This document shows, in pieces, positions 1-64,000 of a stretch of 64,000 nucleotides of DNA; within the stretch, counting starts at the first letter, position 1, and every line of letters starts with the position of its first letter. Below the pieces are notes generated by a model. The model saw only the letters and a list, made by a program, of their open reading frames with translations. It had not been told where the DNA came from and made no database searches. The stretch spans positions 100,563-164,562 of the forward strand of contig NZ_CALMPA010000071.1 in NCBI RefSeq assembly GCF_937871615.1. The letters are read 5' to 3'. Source of the stretch: an uncultured Sphingomonas sp. (GTDB lineage: Bacteria > Pseudomonadota > Alphaproteobacteria > Sphingomonadales > Sphingomonadaceae). A program made the position numbers and the translations under genes.

Positions 1-182
1 GCCGATGCCTTTTCGGCGGTGCGAAGCTGATCCGCGGTGCTGGAAACCAGCGTCTGCACCATTTGCCCGAAACCGCCTTCGCCATTGTCATCGGCGAGCG
101 CGGCCGCCGGGCGCTTGGCGCCGCCAGCGATCGCGCTGCTGCGGCCATAAGCCGAAACAGCGTCCAGTGCTTCGATCGACAT
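1..182 (-). CDS. fliE: Flagellar hook-basal body protein FliE (partial, 3' end outside window)
   Basis: The reading frame starts at the ATG at 182 and runs off the left edge, giving about 60 residues that begin MSIEALDAVSAYGRSSA and continue into GFGQMVQTLVSSTADQLRTA. This fits the FliE pattern of an N-terminal Ser/Ala-rich stretch followed by a helical segment. FliE is the small ring/rod junction protein that connects the MS ring to the proximal rod. It lies 22 nt downstream of flgC on the same strand, as expected in flgBC-fliE type operons. Only the N-terminal half can be judged. Confidence 0.75.
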   Translation of the reverse strand, partial: MSIEALDAVSAYGRSSAIAGGAKRPAAALADDNGEGGFGQMVQTLVSSTADQLRTAEKAS

Positions 183-203
183 CAACCTTGTCCTTTTTTT
201 CGG

Positions 204-611
204 TTACTTCAGAAGATCAATGGTGCGCATCGTCATGGCCTTCGCGGCCTCGATCGCATTGAGATTGGCTTCATAGCTGTGCTGCGCGGCCTTCATGTCC
301 GCCGTCTCGACCAGTGCGTTGACATTGGGCTTGAGCACATAGCCCTTGCCGTCCGCCGCCGGGTGGCCCGGCTGATAGACCCGAATGAAATCGCTGCGAT
401 CCGCCTCGATCGAACGCACCTTCACCCCGGCCCCGCCGTTCGCGCGGTCAACGGCGGCGGCGAAGCTCGCCACGCGGCGGCGATAAGGCGTGCCGCCCGG
501 CGCCTCGGCGACCGAATCCTGATTGGCGAGATTCTCGGCGATCACCCGCATCCTGAGCGATTGCGCGCGCAACCCGGATGCCGAAATGCCGAGCGAGGTC
601 TTAAGGTCCAT
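204..611 (-). CDS. flgC: Flagellar basal-body rod protein FlgC
   Basis: This 135-residue protein has the length and end signatures of FlgC. The N-terminal rod motif is SLGISASGLRAQSLRMRVIAENLANQDS, read in parts, and the C-terminal helix is SYEANLNAIEAAKAMTMRTIDLL. FlgC forms part of the proximal rod that passes through the periplasm. The ATG at 611 sits 8 nt after a GGAG ribosome site; a TTG one codon earlier (614) is a less likely start. The gene is followed by fliE and is divergent from fliN. A short CCTATGATG element lies about 40 nt upstream. Confidence 0.93.
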   Translation of the reverse strand: MDLKTSLGISASGLRAQSLRMRVIAENLANQDSVAEAPGGTPYRRRVASFAAAVDRANGGAGVKVRSIEADRSDFIRVYQPGHPAADGKGYVLKPNVNALVETADMKAAQHSYEANLNAIEAAKAMTMRTIDLLK

Positions 612-652
612 CAATGATGCTCCAGCGGCGGCCCGCGCGGGGCCATTTCGAC

Positions 653-661
653 CATCATAGG
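653..661 (-). promoter_or_regulatory. Promoter-like element CCTATGATG upstream of flgC
   Basis: On the minus strand this reads CCTATGATG, about 40 nt before flgC. It is a variant of a CCTATAAT(T/G) element that recurs upstream of motA, flaF, two receptor-like genes and the porin in this window. No clear TTGACA-type -35 box accompanies it. It could be a -10 box used by a particular sigma factor; this is inference from recurrence. Confidence 0.35.
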
Positions 662-731
662 CAATTTTTGCCGCCTCCCCGCCGAACCCCCAAAAAATAT
701 TCCTAAAAAGTCCTCCAGAAAGGACATGCGA

Positions 732-968
732 ATGTCAGTGCTTGAAGGCGTGATGGTCGACCTCTCGGTCGTCCTTGGTTCGGCGGAAGTGCCGATCCGT
801 CAGATTCTCCAGATGAGCCGCGGCGCGATGATCCCGCTCGATCGCGGGCAGGACGATCCGACGCTGGTTTATGCCAATGACGAGCTGATCGCCGAAGGGC
901 GCGTGCTGGTCGACGAAGAGGTGATGTCGCTCGAAATCGTCAAGATCGTCAGGAAGCCGAACCCGTGA
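732..968 (+). CDS. fliN: Flagellar motor switch protein FliN (short form)
   Basis: The product is 78 residues and is essentially the C-terminal SpoA (surface presentation of antigens) domain only: DLSVVLGSAEVPIRQIL, then LVYANDELIAEGRVLVDEE and the terminal IVKIV. FliN forms part of the C ring that binds CheY-P and switches rotation. Most FliN proteins carry an extra N-terminal tail, so this one is short. The ATG at 732 follows AAAGGA at a good distance; an ATG two codons earlier (726) lies too close to it. The stop overlaps the start of fliO by one base. Confidence 0.9.
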   Translation: MSVLEGVMVDLSVVLGSAEVPIRQILQMSRGAMIPLDRGQDDPTLVYANDELIAEGRVLVDEEVMSLEIVKIVRKPNP

Positions 969-1477
969 TGGACCTGCTGTCGCTGCTGCGCACGCTGGGG
1001 GCGCTGGGGCTGGTGCTCGGCATGTTATGGGGCGCGCTATGGGCGGTCCGGCGGTATGATCTGCAACTGCCCAACCGTGTTTCCACCACCGGCGGGCGGC
1101 GCATCGAAATGGTCGAACGCCTGTCGGTGGACGGCAGGCGCAGCGTGGCGCTGATCCGGCGCGACGATGTGGAGCATCTGATCCTGATCGGCCCGGAGGG
1201 CCATGCGATCGTCGAAACCGGCATTGCCGCCCCCGCCCGACCCGAGCGCGCCGCCCCGGAAAAGCCGGCGACGCTTCGCGACGACCTGTCCATGCTGCGA
1301 ACGGGCTTCGCCGCGCTGGTCGAACGCTATCGCCCGGTGCCGGGAGGGCAATCGTCCACCCCCGCGCTGCGGCGCAAGCGCGTCGCCAAACGCGGATCGT
1401 CCGCCCGCAAGTCGCGTGTGCAGAAAACGCCGCGCTCGCCCGGCGGCGCCCCGATGGCGGAGTCCGCCAATGCGTAA
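968..1477 (+). CDS. fliO: Flagellar biosynthetic protein FliO
   Basis: This membrane protein of about 169 residues has one N-terminal transmembrane segment (LLRTLGALGLVLGMLWGALW, about residues 5-24). A FliO core follows with EMVERLSVDGRRSVALIRR and the GPEGHAIVETG turn, and then a basic, disordered tail. FliO helps assemble the FliP ring of the flagellar export gate. The ATG at 968 overlaps the fliN stop (TGATG), so the two are probably translationally coupled. The gene overlaps fliP by 8 nt. The tail is poorly conserved, as is usual for the family. Confidence 0.88.
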   Translation: MDLLSLLRTLGALGLVLGMLWGALWAVRRYDLQLPNRVSTTGGRRIEMVERLSVDGRRSVALIRRDDVEHLILIGPEGHAIVETGIAAPARPERAAPEKPATLRDDLSMLRTGFAALVERYRPVPGGQSSTPALRRKRVAKRGSSARKSRVQKTPRSPGGAPMAESANA

Positions 1478-2219
1478 GCTCATTCCCGCGATCGCTCTCG
1501 CCGCGCTGTTGCTGTTCCCCGCCATCGCGCACGCCCAGGCAAATGCCGCCGCCGCCGGCGCGACGATCACCATCGGCGGCGATGGCGCCATGTCCGCACG
1601 CGCGATCCAGCTTGTGCTGATGCTGACGGTGCTGAGCCTCGCGCCCGGCCTGTTGATGACGATCACCAGCTTCACCCGCATGGTGGTGGCGCTGTCGCTG
1701 CTGCGCACCGGGATCGGTGCGCCCGGCGTGCCGCCCAATCCGGTGATGATAAGCCTCGCGCTGTTCCTGTCGTTCGCGGTGATGGCCCCGACGTTCGAGA
1801 AATCGTGGAAAGACGGTATCGACCCTTATACCAAGGGCCGGATCACCGAACAGGCCGCGTTCGATCGCACGATCGGCCCGTTCCGCCATTTCATGCTGGG
1901 CCAGGTGCGCGATGCCGATCTGAAGCTGTTCGCCGATCTCGGCGGCAAGAAGATCGCGAACCGCGCGGAAACCCCGCTGGCGACGCTCGCGCCCGCATTC
2001 ATGATTTCGGAGCTGCGCCGCGCGTTCGAAATCGGCTTCCTGCTGCTCTTGCCGTTCCTGGTGATTGATCTGGCGGTATCGGCGGTGCTGATGGCGATGG
2101 GCATGATGATGCTGCCGCCGCCCACGATCGCGCTACCGATCAAGATCATCTTCTTCGTGCTGGTGGACGGCTGGGCGCTGGTCGCCGGATCGCTGGTGAA
2201 AAGCTTCGGACCGGGCTGA
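1470..2219 (+). CDS. fliP: Flagellar export gate protein FliP
   Basis: The 249-residue protein begins with a signal peptide (MRKLIPAIALAALLLFPAIAHA), as FliP often does. It then shows family motifs: SFTRMVVALSLLRTGIGA, then ALFLSFAVMAPTF, PAFMISELRRAFEIGF and the C-terminal MMMLPPPTIALPIKIIFFV. FliP forms the core of the type III export gate together with FliQ and FliR. The open frame extends upstream inside fliO, but the ATG at 1470, next to the fliO stop, gives the expected signal peptide and length. fliQ and fliR are not adjacent. Confidence 0.95.
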   Translation: MRKLIPAIALAALLLFPAIAHAQANAAAAGATITIGGDGAMSARAIQLVLMLTVLSLAPGLLMTITSFTRMVVALSLLRTGIGAPGVPPNPVMISLALFLSFAVMAPTFEKSWKDGIDPYTKGRITEQAAFDRTIGPFRHFMLGQVRDADLKLFADLGGKKIANRAETPLATLAPAFMISELRRAFEIGFLLLLPFLVIDLAVSAVLMAMGMMMLPPPTIALPIKIIFFVLVDGWALVAGSLVKSFGPG

Positions 2220-2224
2220 CGCGC

Positions 2225-2815
2225 TCAGCCCTCCAGCCAGGCGGCGAGGCTGTCATACGGCAGGATTCCGTGGAAGATCGCGCCGCAGAAATCCTCGTCG
2301 CTCCAGCGCGCGCTGCACGCCATCGTCGGCAATCCGGCGATCGTCAGCACGAATTCGCTGCCCGGCGCCAGCGGGTTTTCCATCCTGAGCCGCACGCCGC
2401 TCTGCGACAGATCGTCCACCGTCGCCTCGATCGTTCGGCCATAGAGGCTCACCTGCGCGGGGCATTCCACGCGGAAGCGCGGCGCGCGCGGGCGATCCTG
2501 CCGCGCGATGGCGAGGCGCGCGTCGCCCAGCACCGAGGCGACGTCGATCGGGGCGGCGAAATGAACCCCCGCCTGCCCCTCGCTGGTCCACATCACGCGC
2601 CCCGCGAACCGCTCGTCGCGCAGTTCGATCACGATATCCTCGCCGTTGCGCACTGGCGCGGGCGTCTCGATCATCATCCCGCTCGGTGACAGATTGCGGA
2701 TGCGGCAGAGCGTCTCATGCCCCTCCGCGCGAACCAGCCGCGCGACGAGCAAGGTCCGCAGCGCATCGCGGTGTTCGGATCGCTCGCCGGGATTTAATGA
2801 TCTGTCCGCACCCAT
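2225..2815 (-). CDS. Tandem PilZ-domain protein
   Basis: The 196-residue protein has two PilZ-like domains. The first (about residues 15-95) carries RTLLVARLVR and NLSPSGMMIE. The second (about 105-190) carries RAPRFRVECPAQV and DDLSQSGVRLRM, matching the RxxxR and (D/N)xSxxG signatures for cyclic-di-GMP binding. It is the last gene of the motA-motB chemotaxis operon and sits 40 nt after the FliL-like gene. A YcgR-like brake that couples c-di-GMP to the stator is a reasonable inference, although classical YcgR has a YcgR_N domain here instead. The start ATG follows CGGAGGATAAT. Confidence 0.8.
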   Translation of the reverse strand: MGADRSLNPGERSEHRDALRTLLVARLVRAEGHETLCRIRNLSPSGMMIETPAPVRNGEDIVIELRDERFAGRVMWTSEGQAGVHFAAPIDVASVLGDARLAIARQDRPRAPRFRVECPAQVSLYGRTIEATVDDLSQSGVRLRMENPLAPGSEFVLTIAGLPTMACSARWSDEDFCGAIFHGILPYDSLAAWLEG

Positions 2816-2855
2816 ATTATCCTCCGTTTGTATTCGCTCAATCTGGCCGCCGCAA

Positions 2856-3275
2856 TCAGGCCGGCACCGCCTGCGTGATGGTCACGCGGCGCACCACGCC
2901 ACGCCCGAATGCCTCCGGCGCGGCGCTCGCGACGACACGCCGGATCATGTCGATATTGGGAAGTTGCCCGTCGCGCCCGGACGCGAGCGGGGTACGAAAC
3001 GTGCGCAGGTTCACGGCATGGAGCAGCAGCGGCAGGCGCGCGCGAACGAACGCCTCGCGCGCCTGTGGCACCTCAAGCGCGATCTCGAACCGCGTATAGC
3101 CCGTCAGCCGCCCTTCGCGATCGACCAGCGGCGCGAGCAGCCGCTCGACCGGCACGAACACCGGATTTTCCGCCTCCCGCGCGGGCGAAAGCAGCAATTG
3201 CGTGGCATAGCCCGCCCCGCCGCCAAGCCCGAGCCCGGCGACGGTGAGGAGCAGCGCAAGAAGTGGCTTCTTCAT
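2856..3275 (-). CDS. FliL-like flagellar basal body-associated protein
   Basis: This 139-residue protein has a single N-terminal membrane anchor (LLALLLTVAGLGLGGGAGYA, residues 5-24) and a periplasmic domain. The anchor's Gly-rich end and the C-terminal VRRVTITQAV strand resemble FliL, which binds stator units and promotes torque. Its place directly after motB supports this. Similarity is weak over the middle, so the family call is tentative. The ATG at 3275 gives the natural membrane-anchor start; the open frame continues further upstream into motB. Confidence 0.6.
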   Translation of the reverse strand: MKKPLLALLLTVAGLGLGGGAGYATQLLLSPAREAENPVFVPVERLLAPLVDREGRLTGYTRFEIALEVPQAREAFVRARLPLLLHAVNLRTFRTPLASGRDGQLPNIDMIRRVVASAAPEAFGRGVVRRVTITQAVPA

Positions 3276-3291
3276 CGGATCCTTCCGTCTT

Positions 3292-4143
3292 TCAGAATTT
3301 GAAACTGGCGTCGCTCGGCAAGGCGGAAGGCTCGGCCTTGATGACGATCGTGATACGCCGGTTCTCGGCGCGATCCGGCTGATCCGGGAAAACCGGGCGG
3401 GTCGCCGCCATCGCCACGACCTCGGCGAAGCGATCGGGCGTGAGACCACCGGCGATCAGCGCGCTCCGCGCGGCGAGCGCGCGCGCGCCGGATAGCGCCC
3501 AATTGGCATCGCTCTGCCCGCCGCTGCCATCGGTATGCCCCTCGATCGCGAGCTGCCCGCCGCCCTGCGCCAGCCGCGCCGCGACCTTCGCCAGCATCGC
3601 GCGCGCATAGGGATTGAGATCGGCCGTGCCGGTGCGGAACATCGCCTGGCGATCGCTGTCCATCAGCGTGATGCGCAATCCTTCGCGATCCTGCTGGATA
3701 TCGACCGCGCGACGCCCGCGCTGATCCTGCGGCACCGCATCCAGCGCGACCTGCAACTCGGCGGCCATCACGCGAAGCGACGTGTCCGCGACATTGGCGG
3801 TGCCGCCGCGCGCCACGCCAGCAGTGGCGGCATTGGCGCTCGGCACGCCGCTGACCGGGCTCCGATCGGGTGCGGAGCGCCGCGATTGCCCGCCCGCGCC
3901 GTTCGACACCCCTTCGACCGGCGTGGAGGGGGGAACGACCGCCGCCGTCGCGGAGAAATATTGCGCCAGCCCGTGCAACCGGGCCTTGTCCGGGTTGGCG
4001 ACCAGCCAGAGCAGCATGAAGAACGCCATCATCGCGGTCACGAAATCGGCATAGGCGACCTTCCACGCGCCGCCATGGCTGGCCTTGGCGACACGCCGGA
4101 TGCGGCGAACGATGATCGGGCGCTCACCGGATGAAGCGGCCAT
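3292..4143 (-). CDS. motB: Flagellar stator protein MotB
   Basis: The 283-residue protein has the MotB plug/TM region WKVAYADFVTAMMAFFMLLW (about residues 27-46), where the Asp is the proton-binding residue. A flexible Ser/Pro-rich linker follows, then an OmpA-like peptidoglycan-binding domain with IEGHTDGSGGQSDANWALSG and ENRRITIVI. MotB forms the proton-driven stator with MotA. In this operon motA is the first gene and motB the eleventh, with the whole chemotaxis set between them. The ATG at 4143 lies 1 nt after the stop of the preceding 100-aa gene. Confidence 0.93.
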   Translation of the reverse strand: MAASSGERPIIVRRIRRVAKASHGGAWKVAYADFVTAMMAFFMLLWLVANPDKARLHGLAQYFSATAAVVPPSTPVEGVSNGAGGQSRRSAPDRSPVSGVPSANAATAGVARGGTANVADTSLRVMAAELQVALDAVPQDQRGRRAVDIQQDREGLRITLMDSDRQAMFRTGTADLNPYARAMLAKVAARLAQGGGQLAIEGHTDGSGGQSDANWALSGARALAARSALIAGGLTPDRFAEVVAMAATRPVFPDQPDRAENRRITIVIKAEPSALPSDASFKF

Positions 4144-4144
4144 C

Positions 4145-4447
4145 TCATTCCTCTCCCAGCGCCGCGCGGATACGGACCTGCACCGCGTCCAGCCGGATCG
4201 CGCAGACCGCCGCGCGCGCATCCTCGCCATCCGCCACGCGTTCCAGCAACATCGCGCATTCATCCGCGTGCTGGATCACGTAATCGAAATCCTGAAACTC
4301 AAGCAGATAGCGCGATGCCAGCGCCGGATCGCCGGCCAGCACCTCGGCCAGTTTCTCCAGCCGCGCGCGGATCTCGCGCAATTCCGTCGCCACGACACGC
4401 GGCAGCGCCGCGGCGGATGCGACATCGAACACAGGCACCACGCTCAT
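4145..4447 (-). CDS. Small helical protein with a CheZ/CheT-type DxxxQ motif, candidate CheY-P phosphatase
   Basis: This 100-residue protein looks all-helical, with one helix at about residues 18-40 and a longer one at about 45-95. The second helix holds FQDFDYVIQH, where D55-x-x-x-Q59 has the spacing of the CheZ catalytic pair (Asp143/Gln147 in E. coli) and of the small CheT phosphatases described in rhizobia. It lies between cheD and motB, overlapping cheD by one base. The operon otherwise has no cheZ, cheC or cheX. The function is inferred from motif, size and context; the overall sequence is not clearly alignable to CheZ. Confidence 0.55.
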   Translation of the reverse strand: MSVVPVFDVASAAALPRVVATELREIRARLEKLAEVLAGDPALASRYLLEFQDFDYVIQHADECAMLLERVADGEDARAAVCAIRLDAVQVRIRAALGEE

Positions 4448-4977
4448 CAGAACAACTCCAGTTCGCCGACGCGCGCGGCCACCGGCACCGATATGCGCGG
4501 CGCGATCGGCTCCGGCGGCATGGCCGTCGCGAGCGTGCAGCGGCTGCGGCCATCATGCGCGAGGAATTCCACCTTGCGCGCGCGATTGCCGCCAAGATCG
4601 GCGTGCGAGACCTGGATTCCCTCCGCCGCCATGAAGCGGCGCGCGAAAGCCGCGTTCGATGTGCCGATCTCCGCCAGCCCGGCGACCATATTCGCGCCGC
4701 CATAAAGATGCGCCTGCAAATTCGCGCGTTGCGCGCCCAGCGCCATCATCGCGTTAATCAGCAATTCCATCGCATGAACCCCGTAGCGCGCCATCTCCGG
4801 CATCGAGAGCCGCTGATTTGCCGCCGGCTCGCCCAGCAGGAAGTGGTTCATCCCGCCGACGCGCGCGACCGGATCGTGCAGGCACGCCGCGACACAACTG
4901 CCCAGCAGTGTGCTGAGCATCACCCCCGGTTCGGCGACGGCACGATGCTCGCCCTGCACGATCGTGATCCGGCGCAT
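4447..4977 (-). CDS. cheD: Chemoreceptor glutamine deamidase CheD
   Basis: The 176-residue protein carries the CheD signatures STLLGSCVAACLHD (catalytic Cys in GSCV), GGMNHFLLG (catalytic His) and LQAHLYGGANM. CheD deamidates Gln residues of methyl-accepting chemotaxis proteins and often interacts with CheC, which is absent here. It follows cheY with a one-base overlap (start at 4977). Only this first chemotaxis system has a cheD in the window. Confidence 0.95.
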   Translation of the reverse strand: MRRITIVQGEHRAVAEPGVMLSTLLGSCVAACLHDPVARVGGMNHFLLGEPAANQRLSMPEMARYGVHAMELLINAMMALGAQRANLQAHLYGGANMVAGLAEIGTSNAAFARRFMAAEGIQVSHADLGGNRARKVEFLAHDGRSRCTLATAMPPEPIAPRISVPVAARVGELELF

Positions 4978-5366
4978 CAGGTCAGCTCGCCGAACACGCG
5001 CTCGATCTTTTCCTTGAGAGCGGCGGGCGCGAACGGCTTGACGACATAATTGTTCACGCCGAGCGCCGCCGCCTTCTGCACGATTTCCTTGTCGGCGGAG
5101 CCGGTCAGCATGATGAACACGGTCTTGCCGATCGTCGCATCGGCGCGCACCGCCTGGAGGAATTCCAGGCCGTCCATTTCCGGCATGTTGAAATCGGAAA
5201 TAATCAGATGGACGCGATCGGCGCGGATCGCCTCCAGCGCCTCGGGCGCGGTCGGCTTGTCGCGCACGTCGCGGAAGCCGAGATCCTGGAGCGCGCGGCG
5301 GATCATCGCACGCATACTCGCCTGATCGTCGACCACCATCACCTTGATCTGAGCAGCAGCGGGCAT
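4977..5366 (-). CDS. cheY: CheY-type response regulator (system 1, distal)
   Basis: This 129-residue single receiver domain has all the CheY landmarks: VVDDQASM (acidic pair), ISDFNMPEMDG (phospho-acceptor Asp), MLTGSADK (Thr) and YVVKPF (Lys). It should carry the phosphoryl signal from CheA to the FliM/FliN switch or act as a phosphate sink. It overlaps cheB upstream and cheD downstream by single bases. The ATG at 5366 fits better than the TTG one codon earlier. Confidence 0.95.
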   Translation of the reverse strand: MPAAAQIKVMVVDDQASMRAMIRRALQDLGFRDVRDKPTAPEALEAIRADRVHLIISDFNMPEMDGLEFLQAVRADATIGKTVFIMLTGSADKEIVQKAAALGVNNYVVKPFAPAALKEKIERVFGELT

Positions 5367-6400
5367 CAATGACTCCTGGAATTTTCACGACATGCGCGGA
5401 GGATCGCCTCCGGCATCGCCGACAAAGCGATTTCCTTTTCCACCGCGCCGCGTTCCATCGCGACGCGCGGCATTCCCCAGATGACGCAGGTTTCGCGGCT
5501 CTGGCCGAACGTGCGCGCGCCGGCACGGCGCATCGCGAGCAGCCCTTCAGCGCCATCCGCGCCCATCCCCGTGAGGATCGCGCCGACCGCCGCCGGGCCG
5601 ATCGCCGTGACCGACGAGAACAGGCGATCCACCGACGGGCGATGGCCGCTCACCGGATCGCCCGCGCGCAGGCGGATCGCGCCGCGCACGCCGCCGGTCA
5701 GCTCCATATGCGTCTCGCCGCCGGGCGCGATATAGACGGTTCCCGGTCGCACCGGCTCACCATCGCGCGCTTCGACGACATGCGCCCGGCATTCGGCGTC
5801 GAGCCTTTGCGCGAAGCTGCCGGTGAACGCGGCGGGCATATGCTGCACCACCAGCACCGGCGGGCAATCCGCCGGCAGCGCGGGCAACAGCGAGAACAGC
5901 GCCTCGACGCCCCCCGTTGACGAGCCGATCGCGATCAACCGTTCCCCGCACGTCGCGCCCATATCCGCCTGCGCGGGAGGGGCGGCGGCGCGCGGGCGCG
6001 TGCCGGAACGCGCGGCGGCCTTCACCTTGTCGCGCAACTGGCGCGCGTGGCGCTCGAACTCGTCATGGCCGCCGGCGGGCTTGGTGACATAATCGACCGC
6101 GCCCAGCCTGAGCGCCTCGATCGTCACCTCCGCGCCGCGCGCGGTAAGCGTCGAGCACATGACCACCGGCATCGGCCGCAGCCGCATGATCCGTTCGAGG
6201 AAGGACAGCCCGTCCATCCCCGGCATCTCGATATCGAGCGTCAGCACATCGGGATTGAGCTGCTTTATCATCTCGCGCGCGGCGAAGGGATCGGGCGCCA
6301 TGCCCACCACCTCGATTTCGGGATCGGCGACAAGAATGCGGTGCAACGTGGCGCGCATCGCCGCGCTGTCATCCACGATCAGCGTTCGGATCGGCTGCAT
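5366..6400 (-). CDS. cheB: Protein-glutamate methylesterase CheB (system 1)
   Basis: The 344-residue protein has a receiver domain (residues 1-120; D10/D11, phospho-acceptor near D56 in LDIEMPGMDG) and a C-terminal methylesterase. The catalytic triad is visible as GSSTGG (S161), VQHMP (H187) and TGMGADGAEG (D282). It removes methyl groups from chemoreceptors and works against CheR, the preceding gene, which it overlaps by one base. The ATG at 6400 gives MQPIRTLIVDD; the open frame upstream lies inside cheR. Confidence 0.96.
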   Translation of the reverse strand: MQPIRTLIVDDSAAMRATLHRILVADPEIEVVGMAPDPFAAREMIKQLNPDVLTLDIEMPGMDGLSFLERIMRLRPMPVVMCSTLTARGAEVTIEALRLGAVDYVTKPAGGHDEFERHARQLRDKVKAAARSGTRPRAAAPPAQADMGATCGERLIAIGSSTGGVEALFSLLPALPADCPPVLVVQHMPAAFTGSFAQRLDAECRAHVVEARDGEPVRPGTVYIAPGGETHMELTGGVRGAIRLRAGDPVSGHRPSVDRLFSSVTAIGPAAVGAILTGMGADGAEGLLAMRRAGARTFGQSRETCVIWGMPRVAMERGAVEKEIALSAMPEAILRACRENSRSH

Positions 6401-7296
6401 CACGCGCGCTCGGGCTTGCGATAGATGGTGTGCCCGCACGATTCCATCGCGCGCGCCGCCGCGCCGAGCAGGCGTTCGGAGTGGCCGATATAGAGCAGGC
6501 CGCCCGGCACGAGCTGGTCGATGAGCCGCAGTTGCAACTCCTCCTTCGCCTGATCGTCGAAATAGATCATCACGTTGCGGCAGAAGATCGCGTCATAGGC
6601 GGCCTTCAGCGGCCAGGGATCGAACAGGTTGAGCACATTGGCCGTCACCAGCGCGCGGGCGCGCTCGTCCATCACCATCGCGCCACCGTCCGCGGTGGGC
6701 TGCATCCACAGGCTGCGCCACGGCTCGGGCACGCCTTTGGTCGCATGATCGGCGTAACAGGCGTTGCGCACCGCCTCTACCACGGGCGGCGCGATATCGG
6801 TGGCGAGCAGCCGCACGTCGCGATCGCGCAGCCAGCCCGCCGCCGCGCGATCCCGCCCCAGCAGACACATCGCGATCGTATATACTTCCTCACCCGACGA
6901 GCAGCCGGCGGACCAGATGCGGACCGGCCCCTGCTTCTGCCGCAGCCGGGGCAGGAGAACCTCCTCGAAATGGGTGAAGTGATGCGGCTCGCGAAAGAAC
7001 AGGGTGTGATTGGTGGTGAGCGCGACCACCATCGCGTGCCGCTCATCGGCATCGCGTTCGACGAGCGCGACATAATCGCTGAAGCGCGTCAGCCCGAAGG
7101 TGCGGAGCCGCCGCGCGAGGCGGGATTCGACCAACGTGGTCTTGGCCTCGCTCAGCGCGATGCGCGCGTCTCTCTGCATGATCGCGGCGATGGCGGCGAA
7201 ATCGCGCGGCGAGATCGCCATGCCCGCACCGCCCCCGCCGCCATCGGCGGGATCGGCCGGGGCCGCGAGCGTCGCCACGCCCGGCGCGATGCTCAT
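6400..7296 (-). CDS. cheR: Chemotaxis protein methyltransferase CheR (system 1)
   Basis: The 298-residue SAM-dependent methyltransferase shows NHTLFFREPHHF, the SAM-binding IWSAGCSSGEEVYTIAM and the C-terminal YDAIFCRNVMIYFD with the GHSERL end. CheR methylates Glu residues of chemoreceptors. The N-terminal 26 residues are Gly/Ala-rich and not part of the fold. It overlaps cheW by 4 nt and cheB by 1 nt. The nearby receptor at 12057 ends in a CheR-tether-like peptide, so this enzyme is its probable partner. Confidence 0.96.
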   Translation of the reverse strand: MSIAPGVATLAAPADPADGGGGGAGMAISPRDFAAIAAIMQRDARIALSEAKTTLVESRLARRLRTFGLTRFSDYVALVERDADERHAMVVALTTNHTLFFREPHHFTHFEEVLLPRLRQKQGPVRIWSAGCSSGEEVYTIAMCLLGRDRAAAGWLRDRDVRLLATDIAPPVVEAVRNACYADHATKGVPEPWRSLWMQPTADGGAMVMDERARALVTANVLNLFDPWPLKAAYDAIFCRNVMIYFDDQAKEELQLRLIDQLVPGGLLYIGHSERLLGAAARAMESCGHTIYRKPERA

Positions 7297-7790
7297 GCCG
7301 CGATATCCAGATGCCGGGTGAGGCTGAGCGCATCGAGATCGAGCAGCAGCACCATTTCGCCCTTTTCGTCGCGCGACCCATCGCGCTGGCGGATCGCGAT
7401 CCGCACCAGCCCGGCGATCATGCTCGGCTCAAGCGTTTCCGTCTCGGGCGCGGGCTGCACGTCGGCGGCGGCGATCGCGACGATCTCGTTGACCTCATCA
7501 ACCAGGAAACCCGCCTGGCGCCCGGCGATGCTCACCACCAGGATGCACGAGCGCGGATGTATCTCGCTCGCCGCCCAGCCCAGCCGCTCGGCCAGCCCGA
7601 CAACGGGCACGACATTGCCGCGCAGATTGGTGACGCCCTTGATATAGCCCGGCACGTTGGGCAGCGGGGTTGGCGCCTCCCATTCGCGGATTTCGATCAC
7701 CGCGCCCATGTCGATGCCGAATGTCCGCTCGCCGAGCGAAAAGGTGACGATCTTGCGATCGGCGGCGGCGGAATCATTGGGGGCGGTCAT
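7293..7790 (-). CDS. cheW: CheW coupling protein (system 1)
   Basis: The 165-residue CheW domain protein has VTFSLGERTFGIDMGAVIEI at the front, PNVPGYIKGVTNLRGNVVPV in the middle and GFLVDEVNEIVAI near the end. It bridges chemoreceptors and CheA. It overlaps both cheA and cheR by 4 nt (ATGA-type overlaps), so it is part of one tightly coupled transcript. Confidence 0.96.
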   Translation of the reverse strand: MTAPNDSAAADRKIVTFSLGERTFGIDMGAVIEIREWEAPTPLPNVPGYIKGVTNLRGNVVPVVGLAERLGWAASEIHPRSCILVVSIAGRQAGFLVDEVNEIVAIAAADVQPAPETETLEPSMIAGLVRIAIRQRDGSRDEKGEMVLLLDLDALSLTRHLDIAA

Positions 7791-9925
7791 GCGGCCATTC
7801 CTTTCGGCAGATATCGGTTGGGCGAGGCGACAAGCGCGTCGATGTCGAGAATGAGGGCGATCGAGCCGTCACCAAGGATGGTGGCGCCGCCCAGCCCGCG
7901 CACGGGGTGAAGATTCTGTTCGAGGCTCTTGATGACTACCTCGCGGCGATCGTCGATCAGGTCGACAACCAGCCCGACCTTGCCCGAGCTTTCGCTCTCC
8001 ACGATGACGACGATCGGGTCAGCGACGGCGCGGGCGTCGTCAATCCCGAAGATATCACTGACGCGGCGCACCGGCACATAATCGCCGCGCATGTCGATCA
8101 CCTCGTTGGTGGGCGAGAGCCGCTTCATCTGCCCCGGCTCGGGCTGGACGGTTTCGAGCACGTGCGCCAGCGGCAGCACGAAACGCTGGCCAGCGAGCCG
8201 GACGATCATCCCGTCGAGGATCGCAAGCGTCAGCGGCAACGCCATGGTGAAGGTCGTCCCGCGCCCAGGCACCGAAAGGATTTCGACCCGCCCGCCAAGC
8301 GCCTCGACGTTCGAACGGACCACATCCATCCCCACGCCGCGCCCGGAGATGTTCGACACTTTCTCCGCCGTCGAGAATCCCGGCGCGCAGATAAGCTGGT
8401 CGATCTCCTCATTGGAAAGCTGCGCATCGGCGGTGATGATCCCGCGTTCGATCGCCTTGGCGCGGACGCGTTCGCGATCAATGCCGCGCCCGTCATCCTC
8501 CACCCGCACGAAGATGCGCGCGCCACGCTGTTCGGCGGAAAGGCGGATCATGCCTTCCGCCGGCTTGCCCGCCGCGACACGCTCCTCCGCGCTTTCCAGC
8601 CCGTGATCGGCGGCGTTGCGGATCAGATGCGTCAGGGGATCGCCGATCTTCTCGATCACCCCCTTGTCCACCTCGGTCGTCTCGCCATGGGTTTCCAGCC
8701 TGATCGCCTTGCCCGTCCCCGCCGAAAGATCGCGCAGCAGGCGCGGCACGCGGCTGAACGCCTGGCGGATCGGCTGCGCGCGCAACGACATCACATTATC
8801 CTGAATCTGCCGGGTCAGCCGCGCCAGCTCGGGCAGTTCCACCCGCTGGCGATCAGCCGGTGACAGCCGATCGGCGAGAATGGAATTGCGGATCACCAGT
8901 TCGCCGACGAGGTTTAGCAGCATATCGAGCTTGCCCAGATCGACGCGGATCGTCTGCGCGCCGTCCGCCGCCGGCTTGGGCGCGGAAGCGACGGGCGCGA
9001 CCGGCGCGCTCTCCGGAACGACAGGCGGCGGCGGCGCCACCTCCGCGACGAGATCATCGAGCGCCACCGCGACCGGCGTGAACCCCATATCGTCAGCGCC
9101 CGCTTCCGCGCCCGGATCGTCCGCGATCGGCGCATCCGCCGCCGGCGCGGCACGCGCCACATCGACGAACGAATCCGGGTCGATGAAATCGAAGCAATCG
9201 AGGATATCGACCTCGGCCACCTCGCCCGGCACGCGGAGCGTCCATGCAAGGCACGCGTCCTCCGGATCGAGATCGGCAAGGCCCGGCACCGCCGACGAAT
9301 CGACCGACACCATTTCGCCGCCCAGCCGCTCCAGCTCGCGCACGATCAGCAGCGGTTCGCCCGCATTGGCGAGCGCCGCGCGCGACGGACGGAACGTAAC
9401 CACCCATGCCGTGTCCGGCGCGGGCGGCGCATCGAAATCATCGAGCGACACCGCGACCGGGGTAAAGCCGAAATCATCGACGGCCACGACCGGCGGCTCC
9501 GCCAGCGCGGCGGGCGCGGCAGCGGGCGCGGCTGGCGCGCCGCGATTCTCCAGCACCTTTTCCAGCGCGGCGAGCGCGGCGGCGTCGGCCGGGCTGGGCG
9601 CGGTGCCGCGCGCCGCCTCCACATGGTCGCTCAACACATCGAACGCGGTCAGCATCACGCCCACCACGCCCTGCGTCGGCGCGATCCGGCCCGCGCGCAC
9701 CTCGTCCAGCACATTCTCGAACGTGTGCGCGAAGGCGGTCAGCGCGCCATGCCCGAACGCCCCCGCGCCGCCCTTGATCGAATGGACCGCGCGGAACACG
9801 CCGGCGATAACCTCCGCCGAAACGTCTCCGTCCCGCATCGCCGACAGCCCCGCCTCGGCGGTCGCCAGCCCTTCGGCGCATTCCTCGAAGAAGATCGCCT
9901 GGATATCGTCGAAATCGTCGCTCAC
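7787..9925 (-). CDS. cheA: Chemotaxis histidine kinase CheA (system 1)
   Basis: This 712-residue kinase has an HPt domain (phospho-acceptor H48 in VFRAVHSIKGG), a P2-like region at about residues 165-265, a dimer domain from about 325, an ATPase (RNAADHGLES N-box, VEDDGRGID, GRGVGMDVV) and a C-terminal CheW-like domain. An 11-residue linker motif, GFTPVAV(S/A)LDD, occurs twice (near 152 and 281) and brackets the P2-like region. Translation appears to start at GTG 9925, overlapping the cheY stop. It phosphorylates CheY and CheB in response to receptors. Confidence 0.96.
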   Translation of the reverse strand: MSDDFDDIQAIFFEECAEGLATAEAGLSAMRDGDVSAEVIAGVFRAVHSIKGGAGAFGHGALTAFAHTFENVLDEVRAGRIAPTQGVVGVMLTAFDVLSDHVEAARGTAPSPADAAALAALEKVLENRGAPAAPAAAPAALAEPPVVAVDDFGFTPVAVSLDDFDAPPAPDTAWVVTFRPSRAALANAGEPLLIVRELERLGGEMVSVDSSAVPGLADLDPEDACLAWTLRVPGEVAEVDILDCFDFIDPDSFVDVARAAPAADAPIADDPGAEAGADDMGFTPVAVALDDLVAEVAPPPPVVPESAPVAPVASAPKPAADGAQTIRVDLGKLDMLLNLVGELVIRNSILADRLSPADRQRVELPELARLTRQIQDNVMSLRAQPIRQAFSRVPRLLRDLSAGTGKAIRLETHGETTEVDKGVIEKIGDPLTHLIRNAADHGLESAEERVAAGKPAEGMIRLSAEQRGARIFVRVEDDGRGIDRERVRAKAIERGIITADAQLSNEEIDQLICAPGFSTAEKVSNISGRGVGMDVVRSNVEALGGRVEILSVPGRGTTFTMALPLTLAILDGMIVRLAGQRFVLPLAHVLETVQPEPGQMKRLSPTNEVIDMRGDYVPVRRVSDIFGIDDARAVADPIVVIVESESSGKVGLVVDLIDDRREVVIKSLEQNLHPVRGLGGATILGDGSIALILDIDALVASPNRYLPKGMAA

Positions 9926-10287
9926 GGGCAGACCCGGCGGATCGCCGCTCCCAGCTTGTCCGCGTCGAACGGCTTGGTGATCCAGCCGGTCGCGCCGGCA
10001 TCGCGCGCGCGCACCTTCTTCTCGTCCGAAAATTCGGTGGAGAGCACCAGGATCGGCGTACCGCGAAATTCGGATAGGGCGCGCACCGCCTCGATCAGCT
10101 CGAAACCGTCCATGCGCGGCATGTTGATATCGGTGATGAGCAGATCGGGCTTCAGCTCATGCATCCGCTCCAGGCCGTGCACGCCGTCGTTCGCGCCTTC
10201 GATGCGAAAGCCCTGCGCGGAAAGCGAGGCGCGCAGCAACATCCGCATACTCGCCGAATCATCGACGGTCAGAATCAACTTGGTCAC
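9922..10287 (-). CDS. cheY: CheY-type response regulator (system 1, proximal)
   Basis: The 121-residue receiver domain has LTVDDSASM, ITDINMPRMDG (phospho-acceptor Asp), LSTEFSDE and WITKPF, so it is complete. It starts at a GTG (10287) that overlaps the stop of the STAS gene and itself overlaps cheA by 4 nt. It is closer in sequence to the CheY of system 2 (both have GATGW before KPF) than to the other CheY of its own operon, which suggests the STAS-cheY-cheA block of the two systems shares ancestry. Confidence 0.94.
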   Translation of the reverse strand: MTKLILTVDDSASMRMLLRASLSAQGFRIEGANDGVHGLERMHELKPDLLITDINMPRMDGFELIEAVRALSEFRGTPILVLSTEFSDEKKVRARDAGATGWITKPFDADKLGAAIRRVCP

Positions 10288-10571
10288 AGGGAATCTCCCG
10301 TTTCGAGGCCCACCGCGGCGGCCAGCCGGCAGCGCGTGACCCGCTCCACGAACGCGGGGCTTGGGTCGATGATGGCGAAGGCGCGCCCCGCGCCGCGCGC
10401 CTCGGCGCAGGCGGCGACGAGAATCTGGAGCACGGCCTGGCCGATATTCTCCACCGCCGACGCATCGACCGCGATCGCGCCATCCCCCGCCATCGCGGCG
10501 AGCAGGCTATCGCGCAGCGCAGGCGCGCTCACGGTGGTGGCGTTGGGCGAAAGGCGCGGCGGGCAGTCCAT
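10284..10571 (-). CDS. STAS-domain protein of the chemotaxis operon
   Basis: This 95-residue protein fits a single STAS domain (SpoIIAA/MlaB-like): an early strand around LSPNATTVSA, the central GAIAVDASAVENIGQAVLQIL and the late GRAFAIIDPSPAFV. At the place where anti-anti-sigma factors carry a phosphorylatable Ser (DSSG), it has ENIG, so it probably is not a phospho-switch of that type. STAS proteins at the head of che operons are known but poorly understood. The ATG at 10571 lies 4 nt after the motA stop; a GTG at 10583 is an alternative. Confidence 0.8.
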   Translation of the reverse strand: MDCPPRLSPNATTVSAPALRDSLLAAMAGDGAIAVDASAVENIGQAVLQILVAACAEARGAGRAFAIIDPSPAFVERVTRCRLAAAVGLETGDSL

Positions 10572-10575
10572 CGGC

Positions 10576-11460
10576 TCAGCCACGGGCCACCGCCAGTCCG
10601 TCCCGCGCCTCATCAAGAACGGATTCGAGTTGCTGGAAGCTCGGCGCCAGTGCCGATGGCGTCATGCGGCGCGCGATTTCCACGGCGACCGTGACGGGCT
10701 GATGCTGGGCATAAGCGACGATCGCCGCCTTCGCCACGGCATAGGGCTGGCGATCGGCGTCGATCGTCTCCTGCAACTTGCCGGCGATCGGGCCGACCAC
10801 GCAATAGCTTAACAGCACGCCAAGGAAGGTGCCGACCAATGCGCCGCCGATCATCGCGCCAAGGATTTCGGTCGGCTGGTCGATCGAGCCCATCGTCTTG
10901 ATGACGCCAAGCACGGCGGCGACGATGCCGATCGCGGGCAGGCCATCGGCCATCACCTGCAAGGCGTGCTGCGGGCCGGATTCCTCGTGATGGTGGCGTT
11001 CGATATCGGCCTCCATCACCGCTTCGAGCTGATGCGGATCCTCGAAATTCAGCGTCATCATCCGCAGATAGTCGCAGACGAATTCCATCAGCCCGCGATC
11101 GGCCAGCAGCCGGGGATAGGCCCCGAACAGCGGGCTCGCCTCCGGCGCGTCGAGATGCGCCTCGATCCCGGTCGCGCCATCCTTCTTGAAGGTGGAAAGC
11201 AGCCCGAACATCAGCGTGAGAAGATCGGCATAATCCTGTTCCTTCCAGCGCGGCCCGCGGAATGCGCGTTTTATGCCGGCCATCGCTTTCTTGAGCGTCG
11301 CGGTCGAATTGCCGACGATGAACGCGCCAAGCGCCGCGCCCGCGATCGCCATCATCTCATGCGGCAGCGCATGAAGGATGATCTCCAGCTTGCCGCCGGA
11401 AATGATGAAGCTCCCGAACACACAGCCGAGAATGATGAGGAAACCTGCGCCGTTCAGCAT
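10576..11460 (-). CDS. motA: Flagellar stator protein MotA
   Basis: The 294-residue membrane protein has four predicted transmembrane segments: ILGCVFGSFIISGG, MMAIAGAALGAFIVG, LPAIGIVAAVLGVIKTMG and IGGALVGTFLGVLLSYCVVG. The family motif around ALQVMADGLPAIGIVAAVLG is intact. MotA is the outer stator subunit that pushes the rotor. It leads a 13-gene minus-strand operon. A CCTATAATT element lies 35 nt upstream. Confidence 0.95.
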   Translation of the reverse strand: MLNGAGFLIILGCVFGSFIISGGKLEIILHALPHEMMAIAGAALGAFIVGNSTATLKKAMAGIKRAFRGPRWKEQDYADLLTLMFGLLSTFKKDGATGIEAHLDAPEASPLFGAYPRLLADRGLMEFVCDYLRMMTLNFEDPHQLEAVMEADIERHHHEESGPQHALQVMADGLPAIGIVAAVLGVIKTMGSIDQPTEILGAMIGGALVGTFLGVLLSYCVVGPIAGKLQETIDADRQPYAVAKAAIVAYAQHQPVTVAVEIARRMTPSALAPSFQQLESVLDEARDGLAVARG

Positions 11461-11494
11461 GGCGGGAGCGAAGTCCTTGTTCTGGTGATGTGGG

Positions 11495-11503
11495 AATTAT
11501 AGG
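11495..11503 (-). promoter_or_regulatory. Promoter-like element CCTATAATT upstream of motA
   Basis: The minus strand reads CCTATAATT 35 nt before the motA start, which would give a short leader if TATAAT is a -10 box. It is the clearest copy of the recurring element. No obvious -35 box is seen 17 nt upstream. Confidence 0.45.
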
Positions 11504-11591
11504 ATGATCGCCGGCCTGCCGGGCGTCCGCCGCCAAATTGGTGTCCGCGCCCGAATGTCGCGCCGCCATCGGCTCAAATGGCGCAATCCAT

Positions 11592-11600
11592 CCTACAATT
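11592..11600 (+). promoter_or_regulatory. Promoter-like element CCTACAATT upstream of flaF
   Basis: This near-match to the recurring CCTATAATT element lies 24 nt before flaF and points along the flaF strand. Together with the motA copy about 90 nt away on the other strand, it suggests a divergent promoter region between motA and flaF. Confidence 0.35.
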
Positions 11601-11623
11601 ATTTCGTCAGCAAAGGAGCCAGC

Positions 11624-11986
11624 ATGACATTGAATGCCTATCACGCGGCCCGTGCGCGGGCCGAGACGCCCCGCGCCGCAGAATTGCGGCTGCTCGGCCA
11701 GATCACCGGCGAAATGATGGAGGCGGAGGAAAATGGCCTGAGCGGGCCGGGGCTGATGCCCGCGCTGCACCGCAACCGCGAAATGTGGTCGGCCTTCTCG
11801 GCTGATTGCGGCACGACGGGCAACGGCCTGCCCCCGGCGCTGCGCGCGCAGCTCATCTCGCTCGCCCTATGGGTCGATCGCTTCACCAGCGAGGTGGTGG
11901 CGGGGCGCGCGCGGATCGGCGAGCTGATCGACCTCAACCGCACGATCATGGAGGGCCTGCGCGGCCCGGCGCTCGCCGCCGCCTGA
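11624..11986 (+). CDS. flaF: Flagellin synthesis regulator FlaF
   Basis: The 120-residue protein begins MTLNAYHAARARAETPRAAE, typical of FlaF, and has the family's NREMWSAFSADC and WVDRFTSEV segments. In Caulobacter and related bacteria FlaF works with FlbT to control flagellin translation or secretion. The ATG at 11624 follows a strong AAAGGAGCC site. flbT is not next to it here. Confidence 0.9.
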   Translation: MTLNAYHAARARAETPRAAELRLLGQITGEMMEAEENGLSGPGLMPALHRNREMWSAFSADCGTTGNGLPPALRAQLISLALWVDRFTSEVVAGRARIGELIDLNRTIMEGLRGPALAAA

Positions 11987-11994
11987 GCGCGTTG

Positions 11995-12049
11995 AACGCC
12001 CGGCGGGAGGGGGAACAGCGGATCGCCGCTCCCCCTCCCGCCGGGCGTT
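11995..12049. terminator. Bidirectional hairpin between flaF and the receptor gene
   Basis: Perfect 20-bp complementary arms lie at 11995-12014 and 12030-12049, with a short GC-rich loop and a start of AACGCC on both arms. It sits in the 70-nt gap between two converging genes, so it can end transcription from both sides. Confidence 0.8.
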
Positions 12050-12056
12050 CGCATTT

Positions 12057-13931
12057 TCAGAAGGTCGCCCAGTCGTCGACCATCACGCGCGACGCGGGCG
12101 CCGCCATATTGTCATTCGAGATCGGCGCGATCGGCAGCGGCGCCACCGGCGAGACATAGGGCTTGTCCGCCGCCACCGCAGGCTTGCGAATCTCGACGCG
12201 CGCCGCCTGGCCGGTGTTGAACTTCCCGGCCTGCCCCGCGAGCAGCGCCACCTCGCTCGTCAGGTTCCGCGCCGCCGCCGAGGTTTCCTCCACCATCGCC
12301 GCATTCTGCTGCGTCGCCTGATCCATCGCGCCGATCGCGCTGCTGATCTGGGTGACGGCGGTGGATTGCGCCTGATTATCCTCCGCCATCTTGCCGAGCA
12401 GCGAATGGACCTCGCTCACGTCGTCGCGGATATCGGCCAGCGCGGCATCCACCTTCTGCACCATTTCCACCGCGGCCACGATATCCGTCTGGGTGGTGGT
12501 GAGCTGCGCGCGCGCGCGCCCGGCTTCTTCCTCCGCGCGCATCGCCAGCGCCGATACGAGATCGGCCACCACCGCGAACCCGCGCCCGGCTTCGCCCGCG
12601 CGCCCGGCCTCGACGGCGGCGTTCATCGCCAGCACGCGCGTCTGGAATGCGATCTTGTCCAGCCCCTCGATCACGCCGTCGATGCCTTGCGCGCTTTCGC
12701 TAACGCGGGTCATCGCGCGCACCGCATTGTCGGCGATATCGCGCCCACCGGCGACGGTCGCGATCGCGCCATCGGCGCGCGCGACGGTGCTGGCCGCGGC
12801 GGTGACCCCGGCCTTCAGGCGTTGATCCATCTCGGCCAGCGCGGCGGAGGTCTGCTCAAGGCTCGCGGCATTGGCCTCGGTACGGCGCGCCAGATCCTCG
12901 GATGCCTGCGCGATCTCGCCCGAGCCGACGCGGATCACCTCGGTCGAGCCGAGCGCCGATCCGATCAGCTCGCGCAGGCTCGCCAGCGCGTCGTTGAAAT
13001 TGTCGCGCAGTTCGGCGAAGCCGGCGGGATATTCGGTCGTGATCCGCGCGGTGAGATCGCCCCCGCGCAACGCGGCGAGCGCCTCGGCAAGCGAACTGGT
13101 GACGCCTTGCCGCTCTGCGGCGGCCTGGGCATCGGCTTGCGCGCGGTGCGCGGCGGCAAGGCGGAATTGCTCGACCGCGTTGGCGATCTGCCCGATCTCG
13201 TCGCCGCGCGCGCGATGCGGCACGGTGCGCGCCTCGCCTTCCGCCAGCGCGGTGGTCACCACGGCGAGATCGGCCATCGGCCGCGCCACCGTGCGGCTGA
13301 TCGCCAGCCAGATCCAGCCGAGCGTGAACAGCGAAAGGAGCGATGCGCCGATCGTGAACAGGAACGCGAGATACGCGTCCGCGACATTGCGCTCATTCGC
13401 CTTGTGCGAACGATCGGCCATCTGGTCGATCAGGTTGCGCGTCTCCGTCAATGCTTTGGTCGAGCGCGCGCCCCACTCGCCCTTGGCCAAGGCGATCATG
13501 CCGGCGCGATCGCCCGCCGCGCCAAGCGCGAAAATGCGTTCATCGACGCCAAGCATTTCCGCCACCGTCGACTGGAGCTGCGCGGCTTCGCCCTGCAACT
13601 CCGGCCCGGCGATCTTCTGATAGTCGGCGAGGCCGGCGGACAGCCGCTCGCGCCCCTTGGCCGCACGGGTGCGTAATTCGCCCTGCCGCGCCGCGTCAGT
13701 CGCGTCGGCGAAGCCGGAAACCGCATATTGCAGATCGGCGATTTCGCCGAGCATCTCCCCCAGCGCACGCGTCCCCGCCACGCCACGCTCGACGTGCATT
13801 GTGCCGGCGGCGGTCAGCCAGCGGTTCGAAAGACAGGCGTTGAGGGCGAGCGCGCCACTGAACAACGCGAGAAAAGCGAAGGCGGCGAGCATCTTCTTTG
13901 CAAGCCGCCAGTTATCGACGAAAGCGAACAT
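12057..13931 (-). CDS. Methyl-accepting chemotaxis protein with C-terminal DWATF tether-like peptide
   Basis: The 624-residue receptor has an N-terminal membrane helix (about residues 12-32), a periplasmic helical domain to about 185, a second helix (FLFTIGASLLSLFTLGWIWL), a HAMP domain and a signalling domain. The hairpin tip reads [19 protein letters not shown] rather than the usual [17 protein letters not shown]. The last six residues, DDWATF, resemble the NWETF pentapeptide that docks CheR and CheB. It faces flaF across a terminator and is near system 1, to which it probably couples. A CCTATAATT element lies 68 nt upstream. Confidence 0.92.
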   Translation of the reverse strand: MFAFVDNWRLAKKMLAAFAFLALFSGALALNACLSNRWLTAAGTMHVERGVAGTRALGEMLGEIADLQYAVSGFADATDAARQGELRTRAAKGRERLSAGLADYQKIAGPELQGEAAQLQSTVAEMLGVDERIFALGAAGDRAGMIALAKGEWGARSTKALTETRNLIDQMADRSHKANERNVADAYLAFLFTIGASLLSLFTLGWIWLAISRTVARPMADLAVVTTALAEGEARTVPHRARGDEIGQIANAVEQFRLAAAHRAQADAQAAAERQGVTSSLAEALAALRGGDLTARITTEYPAGFAELRDNFNDALASLRELIGSALGSTEVIRVGSGEIAQASEDLARRTEANAASLEQTSAALAEMDQRLKAGVTAAASTVARADGAIATVAGGRDIADNAVRAMTRVSESAQGIDGVIEGLDKIAFQTRVLAMNAAVEAGRAGEAGRGFAVVADLVSALAMRAEEEAGRARAQLTTTQTDIVAAVEMVQKVDAALADIRDDVSEVHSLLGKMAEDNQAQSTAVTQISSAIGAMDQATQQNAAMVEETSAAARNLTSEVALLAGQAGKFNTGQAARVEIRKPAVAADKPYVSPVAPLPIAPISNDNMAAPASRVMVDDWATF

Positions 13932-14346
13932 GGTTTTCCAATCCGTCAGGCGCTGACGCAGGTTTGTCGGGGAGCACGGCGAAGCGCCGGGCCTGACTAA
14001 TTATAGGAAGGTTTCACCCCCACTGCGGCAGGCGCGCCGCGCATCGCCCGCCCCTGAGCAGGCGCGCCGGTCAGCCACGAGCGACAATGGCGGGAACATT
14101 TCCGGCGAGCGACGGTTTTCCTCGCTCCGCGCCGCGCCACAGCGTGGCATCCGCACCACCTTTTTGATATTTTCCAAACCAGTTCGGTCGCCATTGTGGC
14201 GTCAAGGGATCACCCTCAAGAATTCATCCCTATATCACCGATAATTGAGTAATTTTTGTCCTTGCGAATAAGCATTCAGGATATATTCGCGGTTTGAGGA
14301 TTAACCCGCCCCACGGTGGAATCGAGGAAAGAGGACGAATAGGCAG
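13932..14346. other. Intergenic region between divergent receptor and regulator genes
   Basis: No convincing coding frame is seen in these 415 nt. It holds the receptor promoter-like element near 14000 and an AT-rich stretch at about 14160-14300 that probably contains the promoter of the HTH regulator at 14347. A GAGGA ribosome site precedes that gene. Confidence 0.6.
13999..14007 (-). promoter_or_regulatory. Promoter-like element CCTATAATT upstream of the receptor gene
   Basis: The minus strand reads TTCCTATAATTAG, 68 nt before the chemoreceptor start at 13931. This is an exact copy of the nine-base element found before motA. Confidence 0.45.
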
Positions 14347-15492
14347 ATGTCCGGCACGGACAGCGGCGCGGAACGGAACGGCGGCAACAAGCCGGTGATC
14401 GACCGCTATCGCGCATTCATATTCCCCAATCGGATGCGCGAATTCAGGCAGCGGGCCGGACACGCGCGCCTGTTGCATTTCGCCGCCGAACTTCGCGACA
14501 TTCCCTATATTCGCCTGTCGAAGATCGAGCGCGGTGAGGTATTCGCCCGGCCGGAGGAATTGCGGCGCATCGCCGCGGCGTTGCGGATCGCGCCATCCGA
14601 ACTGCTGATCGACATCGACCATCCGGCCTTCGATATCGAGCGCTGGGCGGAGCCGTTCGCCGGCAATCAGGACGATCTGGACGAAGTGCGCTTCGCCATG
14701 TTGCTCGCAGCGGCGCTACGGGTGCGGCGCGCGCGCGATCGCGATCTCACCATCGCCGCGATCGAGCGCGACTTCGGCATCGCGCCGGTCAATCTCTCGC
14801 GGCTCGAAAACGCGCTGAAGCCGTTCGGCCGGTGGAACGGCGCGACGCGCGCGGCGGTGCTGGGAATAATGGGCGTGGCGAATGAAGCCCAACTCCGCCA
14901 GGAAGTGACGCGTCAGCATCAAGCAGGAGAACTGGATCAGTTCATCGGGGCGATCGCCACCCCGGAAAGCCGGCATGTGCGCAGCCGCCAGCGCATCGCC
15001 GAAATCGCGGACCTGCTCGCCGCCAGCCCCGGCGCGCCAGTCGCACCGCCATCGGCGGATGCGACAGCGACCGCGACAGCCACCACCGCGCCCGCCCCGG
15101 CCACCCGCGTCAGCGCGGTCGCCGTCGCGACGCGGCTGGTGCCCGTCCATGGCGCGCCGCAGCCGGACGGCCTTGTTTCCTGTGCGCCGACCGGCACGAT
15201 GATCGAGGCCCCGCGCATCGCCGGGCGCCGCGCCTTCGGGCTGCGCATGTGTCGCGCCACGCTTGGCGGCGGGCTGCCCGCGCAGGCCACGCTGATCGTC
15301 GACCCGGATCGCTATCCCGCGCCGGGCGGGCTTGCCGCCTTGCGCGAGCAGGACGGGTGGCGCGTTCTTTCGGTCGGCGCCGATCGGGATGGGCGCATGA
15401 TCGGCTACAGCACGAACCCGCCGCTGGAAATCGTGCTGGACGCGTGCGCGCCGGATACGCTCGCGGCGATCGTCAGCGCGATTTTCGTTTAG
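14347..15492 (+). CDS. HTH (XRE-like) regulator with a degenerate S24/LexA-like C-terminal domain
   Basis: The 381-residue protein has an XRE-type helix-turn-helix at about residues 28-80 (LSKIERGEVFARPEELRRIA) and a second HTH-like unit at about 118-160 (APVNLSRLENALKPFGRW). A Thr/Ala/Pro-rich linker leads to a C-terminal domain near 285-370 with ATLIVDPDRYPAPGGLAALR, which matches the fold core of S24/LexA-type repressors. The Ser of the usual GDSM motif is missing (LRMCRATLGGG), so autocleavage is not expected. It stands just before the second chemotaxis cluster and may control it; this is inference. Confidence 0.65.
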   Translation: MSGTDSGAERNGGNKPVIDRYRAFIFPNRMREFRQRAGHARLLHFAAELRDIPYIRLSKIERGEVFARPEELRRIAAALRIAPSELLIDIDHPAFDIERWAEPFAGNQDDLDEVRFAMLLAAALRVRRARDRDLTIAAIERDFGIAPVNLSRLENALKPFGRWNGATRAAVLGIMGVANEAQLRQEVTRQHQAGELDQFIGAIATPESRHVRSRQRIAEIADLLAASPGAPVAPPSADATATATATTAPAPATRVSAVAVATRLVPVHGAPQPDGLVSCAPTGTMIEAPRIAGRRAFGLRMCRATLGGGLPAQATLIVDPDRYPAPGGLAALREQDGWRVLSVGADRDGRMIGYSTNPPLEIVLDACAPDTLAAIVSAIFV

Positions 15493-15658
15493 CTTCCCGC
15501 CCGCGCCAGGCGCGCGGGCCGCCCATCATTTCCCCGCCGATCCGCCCCGAGCGCATCGGCGCATCGGCGCATCGCCCACAAAATAGCGCCGCCCCGGCCC
15601 CTACGTCGCTCGTTGCGTCTATAACTAATCGACGCACATCGACAGAGGAACGCCGCAT

Positions 15659-15691
15659 ATGACCGCGAAGAATTTCGCGAGGCGCGCATGA
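15659..15691 (+). CDS. Possible 10-residue leader peptide coupled to the STAS gene
   Basis: A short frame encodes MTAKNFARRA and stops with TGA overlapping the ATG of the next gene (ATGA). It has its own good ribosome site (AGAGGAA, about 9 nt upstream), better placed than any site for the STAS gene itself. It may serve translational coupling. It is too short to be supported by coding statistics. Confidence 0.35.
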   Translation: MTAKNFARRA

Positions 15692-15999
15692 CGATGGCCA
15701 TCGAACTTTCCGGGCCGGTGACCATCCGCAACATCGCGACATTGCACCAACAACTGACGCAGGCTTGCGACGGCGCGATTGACGTGACGGTCGATCTCGC
15801 GGCGATCGGCGAGGTCGATCTGAGCTTCGTGCAAACGATCCACGCCGCCCGCCGCGCGGTGGCCGACGCCGGGCGCGTGCTGCGCCTCGTCGTCCCTGCC
15901 CCCGCGCATGTCGCCGATCTGCTCGATCGCGCGGGTTTTCTCGCCGCCCCCACGCGCGACGATCTCGATTTCTGGTTCCACGGAGAATTGCCGCAATGA
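15688..15999 (+). CDS. STAS-domain protein (system 2)
   Basis: The 103-residue STAS domain protein begins MAIELSGPVTIRNIATLHQQ and has the central VDLAAIGEVDLSFVQTIHAA and the late RLVVPAPAHVADLLDRAGF. Unlike the STAS protein of system 1, it keeps a Ser (DLSF) near the position phosphorylated in anti-anti-sigma factors. It leads the second che operon and overlaps cheY by 4 nt, the same STAS-cheY-cheA order as in system 1. A role in cluster assembly or in a partner switch is speculation. Confidence 0.8.
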   Translation: MTMAIELSGPVTIRNIATLHQQLTQACDGAIDVTVDLAAIGEVDLSFVQTIHAARRAVADAGRVLRLVVPAPAHVADLLDRAGFLAAPTRDDLDFWFHGELPQ

Positions 16000-16364
16000 C
16001 CGCCTCGATCCTCACGGTCGACGATTCACCTAGCCTGCGCATGGCGATCCGCATCGCGCTGACCGGCGCGGGCTATACCGTTTCCGAAGCCGGCGACGGG
16101 CTGGAGGGGCTGAACGCCGCGAAGGCCACGTCGTTCGACATGATTATCGCCGATCTCAACATGCCGAACATGGATGGGCTGACGATGATCCGCGAACTGC
16201 GGAAGGATCCCGGCAATTGCGGCACGCCGATCATCTTTCTCACCACCGAAAGCGATGAGTCGATGAAGCAGCAGGCCAAAGCCGCCGGGGCGACCGGCTG
16301 GCTGGTGAAGCCGTTCGTCCCCGAACAACTGATCCGCGTCGCCAAGAAGGTGCTTGGCCGGTGA
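15996..16364 (+). CDS. cheY: CheY-type response regulator (system 2)
   Basis: The complete 122-residue receiver has LTVDDSPSLRM, IADLNMPNMDG (phospho-acceptor Asp), FLTTESDES and WLVKPF. It lies between STAS and cheA with 4-nt overlaps on both sides. Because it belongs to a second pathway, its output may be something other than the flagellar switch. Confidence 0.94.
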   Translation: MTASILTVDDSPSLRMAIRIALTGAGYTVSEAGDGLEGLNAAKATSFDMIIADLNMPNMDGLTMIRELRKDPGNCGTPIIFLTTESDESMKQQAKAAGATGWLVKPFVPEQLIRVAKKVLGR

Positions 16365-18325
16365 GCGCGCCCGATCCGATCGCCGCATTCCGGCTGGAGG
16401 CGAGCGACCTGCTCGACCAGATCGAACAGGCGCTGCTCGACCTCGGCCACCGGCTCGACGATCGCGATCTCGTCGATGCGGTGTTTCGCGGGCTGCACAC
16501 GCTCAAGGGATCGGGCGCGATGTTCGGTTTCGATGCGCTCGCCAGCTTCACCCATCATTGCGAGACGGCGTTCGACCGCGTCCGCAAGGGGCTGGCCCCC
16601 GCCACCGCCGAACTGGTCGCGGTGATCCTTTCGGCACGAGACCATATGCGCGCGCTGGTGGAAGGCGACGGCGCCGGGCTGGAGGCCGCGGGCGACGCCA
16701 TCCTCACCGATCTGCAAGCCGCGATCGACGGGGCGCCGCCGCTCGACGCCACGACTGGTGGCGCACCGTCGCCGCAACGCGGCTGGCGGCTGTTTTTCCG
16801 CCTCCCCGCCGATGCGATGGCGAACGGCACCAACCCGCTGACGCTGCTCGACGAACTGCGCGCGCTCGGCGAGTGCCGCATCGTCGCGCATCCCGACGCG
16901 ATCCCGCCCCTCCCCGCGCTGATCCCAAGCGAATGCCATATCGCGTGGGAAGCGGAATTGCGCGGAGACATCACGCGCGAGGATATCGAGGACGTGTTCA
17001 TCTTCGTGATGGACGATATGGAATTGCGCATCGAGCCGCTCGCGGCGCCCGATGCCCCGAGCGAGCCGGCGGCGACGCCGACCACGTCCGCGCCCGCCGC
17101 CGCCAACGACAGCGCCGCCCCGGCGACGCGCGCCACCGCCAAACCGCAGGGCGAGAATGTCCGCGTTCCGGCTGAGCGGCTCGACGAGCTGATGAACCGG
17201 GTGGGCGAACTGGTGATCGTGCAGAGCCGGTTGTCGCAGCTCGCCAACGCCGTCGGCAGCAGTCTCGCGCTGCGTTCGATATCGGAGGAGATCGAGCGGC
17301 TCGCCGGTGAATTGCGCGACACGATGATGGTGCTGCGGATGGTGCCGGTGGCCACGCTGTTCAGCCGCTTCCGCCGCCTTGTCCACGATCTGGCGCGCGA
17401 TACCGGCAAGGCGATCGACCTCCACACCGAAGGCGAAAGCACCGAGGTCGACAAGACGGTGATCGAGCGTCTCGCCGATCCGCTCATCCACCTGATCCGC
17501 AACGCCTGCGATCATGGGCTGGAGACGCCTGCGGAGCGCATCGCCGCCGGCAAGCCCGAGGCCGGGCGCATCGCGCTCACCGCGCATCAGGCGGGCGGCG
17601 AGGTGGTCATCACCATCCGCGACGACGGGCGCGGCATTGATCGGGCACGGGTGCGCGCGAAGGCCGAAGCGCACGGGCTGATCCAGCCGGGGCAGCAGCT
17701 TGCCGATCATGATCTGCTTCAGCTCATCTTCCACCCCGGCTTTTCCACCGCCGCCGAAATCACCAGCCTTTCCGGGCGCGGCGTCGGCATGGATGTCGTC
17801 AAGCGCACGATCGAAAGCCTGCGCGGCGCGATCGACGTGACCAGTACGCCCGGCGAAGGATCGGTGATCGAGCTGCGGATTCCGCTGACGCTCGCGATCA
17901 TCGACGGGCTGCTCGTGCGCGTCGGCGAGGGGCGCTACGTCATCCCACTCGCCGCGGTCGAGGAATGTATCGAGCTGAGCCTCGAAGACGATCTGCGCGC
18001 GCGCGGACGCAGCCTGATCTCGCTCCGGGACCGGCTGGTGCCGTTCCTCCGGCTGCGCGAATTGTTCGACACCGGCACCCGGCCCGATCCGCACCAGAAG
18101 ATCGTCGTGATCGCGACGGGCGCGGAGCGCGTCGGGCTGGTGGTCGATCAGATCATCGGCAGCCATCAGACCGTCATCAAATCCATGTCGCCGCTGCATC
18201 GCGAGGTGACGACCTTCGCGGGCGCCACGATCCTCGGCGACGGCGATGTCGCGCTGATCCTCGACGTGACGCAGCTCGTCGCCCTTGGCCAGCATCAGGA
18301 GGAGCGGCTGCGCGCCGCTGGATGA
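16361..18325 (+). CDS. cheA: Chemotaxis histidine kinase CheA (system 2)
   Basis: The 654-residue kinase has an HPt domain with H46 (FRGLHTLKGSGAMFGF), a P2-like region around RLFFRLPADAMANGTNPLTL, a dimer domain from about 265 (ENVRVPAERLDELMNRVGEL), ATPase motifs (IRNACDHGLET, IRDDGRGIDR, GRGVGMDVV) and a CheW-like end. It is shorter than the system 1 CheA and lacks that protein's duplicated linker. The GTG or TTG alternatives are not needed; the start overlaps cheY by 4 nt. Confidence 0.96.
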   Translation: MSAPDPIAAFRLEASDLLDQIEQALLDLGHRLDDRDLVDAVFRGLHTLKGSGAMFGFDALASFTHHCETAFDRVRKGLAPATAELVAVILSARDHMRALVEGDGAGLEAAGDAILTDLQAAIDGAPPLDATTGGAPSPQRGWRLFFRLPADAMANGTNPLTLLDELRALGECRIVAHPDAIPPLPALIPSECHIAWEAELRGDITREDIEDVFIFVMDDMELRIEPLAAPDAPSEPAATPTTSAPAAANDSAAPATRATAKPQGENVRVPAERLDELMNRVGELVIVQSRLSQLANAVGSSLALRSISEEIERLAGELRDTMMVLRMVPVATLFSRFRRLVHDLARDTGKAIDLHTEGESTEVDKTVIERLADPLIHLIRNACDHGLETPAERIAAGKPEAGRIALTAHQAGGEVVITIRDDGRGIDRARVRAKAEAHGLIQPGQQLADHDLLQLIFHPGFSTAAEITSLSGRGVGMDVVKRTIESLRGAIDVTSTPGEGSVIELRIPLTLAIIDGLLVRVGEGRYVIPLAAVEECIELSLEDDLRARGRSLISLRDRLVPFLRLRELFDTGTRPDPHQKIVVIATGAERVGLVVDQIIGSHQTVIKSMSPLHREVTTFAGATILGDGDVALILDVTQLVALGQHQEERLRAAG

Positions 18326-18328
18326 GCT

Positions 18329-18853
18329 ATGACCGAACCAACACCCACCAACTGGGATGAATCCGGCACGCTGGAGGTGCTGACCTTCGATATCGGCGGC
18401 GAGACACTCGCGCTCGAAGCCGTGCTCGTCCGTGAGATCCTCGATCTGCTGCCCGAAACCGTCGTGCCCGGCGCGCCGCCGCTCGTGGCGAGCGTCATCA
18501 ATTTCCGTGGCCGGATCATTCCGCTCGCTGATCTGAGGGTCGCGTTCGGGATGCCGAGCGGCGATCGCACCGTGGACAGCCGGATCGTGGTGATCGAAAT
18601 CGCCACCGAAGACGAGCCGATCCACATCGGCCTGCGCGCCGACAAGGTTCACGAGGTCGCCACGCTACGCCGCGACAGCAGCGAACCGCCGCCCGCGATC
18701 GGGATGCGCTGGCGGCGCGATTACGTCCGCGATCTCGTCCGCCATGCCGATGGCGTGGTCATCCTGCCGGACCTGCCGGCCATTTTCCATTCTTCACTCG
18801 CCGGAGAAGGTGGCGATTCCGCGCAGCGGCCCGCCTCCACCGTCCACCAATAA
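18329..18853 (+). CDS. cheW: CheW coupling protein (system 2, first copy)
   Basis: The 174-residue CheW domain protein has [19 protein letters not shown] at the front, then [20 protein letters not shown] and the later [13 protein letters not shown]. It links the receptor at 18870 to CheA. It starts 3 nt after the cheA stop and is followed 16 nt later by the receptor gene. Confidence 0.94.
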
Positions 18854-18869
18854 CCCCAGGGGGAAACCC

Positions 18870-20681
18870 ATGCGCGCTACAATCAAGCTGAAACTCGGAA
18901 TTACCTTCGGCATTGTCATCGCGGTGCTGATCGCGGTGAGCACCACCGCCGTGCTGCGGATGGCATCGCTCAATCAGGCCATTGGCGATCTGATCGCCGG
19001 CCCGTCGGCGCGGCTGGATGTCGCGCAACTGATCCGCGCGAACTTCAGCGACATCGCCCGCAACGAACGCAATATCGCACTCACCACCGACACGGAACTC
19101 GGGAAGGAATTCGACGCGAAGATCACCAAGTCGCGCGGCATTTTCGAAGAACTGCTCGACAAGGGCGAACATCTCGCCACCCCGGCGAGCAAGGATACCT
19201 GGCGCAATATCCGGGCGACCTACGAAACCTTCAAGCCGATCGACGACAGGATCCGTATGCTGGGCCTGTCGAACAAGAACGCCGAATCCGGGGTGCTTTC
19301 GCTTGGTGACGGGCGCCGCGCCAACGATCAGATCTTCAAATATTCGCAGGATCTGGTCGATCAGGCGCGCGATGAGATGGAGCAGGCCAGCAAGAACGCC
19401 GAACAGGTCTATCTCGATGCGCGCACGATCCTGTTTACCGCATCGGTCATCGCCTTTCTCGTCGCGCTGGCGGGCGCCGTCTGGCTTTCGATGATCGTTT
19501 CGCGCGGCCTGAAGCGCATTGCCCATGCCGTGGACGCGGTGGCGATCGGCGATCTCGAACAGGAGGTCAAAGTCACGTCGAACGACGAAATCCGCGATCT
19601 CGTCGATACCGTCAACGGCATGACCGCCAACCTGCGCGTCAGCGCCGGCCTCGCGGACAAGATCGCCAATGGCGATCTGACGATGCAGCATACCCCGCTT
19701 TCGCAGAAGGACATGCTCGGCCACGCGCTGGTCCGCATGATCGAGCGCCTGCGCGGCGTGGTGGGCAATGCCAACGCCGCCGCGAATAATGTGTCGACCG
19801 GCAGCCAGCAGCTTTCGGCAAGCTCGGAGCAGGTATCGCAGGGGGCGACCGAGCAGGCCGCCGCGGCGGAACAGGCTTCCGCTTCGATGGAGGAGATGGC
19901 CGCCAACATCAAACAGAATGCCGACAACGCCGCGCAGACCGAGAAGATCGCGCGCCAGTCCTCCAAGGATGCCGAAACCAGCGGCGTCGCGGTGGAAAAG
20001 GCCGTGATCGCGATGCGCACCATCGCGGACAAGATCGGCATCGTGCAGGAAATCGCGCGCCAGACCGATCTGCTCGCGCTCAACGCGGCGGTGGAGGCCG
20101 CGCGCGCCGGTGAGCATGGCCGCGGCTTCGCGGTGGTCGCCTCCGAAGTGCGCAAGCTCGCCGAGCGCAGCCAGACGGCGGCGGCTGAAATCGGCGCGGT
20201 CTCGTCCGATACGGTTCACGCCGCCACCGAGGCGGGCGAGATGCTGACGCGGCTGGTGCCCGATATCCGCCGCACCGCAGAGTTGATCGCCGAGATCAGC
20301 GCCGCCTGCCGCGAACAGGATATCGGGGCGGCCCAGATCAACGAAGCGATCCGCCAGCTCGATCAGGTCACGCAGCAGAATGCCGGCGCATCGGAGCAGA
20401 TTTCGAGCACGTCCGAGGAACTGGCCGCGCAGGCGGAGGAATTGCAGACCAGCATCTCCTATTTCCGCGTTTCCGCCGCCGATGGCGCGCAGCGCGCGGG
20501 CGGAGCCAAGCCCCGCCAGGCCGCACCGCGCGCGACGCATCGCCCGATGACGGCCCCTGCGAAGGCCGCCGCGCGGCCCAACCCGGTCCACGATCAGCAG
20601 GCGCGCGCGAAAGGCTTCGCGCTCGACCTGACGAACGGCGGCCCGGATGCGGAGGATGCCGAGTTCGGACAGGCGGCATGA
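18870..20681 (+). CDS. Methyl-accepting chemotaxis protein, 4-helix-bundle type (system 2)
   Basis: The 603-residue receptor has two transmembrane helices (about residues 9-30 and 190-212) around a helical-bundle sensor domain, then HAMP and a standard signalling domain with the canonical tip [19 protein letters not shown] and [18 protein letters not shown]. It ends without a CheR-binding pentapeptide. It sits between two cheW genes and overlaps the second by 4 nt. The ATG at 18870 follows AGGGGGAAA. Confidence 0.94.
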
Positions 20682-21163
20682 CCGGCGCGGCCGATATCCA
20701 GGCGGTAACCTTCGGCCTGGGCGACGAGACGTTCGCGGTGCCGGTGGAATATGTGCGGGAGATCCTCGATTATCGGGAAACCTTCCGCATCCCGAACGGC
20801 CCCGCCTGGCTGCTCGGCCTCACCGACATGCGCGGTCAGGGGGTGGCGACGATCGACTTCCGGGTGCGGCTCGGCCTGCCCGCGACGGTCGCGTCCCCTG
20901 CCACCCGCATCCTCGTGGTGGATGTGCCGCTGGAGGATCGGGCGCTGACGCTCGGGCTGGTGGTCGATCGCGTGCTGGAGGTGAGCAGCCTTCAGCGCGG
21001 CGCGATCGAGCCGGCGCCGGATATCGGGGTGGCATGGCCGTCGGACTTCATCGCCGGCATGATCCGGCGCACCGAGGGCTTTGTCGTATTGCTCGATATC
21101 GCGCGGATTTTCTCCGCCGCGGATGCCGGGGCGCTCGCCGCCCCGGCGCTGGCCGCCGCCTGA
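20678..21163 (+). CDS. cheW: CheW coupling protein (system 2, second copy)
   Basis: The 161-residue CheW protein has [18 protein letters not shown], the core [19 protein letters not shown] and the late [14 protein letters not shown] second cheW in the operon is common where more than one receptor type must be linked. It overlaps the receptor stop (ATGA). Confidence 0.94.
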
Positions 21164-21181
21164 TCCACGCGGCCTGATCCA

Positions 21182-21212
21182 CGCCGTCTGCCGCGCGACG
21201 CGACAGACGGCG
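21182..21212. terminator. Hairpin between cheW and cheR
   Basis: Nine-base arms CGCCGTCTG and CAGACGGCG are separated by 13 nt, in the 86-nt gap between cheW and cheR. No long T run follows. It could be a partial terminator or an RNA stability element that sets the cheR-cheB level. Confidence 0.4.
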
Positions 21213-21249
21213 CCAGCTCCTTCTTCCCGAACGCTGCCGGAGTTCCCCC

Positions 21250-22104
21250 TTGCCCGCGACCGCTCGCCTCGCCCATGCCGCCGCCTCGCCACTCGGCGAG
21301 CGCAATTTCCGGCGGCTGGCCGCCTTCATCCACGATCAGGCGGGCATCAAGATGCCGGCGAACAAGAAGGCGATGCTGGAGAGCCGGCTTCGCCGCCGGC
21401 TCGACGCGACCGGCGCGCGGACGCTCGACGAATATTGCGATTTCCTATTCGCGGGCACCAATGCGGATCGTGAAAGGCCGCATCTCATCAACGCGGTGAC
21501 CACCAACAAAACCGATTTCTTCCGCGAACCGGTGCATTTCACCTATCTGCGCGAAACATTGCTTCCCGCGCTCGCCGCGCGCGGCAGCCAGCCGGTCCGC
21601 GCCTGGAGCGCGGCCTGCTCGACCGGGCCGGAAGCCTATACGATCGCCATGGTGCTCGACGATTTCGCCGCAGGCGGCGCCGGCCCCGCGTTCGGCATCC
21701 TTGCCACCGATATCGACACCGAGGTGCTGGCGATCGCCCGAGCCGGCATCTATCCGGCGCAATTGCTCGATCCCGTGCCGCCGTTGCTGCGGCACAAATA
21801 TGTCATGTCGCCGAGGAACCCCGCGCGGCGCGAGGTGCGCATCGCCCCGGCTTTGCGCAGCGCGATCGGCTTCGCGCGGCTCAACCTGATGGACGATCAT
21901 TATCCGATCGGCGCGCCGATGGACCTGATATTCTGCCGCAACGTGCTGATCTATTTCGATAAACCCACGCAGTTCCGCGTGGTGTCCCGCCTTACCGATT
22001 GCCTCGCCCCCGGCGGCCATCTGTTCCTCGGCCATTCGGAATCCATCACCGGGCTTGATCTGCCGCTGGAGCAGGTCGCCAACACCGTCTTCCGCCGGAG
22101 CTGA
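21250..22104 (+). CDS. cheR: Chemotaxis protein methyltransferase CheR (system 2)
   Basis: The 284-residue enzyme has [12 protein letters not shown], the SAM-binding [18 protein letters not shown] and the end motif [15 protein letters not shown] with LGHSESI. Translation probably starts at a TTG (21250), 8 nt after GGAG; there is no in-frame ATG that keeps the N-terminal domain. It is followed by cheB after 4 nt. Confidence 0.94.
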
Positions 22105-22108
22105 GCCG

Positions 22109-23179
22109 ATGATCCGCGTGCTCGTGATCGACGATTCCGCCAGCGTCCGCCAGACGATGACCCGCGTTCTGGAGGAAGACCCCGAGATCAGGGTGATCGC
22201 CGCCGCCGCCGATCCGTTCAGCGCGGCGCGGCACATCCAGGAGGAGGTGCCCGACGTCATCACGCTGGATGTGGAAATGCCGCGGATGGACGGCATCACC
22301 TTCCTGCGCAAGCTGATGCAGCAATGCCCGGTGCCGGTGGTGATGTGCTCATCGCTGACCGAAGACGGCTCGGAAACCCTGCTTCAGGCGATGGAGGCGG
22401 GCGCGGTGGATGTGATCCTGAAGCCAAGCATCGGCGTCGCGGATCATCTGATCGAACATAATATGCGGATTCGGGAGGTGGTGAAGGGCGCCGCGCGCGC
22501 GCGGGTCGGCAACCGGCCGAAGCCGCGCCCGATCGCCGCCGCCCCGCAGCAGCGGCTGACCGCCGACGCGGTGTTGCCCGCGCCCAATGGCAAGCCGATG
22601 AGCCGCACGACGGAAATGGTGGTGTGCATCGGCGCGTCGACCGGCGGGACCGAGGCGTTGCGCGCTGTGCTGGAGGTGCTGCCCGCCAATGCGCCCGGCA
22701 TCCTTGTCGTCCAGCATATGCCCGAACGCTTCACCCGCGCCTTCGCCTCCCGGCTGGACGGGCTGTGCGAAGTGAGCGTGAAGGAAGCCGCCGATGGCGA
22801 TCCGGTGCTGCGCGGGCATGTGCTGATCGCGCCGGGCGGTCGCCACCTGATGCTCCAGCGGCAGGGTGCGCGTTATCATGCGGTGGTGCGCGACGGGCCT
22901 CTGGTATCGCGCCATCGCCCGTCGGTCGACGTGCTGTTCCGTTCCGCCGCCCGATCGGCGGGATCGAACGCGATCGGCATCATCATGACCGGCATGGGCG
23001 ACGATGGCGCGCGCGGCCTCCTCGAAATGAAGCAGGCGGGCGCGCGGACGTTCGCGCAGGATGAGGAAAGCTCGGTCGTGTTCGGTATGCCCAAGGAAGC
23101 GATAGCGCGCGGCGCCGCCGACCGGATCGTGCCGCTTGGCGATATCGCGCGGGAATTGCTCGCGGCGACCATGCGCTAG
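22109..23179 (+). CDS. cheB: Protein-glutamate methylesterase CheB (system 2)
   Basis: The 356-residue protein has a receiver domain ([10 protein letters not shown]; phospho-acceptor D54 in [10 protein letters not shown]) and a methylesterase domain with GASTGG (S177), VQHMPERF (H203) and [10 protein letters not shown]. It is the last gene of the tight system 2 run. It has an insert-like basic linker at about residues 128-168. The ATG at 22109 gives the expected MIRVLVIDD. Confidence 0.96.
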
Positions 23180-23221
23180 CCCATTTCAGTCCGCCGCCTG
23201 TGCCCCGGCGCGGATTTTCTT

Positions 23222-23230
23222 CCTATCATG
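23222..23230 (+). promoter_or_regulatory. Promoter-like element CCTATCATG
   Basis: This variant of the recurring CCTATAAT(T/G) element lies 25 nt before the GTG start of the DITRQ protein gene, so that gene may have its own transcript. Confidence 0.3.
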
Positions 23231-23254
23231 TGATGGTTCAGCCGGGAGGCAATT

Positions 23255-24973
23255 GTGTATTTCGCCAACAACATAACGGGCTCCGCCGAACCATGTTCGG
23301 CGCTGGAGAGCCTTGAAGCGGAATTGCGCGATCTGACAAGCAATCTCGACAGCCGGTTCGTGCGCGCCGGGCAGACGCTTGGCGAGGCATATGACATCGT
23401 GGAGCGGCTGATCGGCGGCCTCGACGGCGTGATTCACGCGCTGGACGAGGATGCCGCCAACGCCGCGATCGCGCGAATGCAGGCGACCGCCAGTCATCTG
23501 ATGCGGATTCCCGAGCGGCAGGCGGCGCGCGCGGACGCGTTCGACACGATCCGCGCCATGAACGGCGCGATCGGGCAGCAGATGTGGAAGATCAACCGCC
23601 TGCTCAGCTTCCTCAGGATTTGCGGCCTGAACATCAAGATCGCCGCCGCGGGCGCACAGGATTTCGCGGATTTCGCCGAGATCATCTTCGCCCGGATTGA
23701 TCTGGGCGAGCGCGAGATCAGTGAGATCGGTCGCACCTCGGAGCGATTGCACGCGGGCATCGCCGGGGTGGAGGATGTGGAACATCGCCTCGCCGCCGAA
23801 AGCCGGCGCGTCGTGCCGGCGGTTCCGCAGAAGCTGAACGCCGATGCCGACGCGCTCGCCCTTCACCAGCAGAATTCGAGCGCGCGCGCCACGCGCAGCG
23901 CGGAGGTGGCGCGTGCGCTGCGTGCGCCTGTCGCCGCCGCGATCGGCGCGATCCAGATCGGCGACATCACGCGGCAACGGCTTGAGCATGTGACGGACGG
24001 CATTCGCGCGGCGCGCGCGTTCCTGGCCGAACACCCCGATATCGACACCGGCGCCGCAACCGCGATCCACGATCATGTGCTGGCGATGCTGGCGGCGCAG
24101 GCCGAAGATACCATTCGCGATATGGCGCGGGATTCGCGCGTGCTCACCGAAAGTATGCAGGCGATCAGCCCCGGCGTCGCGGCGCTGCTCGAACTCGCCG
24201 GCACCGCGGACGCTTCGCCCGAGGGCGTCGCCTTGTTCGAAACGGTGGAACGCAACATCCGCCAGGTCACCACGCTGACCAGCCAGTTGCATGAGGCCGA
24301 TGCGCGATCGAGCCGGTTGGGCAACGACGCATCGGCGACGGCGAACGATCTCGCGCGCCGCGCGCGGCATATCCATCGCATCACCAACGATGTGCAGCAG
24401 ATGGCGTGGAACACCGATCTGCGCTGCCACCGCATGGGGGACGAGGGCCGCGCGCTTGCCAGCGTCGCGGGCGAAATCCGTGGTCTGGCAAACCAGCTCG
24501 AAACAATATCATCCGATATTTCCAGCCTGTTCGACCGGCTGGCGGACGCCGCCGCGGCGATCCGCGCGCCATGGGAGGACGTGCCCGATGCAGCCGGCGC
24601 GCTGACCGGATCGCTCGACTTTATCCGCACCGGCAGTGATCGGTTGCAGGCCAGCCTCGCCGCATTGCGGCGCGATATCGAAACCGTGGCGCTTGTTCTC
24701 GACGGGATCGAGCGCGCGGTCGATTGCGAACAGCTTGTCGCCGATCTGTCGCGGATCGCCACCGGAATCGGCGCATTCGGCGCGGCGACCGATCCCGCGC
24801 GCGAAGATATCGCGCCGTTGCTGGACGAGTTGCTTCGCGGAATCGCCGCCACCTACACCATGACCCGCGAGCGCGAGGTTCATCGCCTGTTCGCCGCCGC
24901 CGAGGACGCCACCGACCCGGCCGGAACGGTAGAAGCGATGGCCGAGGATGATTTCGACGACGGTCTGTTCTGA
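23255..24973 (+). CDS. Soluble receptor-like protein with CheZ-type DITRQ motif and acidic CheZ-like tail
   Basis: This 572-residue protein has no transmembrane segment and appears almost entirely helical. Residues 234-246 read IQIGDITRQRLEH, where D237-x-x-x-Q241 has the CheZ catalytic spacing and context (QDLTGQ in CheZ). Around residues 385-420 there is a decayed receptor tip: WNTDLRCHRMGDEGRALASV and AGEIRGLANQLE. The last residues, AEDDFDDGLF, resemble the acidic, Phe-ending CheY-P-binding tail of CheZ. The start is GTG after GGGAGG. A CheY-P phosphatase built on a receptor-like scaffold is the favoured inference. Confidence 0.6.
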   Translation: MYFANNITGSAEPCSALESLEAELRDLTSNLDSRFVRAGQTLGEAYDIVERLIGGLDGVIHALDEDAANAAIARMQATASHLMRIPERQAARADAFDTIRAMNGAIGQQMWKINRLLSFLRICGLNIKIAAAGAQDFADFAEIIFARIDLGEREISEIGRTSERLHAGIAGVEDVEHRLAAESRRVVPAVPQKLNADADALALHQQNSSARATRSAEVARALRAPVAAAIGAIQIGDITRQRLEHVTDGIRAARAFLAEHPDIDTGAATAIHDHVLAMLAAQAEDTIRDMARDSRVLTESMQAISPGVAALLELAGTADASPEGVALFETVERNIRQVTTLTSQLHEADARSSRLGNDASATANDLARRARHIHRITNDVQQMAWNTDLRCHRMGDEGRALASVAGEIRGLANQLETISSDISSLFDRLADAAAAIRAPWEDVPDAAGALTGSLDFIRTGSDRLQASLAALRRDIETVALVLDGIERAVDCEQLVADLSRIATGIGAFGAATDPAREDIAPLLDELLRGIAATYTMTREREVHRLFAAAEDATDPAGTVEAMAEDDFDDGLF

Positions 24974-25023
24974 CCGGACGATTCCAAACATCGCCCGGTT
25001 CGGGCGAACAGGCCGCGGCCTCT

Positions 25024-25032
25024 CCTATAATG
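25024..25032 (+). promoter_or_regulatory. Promoter-like element CCTATAATG upstream of the porin gene
   Basis: This close copy of the recurring element contains a full TATAAT hexamer, 34 nt before the porin start. No clear -35 box is seen. Confidence 0.45.
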
Positions 25033-25066
25033 GAAATATACTTCAACGCGCCGAAAGAAAACTTGT

Positions 25067-25774
25067 ATGCGTTTCGTCATTCCATCGGGGCTGGCCCCGT
25101 TTCTTTTGCTTTCTGCCCCCGCCGCGATGGCCGAGGATGCGGCGCCCGCGTTCAAGGTTTCGGGCACCGCGACGCTCATCAGCGATTATCGCTTCCGCGG
25201 CATTTCGCAGACCGACAAGGCGCCAGCCGTCCAGGGGACGATCGGGCTTTCGCACGATAGCGGCTTCTATATCGGCACCTGGGCGTCCTCGATCGACCTC
25301 GATCAGCACCACGGCCCCACCGAAGTCGATCTCTACGGCGGCTGGGCGCGGATGGTGTCGCCGCGCGACAGCGTCGATATCGCGATCGCTTACTACGCCT
25401 ATCCCGGCCACAGCGGCGCGGTGCGCACCAACTTCATGGAAAGCAGCGCCAAGCTCACCCACGATTTCGGCCCGCTGAAAGCCACGATGGGCACCAGCTA
25501 CGCCTGGGATCAGGCGGTGCTCGGCGGCGACAGCCTCTATCTCTACGGCGAGGCGGCGGCGCCGGTTCCCCACACGCCCCTCACCCTGAAGGCACATGCC
25601 GGGCGCAGCAAGGGCGCGCTCAGCCCCCGCGCGGGCGGTTATTACGACTGGTCGCTCGGCGCGGACGCCGCGTTCGGGCCGGTCACGCTGAGCGTCGCCT
25701 ATGTCGACACCGACCTGAAGCGAAATAACCAGGCCGCCGGCGGCGCCCTGTTCTCGATCAGCGCGGGCTTCTGA
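25067..25774 (+). CDS. TorF-family putative outer-membrane protein
   Basis: The 235-residue protein has a signal peptide (LAPFLLLSAPAAMAED) and then GTATLISDYRFRGISQTDKAP, the typical opening of the TIGR02001/TorF family of small beta-barrels. It has alternating strands with aromatic ends and closes on a C-terminal Phe, as outer-membrane barrels do. The substrate is unknown. It lies inside the chemotaxis cluster, just before a dCache receptor, which hints that it might bring in the ligand; this is inference. Confidence 0.85.
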   Translation: MRFVIPSGLAPFLLLSAPAAMAEDAAPAFKVSGTATLISDYRFRGISQTDKAPAVQGTIGLSHDSGFYIGTWASSIDLDQHHGPTEVDLYGGWARMVSPRDSVDIAIAYYAYPGHSGAVRTNFMESSAKLTHDFGPLKATMGTSYAWDQAVLGGDSLYLYGEAAAPVPHTPLTLKAHAGRSKGALSPRAGGYYDWSLGADAAFGPVTLSVAYVDTDLKRNNQAAGGALFSISAGF

Positions 25775-25804
25775 TCCCCCCATTCCTTCCACAGGAACAA
25801 GAGC

Positions 25805-27922
25805 ATGAAAAACATCTTCGATCGGATGCACATAGCGGGAAAGCTGATGACGGTCGCCGGGCTGGCGATCACCCTGCTGCTGCTGCTCGGTTTCTCATCG
25901 GTGGTGATCGAAACCCGGTCCACCGTGGGCAAGCTCTCCGATGAGGCAGCCATCGCGCAGGCGGACGCCGAGGGCAATCAGGTGAAAACCGATATCGCCG
26001 CGTTCGAGGCTACCGCGCGGGCGATGTCCTCCGCGCTCGGCAAGATGCACGCGAACGGCACCCACGATCGCGGCGTCGCGCTGGCGGTGCTCAAGACCGA
26101 TCTGCTCCAGTCGAAGACCGCGCTGGGTAGCTGGACGATGATCCTGCCCGATCAGTGGGACGGCCCCGATGCCGGGAAAAGCGGGGCTCCGGGTTCCACG
26201 TCCAACGGCAATTTCACGCCTTATTGGGTGAAGGTGAACGGAGTCGTCACCCAGTCGCCGCTCAATGAGCCGGGGGCATATGAAAAGCCGTATTTCCGCC
26301 GCGCCTATGACAGCGGCAAGGGCGCGATCGTCGAACCCTATGCCTATGACGTAAACGGCAAGAGCCTGATGATGACCTCGATCGCCCATCCGGTGCGTTC
26401 GGGCGAGCGCGTGATCGGCGTGGCCGGGATGGACATGGAACTGGGCAGCATTTCCGAGCGGCTCGGCGCGCTGCACCCGTTCGGCGATGGCCGCGTCATG
26501 CTGCTTTCGTCGGGGGCAAGTTGGGTAGCCAATCCCGATCCGGCGCAGCTCGGCAAGCTCTACGCCGGCCCCGGCCTCGACGAGGTCAGGGCCGCGTTGG
26601 CCAGCGGCAAGACGAAGGTGCTCACCGATCTCGACGTGAATGGCGTGCCGACCCGCCGCGTCATCAAGCCGCTGACGCTGGACAACCTCAACGCCACCTG
26701 GGCGCTCGTCCTCGACATTCCCGAGGCGACCGTCGGCGCGCCGGCGCGCGCGATCGTGTGGCAACTCGTGCTCGGCGGCATCGTGATCGTCGGCGCGGTG
26801 CTGGCCAGCCTGTTCTTCGCGGCACGCAATATCATCGGCCGCCCGATATCGGGGCTGAGCGAAGCCGTCGATCGTCTTGCCGGCGGCGAGGATTGCGCGA
26901 TCCCGCAACTCGCCCGCCGCGACGAGATCGGCACGATGGCGCGCGCCGCCGACGTGTTCCGCCAGGCCGCCGTCTCCCGCGCCGAGGCGGATCAGCGCGC
27001 GGCGGAGGAGCAGCGCGTCGTCACCACCTCCATCGGTGCGGGGCTGGACGCGCTGACGCGCGGCGATCTCACCGCCGAAATCACCACGCCGTTCCCGGCT
27101 GCCTATGCCGCGCTCAAGAACAACTTCAACGCGGCGATCGGAGAATTGCGGCGCATGATCGGCGCGGTGGCGACGAGCGCGGGCGGCATCCGCTCCGGCT
27201 CGCTCGAGATCGCCCAGGCATCGGAGGATCTCGCACGGCGCACCGAAGCCAATGCCGCGAGCCTTGAGGAGGCGTCAGCCGCCCTCACCCAGATCGACCA
27301 GCGCCTGAAGACCTCGGCAACCGCGGCCACGCAGACCGTCTCCCGCGCCGACGAAGCGCTGCGAACCGTATCGAGCGGCCGCGCGACCGCGGGCGAGGCG
27401 GTGGCCGCGATGGACCGGGTAAGCGAAAGCGCCAAGGGCATCGACGAAGTGATCGAGGGCGTGGACAAGATCGCGTTCCAGACGCGCGTGCTGGCGATGA
27501 ACGCCGCCGTCGAAGCGGGCCGGGCGGGCGATGCCGGGCGTGGATTCGCGGTGGTCGCCGATCTCGTCACCGCGCTTGCGATGCGCGCGGAGGAAGAAGC
27601 CAAGCGCGCGCGAGACCAGCTCACCGTCACCCAGTCGGACATCGTTACCGCCGTTGACGCGGTGCGCCGCGTGGACTCCACCTTCGAGACGATTTCCGGC
27701 GGCGTCGGCGAAGTGCATATGCTGCTGGGCGAAATGGCCAAGGACAATCAGGCCCAGTCCACCGCGATCAGCCAGATCAGCGTCGCGGTGGCGACCATGG
27801 ATCAGTCGACGCAGCAGAATGCGGCGATGGTGGAAGAAACCTCCGCCGCAGCCCGCAACCTGACGACCGAGGCGATCTCGCTCAACGATCAGGCCGCGCG
27901 CTTCGAAACGCGCGGGCGGTAA
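25805..27922 (+). CDS. Methyl-accepting chemotaxis protein with dCache sensor domain
   Basis: The 705-residue receptor has a first membrane helix (about residues 12-35), a dCache-type periplasmic domain ([19 protein letters not shown], then [15 protein letters not shown]), a second helix near 315-340, HAMP and a signalling domain. Its tip ([33 protein letters not shown]) matches the receptor at 12057, not the canonical receptor at 18870. It ends FETRGR with no CheR tether. Ligand class cannot be read with confidence. Confidence 0.93.
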
Positions 27923-27929
27923 CGAAAAT

Positions 27930-27991
27930 GGATGCCGTCAGGCAGCGCAACGCCGTCCCCACGGGTGTATCAGGCGCGACTGACGGCATCC
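27930..27991. terminator. Inverted repeat between converging receptor and regulator genes
   Basis: Eleven-base perfect arms, GGATGCCGTCA (27930-27940) and TGACGGCATCC (27981-27991), flank a 40-nt spacer. The site lies between two converging genes, so a two-way terminator is likely, although the loop is long. Confidence 0.45.
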
Positions 27992-27996
27992 ACGAC

Positions 27997-28449
27997 CTAT
28001 CCGGCGTTGCCGATCACCTCGGCCAGCGCGCGCAGTTCGGCGGCCAGCGCCTCCAGCCGTTCCGCCCCGAAGCGCGCGCGATAGATTTCGAGCGTCGCGA
28101 TCGTATGATCCACGGTAGTGTGGATCAGCGTCGCGCCCTTGTCTGACAGGGTCACGATCGAGCGGCGGCGATCATGCGAATCGTGCTCGCGCACGACCAG
28201 TTCGCGATCGACAAGTTCCTTCAGGATACGCGTTACGCTGGGCGCATGAAGCTGCGCTGCCTGAGACAAACCGCTCGGATCGAGCGGGCCGAGATCATTC
28301 AGCACACGCAGCACGCGCCATTGCTGCTCGGTGACATCCATCGCGCGCAACATCGGGCGGATCGGCGCCATCACCGCTTCGCGCGCGGCAAGCAGCGCCC
28401 CGGAAAGCGACTGGCGATAGGGCGGAAGCGTGGCGACGGATCGGCTCAT
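27997..28449 (-). CDS. MarR-family transcriptional regulator, HpaR-like
   Basis: The 150-residue winged-helix protein has PMLRAMDVTEQQWRVLRVLN, QAAQLHAPSVTRILKELVDR and the wing VREHDSHDRRRSIVTLS, closest in pattern to HpaR (homoprotocatechuate degradation regulator). Such regulators bind aromatic ligands and dissociate from DNA. No hpa genes are adjacent; the divergent gene is an M14 peptidase, and a short palindrome lies before it. The ATG at 28449 gives MSRSVATLPPYRQSL; an upstream extension is also open. Confidence 0.8.
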   Translation of the reverse strand: MSRSVATLPPYRQSLSGALLAAREAVMAPIRPMLRAMDVTEQQWRVLRVLNDLGPLDPSGLSQAAQLHAPSVTRILKELVDRELVVREHDSHDRRRSIVTLSDKGATLIHTTVDHTIATLEIYRARFGAERLEALAAELRALAEVIGNAG

Positions 28450-28672
28450 CCGCGCACTATGGCAGCGATCGCGCCAGCCGCAAATCATCCCGCAAAACGC
28501 CGGATCGCGCCACTGCCCGGATCGCGCGCTTTTCGCTCAGCCACGCCCGCAAACTGTATTCGCCGCGCGCCACACGCACGCCGAACATCGCCGATATTGC
28601 GCCCTTCATCCGATAATCACGGCATTTTTTCCGCGAGATGAGATACGGCTGGCCCCACGCCAAGGGCACATC

Positions 28673-28686
28673 TATTCAAACGAATA
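28673..28686. promoter_or_regulatory. Short palindrome TATTC-N4-GAATA before the M14 peptidase gene
   Basis: A perfect 5-bp palindrome with a 4-nt spacer lies just upstream of the peptidase start in the 256-nt gap shared with the divergent MarR-type gene. It could be an operator, but it is very close to the start codon. Confidence 0.3.
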
Positions 28687-28705
28687 AGAGCAAATGGGGG
28701 TACGG

Positions 28706-31486
28706 ATGAAGACGAGCTATCTGATCGGCGTGGCGCTGATCGCGACGGCGCTGCCACAGGCGAACGTGGCGCTGGCGGAACCGATCACGGCGAAGGCGGG
28801 GGCGCTCCCCTCGCCCGCCGAAGCGTTTCCGATCGAGCCGGGCAGCGATTATTATCTCGCCAATTACGATGCTTACGAAAAATATCTGAAGGCGCTCGCC
28901 GCGCAATCGGATCGGATGAAGCTGATCGACATCGGCAAATCCGCCGAGGGGCGCACGATGTGGGTCGCGATCGTCTCCTCCCCCGCCAATCTGGCGAAGC
29001 TCGATCATTATCGCGAGATCGCGCGCAAGCTCGCCAAGGCGGAAGGCGTGGATGAGGCTCAGGCGAAGGCGCTCGCGGCGGAGGGCCGGGCGATCGTGTG
29101 GATCGACGCCGGGCTCCACGCCACCGAAACGGTGACGACGCAGAGCCAGATCCACGTGCTCTACCGGATGCTGACCGGGCAGGACGCCGAGACGAAGCGC
29201 CTGCTGGACGATACGATCATCCTGTTCGGCCACGATAATCCCGATGGGCTGCAACTCGTCGCCGACTGGTACATGCGCAATGCCGATCCGGCGAAACGCG
29301 AGTTCAAGTCGATCCCGCGCCTGTACCAGAAATATGTCGGCCACGATAACAACCGTGACAGCTTCATGGGGCAGATGCCGGAGACGGTGGCGGTCAACCG
29401 CGCATTGTTCCGGGAGTGGTTCCCGCAGATCATCTTCAACCAGCATCAGACCGGGCCGGCGGGAATGGTGGTGTTCGTCCCCCCGTTCCGCGATCCGTTC
29501 AACTACAATTACTCGCCGATCGTGATGACCGAACTTCAGGAAGTGGGCGCGGCGATGCACAGCCGGCTCGTTTCCGAGCAGAAGGCCGGATCGGGGATGC
29601 GCAGCGCAGCACCTTATTCCACCTGGCACAATGGGATGGAACGATCGGTCGCCTATTTCCACAATTCGATCGGCTTGCTCACCGAGATCATCGGCGGCCC
29701 GACGCCGGAGAAGATCCCGCTCGTCCCCGATACGCAGCTCGCGCGCAATGACGAGCCGATGCCGATCGGCCCGCGCGACTGGCATCTGAAGGACAGCCTC
29801 GAATATCAATGGTCGCTCGATCGCGCGGTGCTCGATTACGCCTCGCGCAATCGCGAGCGGCTGCTGATGAATTTCTGGCGGATGGGCACGTCCGCGATCG
29901 CGCGCGGCAACCGCGATAGCTGGACGATCACGCCGAAAGACGTCGACGCGGTGAAGACCGCCGCTGGCGACAAGACACAAGACGACGAATTTGTCCGTGG
30001 CGCCAAGGCGGTCGATTCCGGCCTGTACAAGACGATCCTCAACGATCCGGCGAAGCGCGATCCGCGCGGCTATATCCTGACACCCGATCAGCGCGACATG
30101 CCGACAACGATCGCCTTCCTCAACGCGCTGCTCAAGAACGGCGTCGATATCGAGCGCGCCACCGCGCCGTTCACCGCGGGGGGCAAGCGTTATCCGGCGG
30201 GTTCCTATGTGGTGAAGACGGCGCAGGCCTATCGCCCGCATGTGCTCGACATGTTCGAGCCGCAGGATCATCCGCACGATGCCGAATATCCCGGCGGCCC
30301 ACCCAAGGCGCCCTATGACATCACCGGATATACGCTGGCATTCCAGATGGGCGTGCAGTTCGATCGCGTGCTCGACGGGTTCGATGGCCCGTTCCAGCGC
30401 GTCACCGCCGATCTGCTCACCCCGCCGCCGGGGCGCGAGATCGGCAGCGGCAAGGCGGGCTGGATCGTCGGGCATGAAGCGAACAACAGCTTCATCCTCA
30501 CCAACCGGCTGCTCAAGGCGGGGGTGAAAGTGCAGTGGCTGACCGCCGCGACGAAAGTAGACGGCAAGGCGCTCGCCCCCGGCGCGATCTGGATTCCCGC
30601 CTCGCCCGAATCCGCGAAGATCGTCGCGGATTCCGCGCCGCTCGGCATCGACGCATACCGTATGGCGACGGCCCCCGCCGGAACGAAGATCGCGCTCAGG
30701 CCGGTGCGCGTCGGGCTGGTCGATCATTATGGCGGGGTGATCCCGGCGGGCTGGACCCGCTGGCTGCTCGAACAATATGAGTTCCCGTTCACGGTCGTCT
30801 ATCCCAAGGAACTGGACGCCGGGAACCTCAACGCGAAATATGATGTGCTGCTGTTCGCCGACGGCACCTTCGCCGGCCCGCGCGGCGGCGCGTACAAAGC
30901 GGGCTATGTCACCACGCAGCCGAAGCCGGAGGAGATCCCGGCGCAATATCGCGACTGGCTCGGCAAGGTGACGGCGGAGAAGACCGCGCCGCAGGTCGAT
31001 GCCTTCGCGAAGGCGGGCGGCACGGTCATCACCATCGGCGGCGCGAATTACCTCGCCTCGCTGATCGCGCCCGCGATCCAGCCCGCGCTGGTGACGAAGA
31101 AGGCCGATGGCACGGTGAGCGCGCTCGCCGCCAGGGATTTCTACATTCCCGGTTCGCTGGCCGAAGCGAGCGTCGATCCCGCCAGGCCGCTGGCCTTCGG
31201 GATGACGCCCAAGGTCGATATGTTCTTCGACAAGAACCAGCCCTTCGCGCTCGGCGCTGGCGCGACCTCGATCGCGTGGTTCGATTCGCCGACGCCGCTG
31301 CGCAGCGGCTGGGCAGTCGGGCAGGAGAAGTTGAAGGGCACCGTTGCGATCGCGGACGCCGATATCGGGCGCGGCAAATTGTTCGCGCTTGGCACCGAGG
31401 TGACGCAGCGCGCGCAGCCCTATGCGACGTTCAAGCTGCTGTTCAACGGCATCCTCTACGGCCCCGCGGTGGCGGCGGCGCGCTGA
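28706..31486 (+). CDS. Secreted M14-family zinc carboxypeptidase-like protein
   Basis: The product is about 926 residues with a signal peptide (TSYLIGVALIATALPQANVALA). The peptidase_M14 domain (about residues 45-350) shows IDIGKSAEGRTMWVAIVSS, the zinc-binding HATE in DAGLHATETVT, FGHDNPDGLQL and NQHQTGPAG. A long C-terminal part of unclear fold follows. It likely degrades peptides in the periplasm or outside the cell. The start could also be the ATG at 28694; I prefer 28706 because it gives a standard MKT signal sequence. The minus strand has a long open frame here that is only a shadow. Confidence 0.88.
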   Translation: MKTSYLIGVALIATALPQANVALAEPITAKAGALPSPAEAFPIEPGSDYYLANYDAYEKYLKALAAQSDRMKLIDIGKSAEGRTMWVAIVSSPANLAKLDHYREIARKLAKAEGVDEAQAKALAAEGRAIVWIDAGLHATETVTTQSQIHVLYRMLTGQDAETKRLLDDTIILFGHDNPDGLQLVADWYMRNADPAKREFKSIPRLYQKYVGHDNNRDSFMGQMPETVAVNRALFREWFPQIIFNQHQTGPAGMVVFVPPFRDPFNYNYSPIVMTELQEVGAAMHSRLVSEQKAGSGMRSAAPYSTWHNGMERSVAYFHNSIGLLTEIIGGPTPEKIPLVPDTQLARNDEPMPIGPRDWHLKDSLEYQWSLDRAVLDYASRNRERLLMNFWRMGTSAIARGNRDSWTITPKDVDAVKTAAGDKTQDDEFVRGAKAVDSGLYKTILNDPAKRDPRGYILTPDQRDMPTTIAFLNALLKNGVDIERATAPFTAGGKRYPAGSYVVKTAQAYRPHVLDMFEPQDHPHDAEYPGGPPKAPYDITGYTLAFQMGVQFDRVLDGFDGPFQRVTADLLTPPPGREIGSGKAGWIVGHEANNSFILTNRLLKAGVKVQWLTAATKVDGKALAPGAIWIPASPESAKIVADSAPLGIDAYRMATAPAGTKIALRPVRVGLVDHYGGVIPAGWTRWLLEQYEFPFTVVYPKELDAGNLNAKYDVLLFADGTFAGPRGGAYKAGYVTTQPKPEEIPAQYRDWLGKVTAEKTAPQVDAFAKAGGTVITIGGANYLASLIAPAIQPALVTKKADGTVSALAARDFYIPGSLAEASVDPARPLAFGMTPKVDMFFDKNQPFALGAGATSIAWFDSPTPLRSGWAVGQEKLKGTVAIADADIGRGKLFALGTEVTQRAQPYATFKLLFNGILYGPAVAAAR

Positions 31487-31494
31487 CACGGGCC

Positions 31495-31532
31495 GGCGGG
31501 GCGGGAAACGCCCGCTCCGCCAGCCCCATTTT
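31495..31532 (+). terminator. Terminator hairpin after the M14 peptidase gene
   Basis: Arms GGCGGGGCGGG (31495-31505) and CCCGCTCCGCC (31511-31521) pair with one mismatch around a 5-nt loop and are followed by CCCCATTTT, as in a rho-independent terminator. Confidence 0.65.
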
Positions 31533-31564
31533 CCCAACGTCAACTTCCCGCTACGGCTTCGCTC

Positions 31565-32563
31565 ATGCAGTTCTTTTCCGATAACGTGGCGCCGGTGCAT
31601 CCGGCGGTGTTCGCAGCGATGCAGGCCGCCGATACGGTCGATTCCGGTTACGACGGAGATCGGCTTAGCCAGGCGCTCGACGCGCGCTTCTCGGCATTGT
31701 TCGGTCGCGAGGTGGCGGCCTTGTGGGTGCCGACCGGCACGGTCGCCAACAGCATCGCTCTCGCCACGATCTGCCAGCCTTATGGCGGCGTGATCTGCCA
31801 CGGCGAAGCGCATATCCAGAACGACGAATGCGGCGCGCCGGAATTCTACACCCATGGCGCGAAGCTGCTGCTCGCCGGCGGCGCGGATGCGCGGATGACG
31901 CCCGAAACGGTGGCGGCGGTGGCGGACGCGATCGCCAACGACGTTCACCGCGTCCAGCCGCACGCGCTGTCGCTCACCAACGCGACCGAGCTTGGCACTG
32001 TCTATTCCCCCGCGCAGGTCTTGGCGTTGTCTTCGCTCGCGAAAGCGCGCGGCTGGCGGGTGCATATGGATGGCGCGCGGCTCGCCAATGCGATCGTGCA
32101 TCTCGGCTGCTCGCCCGCCGCGCTGACTGAGGGTGTGGACGTGCTGAGCTTCGGCTTCGTCAAGAACGGCGGAATGTCGGCGGAGGCGCTGGTGTTCTTC
32201 GATCCCGCGCTGGCCGATGACGCGCGGCGGCGGCGCAAGCGCGGCGGGCATTTGCTGTCCAAGGGGCGCTATCTCGCGGCGCAGCTCCACGCGATGCTGG
32301 AGGACGATCTGTGGCTCGCCAATGCGCGCGCGGCGAATGCGGCGGCGGCGGAGTTGGCGACGGCGGCGAACGGGCGGCTGATCCACCCGGTCGAGGCGAA
32401 CGAACTGTTCCTGCGCATGACGCCGGCGGAGGCGAGCGTGCTGCGCGCGCAGGGCTATGGCTTTTACGACTGGAGCGAGGGTGTGGTCCGCTTCGTCACC
32501 CATTGGGCCAGCCCGATCGCGGAGGTCCACGCGCTGGCGCGGGCGATCGCGACATTGTCCTGA
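31565..32563 (+). CDS. ltaE: Low-specificity L-threonine aldolase
   Basis: The 332-residue PLP enzyme starts MQFFSDNVAPVHPAV and shows DSGYDGDRLSQALDARF, WVPTGTVANSIAL, HMDGARLANAIVHLG and the PLP Lys in SFGFVKNGGM. It cleaves L-threonine or allo-threonine to glycine and acetaldehyde. The fold and length match the family. It has its own spacing after a terminator and is followed 27 nt later by a nitronate monooxygenase-like gene; they may share a transcript. Confidence 0.9.
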   Translation: MQFFSDNVAPVHPAVFAAMQAADTVDSGYDGDRLSQALDARFSALFGREVAALWVPTGTVANSIALATICQPYGGVICHGEAHIQNDECGAPEFYTHGAKLLLAGGADARMTPETVAAVADAIANDVHRVQPHALSLTNATELGTVYSPAQVLALSSLAKARGWRVHMDGARLANAIVHLGCSPAALTEGVDVLSFGFVKNGGMSAEALVFFDPALADDARRRRKRGGHLLSKGRYLAAQLHAMLEDDLWLANARAANAAAAELATAANGRLIHPVEANELFLRMTPAEASVLRAQGYGFYDWSEGVVRFVTHWASPIAEVHALARAIATLS

Positions 32564-32589
32564 TTGAGTTTGGGCCCTAGGGCGAACGC

Positions 32590-33618
32590 ATGACGATCAA
32601 CTCCACCGGCGCCGAGCGCCTGCAACGGCGCATGGCGCGCGGCGCCGCCTTTCTCGGATCAGAGGTCGCGATTCTCGGCGGCGGCATGTCCTGGGTGTCC
32701 GAGCGCAATCTGGTCGCGGCGATTTCCAACGCCGGTGGCTTCGGCGTGATCGCGTGCGGCGCGATGTCGACCGATCTGCTCGACGCGGAGATCGCGGGGA
32801 CGAAGGCGCTGACCGACAAGCCGTTCGGCGTGAACCTTATCACCATGCACCCCGATCTGATGGCGCTGATCGACGTGTGCGCGAAGCACAAGGTGAGCCA
32901 TGTCGTGCTCGCCGGCGGCCTGCCGCCCAAGGGCAGCCTTGAGGCGATCAAGGCATCCGGCGCGAAATGCGTCTGCTTCGCGCCGACGCTGGCGCTGGCG
33001 AAAAAGCTGATCCGATCCGGCGTCGATGCGCTGGTGATCGAGGGGATGGAGGCCGGCGGCCACATCGGCCCGGTTTCCACCAGCGTGCTCGCGCAGGAGA
33101 TTCTGCCGGAGATCGCGCATGATGTTCCCGTGTTCATCGCCGGTGGCATCGGGCGCGGGCAGGCGATCGCGGGGTATCTCGATATGGGCGCGGCGGGTGT
33201 GCAGCTCGGCACGCGCTTCGTCTGCGCGACGGAGAGCATCGCGCATCCCAATTTCAAGAAAGCCTTTATCCGCGCCTCCGCGCGCGATGCGGTCGCCTCG
33301 GTGCAGATTGATCCGCGCCTGCCGGTCATTCCGGTGCGCGCGCTGAAGAACGCGGGCGGCGAATTGTTCACCCAGAAGCAGCGCGAAGTGGCTCAGGCGC
33401 TCGACGAGGGGCAGTTGGCGATGGCCGAGGCTCAGCTTCAGATCGAGCATTACTGGGCCGGCGCGCTGCGCCGCGCGGTGATCGACGGCGATATCGAGCA
33501 TGGCAGCGTGATGGCCGGCCAGTCGGTTGGCATGGTGACCAAGGAGGAGCCGGTCACCGATATCATCGCAACGCTGATGGAGGAGGCGGCGCAGGCGCTG
33601 GAGAAGCGCACCGCCTGA
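32590..33618 (+). CDS. Nitronate monooxygenase / FabK-like FMN enzyme
   Basis: The 342-residue TIM-barrel flavoprotein shows LGGGMSWVSERNLVAAISNAGG, read in parts, KPFGVNLITMHP, HVVLAGGLPPKG, IEGMEAGGHIGPVST (active-site His) and VFIAGGIGRGQA with LGTRFVCATES. It belongs to the 2-nitropropane dioxygenase / enoyl-ACP reductase II family. Which of these activities it has cannot be settled from sequence alone; the GGHIG motif favours nitronate oxidation. Confidence 0.82.
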   Translation: MTINSTGAERLQRRMARGAAFLGSEVAILGGGMSWVSERNLVAAISNAGGFGVIACGAMSTDLLDAEIAGTKALTDKPFGVNLITMHPDLMALIDVCAKHKVSHVVLAGGLPPKGSLEAIKASGAKCVCFAPTLALAKKLIRSGVDALVIEGMEAGGHIGPVSTSVLAQEILPEIAHDVPVFIAGGIGRGQAIAGYLDMGAAGVQLGTRFVCATESIAHPNFKKAFIRASARDAVASVQIDPRLPVIPVRALKNAGGELFTQKQREVAQALDEGQLAMAEAQLQIEHYWAGALRRAVIDGDIEHGSVMAGQSVGMVTKEEPVTDIIATLMEEAAQALEKRTA

Positions 33619-33676
33619 GCGACCGGCGCGGGCGGCGGCTGACGAGCGCCACGCGCGTCAACGCTTCGCCGCGCCG

Positions 33677-33691
33677 GTAACCTTTTGTTAA
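33677..33691. promoter_or_regulatory. CtrA-like site GTAA-N7-TTAA
   Basis: The sequence GTAA, seven bases, then TTAA matches seven of eight fixed positions in the alphaproteobacterial CtrA consensus TTAA-N7-TTAA. It lies 42 nt before the start of the lipoprotein gene. Chance occurrence is possible. Confidence 0.3.
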
Positions 33692-33733
33692 CCATTTGGG
33701 CGCCGAATCCCTTGCACATAGGGAGAAAGCGCC

Positions 33734-34498
33734 ATGAAAAGGGCAGCCATATCCATCGCGATCGCCACGCTTGCGGCATCGCTCACGGCTTGCGCCTCGC
33801 ATCCGAAGAAGATCGCGGTCGCCCCGCCGCCACCTGCATATAAATCCGCGCCCGCCGCGCCGATGCCGCCGGGCGGCCATGCCGGGATGAAAATCCCCAC
33901 GCGCCTGTCAGACGGCAGCTATCTCACGCCCAACCGCAATCTCAGCACCGCCGCCACCGTGTGGCATCTGCGCGCCGCGCTCAACGTCGCCGCGCTCGCC
34001 TGCCGGGGGGCGGCGCAGGCGGCGATCGTCGCGCGCTACAATGATCTGCTCAGCCGGCAGAAAGCCGCCTTCGCGCAGGCGCAGGCCAGGCTGGCGGCGG
34101 AGTATCGGGCGACCGGCGGCGACTGGCAATCGCGTGAGGATGACGCGATGACGCGGCTCTACAATTATTTCTCGCAGGATTTCGCGCGCGCTGCCTTCTG
34201 CGCAAGCGCGGCCCATGTGCTTGAGCGTGCCGATGCAGTGGCACCAGCATCGTTCGAGGCGTTCGCGAACGAGCAATTGCCCGCGCTCGATCAACCATTC
34301 ATCGAATTTTTCCGCGCTTATGATGCGTGGCGCACGGGGCAGGCGATGCGCCCGATGATCGCTTACGCCAGCCCGGCGGCAGTGCCGGTGGCGCTGAACC
34401 ACGCCGCGACGAAAGCCGTTCCCGTGAAACCGGGCAAGCCCCCTCACCTTCACGTCGACATAAGCGCGTTGCAGGATCAGTCGCTCGCCGGGCGCTGA
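33734..34498 (+). CDS. Lipoprotein of unknown function
   Basis: The 254-residue protein has a signal peptide with lipobox (ATLAASLTACASH; Cys at about residue 20), a proline-rich spacer (VAPPPPAYKSAPAAPMPPGG) and a helical domain with TVWHLRAALNVAALAC and VARYNDLLSRQKAAFAQAQA. It is therefore probably anchored in an envelope membrane. I recognise no named family. It lies just upstream of the tol-pal operon and is separated from ybgC by 54 nt. Ribosome site GGAGAAA precedes the ATG. Confidence 0.8.
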   Translation: MKRAAISIAIATLAASLTACASHPKKIAVAPPPPAYKSAPAAPMPPGGHAGMKIPTRLSDGSYLTPNRNLSTAATVWHLRAALNVAALACRGAAQAAIVARYNDLLSRQKAAFAQAQARLAAEYRATGGDWQSREDDAMTRLYNYFSQDFARAAFCASAAHVLERADAVAPASFEAFANEQLPALDQPFIEFFRAYDAWRTGQAMRPMIAYASPAAVPVALNHAATKAVPVKPGKPPHLHVDISALQDQSLAGR

Positions 34499-34552
34499 TC
34501 CGGACCGCGCGGGGGTTACACAAGCCGCGCGCTTGGGTTAACAGCCTTGCGC

Positions 34553-35020
34553 ATGACGCCTGGACGGACCGACCAGCCCGTCGAGGGGCGCTTCGACGGG
34601 ACGACACATCGCTTCCCGCTACGCGTCTATTTCGAGGACACCGATCTGTCGGGCGTCGTCTATCACGCCAATTACCTGCGTTACATGGAGCGCGCCCGAT
34701 CGGACATGCTGCGGCTCGCCGGTATCGACCAGCGCGCCACGCATGAGGCGGGCGGCGGCGCCTATGCCATCGCCAGCCTCGCGATCCGCTACGCCGCGCC
34801 CGCGCGGCTCGACGATGCGCTGATCGTCGAGACAAAATTGACCGAAGTGCGCACCGCATCGGTTTCCATTCATCAAAGAGTCATGCGCGGGGATATCTTG
34901 CTTGCCGAGGCCGATGTCGTCGCGGCACTGGTGGCCCCCACGGGTCGCCCGCGACGCCAACCAGCCGCGTGGATCGAACGTTTCAACTCTCTACTGGCCA
35001 AGAAGGACCAGACGCCTTGA
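34553..35020 (+). CDS. ybgC: Acyl-CoA thioesterase YbgC of the Tol-Pal cluster
   Basis: The 155-residue hot-dog fold protein has the signature RVYFEDTDLSGVVYHANYLR (catalytic Asp and His) and YMERARSDMLRLAG. YbgC hydrolyses acyl-CoA thioesters and is commonly the first gene of the tol-pal operon. The ATG at 34553 is preferred over the TTG two codons before. Its stop overlaps the TTG start of tolQ. Confidence 0.93.
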   Translation: MTPGRTDQPVEGRFDGTTHRFPLRVYFEDTDLSGVVYHANYLRYMERARSDMLRLAGIDQRATHEAGGGAYAIASLAIRYAAPARLDDALIVETKLTEVRTASVSIHQRVMRGDILLAEADVVAALVAPTGRPRRQPAAWIERFNSLLAKKDQTP

Positions 35021-35709
35021 ACCTGTTCTTCAATTCCAATGCCGCCACGCTTTCGCCGGTCGCGCTGTTCATCCAGGCCGATTGGGTGGTGAAACTGGTG
35101 ATGCTCGGGCTGCTTGCCGCGAGCATCTGGACCTGGGCGATCGTCTTCATGTTCTGGCGCCGTATCGGCGCCACGCGGCGCGAGACCGAGCGGTTCGAGC
35201 GCGATTTCTGGAAGGCGGACGATATCGACGCCTTCTACAAGACGCATGTGGATAACGAGCAGCCCGCCGCTCGCGTGTTCGTCGCCGGCGTCGCGGAATG
35301 GCGCCGCTCAACGCAGGGTGTCGCGATCGACCGTTCGGGCACGCGCGAACGGCTGGCGACGACGATGGGCGCGGCGGTCGCAAGCGAGATCGACCGCCTG
35401 TCCGATCGGCTCAACATCCTCGCGACGGTCGGCTCGGTCGCGCCGTTCGTTGGTCTGTTCGGCACGGTGTGGGGCATCATGCGCAGCTTCACCTCGATCG
35501 CCAGCCAGCAGAACACCAGCCTTGCCGTCGTGGCGCCGGGGATCGCGGAGGCGCTGTTCGCCACCGCGATCGGCCTGTTCGCGGCGATCCCGGCGGTGAT
35601 CGCGTACAATCGCTTCAGCCACGGCATCAACCGGATCGAGGCACGGCTGAACCGCTTCGCAGACGGCTTCCACGCCACGCTGAGCCGCCAGCTCGATCGC
35701 GAACGCTGA
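35017..35709 (+). CDS. tolQ: Tol-Pal system protein TolQ
   Basis: The 230-residue MotA/TolQ/ExbB-family protein has three membrane segments (about residues 22-42, 130-155 and 173-195), including VGSVAPFVGLFGTVWGIMRS and GIAEALFATAIGLFAAIPAV. It uses the proton gradient with TolR to energise TolA. The best start is the TTG at 35017, which overlaps the ybgC stop and gives the usual family length with an AGAAGGA site; the upstream extension is inside ybgC. Confidence 0.94.
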   Translation: MNLFFNSNAATLSPVALFIQADWVVKLVMLGLLAASIWTWAIVFMFWRRIGATRRETERFERDFWKADDIDAFYKTHVDNEQPAARVFVAGVAEWRRSTQGVAIDRSGTRERLATTMGAAVASEIDRLSDRLNILATVGSVAPFVGLFGTVWGIMRSFTSIASQQNTSLAVVAPGIAEALFATAIGLFAAIPAVIAYNRFSHGINRIEARLNRFADGFHATLSRQLDRER

Positions 35710-35713
35710 GCCG

Positions 35714-36148
35714 ATGGCAATGCAACTCCCCTCGCAGCGGAGCGGCCATCGGCGCGCGCCGATGGCGGATATCAACGTCACGCCGCTGGTGGACGTGATG
35801 CTCGTGTTGCTCATCATCTTCATGGTTACCGCACCATTGCTGACGGCGGGCGTGCCGGTGAACCTGCCGGACAGCCGCGCCAAGCCGCTCGATCAGGATC
35901 AGCACCCGACCGAGATTTCGATCGACACGATGGGCCGCATCTTCATCGCCAAGGAGGAAGTGCCCGAGCAGCAACTGCCGCAGCATCTGGAGGCGATCGC
36001 CGCGCGCGCGCCGGCGGGCGGGCAGCCGCCGCAGGTGTTCCTGCGCGCCGACAAGTCGCTCGATTACGGCCACGTCATGCGCGTGATGGGCGAACTGAAC
36101 CGCGCCGGGCTCAATCGCGTCGCGCTGGTGACGGTCGGCGAGGATTGA
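35714..36148 (+). CDS. tolR: Tol-Pal system protein TolR
   Basis: The 144-residue ExbD/TolR protein has an N-terminal anchor with the proton-conducting Asp (VTPLVDVMLVLLIIFMVTAP, about residues 22-41) and a periplasmic domain with LPDSRAKPLDQDQHPTEISI and VFLRADKSLDYGHVMRVM. It is 4 nt after tolQ and 4 nt before tolA. Confidence 0.95.
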   Translation: MAMQLPSQRSGHRRAPMADINVTPLVDVMLVLLIIFMVTAPLLTAGVPVNLPDSRAKPLDQDQHPTEISIDTMGRIFIAKEEVPEQQLPQHLEAIAARAPAGGQPPQVFLRADKSLDYGHVMRVMGELNRAGLNRVALVTVGED

Positions 36149-36152
36149 CCTG

Positions 36153-37091
36153 GTGGATCGCGCCGAGAAGATCGGGCTTGGAATCGCCATTGCCGGGCAC
36201 GTCGTGCTGTTCGGCCTGCTGTCGGTCGGCTTTCTCGCGACCCCCAACCCGCTCAAGCTGAAGCAGCAGCCGGTCGAGGTAAGCCTGGTAAAGGATGTCG
36301 GGCTGGAAGCGACCGCACCGCAGGCGGAGACCCCGCCCGCGCAATCGGTCGCCCCCGATCAGGGCGAGCCGGAGGAAGCCGCCGCGCCCGCCCCCGTGCC
36401 AGCCGCGCCCGAGCCGAAGCCCCAACCGGTTCCCCAGCCCGCGCCAAAGCCAGAGCCGAAGCCCGCCCCGGTAAAGCCGGCGCCGAAACCCGCGCCCGCG
36501 CCAAAGCCCGCGCCGAAACCGGAACCCAAGCCGAAGCGGGAGCCGCCGGCGGCTGAAAAGACCGCCACCAAGCCCGCCCCGCCCAAGCATCACGCGGCGG
36601 CGGCAGCCGAAAAGACCCCGCCGGCCAAGGCGCCCGGCACCGGCAAATCGGCCGAGGCCACGGCAACGCGCCCGCGCGGCAGCCGGCTTGGCGCCGATTT
36701 CCTCAAAGGGCTGACCAGCGACGAGAGCAAATCGACCAGCCAGGTGCCGCGCGCCGCGAAGATCGACGCCGCCGCGCTCGCCTCGATCGTTCAGGCGATC
36801 GCGCGGCAGATCCAGCCTTGCGCCGATCGGCAGGTCGATCCCGGCCCCGGCGCGAACGAGATCGTCACCACGCTCAACCTGAAGCTCAACGAGGACGGCA
36901 CGCTCGCCGCGACCCCCACCGTGGTGCGCCAGACCGGCATCAACGAGGAAAACCAGCGTTACGCGCGCCGCGTGATTGATCTGGGCGTGGCCGCGTTCAA
37001 GGGCTGCGCCCCGCTGAAGCTGCCGCCGCAATTCTATTCCACCCCCAACGGCGGGTGGAACAACATCAACTATCAGTGGAAGCTCCGGTGA
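36153..37091 (+). CDS. tolA: Tol-Pal system protein TolA (TonB-like)
   Basis: The 312-residue protein starts with a GTG and has one membrane helix (IAIAGHVVLFGLLSVGFLA), then a long Pro/Lys/Ala-rich spacer (about residues 60-165) with repeated PKPAP units and a C-terminal domain around QPCADRQVDPGPGANEIVTT and CAPLKLPPQFY. It links the inner-membrane TolQR complex to TolB and Pal. The spacer composition makes the opposite strand look open; those frames are shadows. Confidence 0.9.
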   Translation: MDRAEKIGLGIAIAGHVVLFGLLSVGFLATPNPLKLKQQPVEVSLVKDVGLEATAPQAETPPAQSVAPDQGEPEEAAAPAPVPAAPEPKPQPVPQPAPKPEPKPAPVKPAPKPAPAPKPAPKPEPKPKREPPAAEKTATKPAPPKHHAAAAAEKTPPAKAPGTGKSAEATATRPRGSRLGADFLKGLTSDESKSTSQVPRAAKIDAAALASIVQAIARQIQPCADRQVDPGPGANEIVTTLNLKLNEDGTLAATPTVVRQTGINEENQRYARRVIDLGVAAFKGCAPLKLPPQFYSTPNGGWNNINYQWKLR

Positions 37092-37163
37092 TCCCGCCAT
37101 TGCCCCACGATCGCGCCGCGCCGGGAGAGCGGGGCCGCGAGAACGAAAGGAAAGGCCCCTGTC

Positions 37164-38549
37164 ATGCGTAGCCTCGCCCTCCTCTCCGCCCTGTTGCTGG
37201 CCTCCGCCGCGACCGCGCAGGACATGCCCGCCACCCCGCTGAAGCCGCCGCAGCAACCCGCCGCGCAGGCGCCGGGCGCGGCCCCGCCGCCGCTGGAAGT
37301 GTCAGTAACCGGCGGCATTTCCGCGCCGATGCCGATCGCCATCCCGGCGATGCCGACGACGCAGGTGATGCAGACGCCCGCCGGGATGACCGACGCGCTG
37401 GGCCGCCAGCTCGCCGATATCGTCACCAACGATCTCAGGAATTCCGGGCTGTTCACCCCGCTGCCGCCCGCGCAACTGCGCACGGTGATGTTCCCGGAAG
37501 TGACCGCGCCCGCTTTCTCTTACTGGGGCGGATCGGGCGCGCAGGCGCTGGTGCAGGGCTTCATCCGCGCCAATGGCGACGGCACGCTGACGGTGGGCTG
37601 CTATCTTTACGACGTGTCGGCGCAAACCGAATTGATGCGACAGGGCTTTGTCGTGCCGCCGTCCGAATGGCGCCGCGCCGGGCATAAATGCGCCGACATG
37701 GTCTATACCCGGCTGACCGGCGAAGGGCCGTATTTCGACAGCCGCGTCGTCTATGTTTCCGAAACCGGGCCAAAGGCGCACCGCATCAAGCGGCTGGCGA
37801 TCATGGATCAGGACGGTGCCAACCACCGCTTCCTCACCAACGGCCAGTCGATCGTGCTGACGCCGCGCTTCGCGCCGAACCAGCAATCGATCGTTTATAT
37901 GAGCTTCGTCAACGACAAGCCCGCGATCTATGTCTATAATCTCGGCTCCGGCACGCAGCATCTGGTGACTTCGGCGGAGCGGCTGACCTTCGCGCCGCGC
38001 TTCTCGCCGGATGGGCGGTGGATCATCTTCTCCATGTCCACCGGCGCGAACACCAATATCTATCGCGTGCCGGCAAGCGGCGGGACGCCAGAGCGGCTGA
38101 CCAACTCACCCGGCATCAGCACCGGCGGCAGCTATTCGCCGGATGGCTCCAAAATCGTGTTCGAAAGCGATCGTTCGGGCAGCCAGCAGCTTTATGTGAT
38201 GAACGCCGATGGATCGAACCAGCAACGGATCAGCTTCGGCGGCGGGCGTTACGCCACCCCGGCATGGAGCCCGCGCGGCGATCTGATCGCCTTCACCAAG
38301 ATCGGCGGCTCGTTCCGCATCGGCATCATGAGCCCGAACGGATCGGGCGAGAAGCTGCTCACCAATTCATGGCAGGATGAAGGGCCAAGCTGGTCGCCCA
38401 ACGGGCGCGTGCTGATGTTCTTCCGTCAGGGTCGGGGCAATGCCGGTAAGGCCGATCTGTGGTCGGTCGATCTGACCGGCGTGAACGAGCGCCGCGTGCC
38501 GACCCCGCTCGACGGCTCCGATCCGGGATGGGGGCCGCTTCGCCCTTGA
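37164..38549 (+). CDS. tolB: Tol-Pal system periplasmic protein TolB
   Basis: The 461-residue protein has a signal peptide (LALLSALLLASAATAQ), an N-terminal TolB domain and a six-bladed beta-propeller with WD40-like PD40 repeats such as FSPDGRWIIFSMS, YSPDGSKIVFESDR and WSPRGDLIAFTK. An extended Pro/Ala-rich stretch at about residues 20-75 is longer than in enteric TolB. It connects TolA to Pal and helps envelope constriction during division. Confidence 0.95.
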   Translation: MRSLALLSALLLASAATAQDMPATPLKPPQQPAAQAPGAAPPPLEVSVTGGISAPMPIAIPAMPTTQVMQTPAGMTDALGRQLADIVTNDLRNSGLFTPLPPAQLRTVMFPEVTAPAFSYWGGSGAQALVQGFIRANGDGTLTVGCYLYDVSAQTELMRQGFVVPPSEWRRAGHKCADMVYTRLTGEGPYFDSRVVYVSETGPKAHRIKRLAIMDQDGANHRFLTNGQSIVLTPRFAPNQQSIVYMSFVNDKPAIYVYNLGSGTQHLVTSAERLTFAPRFSPDGRWIIFSMSTGANTNIYRVPASGGTPERLTNSPGISTGGSYSPDGSKIVFESDRSGSQQLYVMNADGSNQQRISFGGGRYATPAWSPRGDLIAFTKIGGSFRIGIMSPNGSGEKLLTNSWQDEGPSWSPNGRVLMFFRQGRGNAGKADLWSVDLTGVNERRVPTPLDGSDPGWGPLRP

Positions 38550-38597
38550 ACTTTCGCCAAGGGCGCGGAACAAGGTTTTTTTTCTGGAGATGTTATC

Positions 38598-39122
38598 ATG
38601 GCTAGACTGACGACCACATTGCTGATGGCAACGGCATTGGTGGCAACCGCCGCCTGCTCGAAGAAGCATCCAGAAACGCTGCCGCCCCCGCCGGGACCGG
38701 CGCCGGAACAGACCCAGCCGACCGGCCCGCAAGGCCCCGTCGGCGATACGGTGATCCCCGGCTCGTCGGCGGATTTCAAGCGTTCGGTGACCAGCGACAC
38801 GGTTCATTTCGGGCTCGACATGTCCGATATCGACGATCAGGCCCGCGCGATCCTCGATACGCAGGTGCAGTGGCTCACCCGTTATCCCAACGTGCGCGTC
38901 ACGGTGGAGGGCCATTGCGACGAGCGCGGCACCCGCGAATATAACCTCGCGCTCGGCGAGCGCCGCGCCAATGCGGCGAAGAACTATCTCGCCAGCCGTG
39001 GCGTCGATGCCTCGCGCATCACCACGATCAGCTATGGTAAGGAGCGCCCGATCGCGCTCGGCTCCGACGAGGCGGCCTGGGCGCAGAACCGTCGCGCCGT
39101 GACGGTGGTGCTCGGCCAGTAA
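38598..39122 (+). CDS. pal: Peptidoglycan-associated lipoprotein Pal
   Basis: The 174-residue lipoprotein has a lipobox (LVATAACSK, Cys at about residue 21), a Pro-rich tether and an OmpA-like domain with VEGHCDERGTREYNLALGER and ANAAKNYLASRGVD, which binds peptidoglycan. It ends the tol-pal operon and is followed by a strong hairpin. A CTGGAG site lies 10 nt before the ATG. Confidence 0.96.
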   Translation: MARLTTTLLMATALVATAACSKKHPETLPPPPGPAPEQTQPTGPQGPVGDTVIPGSSADFKRSVTSDTVHFGLDMSDIDDQARAILDTQVQWLTRYPNVRVTVEGHCDERGTREYNLALGERRANAAKNYLASRGVDASRITTISYGKERPIALGSDEAAWAQNRRAVTVVLGQ

Positions 39123-39130
39123 GGCAGGCC

Positions 39131-39163
39131 GGGGCCGGCGGCGGGGAAATCGCCGCCGGCCCC
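39131..39163 (+). terminator. Terminator hairpin after pal
   Basis: Perfect 13-bp arms GGGGCCGGCGGCG and CGCCGCCGGCCCC surround a 7-nt loop, followed by GATT. It ends the tol-pal operon. Confidence 0.7.
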
Positions 39164-39248
39164 GATTGCACCGCGCCACATGACCGGCGCGATTGCATCG
39201 CGCGCGCCGATGCGGAATGCTCGCTCCCGACAAGATCGGGGAGGCGGC

Positions 39249-40037
39249 ATGAAGGCGATTTTCATCACTGGCGGCGCATCGGGCATCGGCCGCGCGGTGG
39301 CGATCCTGTTCGCCGCGCGCGGCTGGCGGGTCGGGCTGGCGGATATCGACGCGACCGGGCTTTCCGCCACCGCCGCGATGCTGCCGGCGGACCGCACCTC
39401 CACCCATATCCTCGACGTGCGTGACATGACGGCGTGGGAGGAAGCGCTCGCCGCCTTCACCGCGACGACCGGCGGGAAACTCGACGTGTTGTTCAACAAC
39501 GCGGGCATCGGCCAGGGCGGCCCGTTCGGAAACATCGACCGCGCCGCGCTCGATCGCGTGATCGACATCAATTTCCGTGGCGTCTCTTATGGCGCGCGCG
39601 CCGCTTATCCCTATCTCAAGGCGACGGCGGGATCGTGCCTGCTCAACACCGCCTCGGCCTCGGCGATCTACGGCTCACCCGGCCTGTCGCTCTATTCCGC
39701 GACCAAATTCGCGGTGCGCGGGCTGACCGAGGCGCTGGACGGCGAATGGGCGGCAGACGGCATCCGGGTGCGCGATCTGATGCCTGCGTTCATCGACACC
39801 GCGATCCTCGATGCCGGGATCGCGGGCACCAACCATACCGCGCGCGACGCGGTGATCGCGGGCGGCTATGAGTTCACGCCGGTGGAAACGGTGGCGCAGG
39901 CTGCATGGGATGCGGTGCACGGCGATCGCCTTCACACCGTGATCGGCAAGACGGGGCACCGGCTCGCCTTCGCGGCGCGCTGGATGCCGGGGCGGCTGCG
40001 CCGGATGATGCGCGCGGGGGCGCTGGGCCGTGGCTGA
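39249..40037 (+). CDS. Short-chain dehydrogenase/reductase
   Basis: The 262-residue Rossmann-fold enzyme has the nucleotide-binding TGGASGIGRAVA, the NNAG motif in LFNNAGIGQGG, an active-site Ser (NTASASAIYG) and YSATK (catalytic Tyr and Lys). Substrate is not evident. The ATG at 39249 follows GGGGAGGC and removes a spurious upstream extension. The gene converges on the pterin dehydratase gene across a long hairpin. Confidence 0.9.
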   Translation: MKAIFITGGASGIGRAVAILFAARGWRVGLADIDATGLSATAAMLPADRTSTHILDVRDMTAWEEALAAFTATTGGKLDVLFNNAGIGQGGPFGNIDRAALDRVIDINFRGVSYGARAAYPYLKATAGSCLLNTASASAIYGSPGLSLYSATKFAVRGLTEALDGEWAADGIRVRDLMPAFIDTAILDAGIAGTNHTARDAVIAGGYEFTPVETVAQAAWDAVHGDRLHTVIGKTGHRLAFAARWMPGRLRRMMRAGALGRG

Positions 40038-40078
40038 GTTCCCGCGTCCGCGCGGCAACGCGCGTGAGCGTATATCGC

Positions 40079-40156
40079 GGCACCGGCCCGCTCCCCCACC
40101 CTGCCTCCCACAGCATATCCTTGATGGGTGGCCGGGCGGGGGAGCGGGCCGGTGCC
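40079..40156. terminator. Long perfect inverted repeat between converging genes
   Basis: Nineteen-base perfect arms (GGCACCGGCCCGCTCCCCC at 40079-40097 and its complement at 40138-40156) surround 40 nt that contain a further ACCC/GGGT pair. It lies between the SDR and pterin dehydratase genes and is the likely two-way terminator. Confidence 0.6.
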
Positions 40157-40174
40157 GGATTCGCGAACGGGCTC

Positions 40175-40468
40175 TCAGCCGTCGAGGATCGAATCGATCG
40201 CCTCGGCCAGTTCCACGTCGCGCGTCGAAAGCCCGCCGGCGTCATGCGTGGTGAGCAATATCTCCACCCGGTTCCACACATTGGTCCATTCCGGATGGTG
40301 ATCCATCTTCTCCGCGATCAGCGCCACCTGCGTCATGAAGCCGAACGCCTCGGCGAAATCGGTGAAGACGATCGAGCGGGTGATCGCGTCGCGCGCCTCG
40401 TCGTAATCCCAGTCCGACAGGCCATCGAGCGCGTCCGCCCGCTCCGCCTCGCTCAGCGCCTCGATCAT
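40175..40468 (-). CDS. phhB: 4a-hydroxytetrahydrobiopterin dehydratase (PCD/DCoH)
   Basis: The 97-residue protein has the PCD signature: [37 protein letters not shown] and [16 protein letters not shown]. The His-His and His residues of the active site are present. It recycles the pterin cofactor of aromatic hydroxylases or acts in pterin salvage. Start at the second of two adjacent ATGs fits the AAGGAGGGC site best; an upstream ATG (MSGKEG) is possible. Confidence 0.92.
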
Positions 40469-40503
40469 CATGCCCTCCTTGCCGCTCATGGCACGGCACG
40501 GGT

Positions 40504-40926
40504 ATGGCGATCGCGATGAAGGGGCAAGAGGTGATGGGCGCGGCGCCATCGGCGGACGCGATCGAGGCACAGGCGCGAGCGGTGATCGCGCGCCTGCCCG
40601 CGCAGTTCCGCGTGCATCTCGGCGATATCGTGCTCGCCGTGGAGGAATATGCCGACGAGGAGACGCTGGCGGCGATGGGGATCGAGCACCCGCTCGATCT
40701 CACCGGCCTCTATCATGGCCGCCCGCTGGGCGAGAAATCGTCACTCGATTCGGGCGCGTTGCCCGATCGCATCTTCCTCTATCGGCAGGCGATCCTCGCC
40801 GAATGGTGCGAAACCGGGGTGCGGCTCGACGATCTGGTCGCGCATGTGACGATCCACGAGATCGGGCATCATTTCGGCCTATCCGACGATGATATGCACG
40901 CGCTGGAAGACGCGGTGACGGATTGA
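40504..40926 (+). CDS. Small zincin-like metallopeptidase-family protein
   Basis: The 140-residue protein carries [15 protein letters not shown] near the C terminus, an HExxH zinc motif with a third ligand position downstream, as in the PF06262 family (DUF1025). Such proteins are single-domain minimal zincins with no settled biological role. The true start may be a little downstream, since several Met codons and no good ribosome site occur at the front. It overlaps the TTG start of ccmA by 4 nt. Confidence 0.82.
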
Positions 40927-41501
40927 GCGCGCGGCTCGCGTTCGATGGCGTCGCCTGCGCGCGGCGCGGACGGACATTGTTCGAAAATCTGTCGTTCGCG
41001 CTCGAAGCGGGTGAGGCGCTGATCGTGACCGGGGCGAACGGCGTCGGCAAATCGAGCCTGATCCGCGTCGCCGCGGGGCTGCTCGCGCCCGCCGCGGGCG
41101 CCGTTGCCCATGATGGCGCGCGCGCGCTGCTCGCCGAGGCGGCGGCGCTGGATGCGGAGCGCGATGTTGCCGCCGCGCTGACCTTCTGGGCGCGGCTCGA
41201 CGAGCGGCCAGCACCCGAAACGCGCGTTGCCGCCGCGCTCGACACGCTCGATCTGGCGGCGCTGGCCGATGTGCCGGTGCGCCTGCTCTCCACCGGGCAG
41301 CGCCGCCGGGTCGGCTTCGCGCGGGTGCTGGCGAGCGAGGCCCCGATCTGGCTGCTCGACGAACCCGCCAACGGCCTGGACCATGCCGCCGTCAACCGGC
41401 TGGAAAGCGCGATCGCCGCGCACCGCGCGCGCGGCGGCATCGCGCTGGTCGCGACCCACCAGCCGCTCGCACTGGCGGACACGCGGGAGCTGAGGCTGTG
41501 A
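40923..41501 (+). CDS. ccmA: Cytochrome c biogenesis ATP-binding protein CcmA
   Basis: The 192-residue ABC ATPase has Walker A (TGANGVGKSS), an LSTGQRRRV signature and Walker B (WLLDEPANGLD) and is small, as CcmA is. With CcmB it forms the transporter that supports the release of holo-CcmE. A TTG at 40923, overlapping the previous stop, is the start. It is followed by ccmB with a 4-nt overlap. Confidence 0.92.
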   Translation: MSARLAFDGVACARRGRTLFENLSFALEAGEALIVTGANGVGKSSLIRVAAGLLAPAAGAVAHDGARALLAEAAALDAERDVAAALTFWARLDERPAPETRVAAALDTLDLAALADVPVRLLSTGQRRRVGFARVLASEAPIWLLDEPANGLDHAAVNRLESAIAAHRARGGIALVATHQPLALADTRELRL

Positions 41502-42133
41502 TCGCGCTCATCCTGCGCGATCTGCGCCGCGCTTATGCCTCGGGCGGCGCGACACTGATCGTCGCCTTCTTCCTGCTGGTGGCGATCCTGTTCCCGTTCG
41601 CGGTGGGGCCGGATCAGAAACTGCTCGCGCGGATCGGCGGCGGGGTGATCTGGGCGGCGGCATTGCTAGCGGCGCTGCTGCCGGTGGAGCGGCTGATCGG
41701 GCCGGACCTTGATTCGGGGGCGATCGACCAGTTCGCGATGCGCGGGCTATCCCCCGCCACGATCGCCGCCGCCAAGATCGCCGCGCACTGGCTCGCCTTC
41801 GCGCCGCCGCTGATGATGGCGACAATTGCCGCCGCCGGGCTGCTCGACCTGTCGGGTGACAATCTGCTGCGCGTCGAGATCGGGCTGGCGCTCGGCACGC
41901 CCGGCCTCGCCGCGCTGGCGGTGGCAACCGCCGCGCTGGTCGCCGGGCTGCGCGGCGCGGGGGCGATCGCGGGGCTTGTCATGCTGCCGCTCGCCATTCC
42001 GCTGCTGATCTTCGGCGCGGGCGCGATCGAGGGTGGCACCGGCGGGCTGAAGCTGCTCGCGGCGACCAGCCTGCTGCTCGTTGCGGGCGCACCGTTCATC
42101 GCGGGTGCCGCGATTCGCGCCGGGATGGAATGA
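41498..42133 (+). CDS. ccmB: Heme exporter protein CcmB
   Basis: The 211-residue protein has six hydrophobic helices and the CcmB opening IALILRDLRRAYASGGATL, then VERLIGPDLDSGAIDQ. CcmB is the permease partner of CcmA. The remaining ccm genes (ccmC-ccmI) are not here, so the set is split in this genome. Confidence 0.92.
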   Translation: MIALILRDLRRAYASGGATLIVAFFLLVAILFPFAVGPDQKLLARIGGGVIWAAALLAALLPVERLIGPDLDSGAIDQFAMRGLSPATIAAAKIAAHWLAFAPPLMMATIAAAGLLDLSGDNLLRVEIGLALGTPGLAALAVATAALVAGLRGAGAIAGLVMLPLAIPLLIFGAGAIEGGTGGLKLLAATSLLLVAGAPFIAGAAIRAGME

Positions 42134-42897
42134 GCGCGGGCGTCGATCTGGCGCCGATCGCATTCGCCACGGGCGCGGGCTTCGTCGGCGGGGCGATGAA
42201 CGCGCTGGCCGGCGGCGGCACCTTCGCCACCCTGCCCGCGCTCCTCGCGCTCGGGCTGCCCGCCAATATCGCCAACGCCACGTCGAACGTCGCGCTGATG
42301 CCCGGCGCGGCGACCAGCGCCTGGGCGATGCGTGATGAACTAAGGCCGCTCGGCGATGTCAGCATCCGCACATTGGCCGCGATCATGGCCGTCGCCGGAT
42401 TTGCCGGCAGCGTGCTGCTGGTGCTGACGCCGAGCCGGGCGTTCGATCTCATCATCCCCTGGCTGCTGCTCTATGCCTTCGCCGTGCTGGCTTGGGGCGG
42501 CAACGCCGCCGCGTGGCTGCACGCACGCGCGTCGATCGGCCCGCGCACGCTGATGGCGGTGCAGGCGCTGCTCGGCATCTATGGCGGCTATTTCGGCGGC
42601 GGCGTGGGGCTGATGATGATGGCAACCTATGGCCTGCTGGCCGGCCATTCGCCGCGTGAGATGTTCGCACCGCGCACGCTGATGCTCGCCACCGCAAACG
42701 CGGCGGCGGCGATCGTGTTCATCGGCACCGGCATGGTCGCCTGGGCGGCGTGCGTGCCGATGCTGGCCGGCTCGATCATCGGCGGCTGGATCGGCGCACA
42801 TGTCGGCAGACGGCTGCCCCATGGCGCGATCCGCGCATGGACGCTGCTGGTGACGGGCGCCACGACGATCGTGTTTTTCTGGCGCGCCTATCACTGA
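42130..42897 (+). CDS. TSUP-family membrane transporter (TauE/SafE)
   Basis: The 255-residue protein has about eight transmembrane segments and the duplicated family motif: GGAMNALAGGGTFATLPALL near the front and IYGGYFGGGVGLMMMATYGL in the second half. TSUP proteins move sulfite, sulfonates or related anions. It overlaps ccmB by 4 nt and lies directly upstream of a cytochrome b and a sulfite-oxidase-like enzyme, so a role with sulfite is plausible but unproven. Confidence 0.88.
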   Translation: MSAGVDLAPIAFATGAGFVGGAMNALAGGGTFATLPALLALGLPANIANATSNVALMPGAATSAWAMRDELRPLGDVSIRTLAAIMAVAGFAGSVLLVLTPSRAFDLIIPWLLLYAFAVLAWGGNAAAWLHARASIGPRTLMAVQALLGIYGGYFGGGVGLMMMATYGLLAGHSPREMFAPRTLMLATANAAAAIVFIGTGMVAWAACVPMLAGSIIGGWIGAHVGRRLPHGAIRAWTLLVTGATTIVFFWRAYH

Positions 42898-42916
42898 CGG
42901 CGTATCGTGACGCGCG

Positions 42917-43624
42917 ATGGCCGATCCTGCCCCGCCCGGCACGCGCCTCTATCGCCACCGCCTCGCGACGCGGCTGTGGCACTGGATCAACGCGATCGCT
43001 GTCTTCATCCTGATCGGCAGCGGGCTGGGCATTTCGAACGCGCATCCCCGGCTTTACTGGGGTCGATATGGCGCGAATTTCGATCACGCCTGGGCGACGC
43101 TGCCGCACTTTCCCGCCTGGCTGACGATCCCGGCGAATTACAACCTCGCCATGTCGCGGCGCTGGCATCTGTTCTTCGCGCTGGTGCTCGCCTTCGGCCT
43201 CTTGGCCTATATGATCGCAAGCCTGCTCAATCGCCATTTCCAGCGTGACCTGCGGGTGCGCGCGGGCGATGTCGCGATGCGCCATCTGCGTGCGGACGTG
43301 GCCGCGCATCTTGCCTTGCGCTTCCACGATCCCGCGCGACCGGGCGCGTATAACGTGCTGCAAAAGCTTAGTTATGTCGCGGTGATCTTCATCCTGCTGC
43401 CGCTTATCGTCCTCACCGGGCTGACGCTCTCTCCCGGCATGGATACGGCATGGCCGTGGCTGCTCGATCTGTTCGGCGGGCGGCAATCGGCCCGCTCGCT
43501 GCACTTCATCACGATGGCGGCGATCTCGGGCTTCATCGTGATACACCTCACGCTCGTCATCCTCGCCGGCGCATGGAACGAGGTGCGCTCGATGCTCAGT
43601 GGCTGGTGGCGGGTGCCCGAATGA
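42917..43624 (+). CDS. Membrane cytochrome b (b561 / Ni-Fe hydrogenase b-type)
   Basis: The 235-residue protein has four or five membrane helices and several likely heme-binding His residues, as in LATRLWHWINAIAVF, SRRWHLFFALVLAFG, RSLHFITMAAISG and FIVIHLTLVILAG. This is a b-type cytochrome that passes electrons between the quinone pool and a periplasmic partner. It overlaps the molybdopterin enzyme by 4 nt, so it is probably the partner subunit. Confidence 0.85.
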   Translation: MADPAPPGTRLYRHRLATRLWHWINAIAVFILIGSGLGISNAHPRLYWGRYGANFDHAWATLPHFPAWLTIPANYNLAMSRRWHLFFALVLAFGLLAYMIASLLNRHFQRDLRVRAGDVAMRHLRADVAAHLALRFHDPARPGAYNVLQKLSYVAVIFILLPLIVLTGLTLSPGMDTAWPWLLDLFGGRQSARSLHFITMAAISGFIVIHLTLVILAGAWNEVRSMLSGWWRVPE

Positions 43625-44367
43625 CGCTGATAACCCGCCGCGGCCTGATCCTTGGCGCGCCCGCGCTGCTCGCGGGATGCGATCGGGTGGCGCAAATCCC
43701 CGCGGCGCGCGCGATCCTGTTCAAGGGCGAGGACATGCATCGCGGGCTGCAACGCGCGCTGACCGATCGCGCCGCGCTCGCGCCCGAATTTCGCCCCGAT
43801 CAACGCTCGCCCTTCTTCCGCCCCAACGGCACGCGCGATCCGGGGACGCCGGAATATGCAGCACTCGCCGCCGGGCGCTTCGCCGACTGGCGGTTGCAGG
43901 TCGGCGGGCTGGTCTCGCGCCCGCTGGCGCTGTCTCTCGCCGATCTCACGCAATTCCCCAATCGCGCGCAGATCACCCGCCACGATTGCGTGGAAGGGTG
44001 GAGCGCGATCGCCAAATGGCAGGGGCCGATGCTGGGCAGCGTGCTGAAGGCCGCCGGCCTGCGCGATGCGGCGCGCTATATCGTCTTCACCTGCGCGGAT
44101 CTTTTCGGCGGCGAGCATTATTACGAGTCGATCGACCTGATCGACGCCTTCCACCCGCAGACGATCCTCGCCTGGGCGCTGAATGACCGGATGCTGCCGG
44201 TGATGAACGGCGCGCCGTGCCGGCTGCGTGTCGAGCGCCAGCTTGGCTATAAGCACGCGAAATATCTGATGCGGATCAACGCGGTGGCCGATCTGGCCGG
44301 AACCGGGCGCGGGCGCGGCGGTTATTGGGAAGATAATGTCGATTACGACTGGTACGCCGGCATCTGA
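43621..44367 (+). CDS. Tat-exported molybdopterin-dependent oxidoreductase, sulfite-oxidase family
   Basis: The 248-residue protein starts with a twin-arginine plus lipobox signal (TRRGLILGAPALLAGCDR), so it is a Tat lipoprotein. The Mo-binding domain includes the cofactor Cys in ITRHDCVEGWSAIAKWQG and the later ALNDRMLPVMNGAPCRLR and GYKHAKYLMRI, close to MsrP/sulfite-oxidase-like domains. It probably works as the catalytic subunit with the upstream cytochrome b. The physiological substrate is unknown. Confidence 0.88.
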   Translation: MTLITRRGLILGAPALLAGCDRVAQIPAARAILFKGEDMHRGLQRALTDRAALAPEFRPDQRSPFFRPNGTRDPGTPEYAALAAGRFADWRLQVGGLVSRPLALSLADLTQFPNRAQITRHDCVEGWSAIAKWQGPMLGSVLKAAGLRDAARYIVFTCADLFGGEHYYESIDLIDAFHPQTILAWALNDRMLPVMNGAPCRLRVERQLGYKHAKYLMRINAVADLAGTGRGRGGYWEDNVDYDWYAGI

Positions 44368-44383
44368 TTGTTAGTCTGCCCTT

Positions 44384-45616
44384 ATGTCCTTCATAGATAT
44401 GTTCCTGTCGCGCTCGGTGAAGCGCGGTCGCCTCACCCTCCTCCGCCCCGGCACGAAGCCCGCATCGTTCGGCACCCCTGAGCCGGGCTTCCCCGATGTG
44501 ACGATCCGCTTCGCCGACAAGCGCGTCGCGCTGGCGATCGCGCGCAACCCGGCGCTTGGCGCGGGCGAATGCTACATGGACGGGCGGCTGATCGTCGAAC
44601 AGGGCGACATCCGCGATCTCGTCGAACTGCTGACGATCAACGACAAATGGGAAGCGGGGCAGGATTTTCTCGATCCGAGCCGGTTCGCGCGCGCGATCGG
44701 CGCGGTGAAGCATCGGCTCGACCGGATCAACATGGAGCGGCGATCGAAGAAGAACGTCGCGCATCATTACGATCTGTCGGGGCGGCTGTACGATCTGTTT
44801 CTCGATCGCGACAAGCAATATAGCTGCGCCTATTTCACCGATCCGGCCAATTCGCTGGAGCAGGCGCAGAGCGACAAGCTCGCGCACATCGCCGCCAAGC
44901 TGGCGCTCGGGCCGGGGATGCGCGTGCTCGATATCGGCTGCGGCTGGGGCGGGATGGCGCTGTATCTCAACCGTCATTTCGGGGTGGAGGTGCTGGGCGT
45001 CACCTTGTCCGAGGAACAGCTCAAGGTGGCGCGCGAGCGGGCCGAGGCGGCGGGCGTCGCGGACAAGGTGCGCTTCGAACTGCTCGATTACCGCCACGTG
45101 ACCGGCAGCTTCGACCGGATCGTCTCGGTCGGCATGTTCGAGCATGTCGGCCCGCCGCAATACCGCACCTTCTTCAAGAAATGCCGCGATCTGCTGACCG
45201 ACGACGGGGTGATGCTGATGCATTGCATCGGCCGCATGGGGGAGCCGGGCGTCACCGATGATTGGACGGCGAAATACATCTTCCCGGGCGGCTATAACCC
45301 GGCGCTGTCGGAGATCGTCCGCGCTTACGAGGGATTGCGCCTGTTCCCGACCGATATCGAGGTGCTGCGGGTGCATTATTCGTGGACGCTCAACAATTGG
45401 TATGATCGCACCGTCGCCGCGAAGGATGAGATCGTCGCGCTCTACGACGAGAGATTCTATCGCATGTGGACCTTCTACCTCGCGGGCGCGGGCGCGGCGT
45501 TCCGGCATGGCGGGCTTTGCAATTATCAGGTGCAGCTCACCAAGAGCCGGCTGGCCGTCCCGGTGCTGCGCGATTACATGATCGAGGGCGAACGGACCTT
45601 GCGCGAATCCGCTTAG
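44384..45616 (+). CDS. cfa: Cyclopropane-fatty-acyl-phospholipid synthase family methyltransferase
   Basis: The 410-residue protein has the CFA N-terminal domain ([20 protein letters not shown]) and the SAM domain with [40 protein letters not shown] and GMFEHVG. It transfers a methyl or methylene group to the double bond of membrane lipid acyl chains. It is 17 nt after the molybdopterin enzyme gene and 20 nt before argG. Confidence 0.92.
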
Positions 45617-45635
45617 TCGGCATAGGGCGCGCCCT

Positions 45636-46880
45636 ATGAACGAGAAGATCACCCCCCCGGCCGGCGACGCCGGGATCAACCGTGTCGTGCTGGCCTATTC
45701 GGGCGGGCTTGACACCAGCGTCATCCTGAAATGGCTTCAGCAGACCTATAATTGCGAAGTCGTCACCTTCACCGCCGATCTCGGCCAGGGCGAGGAACTG
45801 GAGCCGGCGCGCCGCAAGGCGCTGGACGCCGGGGTGAAGCCGGAACATATCTTCATCGACGATCTCCGCGAGGAATTCGTCAAGGATTATGTCTTCCCGA
45901 TGATGCGCGCCAACGCGCTCTACGAGGGGCTGTACCTGCTCGGCACCTCGATCGCGCGGCCGCTGATCGCCAAGCGCCAGATCGAGATCGCGCGCGCGGT
46001 CGGCGCCGATGCGGTGAGCCATGGCGCCACCGGCAAGGGCAACGATCAGGTCCGCTTCGAGCTGGGCTATTACGCGCTCGCGCCCGATATCAAAGTGATC
46101 GCGCCGTGGCGCGAATGGGATCTCACCAGCCGCACGAAGCTGATCGAATTCGCCGAAGCGCACCAGATCGCGGTCGCCAAGGACAAGCGCGGCGAAGCGC
46201 CCTTTTCCACCGACGCGAACCTGCTGCACACCTCGTCCGAAGGCAAGGTGCTCGAAGACCCGTGGCAGGAGGTGCCGGATTACGTCTATTCGCGCACCGT
46301 CAACCCGGAGGACGCGCCGGACCAGCCGGAATATATCACGATTGATTTCGAGCGTGGCGACGGCGTGGCGCTGAACGGCGAGGCATGTTCGCCCGCGACG
46401 CTGCTGACCAAGCTCAACGAGCTTGGCCGCAAGCACGGCATCGGGCGGCTCGATCTGGTCGAGAACCGCTTCGTCGGGATGAAGTCGCGCGGCATGTATG
46501 AAACGCCGGGCGGCACGATCTATCACCTCGCGCATCGCGGAATCGAGCAACTGACGCTCGATCGCGGCGCGGCGCACCTGAAGGACGAGCTGGCGGTGCG
46601 CTACGCCGAGCTGGTCTATAACGGCTTCTGGTTCTCGCCCGAACGCGAGATGCTCCAGGCGGCGGTCGATTACAGCCAGGAAAAGGTGGCGGGCACCGTG
46701 CGGCTGAAGCTCTACAAGGGCTCGGTGATTGTCGTCGGTCGCAAGTCGCCCAACTCGCTCTACAGCGAGAAGGTGGTGACGTTCGAGGACGATCAGGGCG
46801 CCTATGACCAGCGCGACGCGGCTGGCTTCATCAAATTGAACGCGCTGCGGCTGCGCCTGCTGGGCCGCCGCGACGGCTGA
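45636..46880 (+). CDS. argG: Argininosuccinate synthase
   Basis: The 414-residue enzyme has the ATP-binding [17 protein letters not shown], the aspartate-binding [18 protein letters not shown] and [17 protein letters not shown], and [15 protein letters not shown]. It joins citrulline and aspartate in arginine synthesis. It is clearly full-length and is followed by a strong hairpin. Confidence 0.97.
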
Positions 46881-46889
46881 TCCGCCCTT

Positions 46890-46923
46890 CCCCGTGCCCC
46901 GGCCACCGCGCCGGCGCACGGGG
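46890..46923 (+). terminator. Terminator hairpin after argG
   Basis: Outer arms CCCCGTGC and GCACGGGG, with an inner CCGG/CCGG pair, form a GC-rich stem just after argG. The 190 nt that follow up to 47115 hold no convincing gene. Confidence 0.5.
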
Positions 46924-47114
46924 GCTTGAGGCAAGGGGGCAGATCGCCCCCGCCATTCGACAGGAAGCCGGATAATCGCCCGCGCCCCCGAACCGGGCCC
47001 GCGAATGCAGCCTTGTCTCCGGCACTTCTGGCGCACGCCTGCCGCGCGTGGCGCCGCAAAACGCGTGTCGTTCGCCCTTGCCGAGCCGAAGTCACGGCCA
47101 GTAAAGACGGTGAT

Positions 47115-48809
47115 ATGGAAAATCCGGGGGCAAGATTGCGCTGGTGGCAGACGCGCTGGTTCGTGATCGCGGCGACGCTGCTGACGATCGTGCCGCTGCT
47201 ATGGCCGACGATCCCGCCGCTGGTGGACCTGCCGGGGCATATGGGGCGCTATCGCGTCCAGCTCTCGCTCGAAATCGCGCCATGGCTCAGCCAATGGTAT
47301 AATTTCAAATGGTCGCTGATCGGCAATCTCGGCATCGATCTGCTCATCATTCCCTTCGCCAAGCTGTTCGGGCTGGAGCTTGGCGTGAAGCTGATCGTGA
47401 TGACGATTCCCGCGCTCACCGTCGCGGGGCTGTTGTGGATCGCGCGCGAGGTGCATGGCCGCATCCCGCCCACCGCGCTGTTCGCGCTGCCGCTGGCTTA
47501 TTGTTACCCTTTCCAGTTCGGCTTCGTGAATTTCGCGCTGTCGATGGCGCTTGCCCTGTGCCTGTTCGCGCTGTGGCTGCGGCTGGCGAGGCTGGGGCGC
47601 TTCCGGTTGCGCGTGGCGATCTTCGTGCCGGCATCGTGCCTGTTGTGGCTGTGCCACACCTTCGGCTGGGGCGTGCTGGGCGTGCTCGCCTTCTCCGCCG
47701 AGATGGTTCGCGAGCACGATCGGCGCAAGGATGCCGGATCGGGCCATTGGGTGGCGAGCTGGTTCCGCGCCGGCATCGCCTGCGTGCCGCTCGCCCTGCC
47801 CATGCTGCTGATGATCTTCTGGCGGACGGGCGATCACGTCACCGGCCAGACGACCGACTGGTTCGACTGGCAGGCGAAATCGGCCTGGCTGCTGATGGTG
47901 CTGCGCGATCGCTGGGAATGGTGGGATATCACCGGCGTCGCGATACTCTATATCATCCTGCTCAAGGGATTGCGCGATCCGGCGATCGAATATTCGCGCA
48001 ACCTGGGGCTTTCGGCATTGTTCCTCGCGGCGGTCTATCTGCTGCTGCCGCGGATCGTGTTCGGCTCGGCCTATGCCGACATGCGGCTCGCGCCGTTCGT
48101 GATCGCGATCGCGGTGATCGCGATCCGCCCGCGCGCGAACATCACGATGCGCCATGCCGGCACGCTGGCCGCGCTGGGGCTTGTCTTCTTCCTTGCGCGG
48201 ACCACGGGCACCACGATCAGCTATGCGATGTTCGCGCGCGATTATCGCACCGAACTCGCCGCGCTCGACAAATTGCCGATCGGCGCGCGGGTGGTGAGCT
48301 TCGTCGGCTATAGCTGCGACAACAAATGGACCATGTCGCGGCTGGAACACCTGCCCGCGCTCGCGCTGGAGCGGCGGCTTGCCTATACCAACGATCAATG
48401 GTCGATGGCAGGGGCGCAATTGCTCACCGCGCGCTATTTCGCCGCCGGCGGCTTCGCGCACGATCCGTCGCAGATCGTCACCGCGCGCTGGTGTATGCGC
48501 GAATGGTGGCGCCCGGTCGGCTTTTCGATGGCGCGCTTCCCGCGCGGGGCATTCGATTACGTCTGGCTGATCCGCACGCCGAAGTTCGATCCACGCTACG
48601 CGAGCGACCTGGTACCGGTCTGGCGATCCCCGGACGGGACGAGCGCGCTGCTCAAGGTCGATCACACCAAGCCGCCGCCGCAGATCGAGGATAGCGAATT
48701 GATCCCCGCGCCGCTGCTCGAACTGCGCGAACGGTTGCGCCGCAAGCGCGCGGCGGAAGCGGCGGCTGCGGCGGCAGAGGCCGCGAACGCGACCGCTAAC
48801 CCCTCCTGA
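47115..48809 (+). CDS. Large polytopic membrane protein of unknown function
   Basis: The 564-residue protein has about ten to twelve hydrophobic segments in its first 420 residues (for example FVIAATLLTIVPLLWPTIPP and LPLAYCYPFQFGFVNFALSM), then a soluble tail with several charged stretches. No conserved motif that I can name is visible; the topology could fit a glycosyltransferase-like or O-antigen-type membrane protein. The ATG at 47115 starts just before the first helix; the open frame upstream is intergenic. Its 3' end overlaps the converging gene by 14 nt. Confidence 0.7.
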   Translation: MENPGARLRWWQTRWFVIAATLLTIVPLLWPTIPPLVDLPGHMGRYRVQLSLEIAPWLSQWYNFKWSLIGNLGIDLLIIPFAKLFGLELGVKLIVMTIPALTVAGLLWIAREVHGRIPPTALFALPLAYCYPFQFGFVNFALSMALALCLFALWLRLARLGRFRLRVAIFVPASCLLWLCHTFGWGVLGVLAFSAEMVREHDRRKDAGSGHWVASWFRAGIACVPLALPMLLMIFWRTGDHVTGQTTDWFDWQAKSAWLLMVLRDRWEWWDITGVAILYIILLKGLRDPAIEYSRNLGLSALFLAAVYLLLPRIVFGSAYADMRLAPFVIAIAVIAIRPRANITMRHAGTLAALGLVFFLARTTGTTISYAMFARDYRTELAALDKLPIGARVVSFVGYSCDNKWTMSRLEHLPALALERRLAYTNDQWSMAGAQLLTARYFAAGGFAHDPSQIVTARWCMREWWRPVGFSMARFPRGAFDYVWLIRTPKFDPRYASDLVPVWRSPDGTSALLKVDHTKPPPQIEDSELIPAPLLELRERLRRKRAAEAAAAAAEAANATANPS

Positions 48810-49926
48810 ACGGGGTAAGCTGCTCAAGGAACGCGCGATCCTCCTCGATCGCGGCACGCTCCCGCGTCAGGAAATCGGCCACCGCGCGGCGGAAGCCCGC
48901 ATCGGGCAGATAATGGGCGGACCATGTCGGCACCGGCACATAACCGCGCGCGAGCTTGTGCTCTCCCTGCGCTCCCGCTTCCACCGAAGACAGGCCACGC
49001 GCGATCGCGGCGTCGATCGCCTGATAATAACATAGCTCGAAATGGAGGAACGGCACCGCCTCCACACAGCCCCAATAGCGGCCATAGAGCGCATCACCGC
49101 CGATAAGGTTGAGCGCGCCCGCGATCGGGCGGCCATCGCGCTCGGCGAGGATCAGCAGCACCTTGTCGCCCATCCGCTCGCCAAGCAGTGGGAAGAAGGA
49201 ATGCGTGAGATACGGTCGCCCCCATTTGCGGCTGCCGGTATCCTGATAGAATTGCCAGAACGCATCCCATTCGCGCGGGCCGATCTCGGCGCCCGCGAGA
49301 TGACGGATTGTCAGCCCCTCCACGGCGCCCGCGCGTTCCTTGCGGATCGCCTTGCGCTTGCGGCTGGAAAGCTGCGCGAGGAAATCGTCGAACGTGCGAT
49401 AGCCGTTGTTGCGCCAGTGATATTGCGTGCCCTGCCGGATCAGCCAGCCCGCCGCCTCGAACAACGGCACCTGATCGGGCGCGATGAACGTGGCGTGCGC
49501 GGAGGAAAGCTGGTGCCTGTCTGTCACCGTCTCCAGCGCCGCGATCAGCGCGGGCGCGACCACCGAATCGCGCAGCAACAGGCGCGGCCCCGGCACCGGC
49601 GTGACCGGCACGGCGATCTGGAGCTTGGGATAATAAGCGCCCCCCGCCCGCTCCCACGCATCGGCCCAGGCATGATCGAAGACATATTCGCCCTGGCTGT
49701 GGCTCTTGGCATAGCTCGGCGCGATTCCCGCCGGGCGGCCATCGGCGCCGTCGACGATCACCGGCAGCGGCTGCCACCCGCTGCGCCCGCCGACGCTGCC
49801 CGAATCCTCCAGCGCGGAAAGAAACGCGTGGCTGACGAAGGGATTATCCGTGCCGGCGCAGGCATCCCAATCGGCGGCGGGGATCGCGCAAACCCCCTCC
49901 ACCATCCGCGCCGAAATGCCGCTCAT
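48796..49926 (-). CDS. FemAB/GNAT-like protein (peptidogalycan biosynthesis family)
   Basis: The 376-residue protein matches the PF04339-type family: NPFVSHAFLSALEDSGSVG, QLSSRKRKAIRKERAGAVEG, YQDTGSRKWGRPYLT, GRYWGCVEAVPFLHFELCYY and GAQGEHKLARGYVPV. These are predicted acyltransferases of the GNAT-like fold and the substrate is unclear. The ATG at 49926 is chosen; an ATG three codons upstream is possible. Confidence 0.85.
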   Translation of the reverse strand: MSGISARMVEGVCAIPAADWDACAGTDNPFVSHAFLSALEDSGSVGGRSGWQPLPVIVDGADGRPAGIAPSYAKSHSQGEYVFDHAWADAWERAGGAYYPKLQIAVPVTPVPGPRLLLRDSVVAPALIAALETVTDRHQLSSAHATFIAPDQVPLFEAAGWLIRQGTQYHWRNNGYRTFDDFLAQLSSRKRKAIRKERAGAVEGLTIRHLAGAEIGPREWDAFWQFYQDTGSRKWGRPYLTHSFFPLLGERMGDKVLLILAERDGRPIAGALNLIGGDALYGRYWGCVEAVPFLHFELCYYQAIDAAIARGLSSVEAGAQGEHKLARGYVPVPTWSAHYLPDAGFRRAVADFLTRERAAIEEDRAFLEQLTPFRRG

Positions 49927-50048
49927 CCGATGCACCGCGCTCGGGCGACATGCCGGAACGCGCCTCGCGCGCCCGGCACACAACGAAATGTCGCGGGAAG
50001 TGCCATCGACACTAACGTAAGGCGCGCGCGCCGCCGCTCAAGCCGCGA

Positions 50049-50519
50049 TCACAGCGGCTCGCCGACCTCCACGATCGCATCGACCTCCACCGCCGCGCCG
50101 AGCGGCAGCACCGGCACGCCAACCGCCGAGCGGGCATGTTTGCCGGCATCGCCGAACAGCGTGACCATCAGTTCGCTCGCGCCATTGGCGACCTTGGGCT
50201 GATCGGTGAAATCGCCGTGCGAATTGACGAACACGCCAAGCTTCACGATCCGCTTCACGCGGGCGAGATCGCCGAGCGCGGCCTTCACCTGCGCGATCAA
50301 CATCAGCGCACAGCGCCGCGCGGCATCCTGCCCTTCCTCGACACTGACATTCTCGCCCAGCCGCCCGGTCATCAGCTTGCCGTCCCTGAACGGAAGCTGC
50401 CCGGAAACGTGGAGGAGATTGCCCGCGAGCACAGTGGGGACATAGGCCGCGACAGGCGCAGCGGCCTCGGGCAGCGACAGGCCAAGCTCGGCCAGCTTGC
50501 GATCGATAAGTTCGGTCAT
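50049..50519 (-). CDS. RidA-family (YjgF/L-PSP) protein
   Basis: The 156-residue protein has VSGQLPFRDGKLMTGRLGEN and the C-terminal AVGVPVLPLGAAVEVDAIVE. RidA proteins remove reactive imines formed by PLP enzymes. It is slightly longer at the front than the basic family and resembles the YjgH or Rid6 subgroups, so the exact activity is open. The gap to the HAD gene is 33 nt on the same strand. Confidence 0.85.
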   Translation of the reverse strand: MTELIDRKLAELGLSLPEAAAPVAAYVPTVLAGNLLHVSGQLPFRDGKLMTGRLGENVSVEEGQDAARRCALMLIAQVKAALGDLARVKRIVKLGVFVNSHGDFTDQPKVANGASELMVTLFGDAGKHARSAVGVPVLPLGAAVEVDAIVEVGEPL

Positions 50520-50552
50520 GCGCCAAGCTTCAACACCCGCGCGCCGCCCCGG

Positions 50553-51182
50553 TCAATCCTCCGCATAACGGCCAGCGGCGAAACGCGCCGCGATCCAGCC
50601 CTGCGCCTCACGCCAATCGTCGATTCGCGCGTGAGCCTGTGCCGCGGTGGGGACACCGGGGGCAAGCGCCGGTTCGGATACCATGTGCAACCGGTGGACG
50701 CGCGGCGCGTGTTCGGCGACCGAGGCGTGATGATGCGGCAGATCGTCGACGAACACGGTGACGGGATCACCATGCTCCGCCACCAGCCGCGCGACCGGGC
50801 CGCCCTTCCCGCCCTGATTGCATTCGACGCGATGCGCGATGCCGAACGCGGCGAGCTGCTCGATCCGCGGGCCACGGCAATCGTCGGCGAGATTGGTGAG
50901 GATCACGATATCCGCCTGTTCGGCCAGCGCCGCCAGCGCCTCACGCGCGTGGGGCACGAGCGTCTGGCGGTGCATCTGCGACGGGAAGAAGCCGCCGAGG
51001 AAGCCCATCATCTCCTCGCGGCTCGGCGGCTCGCCGGTGGCGCGATGGCGCATGTTGCGGCCCAGTTCCCACGATCGCGGATCGAATTCGATATCGTGCG
51101 CCTCGCCCAGCCACACGCCGAAATGGCGCACCATATGCAGCAGCACCTCGTCGCAATCACAGATCAGCAGCGGGCGCGTCAT
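50553..51182 (-). CDS. HAD-superfamily hydrolase
   Basis: The 209-residue protein has the HAD motifs ICDCDEVLLHM (nucleophile Asp and acid Asp), VILTNLADD (motif II Thr), KGGPVA and VFVDDLPHHHAS. Target not evident. It overlaps the DUF3572 gene by 4 nt and lies just upstream of ridA, so all three are probably one transcript. Confidence 0.85.
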   Translation of the reverse strand: MTRPLLICDCDEVLLHMVRHFGVWLGEAHDIEFDPRSWELGRNMRHRATGEPPSREEMMGFLGGFFPSQMHRQTLVPHAREALAALAEQADIVILTNLADDCRGPRIEQLAAFGIAHRVECNQGGKGGPVARLVAEHGDPVTVFVDDLPHHHASVAEHAPRVHRLHMVSEPALAPGVPTAAQAHARIDDWREAQGWIAARFAAGRYAED

Positions 51183-51451
51183 GCCGCCTCCAGCGCGCGA
51201 CGCACCGCCACCAGCCGTTCGGGCGTGACGCCGATCGCGGCGGCGCAGGCGATCAGATCCGGCTCATGCCCCTCAAGGAACGCGAGGCAGGCGCCCAACA
51301 CCACGGGATCGCCGATTCGCGCGCGCAAATCCTCCGGTGAAAGGCCGGTCAGCGCGATCAGCCGCTCGGCGCGGCGCGGCTCCTCCAGCGTCCACACCAG
51401 CGCGTGGAGCGCAAGCGCCTGAATATCCGTGTTTGTGTCTGCCTCTCGCAT
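51179..51451 (-). CDS. DUF3572 family protein
   Basis: The 90-residue helical protein has QALALHALVWTLEEPRRAER and GLSPEDLRARIGDPVVLGAC, a pattern I associate with the small alphaproteobacterial DUF3572 family. Function unknown. It is divergent from divK by 26 nt, an arrangement seen widely in sphingomonads and relatives. Confidence 0.82.
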   Translation of the reverse strand: MREADTNTDIQALALHALVWTLEEPRRAERLIALTGLSPEDLRARIGDPVVLGACLAFLEGHEPDLIACAAAIGVTPERLVAVRRALEAA

Positions 51452-51477
51452 TGCCTATCTTGCGGAATAATTGGGGG

Positions 51478-51849
51478 ATGTCTGGCGTGACAAAAAGGGT
51501 GCTCGTTGTCGAGGACAACGAACTCAATCTGAAACTGTTCTGCGATCTGTTGCGTGCGCACGAATATGCGGCGGAGCCGGTGCGCGACGGGCGCGAGGCG
51601 CTGGAGCGCGCGCGGACGTTCGAGCCGGACCTGATCGTGATGGATATCCAGATGCCCTATGTCACCGGGCATGAGCTGATCGTGGAGCTGAAGGCCGACG
51701 CGGGGCTGCGCGAGATTCCGGTGATGGCCGTCACCGCTTATGCCGGGCGGGAGGACGAGGAACGGATTCGCGCCGCCGGGGCCGCGGCCTATGTGTCCAA
51801 GCCGATCAGCCTTGCGCGCTTCATGGATACGGTGGGCGCGCTGGTTTGA
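51478..51849 (+). CDS. divK: DivK-like single-domain response regulator
   Basis: The 123-residue receiver has VLVVEDNELNLKLFCDLLRA, MDIQMPYVTGHELI (phospho-acceptor Asp) and YVSKPISLARFMDTV, closely matching DivK. DivK takes part in the cell-cycle phosphorelay that controls CtrA activity. The ATG at 51478 gives the standard N terminus after GGGGG; the open frame upstream is not coding. It converges on rpmG across two hairpins. Confidence 0.9.
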   Translation: MSGVTKRVLVVEDNELNLKLFCDLLRAHEYAAEPVRDGREALERARTFEPDLIVMDIQMPYVTGHELIVELKADAGLREIPVMAVTAYAGREDEERIRAAGAAAYVSKPISLARFMDTVGALV

Positions 51850-51862
51850 TGATGCACGAAAA

Positions 51863-51888
51863 GAGCCGCGGGCGCGTGCCTGCGGCTC
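51863..51888 (+). terminator. Hairpin after divK
   Basis: Arms GAGCCGC and GCGGCTC surround a 12-nt loop, 14 nt after divK, in the gap shared with the converging rpmG gene. Confidence 0.45.
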
Positions 51889-51918
51889 CCGATGCCGACC
51901 GAAGCCGAAAGGGACGCG

Positions 51919-51938
51919 GGCGGCGCGTTCACGCCGCC
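51919..51938 (-). terminator. Hairpin after rpmG
   Basis: Arms GGCGGCG and CGCCGCC with a 6-nt loop lie 8 nt past the rpmG stop on the minus strand. A T run is not seen. Confidence 0.4.
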
Positions 51939-51945
51939 GGCAGCG

Positions 51946-52113
51946 TCACTTGATCTTGGCTTCCTTGAACTCGACATGCTTGCGCACGACGGGATCATAT
52001 TTGTTGAACGACAGCTTCTCGGTCTTGGTGCGCGGATTCTTCTTCGTGACATAGAAGAAGCCGGTGTCTGCCGAGCTGACGAGCTTGATCTTTACGGTGG
52101 TCGGCTTGGCCAT
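51946..52113 (-). CDS. rpmG: 50S ribosomal protein L33
   Basis: The 55-residue protein reads [20 protein letters not shown] and then [20 protein letters not shown], with a basic C terminus. These are the hallmarks of bacterial L33 of the type without the zinc Cys pairs. It is a structural part of the large subunit. Confidence 0.96.
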
Positions 52114-52223
52114 GACCAATTCCTGTGTTTGCGAAACTGAAAAAGAGCGACGTGCAGATGCGCGCCACTGACAGGGCTGGGCGAATGACCCATGCGGCGC
52201 GACATGTCAAGCGCCGCGGGCGG

Positions 52224-52238
52224 TTAACGCGGCCTTTA
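52224..52238. promoter_or_regulatory. CtrA-like site TTAA-N7-TTTA
   Basis: Seven of eight fixed bases of the CtrA consensus are present, 42 nt before the hypothetical gene at 52280. The sequence resembles the site upstream of the PAS protein near 62900. Confidence 0.3.
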
Positions 52239-52279
52239 CCCGCCGGGCGCATCCTTTTGCGCACAGGGGAGGAACGGCC

Positions 52280-52585
52280 ATGCCGGAGGAAGATTGCGCG
52301 GAAATCCGCACCCAACTGACGCAACGCATCATCGCGATCGGGCAGCGGCGCGGCACGGCGGGAATCGCGCAGGAGATCGACGCGATCCGCCGCATCGCGC
52401 ACCGCAACGGGATGTTGCCGACGGTGACGGTCGCGCATCTGCTCGAATCGGCGCTGGCGCGCGGCGAATGTGGCGCCTTGGTGCGTGACTGGCTCGCCTT
52501 GCTGGGCGAAGCGGTGCACAGCGAGCGGCAGGATGACGCCACCTGCCATGCCTTTGCCGCCGCCTGTCAGGTGCGGTTCGCCTGA
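52280..52585 (+). CDS. Small conserved protein of unknown function
   Basis: The 101-residue helical protein has EIRTQLTQRIIAIGQRRGTA, TVAHLLESALARGECGALV and LALLGEAVHSERQD. I recognise no domain. It lies 6 nt before the GDT1-like gene on the same strand and may be in one transcript with it. Base composition matches the neighbours and the CtrA-like site is just upstream. Confidence 0.65.
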   Translation: MPEEDCAEIRTQLTQRIIAIGQRRGTAGIAQEIDAIRRIAHRNGMLPTVTVAHLLESALARGECGALVRDWLALLGEAVHSERQDDATCHAFAAACQVRFA

Positions 52586-52591
52586 GTTCAT

Positions 52592-53158
52592 ATGGACGCG
52601 CTGATGGCCGGGCTGGTGCTGGGCGCGCTATGCCAGCTTGGCGACCGCACGCCATGGCTCGCGGCGATCCTGGGCGATCGTTTTCGTGCGCCGGGAGCGG
52701 TGATCGCCGCCGCCGCGCTCGCGCTCGCGGGGAATTACGCGCTGGGCGCGCTGGGCGGCATCCTGATCGCCCCGCTGCTCGCGCCCGAAGCGCGCGACAT
52801 GCTGATGGCACTCGCGCTGGTGCTGGCCGGCATCGGCACGTCGTGGCGGGACAAGGCACCCGATCGGCTCGTCAACTGGCGGCTGGGTGCGATCCTGACC
52901 AGCACGCTGGGCCTCGGGATCATGGTGTTCGGCGATCGTATGCAGTTCATCGTCGCGGCACTCGCGGCCCGTTCCACACTGCCATGGCTGGCGGCGGTGG
53001 GCGCAACGCTTGGCGCGCTTGCCATAACAATGCCCGCGATACTGATCGGCGAGGCGCGCTGGATCGCGTTGCCGCGCCGCGCGTGCAGCCTCGCGACAGG
53101 CGGGTGCATGATCCTCGCCGGCATCTTCATCGGGCTACGGGCGATTGCTCTGATCTGA
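52592..53158 (+). CDS. GDT1/UPF0016-like membrane protein
   Basis: The 188-residue protein has about six helices and two copies of the family's GD(K/R) signature, seen as CQLGDRTPWLAAIL near residue 16 and MVFGDRMQFIVAAL near 113. The family moves Mn or Ca ions (MneA/GDT1-like). The Glu that normally precedes GDK is replaced (Q-L-GD and V-F-GD), so transport activity and ion choice are uncertain. Confidence 0.72.
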   Translation: MDALMAGLVLGALCQLGDRTPWLAAILGDRFRAPGAVIAAAALALAGNYALGALGGILIAPLLAPEARDMLMALALVLAGIGTSWRDKAPDRLVNWRLGAILTSTLGLGIMVFGDRMQFIVAALAARSTLPWLAAVGATLGALAITMPAILIGEARWIALPRRACSLATGGCMILAGIFIGLRAIALI

Positions 53159-53223
53159 TTTCTCGATGGAGCGAAACGCGGATCAGTCCGTTGTCGCAAC
53201 AAACCAACCATGGAGGAATCCTC

Positions 53224-53721
53224 GTGCCGACCACCAATCCAAAGCTGAAAACGCCAAGCGATCTCGCGCGCAACGAAACGCGATCGGTGGCCGACGCGCT
53301 GAATTCGGCGCTGGCGGATTGCTTTGCACTCTATCTCAAGACGAAGAACTTCCACTGGCACGTCTCCGGCCCGCATTTCCGCGACTATCACCTGCTGATG
53401 GACGATCAGGCGACGCAGATTCTCGGCGTGACCGATGCGATCGCCGAGCGCGTGCGCAAGACCGGCAACACCACGCTGCGCTCGATCGGCGATGTCGCGC
53501 GGCATCAGACGATCAGCGACAACGATCAGCCGTTCGTCGGCCCGGAAGACATGCTGATCGAATTGCGCGACGACAATCTGAAGCTGGTCGAAAGTTTCCG
53601 CACGGTGAAGGAAGCCGCCGAGGAGGCGAAGGACAATGCCACCAGCGGCATCGTCGACGAATGGACCGATCAGGCCGAGGAGCGCGCCTGGTTCCTGTTC
53701 GAAGCCACCCGCAAGGGCTAG
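53224..53721 (+). CDS. dps: Dps-family DNA-protection ferritin
   Basis: The 165-residue ferritin-like protein has LYLKTKNFHWHVSGPHFRDY, read in part, with the ferroxidase His/His/Asp set and LLMDDQATQILGVTDAIAER. Dps binds iron, limits Fenton chemistry and compacts DNA in stress. Translation starts at a GTG 6 nt after GGAGGA; the open frame upstream lies in the GDT1 gene. A basic, disordered N-terminal tail (PTTNPKLKTPSDLARN) may bind DNA. Confidence 0.93.
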   Translation: MPTTNPKLKTPSDLARNETRSVADALNSALADCFALYLKTKNFHWHVSGPHFRDYHLLMDDQATQILGVTDAIAERVRKTGNTTLRSIGDVARHQTISDNDQPFVGPEDMLIELRDDNLKLVESFRTVKEAAEEAKDNATSGIVDEWTDQAEERAWFLFEATRKG

Positions 53722-53865
53722 GGCCGACGCGACATTCAACCCATGCCGGCCTGCAAATGGCGGTTTCCCGCGCTTTTCGGTGCTCACGTACCTTTAGTAC
53801 GCTGCGCTTGCGGGTCACGAGAAACCACCATTTTCGGCTCGACCTGACCTGAATGTCGATTGGCC
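53722..53865. repeat. Long imperfect palindrome, REP-like intergenic element
   Basis: Two arms of about 70 nt pair imperfectly around a central CGTAC-N5-GTACG hairpin at about 53787. Arm matches include GACATTCA with TGAATGTC and AAATGGCGGTTTC with GAAACCACCATTT. It lies between the converging dps and TonB-receptor genes. It looks like an extragenic palindromic repeat of the sort common in sphingomonad genomes; copy number cannot be told from one window. Confidence 0.55.
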
Positions 53866-53874
53866 CTAAGCGAA

Positions 53875-53910
53875 GCGCGGGCCGGGGGATCGCATCGCCC
53901 CGGCCCGCGC
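53875..53910. terminator. Hairpin between dps and the TonB receptor gene
   Basis: Perfect 13-bp arms GCGCGGGCCGGGG (53875-53887) and CCCCGGCCCGCGC (53898-53910) with a 10-nt loop lie just before the converging receptor gene. It likely ends that gene's transcript. Confidence 0.6.
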
Positions 53911-53931
53911 ATCACCGCTCCCCCCCGCCGA

Positions 53932-55962
53932 TCAGAAGGCGAAGCGAACCCCGCCGAATATCGAGCGCCCCTCCCCTGGAAAGAACACCGCGCGATTCAC
54001 GCCGGGCTGGCGCGCATCGGTGATAGCGGCGAATTCGGCGGTATAGCGCTTGTCGAGCAGGTTGCGCGCGTCGACGAAGATCGTCGCCGCGCCGATCGCG
54101 AAGCCGCCACTCGCGTTGAGCAGCGCATAGGCCGGCGCCTTCATCGTGTTGGCATAATCGACCCACACCGATTTCATCCGCCAATCGACGAATGGCTCAA
54201 GAAACAGTCCATGCGCGCCATCGTAACGCAGCGCGACGCGATATTGATGCGCGGGCGCCACCGGCAGGCGATTGTTGCGATAGGCCGGATCACCGACGAA
54301 GCGGAAATCGGACCATGCGTAGGTCTGGCGCAGGCGGAAACCGGGCGCGAACCGCCAGTCGAGGCTCGCCTCCACCCCCTGATGCCGCGTTCGCCCCGCG
54401 TTGAACACCGTCGCAGGCAGGTTCGCGGCGGGGAGGAAGCTCAGCAACTCGCCATCCACCTCCGCGCGATAATAATCCACGTCCCAGGTGAAGGCCCCGG
54501 CGCGACCGCGCGTGCCGATCTCCGCCGTCCGGGCGCGTTGGGTGTCGAGCGGCACGAACAATGATCCGCTGGTGTTGGTCTGCGTCAGCGCGCCGAAATG
54601 CGGCGGTTCGACCGAGCGGGTGTAATTGGCATAAACCTGCGTCGCGCCATGTTCGAACAACAGCCCGATGCGCGGCGCGAACCAGTCATAGCTCCGCTCG
54701 TCGCGCCTGCCCGAAAGCCGATCGCGATAATCGCGTGTCGCCCGGCCCCATGATCCGCCCGCGACGACCGCGAGTTCGGGCAGCACGAACAATCGCGCTT
54801 CCGCGAACACGTCCAGCCCGCTGGCGAGTTGCCGCGCGGCCCCGATGCGCGGGCCATCCTGCCCGGCGAAATTGAGATGGATTTCCTGCCCCGTCCCGCC
54901 CTGCCGGTAATATACGCCGACGAACAGATCGGCCTTGTGCCCCGCGAACTCGCCAGTCACGTCGAAGCGACCGAACAGCCCCTGCGTGTCGGTCGCCTGA
55001 TCTATCACGATCGCGATCGGGTGATGCAGGTCGGTCCGCGTCGCATAGGCGCCGCCCTCGAACACGACGTTATCGGATAGGCGCAACCGCGCCTGGAGCG
55101 TGATGCGCCCGACCGTCTGATCGCGCGCCTGCTTGCGCGCGATGACGCCATCGCCGGCGTAGCGCGGATTGTTCAGCGCGCCGGAAAGCGTCAGCGCGCC
55201 GGGCACTTGCTGCCGGATATCGGCGGCATAGCCGATCAGCCGGACTTCACTGTCTTCGCCGAAACTGTAGCCGAGGTTCAACGTGCCGCGCGTCGTGCCG
55301 GATCGTTCCTGCTGGCGATAGCCATCGGAACGATAGCTGTGGACCGCCGCATAATAATCGAACGCGCCAACCCGCCCGGCGCCCGCCGCCTGCGCGCGCC
55401 ATGTTTCGAACGAACCACCCTCCGCCCGGAAGGTGAACGGGGTTTGCGCCGTCTTGCCGTTGGGGGTGATGAGGTTCACCGCGCCGCCAAGCTGCGCACC
55501 GCCGAAGCGCAGCGCGTTGCCGCCCTTGTACACTTCGATGAAGCGCGCGCCGAGCGGGTCGATCTTCTGGAAATCGGAAAAGCCATCCGCATCGGCGAAC
55601 GGCACGCCATCCTGCGCCAGCAACACGCCGCGCTGGTGATAGCTCTGATCGAGCCCGGAGCCACGGATCGACAGCCGCGATTCATCGCCATAGCGTTTGT
55701 TCGCCAATACGCCCGGCACATCGCGCAACAGATCATAAAGCCCGGTGACGCTGCGCTCCTCATAGGTTTCGGCGGCGACCACCGCCACCGAACCCGGCGT
55801 CCGTGCGAGCCGGGCACGCGCTTGCGCGACGACCAGCGGATCGCCCTGCTGCGGCTGGGCGGTGACGATAACGTCGGGCTGGCCGCCCTCCACGTCGGCG
55901 GCGAATGCGGGCGTGGCAATAACGGTCGAGGCGAGCAACGCCGCCTGAATAGTACGGAACAT
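53932..55962 (-). CDS. TonB-dependent outer-membrane receptor
   Basis: The 676-residue protein has a signal peptide (MFRTIQAALLASTVIATPAF), a plug domain (SRLSIRGSGLDQSYHQRGVL, then DPLGARFIEVYKGGNALRFG) and a 22-strand barrel ending in a Phe (FGGVRFAF). It resembles the FecA-like or OprC-like group. Next to it on the same strand is a DUF2946 gene, often linked with copper, so copper or another metal chelate is a possible substrate. The ATG at 55962 is chosen for the natural signal peptide. Confidence 0.9.
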   Translation of the reverse strand: MFRTIQAALLASTVIATPAFAADVEGGQPDVIVTAQPQQGDPLVVAQARARLARTPGSVAVVAAETYEERSVTGLYDLLRDVPGVLANKRYGDESRLSIRGSGLDQSYHQRGVLLAQDGVPFADADGFSDFQKIDPLGARFIEVYKGGNALRFGGAQLGGAVNLITPNGKTAQTPFTFRAEGGSFETWRAQAAGAGRVGAFDYYAAVHSYRSDGYRQQERSGTTRGTLNLGYSFGEDSEVRLIGYAADIRQQVPGALTLSGALNNPRYAGDGVIARKQARDQTVGRITLQARLRLSDNVVFEGGAYATRTDLHHPIAIVIDQATDTQGLFGRFDVTGEFAGHKADLFVGVYYRQGGTGQEIHLNFAGQDGPRIGAARQLASGLDVFAEARLFVLPELAVVAGGSWGRATRDYRDRLSGRRDERSYDWFAPRIGLLFEHGATQVYANYTRSVEPPHFGALTQTNTSGSLFVPLDTQRARTAEIGTRGRAGAFTWDVDYYRAEVDGELLSFLPAANLPATVFNAGRTRHQGVEASLDWRFAPGFRLRQTYAWSDFRFVGDPAYRNNRLPVAPAHQYRVALRYDGAHGLFLEPFVDWRMKSVWVDYANTMKAPAYALLNASGGFAIGAATIFVDARNLLDKRYTAEFAAITDARQPGVNRAVFFPGEGRSIFGGVRFAF

Positions 55963-56057
55963 GATAATCCCCTTTGCGGCACGCATCGCTGGCGCGCCGG
56001 ATGTTCGCTGATGATCGAACGGGCGAGCACGGCACCGGGCACGCGTACCCCGTCAGG

Positions 56058-56456
56058 TCAGGCGATCAGGGGTGGTCCGCGTAAAGGAGGGCGCAGCCGG
56101 GCCGCCGCGCGCGGCGGCGCCGTCTCGGCAAGCAGCAGCGCGATCGCGAGGATGAACAGCAGCGCCTGCGCGAGCTGGATCGGATCCGCTCCACCGATCA
56201 TCGGCAGCGCGAGATCGGCGAACGCACATGGGCTTTTCGCCTGATCTCCATCCTGGGCATCGTGATGATCGAGGCCGGGAATGGTGATCGCCATCATCGC
56301 CGGGCCGTACCCACTACAGACCGCGATCACGATGCGGCCATTATCGAGCGTCGGCATATAACCGGCGGGCACCAGCACGCGCACCAGCAATGCCGCCGCG
56401 ACGATCAGCGCGGCGAGCGCGGGGCAGGTTCGCAAAAGGCGACGCAACGCGGCCAT
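56058..56456 (-). CDS. DUF2946-like membrane-anchored protein
   Basis: The 132-residue protein has an N-terminal helix (LAALIVAAALLVRVLVPAGY), a middle region with a Cys (AVCSGYGP), a His pair (GLDHHDAQDGDQ) and KSPCAFADLAL, and a C-terminal helix (ALLFILAIALLLAE). These fit the small DUF2946 family seen with copper-related TonB receptors. It precedes the receptor gene by 95 nt on the same strand. Confidence 0.75.
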   Translation of the reverse strand: MAALRRLLRTCPALAALIVAAALLVRVLVPAGYMPTLDNGRIVIAVCSGYGPAMMAITIPGLDHHDAQDGDQAKSPCAFADLALPMIGGADPIQLAQALLFILAIALLLAETAPPRAAARLRPPLRGPPLIA

Positions 56457-56577
56457 GGGAGGACGCGTTAACGAGGCGGGCGGCGGCTGTCACCCGCAAT
56501 GTTCTTCCCCTTTGAACGAGGGCTTGCGGGGAGCAATCAAAGGCGATGGCCTCGATGAGACATCGCCCCACCCCTTT

Positions 56578-56600
56578 CCCCTCCCCTTGAAGGGGAGGGG
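56578..56600. terminator. Palindromic hairpin between gdhB and the DUF2946 gene
   Basis: An 11-base palindrome (CCCCTCCCCTT and its complement) with a minimal loop lies just after the gdhB stop on the minus strand. It could terminate gdhB. No T run follows. Confidence 0.35.
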
Positions 56601-56618
56601 GGGCTCGTTGTGGGCTAT

Positions 56619-59600
56619 CTACCGCCCGAGCAGCACGCGCGCCTGCCCGGCGATCTGCGCGAGCATCGCCGCATTTGGCGCCGCCGCATGGCGCGCGCGA
56701 TCGACCAGCGCCTTGAACTGGACGACGCGCGCACCGTTCGCGGTGAGCCATTCGTCGACCAGCTTGCCCGGATCGCTCTTGCCCGCGCGCCCGAGGAAAT
56801 CGAGCCGCAGTTGCTGGAAATCGCGCGCCAGCCCTGCGATCAGCAGCCGTTCCCACGGATCGCTCGACGTGATGCGCGCAGCGTTGGTCTGCGCCCAATC
56901 CAGCCCAAGCGCCTGGCCGAGATTGGTGAAGGCGCGCGTGACCCTGGTTTCATCCAGCCCCAGCCGCTCGCTCAGATCGGCAAGGCCGACCGCGCCGTCC
57001 AGCTCGAACAGCCGCACGACCTTGGCGATCAGCGCCTCGGGCGCGCCCGCCGCGCGCAACGCCCCCGCAATCCGCGCGCTGTGCGCGCGCGCCTCGTCAA
57101 GCAACAGCTCGCCGGTATGCGCATCGAGATTGGCGACGCCCTTGCCGATCCGCTTCAGCACCGCTTCGGGCGCGGTGCCCGGCGCGGAAACGCGCAACAG
57201 GTCGGCGATCTGCGACCGGGTTGCTGCGGCCACTTCGTCGAACAAGGCGATGCGCGCGGCCTCCGGCATCGCGCCCGTCTCGATCTCCCGCCACAGCGCC
57301 GGCAGATCGAGCAGCCGCTCCGCCACAACGAACATCGCGGCGATATCGGAAAGCGCGGCGCCCTCCTCCTCCGCCAGCTCGAACGGGTGGAGCACGCCGA
57401 TGCGGTTAATCATCCGGTTGGCGAGCTTGGTCGCGACGATCTCGCCGCGCAGCCGGTGTTCGTCAATCGCCTTGCCGAACTTCTCGCGCATCGCCTTCGG
57501 GAAAGCGGCGTGGAGATCGGGTTTGAGCGCCGCGTCGGTGGCGAGCGGCGCGTGTTCGATGGCGTCCTGCAACGCGAGCTTCGCGGTGGCGAGCAGCACG
57601 GCCAGTTCGGGCCGGGTCAGCCCGCGCCCCTCTACGCCACGCCGCAGCAGATCATCGTTGCTCGCCAGCCCCTCCACCTTGCGATCGAGCCGCCCGGCAT
57701 CCTCGAACATCTCGATCACGCGGACGTAGCTCGGCAACCCGCTCGGGCCGTCGACCTCGGCGATCGAGAGCGCGAGCGTCTGAAGGCGATTATCCTCCAG
57801 CACGAGATGCGCGACATCGTCCGTCATCGCGACGAGCAGTTCGTTGCGATCCTCGAAGGCGAGGCGCTTCTCGATCATCTCGCGGTTCAGCGCGATCTTG
57901 ATGTTCACCTCATTATCCGAGCAATCGACCCCGGCCGAATTGTCGATGAAATCGGTGTTAATGCGCCCGCCGCGCGAGGCGAAGGCGATGCGCGCCGCCT
58001 GCGTGACGCCGAGATTGGCGCCCTCGCCCACCGCGACCGCGCGGAGATCCTCCGCATCGACGCGCAGGCGATCATTGGCCGGATCGCCGACGGTGGCGTT
58101 ATTCTCCCCCGCCGCCTTCAGATAGGTGCCGATCCCGCCGAACCAGATCAGATCGACCGGGCTTTTCAGGATCGCGGAGATGAGCGCCGCCGGCTCCATC
58201 TCGTCCGCCGCGATATCGAGCGCGGCCTTCACCTCGGGCGTCAGCCTGATCGACTTGGCGCTGCGCGGGTGCACGCCGCCGCCCGTGGAGATCAGCGCCT
58301 TGTCATAATCGTCCCAGCTCGAACGCGGCAGCGCGAACAGCCGCGCGCGCTCGTTCCAGCTCGTCGCGGGATCGGGATCGGGATCGAGGAAGATATGGCG
58401 ATGATCGAACGCCGCGATGACCTTCAGCGCCTTGCTGAGCAGCATCCCGTTGCCGAACACATCGCCAGACATGTCACCGCAGCCGACGACGCGGATCGGC
58501 TGGGTCTGCACGTCAACGCCGCGTTCCGCGAAATGCCGCTGAACCGAAACCCACGCGCCACGCGCGGTGATGCCCATCGCCTTATGGTCATAACCCTGCG
58601 AACCGCCGCTGGCGAAGGCGTCGCCCAGCCAGAAATCGTGCTCAAGCGCGATCGCATTGGCAACGTCGCTGAATGTCGCGGTGCCCTTGTCGGCGGCAAC
58701 GACGAAATAGGGATCATCGGCATCGTGAATCACCACGCCCTTGGGATGCACCACCTTGCCGGCGACGATATTGTCGGTGATCGACAGGAGGGTGCGGATG
58801 AAGATGCGATAGCTCTCCGTCCCTTCCGCCAGCCATGCGTCGCGATCGACCGCCGGGCTTGGAAGCTGCTTCGGGTAGAAGCCGCCCTTCGCGCCGCTCG
58901 GCACGATCACCGCGTTCTTCACGCGCTGCGCCTTCATCAGCCCGAGAATCTCGGTGCGGAAATCGTCGCGCCGATCAGACCAGCGCAGCCCGCCGCGCGC
59001 GACCGGGCTGGCGCGCAGGTGGATGCCCTCGACACGCGGCGAATAGACCCACACTTCACGCCACGGCAGCGGCGCCGGCAGGCCGGGGATGCGCGAACTG
59101 TCCAGCTTGAACGCCAGCGCCTCGCGGCCCGCGTCGGCGAAGGCGTTGGTGCGCAAGGTGGCGCCGATCACCGCGCGATAAGCACGCAGGATGCGATCAT
59201 CGTCGATCGCCACCACTGCCTCCAGCCCGGCGTCGATCGCGGCCTCGATCGCCGCCGCGTCACCCGTCGCGCCCGGCTTGTGGCTGAGCGTGAACCGATC
59301 AATCAGCGCGCGCGTCACCCGCGGCGCGCGCGCCAGCGCATCGACCACGGTGGTGAGGCCATAGCTCACACCGGCCTGGCGCATGTAGCGGAACCACGCG
59401 CGCAGCAGCACCACGGCATCGGGCGCGAGGCCGACATCGAGGATCAGGCGGTTGAACTCGTCATTCTCCGCCTCGCCCTTCAGCACCGCCGCGACCGCGC
59501 CTTCCAGCACCTCCTTCGCCACGGCGTCGTCGGCGTCCTTGGCCTCCAGCGTGAAATCATGGACGTAGCTGTCGGCTTCCTCGCGCAGCCGCGTCGGCCA

Positions 59601-61244
59601 TTCGCCGATCACGCGGAAACCGAAATTCTCCAGCACCGGCACCGCATCGGACAATGCCAGCGCGCCATTGGTCTTGTAGATCTTGAGCCGGCGTTCGCCC
59701 GCGTCTGTCGCCGGATAGAGGTTGACCTGGCGATCGCCAGCACCTTCCAGCTCGGCCAGCCGGGCGATGTCCTCGGCGGCATCCTCCGGCGTGCTCACCG
59801 TGCGATAGCTCATCGGGAAAGCCGCCGCCCAGCGCAGCGCGAGCCGCGCGGCGCGCTGCGAGGCCACGCGCTCGGCGAGCGCCACCTCCACATCGCGCAC
59901 CCAGCCACGCACCATCTTTTCAAGCTGCGCGTCAAGCGCCTCCTCGTCGGGCAGGCCGCTCGCGCCGCGCAGATCGACCGTGTAGCGGATCAGCGCGGTG
60001 TTGCCGTCCTCCATCGCCACCGTCCAGTTGAGGATCGTGCCGCCGGCGGAATCCGCGATCATCTCCCCGATCGCGACGCGGCGCGCGGTGGTCAGCTCGT
60101 CGCGCGGCAGCCAGACGAAGCCGAACATCTGCCGCCCCAGCGGCGAGCGCACCAGCACCAGCTTCGGGCGCGGACGATCGGCGATGCTCATCGCGATCAG
60201 CGCCAGCCGCTCCAGCGATTCCGGATCGAACGCGATCACCAGATCGTGCGGCAGCGCGCCCATCGCGTGCGCCAGCGCCTTGCCGGTGTGCCCGGTGGGA
60301 TCGAAACCGAATTTCGCCTCCATCTCCGCGAGCCGCTGGCGCAGCACCGGCACGGCGCGCGGCGGCGCGGCGAGCGCGGCGCTGGTCCACAAGCCCGCAT
60401 GGATCGACAGGCCCGCATATTTGCCGCCCTCGATGATCGGCACGATGATGAGGTCGATCGGCACACGGCGATGGACCGGGGAGATCAGCGTGGATTTGAG
60501 CATCAGCGGCGCGTCGCCGCCTTTGGCGAGCCATTCGAGCGCCAGTTCAAGCGAGCGATCCGCGAGCAGCGGCACCTTGTGCCGGTTGCGCGCGATGCCC
60601 AGCGCATCGCCGGATACGCGCCCGTCGGCATACCAGCGCATATGCCCGATCAGCGTGAAATGCCGATCGAGGAACCAGCGCATCAGCGTCGCGCCCTCGC
60701 TCGATCCGCCGGTATCCTCGATCGCGCCGGCGTCGGCGGCGAGCGTCGCCTGCATCGCCCGCCAATCCGAAACCGCCGCGCGCACATCCGCCAGCGCGCC
60801 TTCGATATCGGACACCAGATCGCGACGCTCGCGCGCATCGGCGCGCTGCATCTCGATATAGATCATGGATTCGCGCGTGCCCTCGGCATCCGACACGCCC
60901 TGGATCACGCCATCCGCGCCACGCGCCACCGCGATCACCGGGTGGATGATGCGATCAATCGCGATATCGTGCGCACCGATCGCGCCCGCGATCGAATCGA
61001 CCAGAAACGGCATGTCATCATTGACGATCGCCAGCCGCTGCCGCCGCGCGCCGGCATCGCCCGGAAGCTGCTCCAGCGCGATCGCGATCGTTCCGGGGGG
61101 CCGCCGCTCGGCGGTCGCGGCAAGGAAGGCGGCCGCCTCCGCTTGTTCGGCCGGGCCGAAGCCGTGAAGCTCCCCCGGAAGTGCGCGGTTGATAAGACGG
61201 GCGGCAAGCGCTTCCGAAAGCGCCTTGAGCGATGACCTGGTCAT
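56619..61244 (-). CDS. gdhB: NAD-specific glutamate dehydrogenase, large (180 kDa) type
   Basis: The 1541-residue protein matches the L-GDH180 class: an N-terminal ACT-like regulatory region (IVNDDMPFLVDSIAGAIGAH) and a GDH catalytic core with VARGGLRWSDRRDDFRTEIL, VPSGAKGGFYPKQ (catalytic Lys) and GCGDMSGDVFGNGMLLSKA. It converts glutamate to 2-oxoglutarate with NAD. Length is slightly below the usual 1600. An antisense open frame of the same length covers this gene but is a composition effect. Tandem GACAATT(T)GC repeats lie 45 nt upstream. Confidence 0.96.
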   Translation of the reverse strand: MTRSSLKALSEALAARLINRALPGELHGFGPAEQAEAAAFLAATAERRPPGTIAIALEQLPGDAGARRQRLAIVNDDMPFLVDSIAGAIGAHDIAIDRIIHPVIAVARGADGVIQGVSDAEGTRESMIYIEMQRADARERRDLVSDIEGALADVRAAVSDWRAMQATLAADAGAIEDTGGSSEGATLMRWFLDRHFTLIGHMRWYADGRVSGDALGIARNRHKVPLLADRSLELALEWLAKGGDAPLMLKSTLISPVHRRVPIDLIIVPIIEGGKYAGLSIHAGLWTSAALAAPPRAVPVLRQRLAEMEAKFGFDPTGHTGKALAHAMGALPHDLVIAFDPESLERLALIAMSIADRPRPKLVLVRSPLGRQMFGFVWLPRDELTTARRVAIGEMIADSAGGTILNWTVAMEDGNTALIRYTVDLRGASGLPDEEALDAQLEKMVRGWVRDVEVALAERVASQRAARLALRWAAAFPMSYRTVSTPEDAAEDIARLAELEGAGDRQVNLYPATDAGERRLKIYKTNGALALSDAVPVLENFGFRVIGEWPTRLREEADSYVHDFTLEAKDADDAVAKEVLEGAVAAVLKGEAENDEFNRLILDVGLAPDAVVLLRAWFRYMRQAGVSYGLTTVVDALARAPRVTRALIDRFTLSHKPGATGDAAAIEAAIDAGLEAVVAIDDDRILRAYRAVIGATLRTNAFADAGREALAFKLDSSRIPGLPAPLPWREVWVYSPRVEGIHLRASPVARGGLRWSDRRDDFRTEILGLMKAQRVKNAVIVPSGAKGGFYPKQLPSPAVDRDAWLAEGTESYRIFIRTLLSITDNIVAGKVVHPKGVVIHDADDPYFVVAADKGTATFSDVANAIALEHDFWLGDAFASGGSQGYDHKAMGITARGAWVSVQRHFAERGVDVQTQPIRVVGCGDMSGDVFGNGMLLSKALKVIAAFDHRHIFLDPDPDPATSWNERARLFALPRSSWDDYDKALISTGGGVHPRSAKSIRLTPEVKAALDIAADEMEPAALISAILKSPVDLIWFGGIGTYLKAAGENNATVGDPANDRLRVDAEDLRAVAVGEGANLGVTQAARIAFASRGGRINTDFIDNSAGVDCSDNEVNIKIALNREMIEKRLAFEDRNELLVAMTDDVAHLVLEDNRLQTLALSIAEVDGPSGLPSYVRVIEMFEDAGRLDRKVEGLASNDDLLRRGVEGRGLTRPELAVLLATAKLALQDAIEHAPLATDAALKPDLHAAFPKAMREKFGKAIDEHRLRGEIVATKLANRMINRIGVLHPFELAEEEGAALSDIAAMFVVAERLLDLPALWREIETGAMPEAARIALFDEVAAATRSQIADLLRVSAPGTAPEAVLKRIGKGVANLDAHTGELLLDEARAHSARIAGALRAAGAPEALIAKVVRLFELDGAVGLADLSERLGLDETRVTRAFTNLGQALGLDWAQTNAARITSSDPWERLLIAGLARDFQQLRLDFLGRAGKSDPGKLVDEWLTANGARVVQFKALVDRARHAAAPNAAMLAQIAGQARVLLGR

Positions 61245-61586
61245 GGCATGAAGCTATGCGCCCACCCGCCGCGCCGCTCAAGACTTGTGACAATTGCGAC
61301 AATTTGCGATGCTGGGGGAGCCGGGCTCCATATGGTTCGGGGCGATAAGCCCGTGTGAAAATGCCTTTTTTGGGCTCGATGCGTGGTTGCGGCAATTTTC
61401 GGATGACAATGCGATCACGCGGGCAGCGATCGTGCGCGGCGGCGGTCGTTCAGGCAACTCCGCAACCCGCGCCCGTGCCACCGCAACCACGGCATCGGGC
61501 GACAGGCACTCGTGCCGAATGTGGCACGATTGCATCGCTATCCGAAAAAGCGCCCGATCAGCCGCCCGCTGGCGACTCCCGATCGC
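61245..61586. other. Intergenic region upstream of gdhB
   Basis: These 342 nt separate gdhB (start 61244) from the end of the PAS gene. I see no reliable coding sequence. It includes the tandem GACAATTGC/GACAATTTGC repeat at 61289-61307 that may take part in gdhB control, and a short hairpin near 61510-61525. Confidence 0.55.
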
Positions 61587-62843
61587 TCAGCCGAGCGCCG
61601 CGAGCGCCCGCGTCGCGAGCCGCGTGTCGTTCGAAACCGCGCCCAGCACATCCAGTTCGCCGGTTCCGGTCGCCCGCGCGACCAGCACGACGATCTCGCC
61701 TTCCGACGCCCCCGTCTCGATCGAGACATGCGCGATCGCCACGCGATCGGTTTCGAGCGCCGAACGCACTGGCCGGGCCGGGCGGCGCAATGCGCGCTCG
61801 GCGGCGACAATGCCCTTCACGCCCGCCGGATAGCCGTCGATAAACGAAACCAGCCCGCCCATCGGCACGCCTTCACGGGCCGCGAAATTCAGCACGGCGG
61901 CGAATTCGGTGATGCGCGTCTTGTCGTAATCCGCGCCGAACACGAGCTTGACGAGCGGCGTCATCGGCGCGCGCGCCTGCTGTGTCAGCCCGGCGTCGGC
62001 AAGCAATTCGGCCAGTTCTTCAGCATCGTCAGCGGCGGCGAGCGCGAAATCATGCGCCCGGCCCAGTGCCCGATACAATGCCGAGCGGCTGCGCACATCG
62101 GACGCGCGCGCGGCGGCGGCGCTCTCCCGCGCGAGCGCGAGCCGATCGCCGAGCGAATGCGCCAGCGTCGCCTCGATCGCTTCGGCGGCCTCGACCAGCC
62201 GGCTCGGCCCGTCCGCCCACACCTCGGGAGCGGCGGATTGCTGGTCCGCCGTCGGCGTGGACGGCGCGGCCCGCATCGCCGCGGCAAGCTGCACATCGAG
62301 TTGCGCCTGCTCCTCGGCCCCGAGCACCTCCTTCCAGTTGATGACACCATAGATGTAATCAATCTGGTCGTCGCTGGACGAGAACGGCATCAGGATGCCG
62401 CGATAGAGCGTCTGATAACCCCGCGTGCCGACGAACTCCGCCTCGAATCCGATCGGCGCACGATTGGCGATGATCTGCAGGTAATGATCGGTGAGCCGAG
62501 ACAGCAACGATCGCGCCGGCACGTCCGCGATGCGCGTGATGGCGTGATCGAGCGCGCATTCCTCACGCAGTGCGCGGCCAAGAAACTGTATCTCCGGATC
62601 CTCGATCCCGCGCGTGAAATCGAGCAACACGCTGTGCGCGCCGAAATCCGCGATTCCGGCAGGATCGAGATCCTCGATCGAGGGATAGGCCCGCCCTTTG
62701 AGCAACGACACCCAGTGATTGTAGGCGCGCACATGCATCCGGCGTTCGTCGTTGCCGATCGCGATCGTCGGCTCTCCCACCCCGCCATCGACCGGGTCGC
62801 CGTCATACGGTCGGCCATCATCAAAGCCGCGGGCGGTGTCCAT
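61587..62843 (-). CDS. PAS-domain protein of the PAS_5 type
   Basis: The 418-residue protein begins with a PAS_5-like domain (about residues 30-170): HVRAYNHWVSLLKGRAYPSI, DFGAHSVLLDFTRGIEDPEI and the repeated IIANRAPIGFEAEFVGTRGY. A helical middle and a C-terminal part follow with no catalytic motif that I can identify. It is probably a signalling or regulatory protein. The ATG at 62843 follows GGGGATTTT; a CtrA-like site lies 54 nt upstream. Confidence 0.75.
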   Translation of the reverse strand: MDTARGFDDGRPYDGDPVDGGVGEPTIAIGNDERRMHVRAYNHWVSLLKGRAYPSIEDLDPAGIADFGAHSVLLDFTRGIEDPEIQFLGRALREECALDHAITRIADVPARSLLSRLTDHYLQIIANRAPIGFEAEFVGTRGYQTLYRGILMPFSSSDDQIDYIYGVINWKEVLGAEEQAQLDVQLAAAMRAAPSTPTADQQSAAPEVWADGPSRLVEAAEAIEATLAHSLGDRLALARESAAAARASDVRSRSALYRALGRAHDFALAAADDAEELAELLADAGLTQQARAPMTPLVKLVFGADYDKTRITEFAAVLNFAAREGVPMGGLVSFIDGYPAGVKGIVAAERALRRPARPVRSALETDRVAIAHVSIETGASEGEIVVLVARATGTGELDVLGAVSNDTRLATRALAALG

Positions 62844-62896
62844 AAAATCCCCTCGACGCTCAAGTCGGTATCGCCCGCGATTGTGCGCCCTCATGG

Positions 62897-62911
62897 TAAA
62901 GGACGCGTAAA
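62897..62911. promoter_or_regulatory. CtrA-like site (TTTA-N7-TTTA on minus strand)
   Basis: On the minus strand TTTA, seven bases, then TTTA matches six of eight CtrA consensus positions, 54 nt before the PAS gene. It also resembles the element at 52224. Confidence 0.2.
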
Positions 62912-62985
62912 CATCACGCCGCTTGCAACCGCCGCCGCGTCCTGCTAGGCGCCGCGCCTCGACACGCCCAACCGGCGTGCCACGG

Positions 62986-63061
62986 GCCGCTTTAGCTCAG
63001 CTGGTAGAGCATCGCATTCGTAATGCGGGGGTCACAGGTTCGAGTCCTGTAAGCGGCACCA
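62986..63061 (+). tRNA. tRNA-Thr (anticodon CGT)
   Basis: A 76-nt cloverleaf folds well: acceptor arms GCCGCTT and AAGCGGC, D stem GCTC/GAGC, anticodon stem TCGCA/TGCGG with loop TTCGTAA, and T arm ACAGG-TTCGAGT-CCTGT. The anticodon is CGT, which reads ACG (Thr). The CCA end is encoded. Its 3' part is overlapped by the recombinase reading frame on the other strand, typical of a tRNA used as an integration site. Confidence 0.95.
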
Positions 63062-63946
63062 CTCCCGGTCAAAGATGGGCACCGCCCCGACCGGCATAGC
63101 TTCATCCTTGACGAAGGCATGCTCCAAGGCAGCCTTCGAACCCGAAATCCGGATTTCGCTGCCGCTTAACGTCACTCTATCTATAATCAGCGAAACGTAT
63201 GCGCGCCGGAAATCGGGGCTGCCGCCTCGCAGCTTTTCGCGCAGCGCAACACCGAAAGCGTCGATCATTTCAAGTGTGATCGTCCGCCTTGATATGTTGA
63301 GCTGACGCTCGAGGGAATCCACCTCGGTCGCTGCGGCTCGTTCGCGAGCGCGATTGGCTGCCAAGCGCTCGACGATCGCGGGATCCTTCGGCGAGAGAGC
63401 GCCTTGTTCGACGAGCAGAAGTAAGTTGCTGACCGCCTTTTGCGCCTCGGTCCGTGCTTGACGGGCGAGTGCGAGAGCTTTGCGCCGTCGCTCATCTGCC
63501 GCATCAGTGCGCTCGATCAATCCAGATAGAAGCTGCCGCAGGTGCACTGGATCAAGCAATCGGCGTTCGATCGCGCGCATGACGATATCATCCAACGCCT
63601 CGCTACGGATTGGCTGCAGATCACAGGCTTGAGCTGAACGATTTACGCGGTGCTGGCAGTTATAATATCGGTAGCGTCCGCCCTTGCCTGTGCGGACCGT
63701 CAGGCCTCCACCGCAACCCGGCTGCCCGCATTGAGCGATCTTCGCCGGCAGAAGAGTGACGCCGGTGACTACGCGTGGAGCAGTGTTACGAGGATTACGA
63801 CTAGCACGCCGGCACTCGACCGCGGCAAACTGCTCCTCGGAAACAATCGCTGGGCATTCCACACGAATCCATTCGCTCTCAAGAAGTGGCTGACCGAGGT
63901 CGCAGGATTTACCGTCAAGATAGAAGCCGCGGTAGTGATCGCGCTT
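63032..63946 (-). pseudogene. 5'-truncated large serine recombinase
   Basis: The frame includes ESEWIRVECPAIVSEEQF, the zinc-ribbon CGQPGCGGGLTVRTGKGGRY with YYNCQHRVNRSAQACDL, and the coiled-coil tail, which are the recombinase and zinc-finger parts of large serine recombinases. The catalytic N-terminal domain is missing. A short in-frame start (GTG 63862) exists but would lack DNA-cutting activity. The last residues (WCRLQDSNL) are read from the tRNA antisense strand. An IS630-like end lies just upstream, so the gene was probably cut by an insertion. Confidence 0.7.
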
Positions 63947-63961
63947 TAGAGCGGTTTTCGA

Positions 63962-64000
63962 TCAGTCTGCATCGTAGCCGGCGTTAGCGAAATAGTTGGC
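63962..64000 (-). mobile_element. C-terminal end of an IS630-like transposase (partial)
   Basis: The last 12 codons before TGA read ANYFANAGYDAD, which resembles the C-terminal tail of IS630-family transposases from alphaproteobacteria. The sequence beyond the stop (CGAAAACCGCTCTA) may contain the element's terminal repeat next to a TA target. Only 39 nt are visible. Confidence 0.4.

Follow-up and report, generated by a model that had tools for sequence, protein, structure and literature searches.

A protein of 572 residues, encoded at 23255–24973 of the 64 000-nucleotide stretch of DNA from an uncultured Sphingomonas sp. analysed here (the window), is proposed to serve its chemosensory system as the CheY-P phosphatase, with a receptor scaffold as its framework. 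The probability of this assignment, in which the catalytic activity is deduced from sequence, is estimated at roughly 60 %. Computation establishes the conservation of a motif and an acidic tail, two receptor-like hairpins, linkage to a chemosensory operon and mutual exclusion with CheZ in the sampled loci.

The gene follows an operon with the order STAS-cheY-cheA-cheW-mcp-cheW-cheR-cheB:

15688..15999, plus strand: STAS protein, first gene of the operon (Pfam)
15996..16364, plus strand: CheY, the likely substrate (Pfam)
16361..18325, plus strand: CheA, with an orthologue in exactly those 10 of 199 genomes that encode the 572-residue protein
18329..18853, plus strand: CheW
18744..20681, plus strand: chemoreceptor with a 4HB sensor and HAMP, start probably later
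20678..21163, plus strand: CheW, second copy
21250..22104, plus strand: CheR
22055..23179, plus strand: CheB, start probably later

The original prediction described a che operon with no other phosphatase upstream, and this was borne out by the eight genes found and by the genome as a whole, in which the Pfam models CheZ, CheX and CheC each found nothing (0 of 1 genome). A weak terminator-like stem is located at 23198–23213, between cheB and the 572-residue gene (such stems occur at 4 sites in the scanned stretch, with 1.6 expected). A second chemosensory cluster, encoding CheA, CheW, CheR, CheB and two CheY-like proteins, occupies positions 3292–13931 on the minus strand and is accompanied by motA and motB, with flaF on the plus strand; the focal operon is therefore a neighbour of flagellar genes. 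The region 3' of the 572-residue gene (25067–27922) encodes a Gcw_chp-family protein and another receptor-like protein.

The open reading frame begins with GTG, preceded by GGGAGG, and contains the following features:

23255..24973, plus strand: tandem-hairpin receptor-like protein, 572 residues, candidate CheY-P phosphatase (reading frame, conservation, AlphaFold2, hhalign)
23288..24031, plus strand: hairpin 1, receptor-like helices A and B, residues 12–259 (AlphaFold2, Foldseek, hhalign 98.5 against short-type relatives)
23630..23656, plus strand: decayed receptor tip 1, residues 126–134, loop shortened (alignment, tip-to-motif spacing)
23954..23989, plus strand: CheZ-like motif QxGDxxRQRxEH, residues 234–245, including D237 and Q241 (conservation)
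24047..24778, plus strand: hairpin 2, helices C and D, residues 265–508 (AlphaFold2, hhalign; weak MCPsignal match at 348–482)
24407..24475, plus strand: decayed receptor tip 2, residues 385–407 (Pfam, alignment)
24722..24745, plus strand: degenerate second motif copy DCEQLVAD, residues 490–497 (aligned to QFQDRTKQ of short-type relatives)
24854..24883, plus strand: YTMxxERxxH segment, residues 534–543, common to other architectures of the family (alignment)
24941..24970, plus strand: acidic C-terminal tail with DDGLF at its end, resembling a CheY-P-binding tail (conservation)

The three features from which a phosphatase was originally predicted had been read correctly, namely D237-I-T-R-Q241 within QIGDITRQR, the stretch WNTDLRCHRMGDEGRALASV (residues 385–404) and the terminal DDFDDGLF, to which the end of E. 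coli K-12 CheZ, DDLLDSLGF, may be compared. The decayed tip is present at 385–404 as described, but it is not the only one, as a second and more decayed tip lies at 118–160. Judged by the residues that are generally held to matter for kinase contact, the kinase-contact tip is not kept, with tip 2 being altered and tip 1 shortened. In the Pfam scan the protein missed the MCPsignal cut-off (23.9 bits, with 34.6 required) and matched neither CheZ (PF04344) at E 0.1 nor the CheC and CheX models. No strongly hydrophobic stretch is present (the highest 19-residue hydropathy mean is 1.46).

The combination of these features had been regarded as one not normally found in a single protein; instead, it proved to be the trait of a widespread family, and a unique oddity is ruled out by the relatives that share the same module. 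At E 0.01, a profile constructed from three one-tip relatives (A3) matched 134 of 397 Pseudomonadota genomes, a figure based on matches that were inspected in part and include true CheZ; in its own genome the 572-residue protein is the sole match. The relatives fall into several architectures. The short type has one canonical tip, the motif QFQDxxxQ and a tail such as DIELF or DITFF, with a hydrophobic stretch in five of the six proteins tested, and probably represents McpA-like membrane receptors. The long type is the tandem-hairpin architecture of the window protein, whereas the small type (150–224 residues) carries the motif and tail with the receptor part absent. Small proteins show QF.D...Q and tails ending ELF or DLF; they include those of L086–L089, where no che gene was recognised within the 5-kb loci, as well as three proteins (L182:7490-7942, L187:7428-7916 and L197:16295-16870) located 31–71 bases before cheY in clusters that contain cheA. 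The CheA matches of L182 and L187 show one in-frame TGA.

A fourth architecture, with Q..DRV.QRL and RYVMEEER and lacking the acidic tail, was encountered at six CheA loci, as proteins of 1208–1280 residues (three) or reading frames of 136–178 residues (three; L141, L146, L154, L190, L201 and L209 in all). The three of these proteins that were scanned had no Pfam match; they are possibly another branch of the module, and the adjoining CheA loci are, at a guess, of the pilus type. A longer one-tip form of 612 residues (L070:19-1857) has a tip, QFQDITRQR 114 residues further on, YVMDDQRRAH and the tail IQLF. At two loci (L024:8227-11731 and L031:5678-9214) tandem long-type paralogues follow cheB and are 31 % and 43–44 % identical to the window protein. 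The A3 profile also found alphaproteobacterial CheZ, with CNFQDLTGQR and the tail DIDALFD or similar, and five of these six scored above the Pfam CheZ cut-off, the sixth (L093) lying outside the scan. The family of the tandem-hairpin protein is widespread in Pseudomonadota and apparently unnamed, and among the literature matches listed, titles and abstract openings nowhere call such receptors phosphatases.

Conservation of D237 and Q241 among homologues, on which the original prediction had been staked, was found in 20 of 20 rows of an alignment comprising the query and 19 homologues, and the two residues played no part in finding these rows. The conservation of the tail also holds, in that the last four residues are identical in all 20 rows, although it is less independent of the search because MAEDDFDD, one of the six search peptides, falls within the tail. 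The alignment leaves out one strong match whose start is fused to another frame (L028) and eight weak ones (E 5e-9 to 7e-6); the named relatives belong to Novosphingobium and Sphingomonas. Invariant positions in the motif region are Q234, G236, D237, R240, Q241, R242 and H245, followed towards the C-terminus by Y534, M536, E539, R540, H543, D565 and D569–F572. In a broader long-type set (the window protein with 45 relatives that had passed a filter on motif or tail), only 16 columns are conserved at 90 % or more: F35, F140, Q234, D237, Q241, R242, H245, Q282, Y534, T535, M536, E539, R540, H543, L571 and F572; 13 of them belong to the motif, to the YTMxxERxxH segment or to the tail. Seven non-alphaproteobacterial long types (L067, L068, L076, L078, L097, L098 and L102:3645-5411) have lost both tips and still keep all three of these elements; for six non-alphaproteobacterial long types no che gene was recognised nearby, within short flanks.

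This pattern of conservation bears on the unlikely, though least improbable, alternative that the protein binds CheY-P without catalysis, the tail and motif retaining it at the array so that the protein serves as a sink or tether, while the signal would be terminated by CheY autodephosphorylation or by phosphate flow to another response regulator. The invariant tail end (20 of 20 rows) would suit such a role, and the two further CheY-like genes in the neighbouring cluster make a sink pathway possible. Nevertheless, binding alone would not obviously need Q241, which is kept together with D237, and hairpin 2 could lose both the D and the Q.

In the full-length AlphaFold2 model (mean pLDDT 82, pTM 0.57) the protein consists of long helices, with breaks at 63–64, 131–134, 187–188, 260–264, 317–321, 369, 393–397 and beyond 437, and with the ends (1–11 and 550–572) lacking a confident model. 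These predicted breaks may point to an antiparallel arrangement of four arms in which the two tips share one end. When the full model was searched against the PDB with Foldseek, none of the matches reached E 0.001; the first two were receptors, and the lower ones were receptors mixed with other long coiled coils. Hairpin 1 was for this reason modelled alone (residues 17–263, mean pLDDT 83, pTM 0.46), and its first ten PDB matches were chemoreceptor cytoplasmic domains, three of them at E 0.001 or better (best 4.2e-4), followed by SMC coiled coils at 0.025. CheZ was not among the 50 PDB matches listed.

Profile comparisons with hhalign point in the same direction. The long-type N half (39 alphaproteobacterial rows) scored 98.5 and the C half 99.2 against the short type (19 rows, likewise picked with motif or tail filters), and the latter alignment superimposes the tips, pairs DCEQLVAD with QFQDRTKQ and places YTM opposite its counterpart segment. 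The two halves scored 81 against each other over 222 columns with all 46 rows, 46 with the alphaproteobacterial rows alone and 0.2 with the seven others, so that the signal of a duplication fades within these subsets. Ordinary receptors (29 rows) scored 99.9 against the short type, 96.5 against the C half and 4.0 against the N half; hairpin 1 is therefore identified as receptor-like through its relationship to the short type and through its fold, rather than through any direct likeness to ordinary receptors. Taken together, profiles and fold comparison support the receptor scaffold that had been predicted, and the protein appears to combine two hairpins of the receptor type in a single chain, of which hairpin 1 keeps QxxDxxxQR and hairpin 2 holds a degenerate copy. 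The distance from tip to motif is 112 residues in 17 of the 19 short-type rows (otherwise 113 and 114), in five of six long-type rows with a full tip, and in 9 of the 11 rows of a CheA-centred sample in which both elements were recognised; it is 108 in the window protein, where the tip loop is shorter. A bare Q..D...Q was discarded as evidence, because it occurs somewhere in 44 of 58 other reading frames with a canonical tip (the 44 include at least four further short-type proteins), mostly 90 residues past the tip or 56 before it; the ordinary receptors of these operons often show it at the former position.

The receptor-like architecture could also indicate a soluble single-chain receptor or array scaffold, structural or sensory, in which the motif is a contact site. 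Apart from the two hairpins themselves, this doubtful reading can draw on the natural soluble single-chain receptor domains noted earlier in the available passages of PMC4692393, which, like their engineered counterparts, hold two receptor subunits per chain; those passages do not mention a phosphatase motif, which is present in the 572-residue protein. It can also draw on DosM of Vibrio cholerae cluster I, which likewise has two signalling domains per chain and is described, in the part of PMC7534058 available, as stabilizing cytoplasmic arrays in a scaffold role. However, the two signalling domains of DosM sit at opposite ends of the rod (PMC7534058), while here both tips would share one end. 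Moreover, both tips are decayed (at the fourth position past the asparagine of tip 2, 32 of 46 rows have R or K and only two have E), and the seven non-alphaproteobacterial rows dispense with tips, just as the small members dispense with the receptor part, while retaining motif and tail.

The resemblance to CheZ is a separate matter. CheZ acts at the phospho-aspartate of CheY through D143 and Q147, and its acidic tail captures CheY-P. Both E. coli K-12 and alphaproteobacterial CheZ share with the window protein a hairpin helix bearing the motif (FQDxTxQ there, QxGDxTRQ here), an acidic C-terminal tail with a hydrophobic end and chemosensory genes nearby; unlike CheZ, the window protein has a tandem hairpin, receptor-like tips and spacing, the additional YTMxxERxxH segment and no Pfam match. 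A CheZ profile of seven rows, from which three sphingomonad CheZ loci were left out, scored 72.6 over 49 columns against the short type, with FQDLTGQ on FQDRTKQ, and 54 against the non-alphaproteobacterial N half, compared with 12 against the alphaproteobacterial N half and 0.2 against the small type; receptors scored 12 against CheZ. Of the 25 family proteins scanned, at different thresholds, four have a match to a curated CheZ model that overlaps the motif: L172 (Pfam 4e-5, 24.0 bits, below the cut-off of 30.7; NCBIfam 0.0041), L084 (0.0095), L097 (0.047) and L044 (0.0063). Homology of the family to CheZ is no more than suggested by these sequence comparisons, and the scores of 12 and 0.2 do not establish it for the window protein, whose DxxxQ motif could be convergent. 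Nevertheless, the protein may well work like CheZ.

Gene order and co-occurrence link the family to chemosensory systems. The long type directly follows cheB in 25 of 46 loci, and two more are second tandem copies; among the other loci, several lie near che genes on the opposite strand and several with short flanks show none. All ten short-type loci fetched with wide flanks contain cheA and none a recognisable cheZ. At L117 the order is short type, receiver-SpoIIE phosphatase, cheY, cheA, cheW, PAS/HAMP receptor (ending EWEQF), cheR, cheD and cheB, and at L122 it is cheB, short type, STAS and receiver-SpoIIE phosphatase, while L121 carries a short type in an operon whose CheA is 56 % identical to that of the window. 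The N-half profile had matches in 10 of 199 Sphingomonadaceae genomes, and an orthologue of the operon CheA (at least 59 % identity and at least 760 bits, the next best being 378) was found in the same ten, an overlap that is partly due to shared descent of the operon. As a linkage test, only the orthologous CheA is informative, since the CheA domain family occurs in 140 of 199 genomes.

Among 89 CheA loci, CheZ scored above its threshold in 16, the family of the tandem-hairpin protein in 22, both in none and neither in 51, which corresponds to P 0.006 for the lack of overlap with the 16 CheZ loci, in a calculation that ignores phylogeny and uses class thresholds set after the score table had been seen. 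A CheZ truncated by the edge of locus L168 (116 bits against E. coli CheZ) fell short of the threshold; its inclusion raises the CheZ total to 17 and leaves the overlap at 0. The sample comprises the CheA places listed for one genome, the first in the list, from each of 62 genera, plus two of G277; some loci are truncated where the contig stops, a second CheA is present in two regions, and the window genome, L118 and L121 were left out, the latter two being already known as short-type positive. Of the 24 family members in this sample, 23 retain both D and Q (L136:1902-3188 keeps D only). Five of the 24 are rows of the motif-containing family profiles; once these are set aside, the figure is 18 of 19. 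Replacement of CheZ on a genome-wide scale is ruled out, as CheZ and the long type occur together in G377, G548 and G765.

The position of the long type directly after cheB in 25 of 46 loci might suggest that the protein dephosphorylates or partners a different receiver, for instance the receiver domain of CheB, instead of CheY. This is quite improbable, as 6 of the 12 short-type loci inspected have a cheY-like gene as the immediate neighbour of the short type and cheY adjoins the small protein in L182, L187 and L197. That the protein is a receptor which has simply decayed and lost any function, as the weak MCPsignal match might suggest, can hardly be credited given the invariance of the motif and YTMxxERxxH residues across 46 rows and the presence of the protein in all ten genomes with the operon CheA.

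Comparable proteins are known from other systems. CheT of Sinorhizobium meliloti and Agrobacterium fabrum, compared here by description only, is likewise an alphaproteobacterial chemotaxis protein with a DXXXQ motif; according to the part of PMC12654446 available, it enhances the dephosphorylation of one CheY and has a predicted structure reported to resemble CheZ, and, unlike the 572-residue protein, it is not described there as receptor-like. The McpA-like receptors of F7 systems (PA0180/CttP and VCA1088) offer a parallel in gene order: in the available passages of PMC7184735 their genes occupy the same place, either following cheB or leading the cluster. By description and gene order, the short-type proteins of F7-like clusters found here are most likely McpA-like receptors. 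They share QxxDxxxQ and the acidic tail with the 572-residue protein, but not the spacing of 112, the single tip and the membrane stretch; McpA-like receptors are membrane-bound with one canonical tip (PMC7184735), whereas the 572-residue protein is soluble with two hairpins.

The evolutionary stages of F7 systems outlined in the same passages (Ortega et al., PMC7184735) provide a framework for these observations. In stages 1 and 2, cheZ occurs only in F6 clusters; in stage 3 the mcpA-like gene has been lost and the F6 cheY/cheZ pair retained. The conserved C-terminus of McpA is called important there, its role being described as unclear (PMC7184735). The L117 and L122 orders resemble stage 2 and stage 1, respectively, with the short type holding the mcpA-like place (PMC7184735), and the window order approximates stage 1 with the 572-residue gene in the mcpA place, although it lacks cheD as well as the STAS and phosphatase genes further downstream. 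Organisms with early F7 systems also carry an F6 system with cheZ, and CheZ could therefore serve both systems in the same cells (PMC7184735).

In the proposed mechanism, the two receptor-like hairpins would together make up a rod of four helices, one end of which holds both decayed tips, and this receptor shape may place the protein in or near the receptor array. The acidic tail ending DGLF would capture CheY-P in the manner of the CheZ tail, and hairpin 1 would present D237 and Q241 to the CheY phospho-aspartate, as CheZ presents D143 and Q147, thereby aiding the attack of water; hairpin 2 would have lost its copy of the motif.

The McpA-like, tandem-hairpin and small proteins, together with the variant of other chemosensory clusters, may constitute a receptor-derived superfamily of CheY-P phosphatases, a proposal for and against which the odds appear even. 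If this is true, the superfamily would represent the missing phosphatases of CheZ-less systems, and in the many sampled chemosensory clusters without CheZ the family would supply the enzyme that switches CheY off. CheZ and the receptor-derived module may share an origin. Such a superfamily would explain the strong conservation of the McpA-like C-terminus, which would thereby gain a testable role, as well as the loss of the McpA-like gene once the F7 system had taken over CheY and CheZ, a history taken from PMC7184735. Receptor-like proteins would then erase the chemosensory signal as well as start it.
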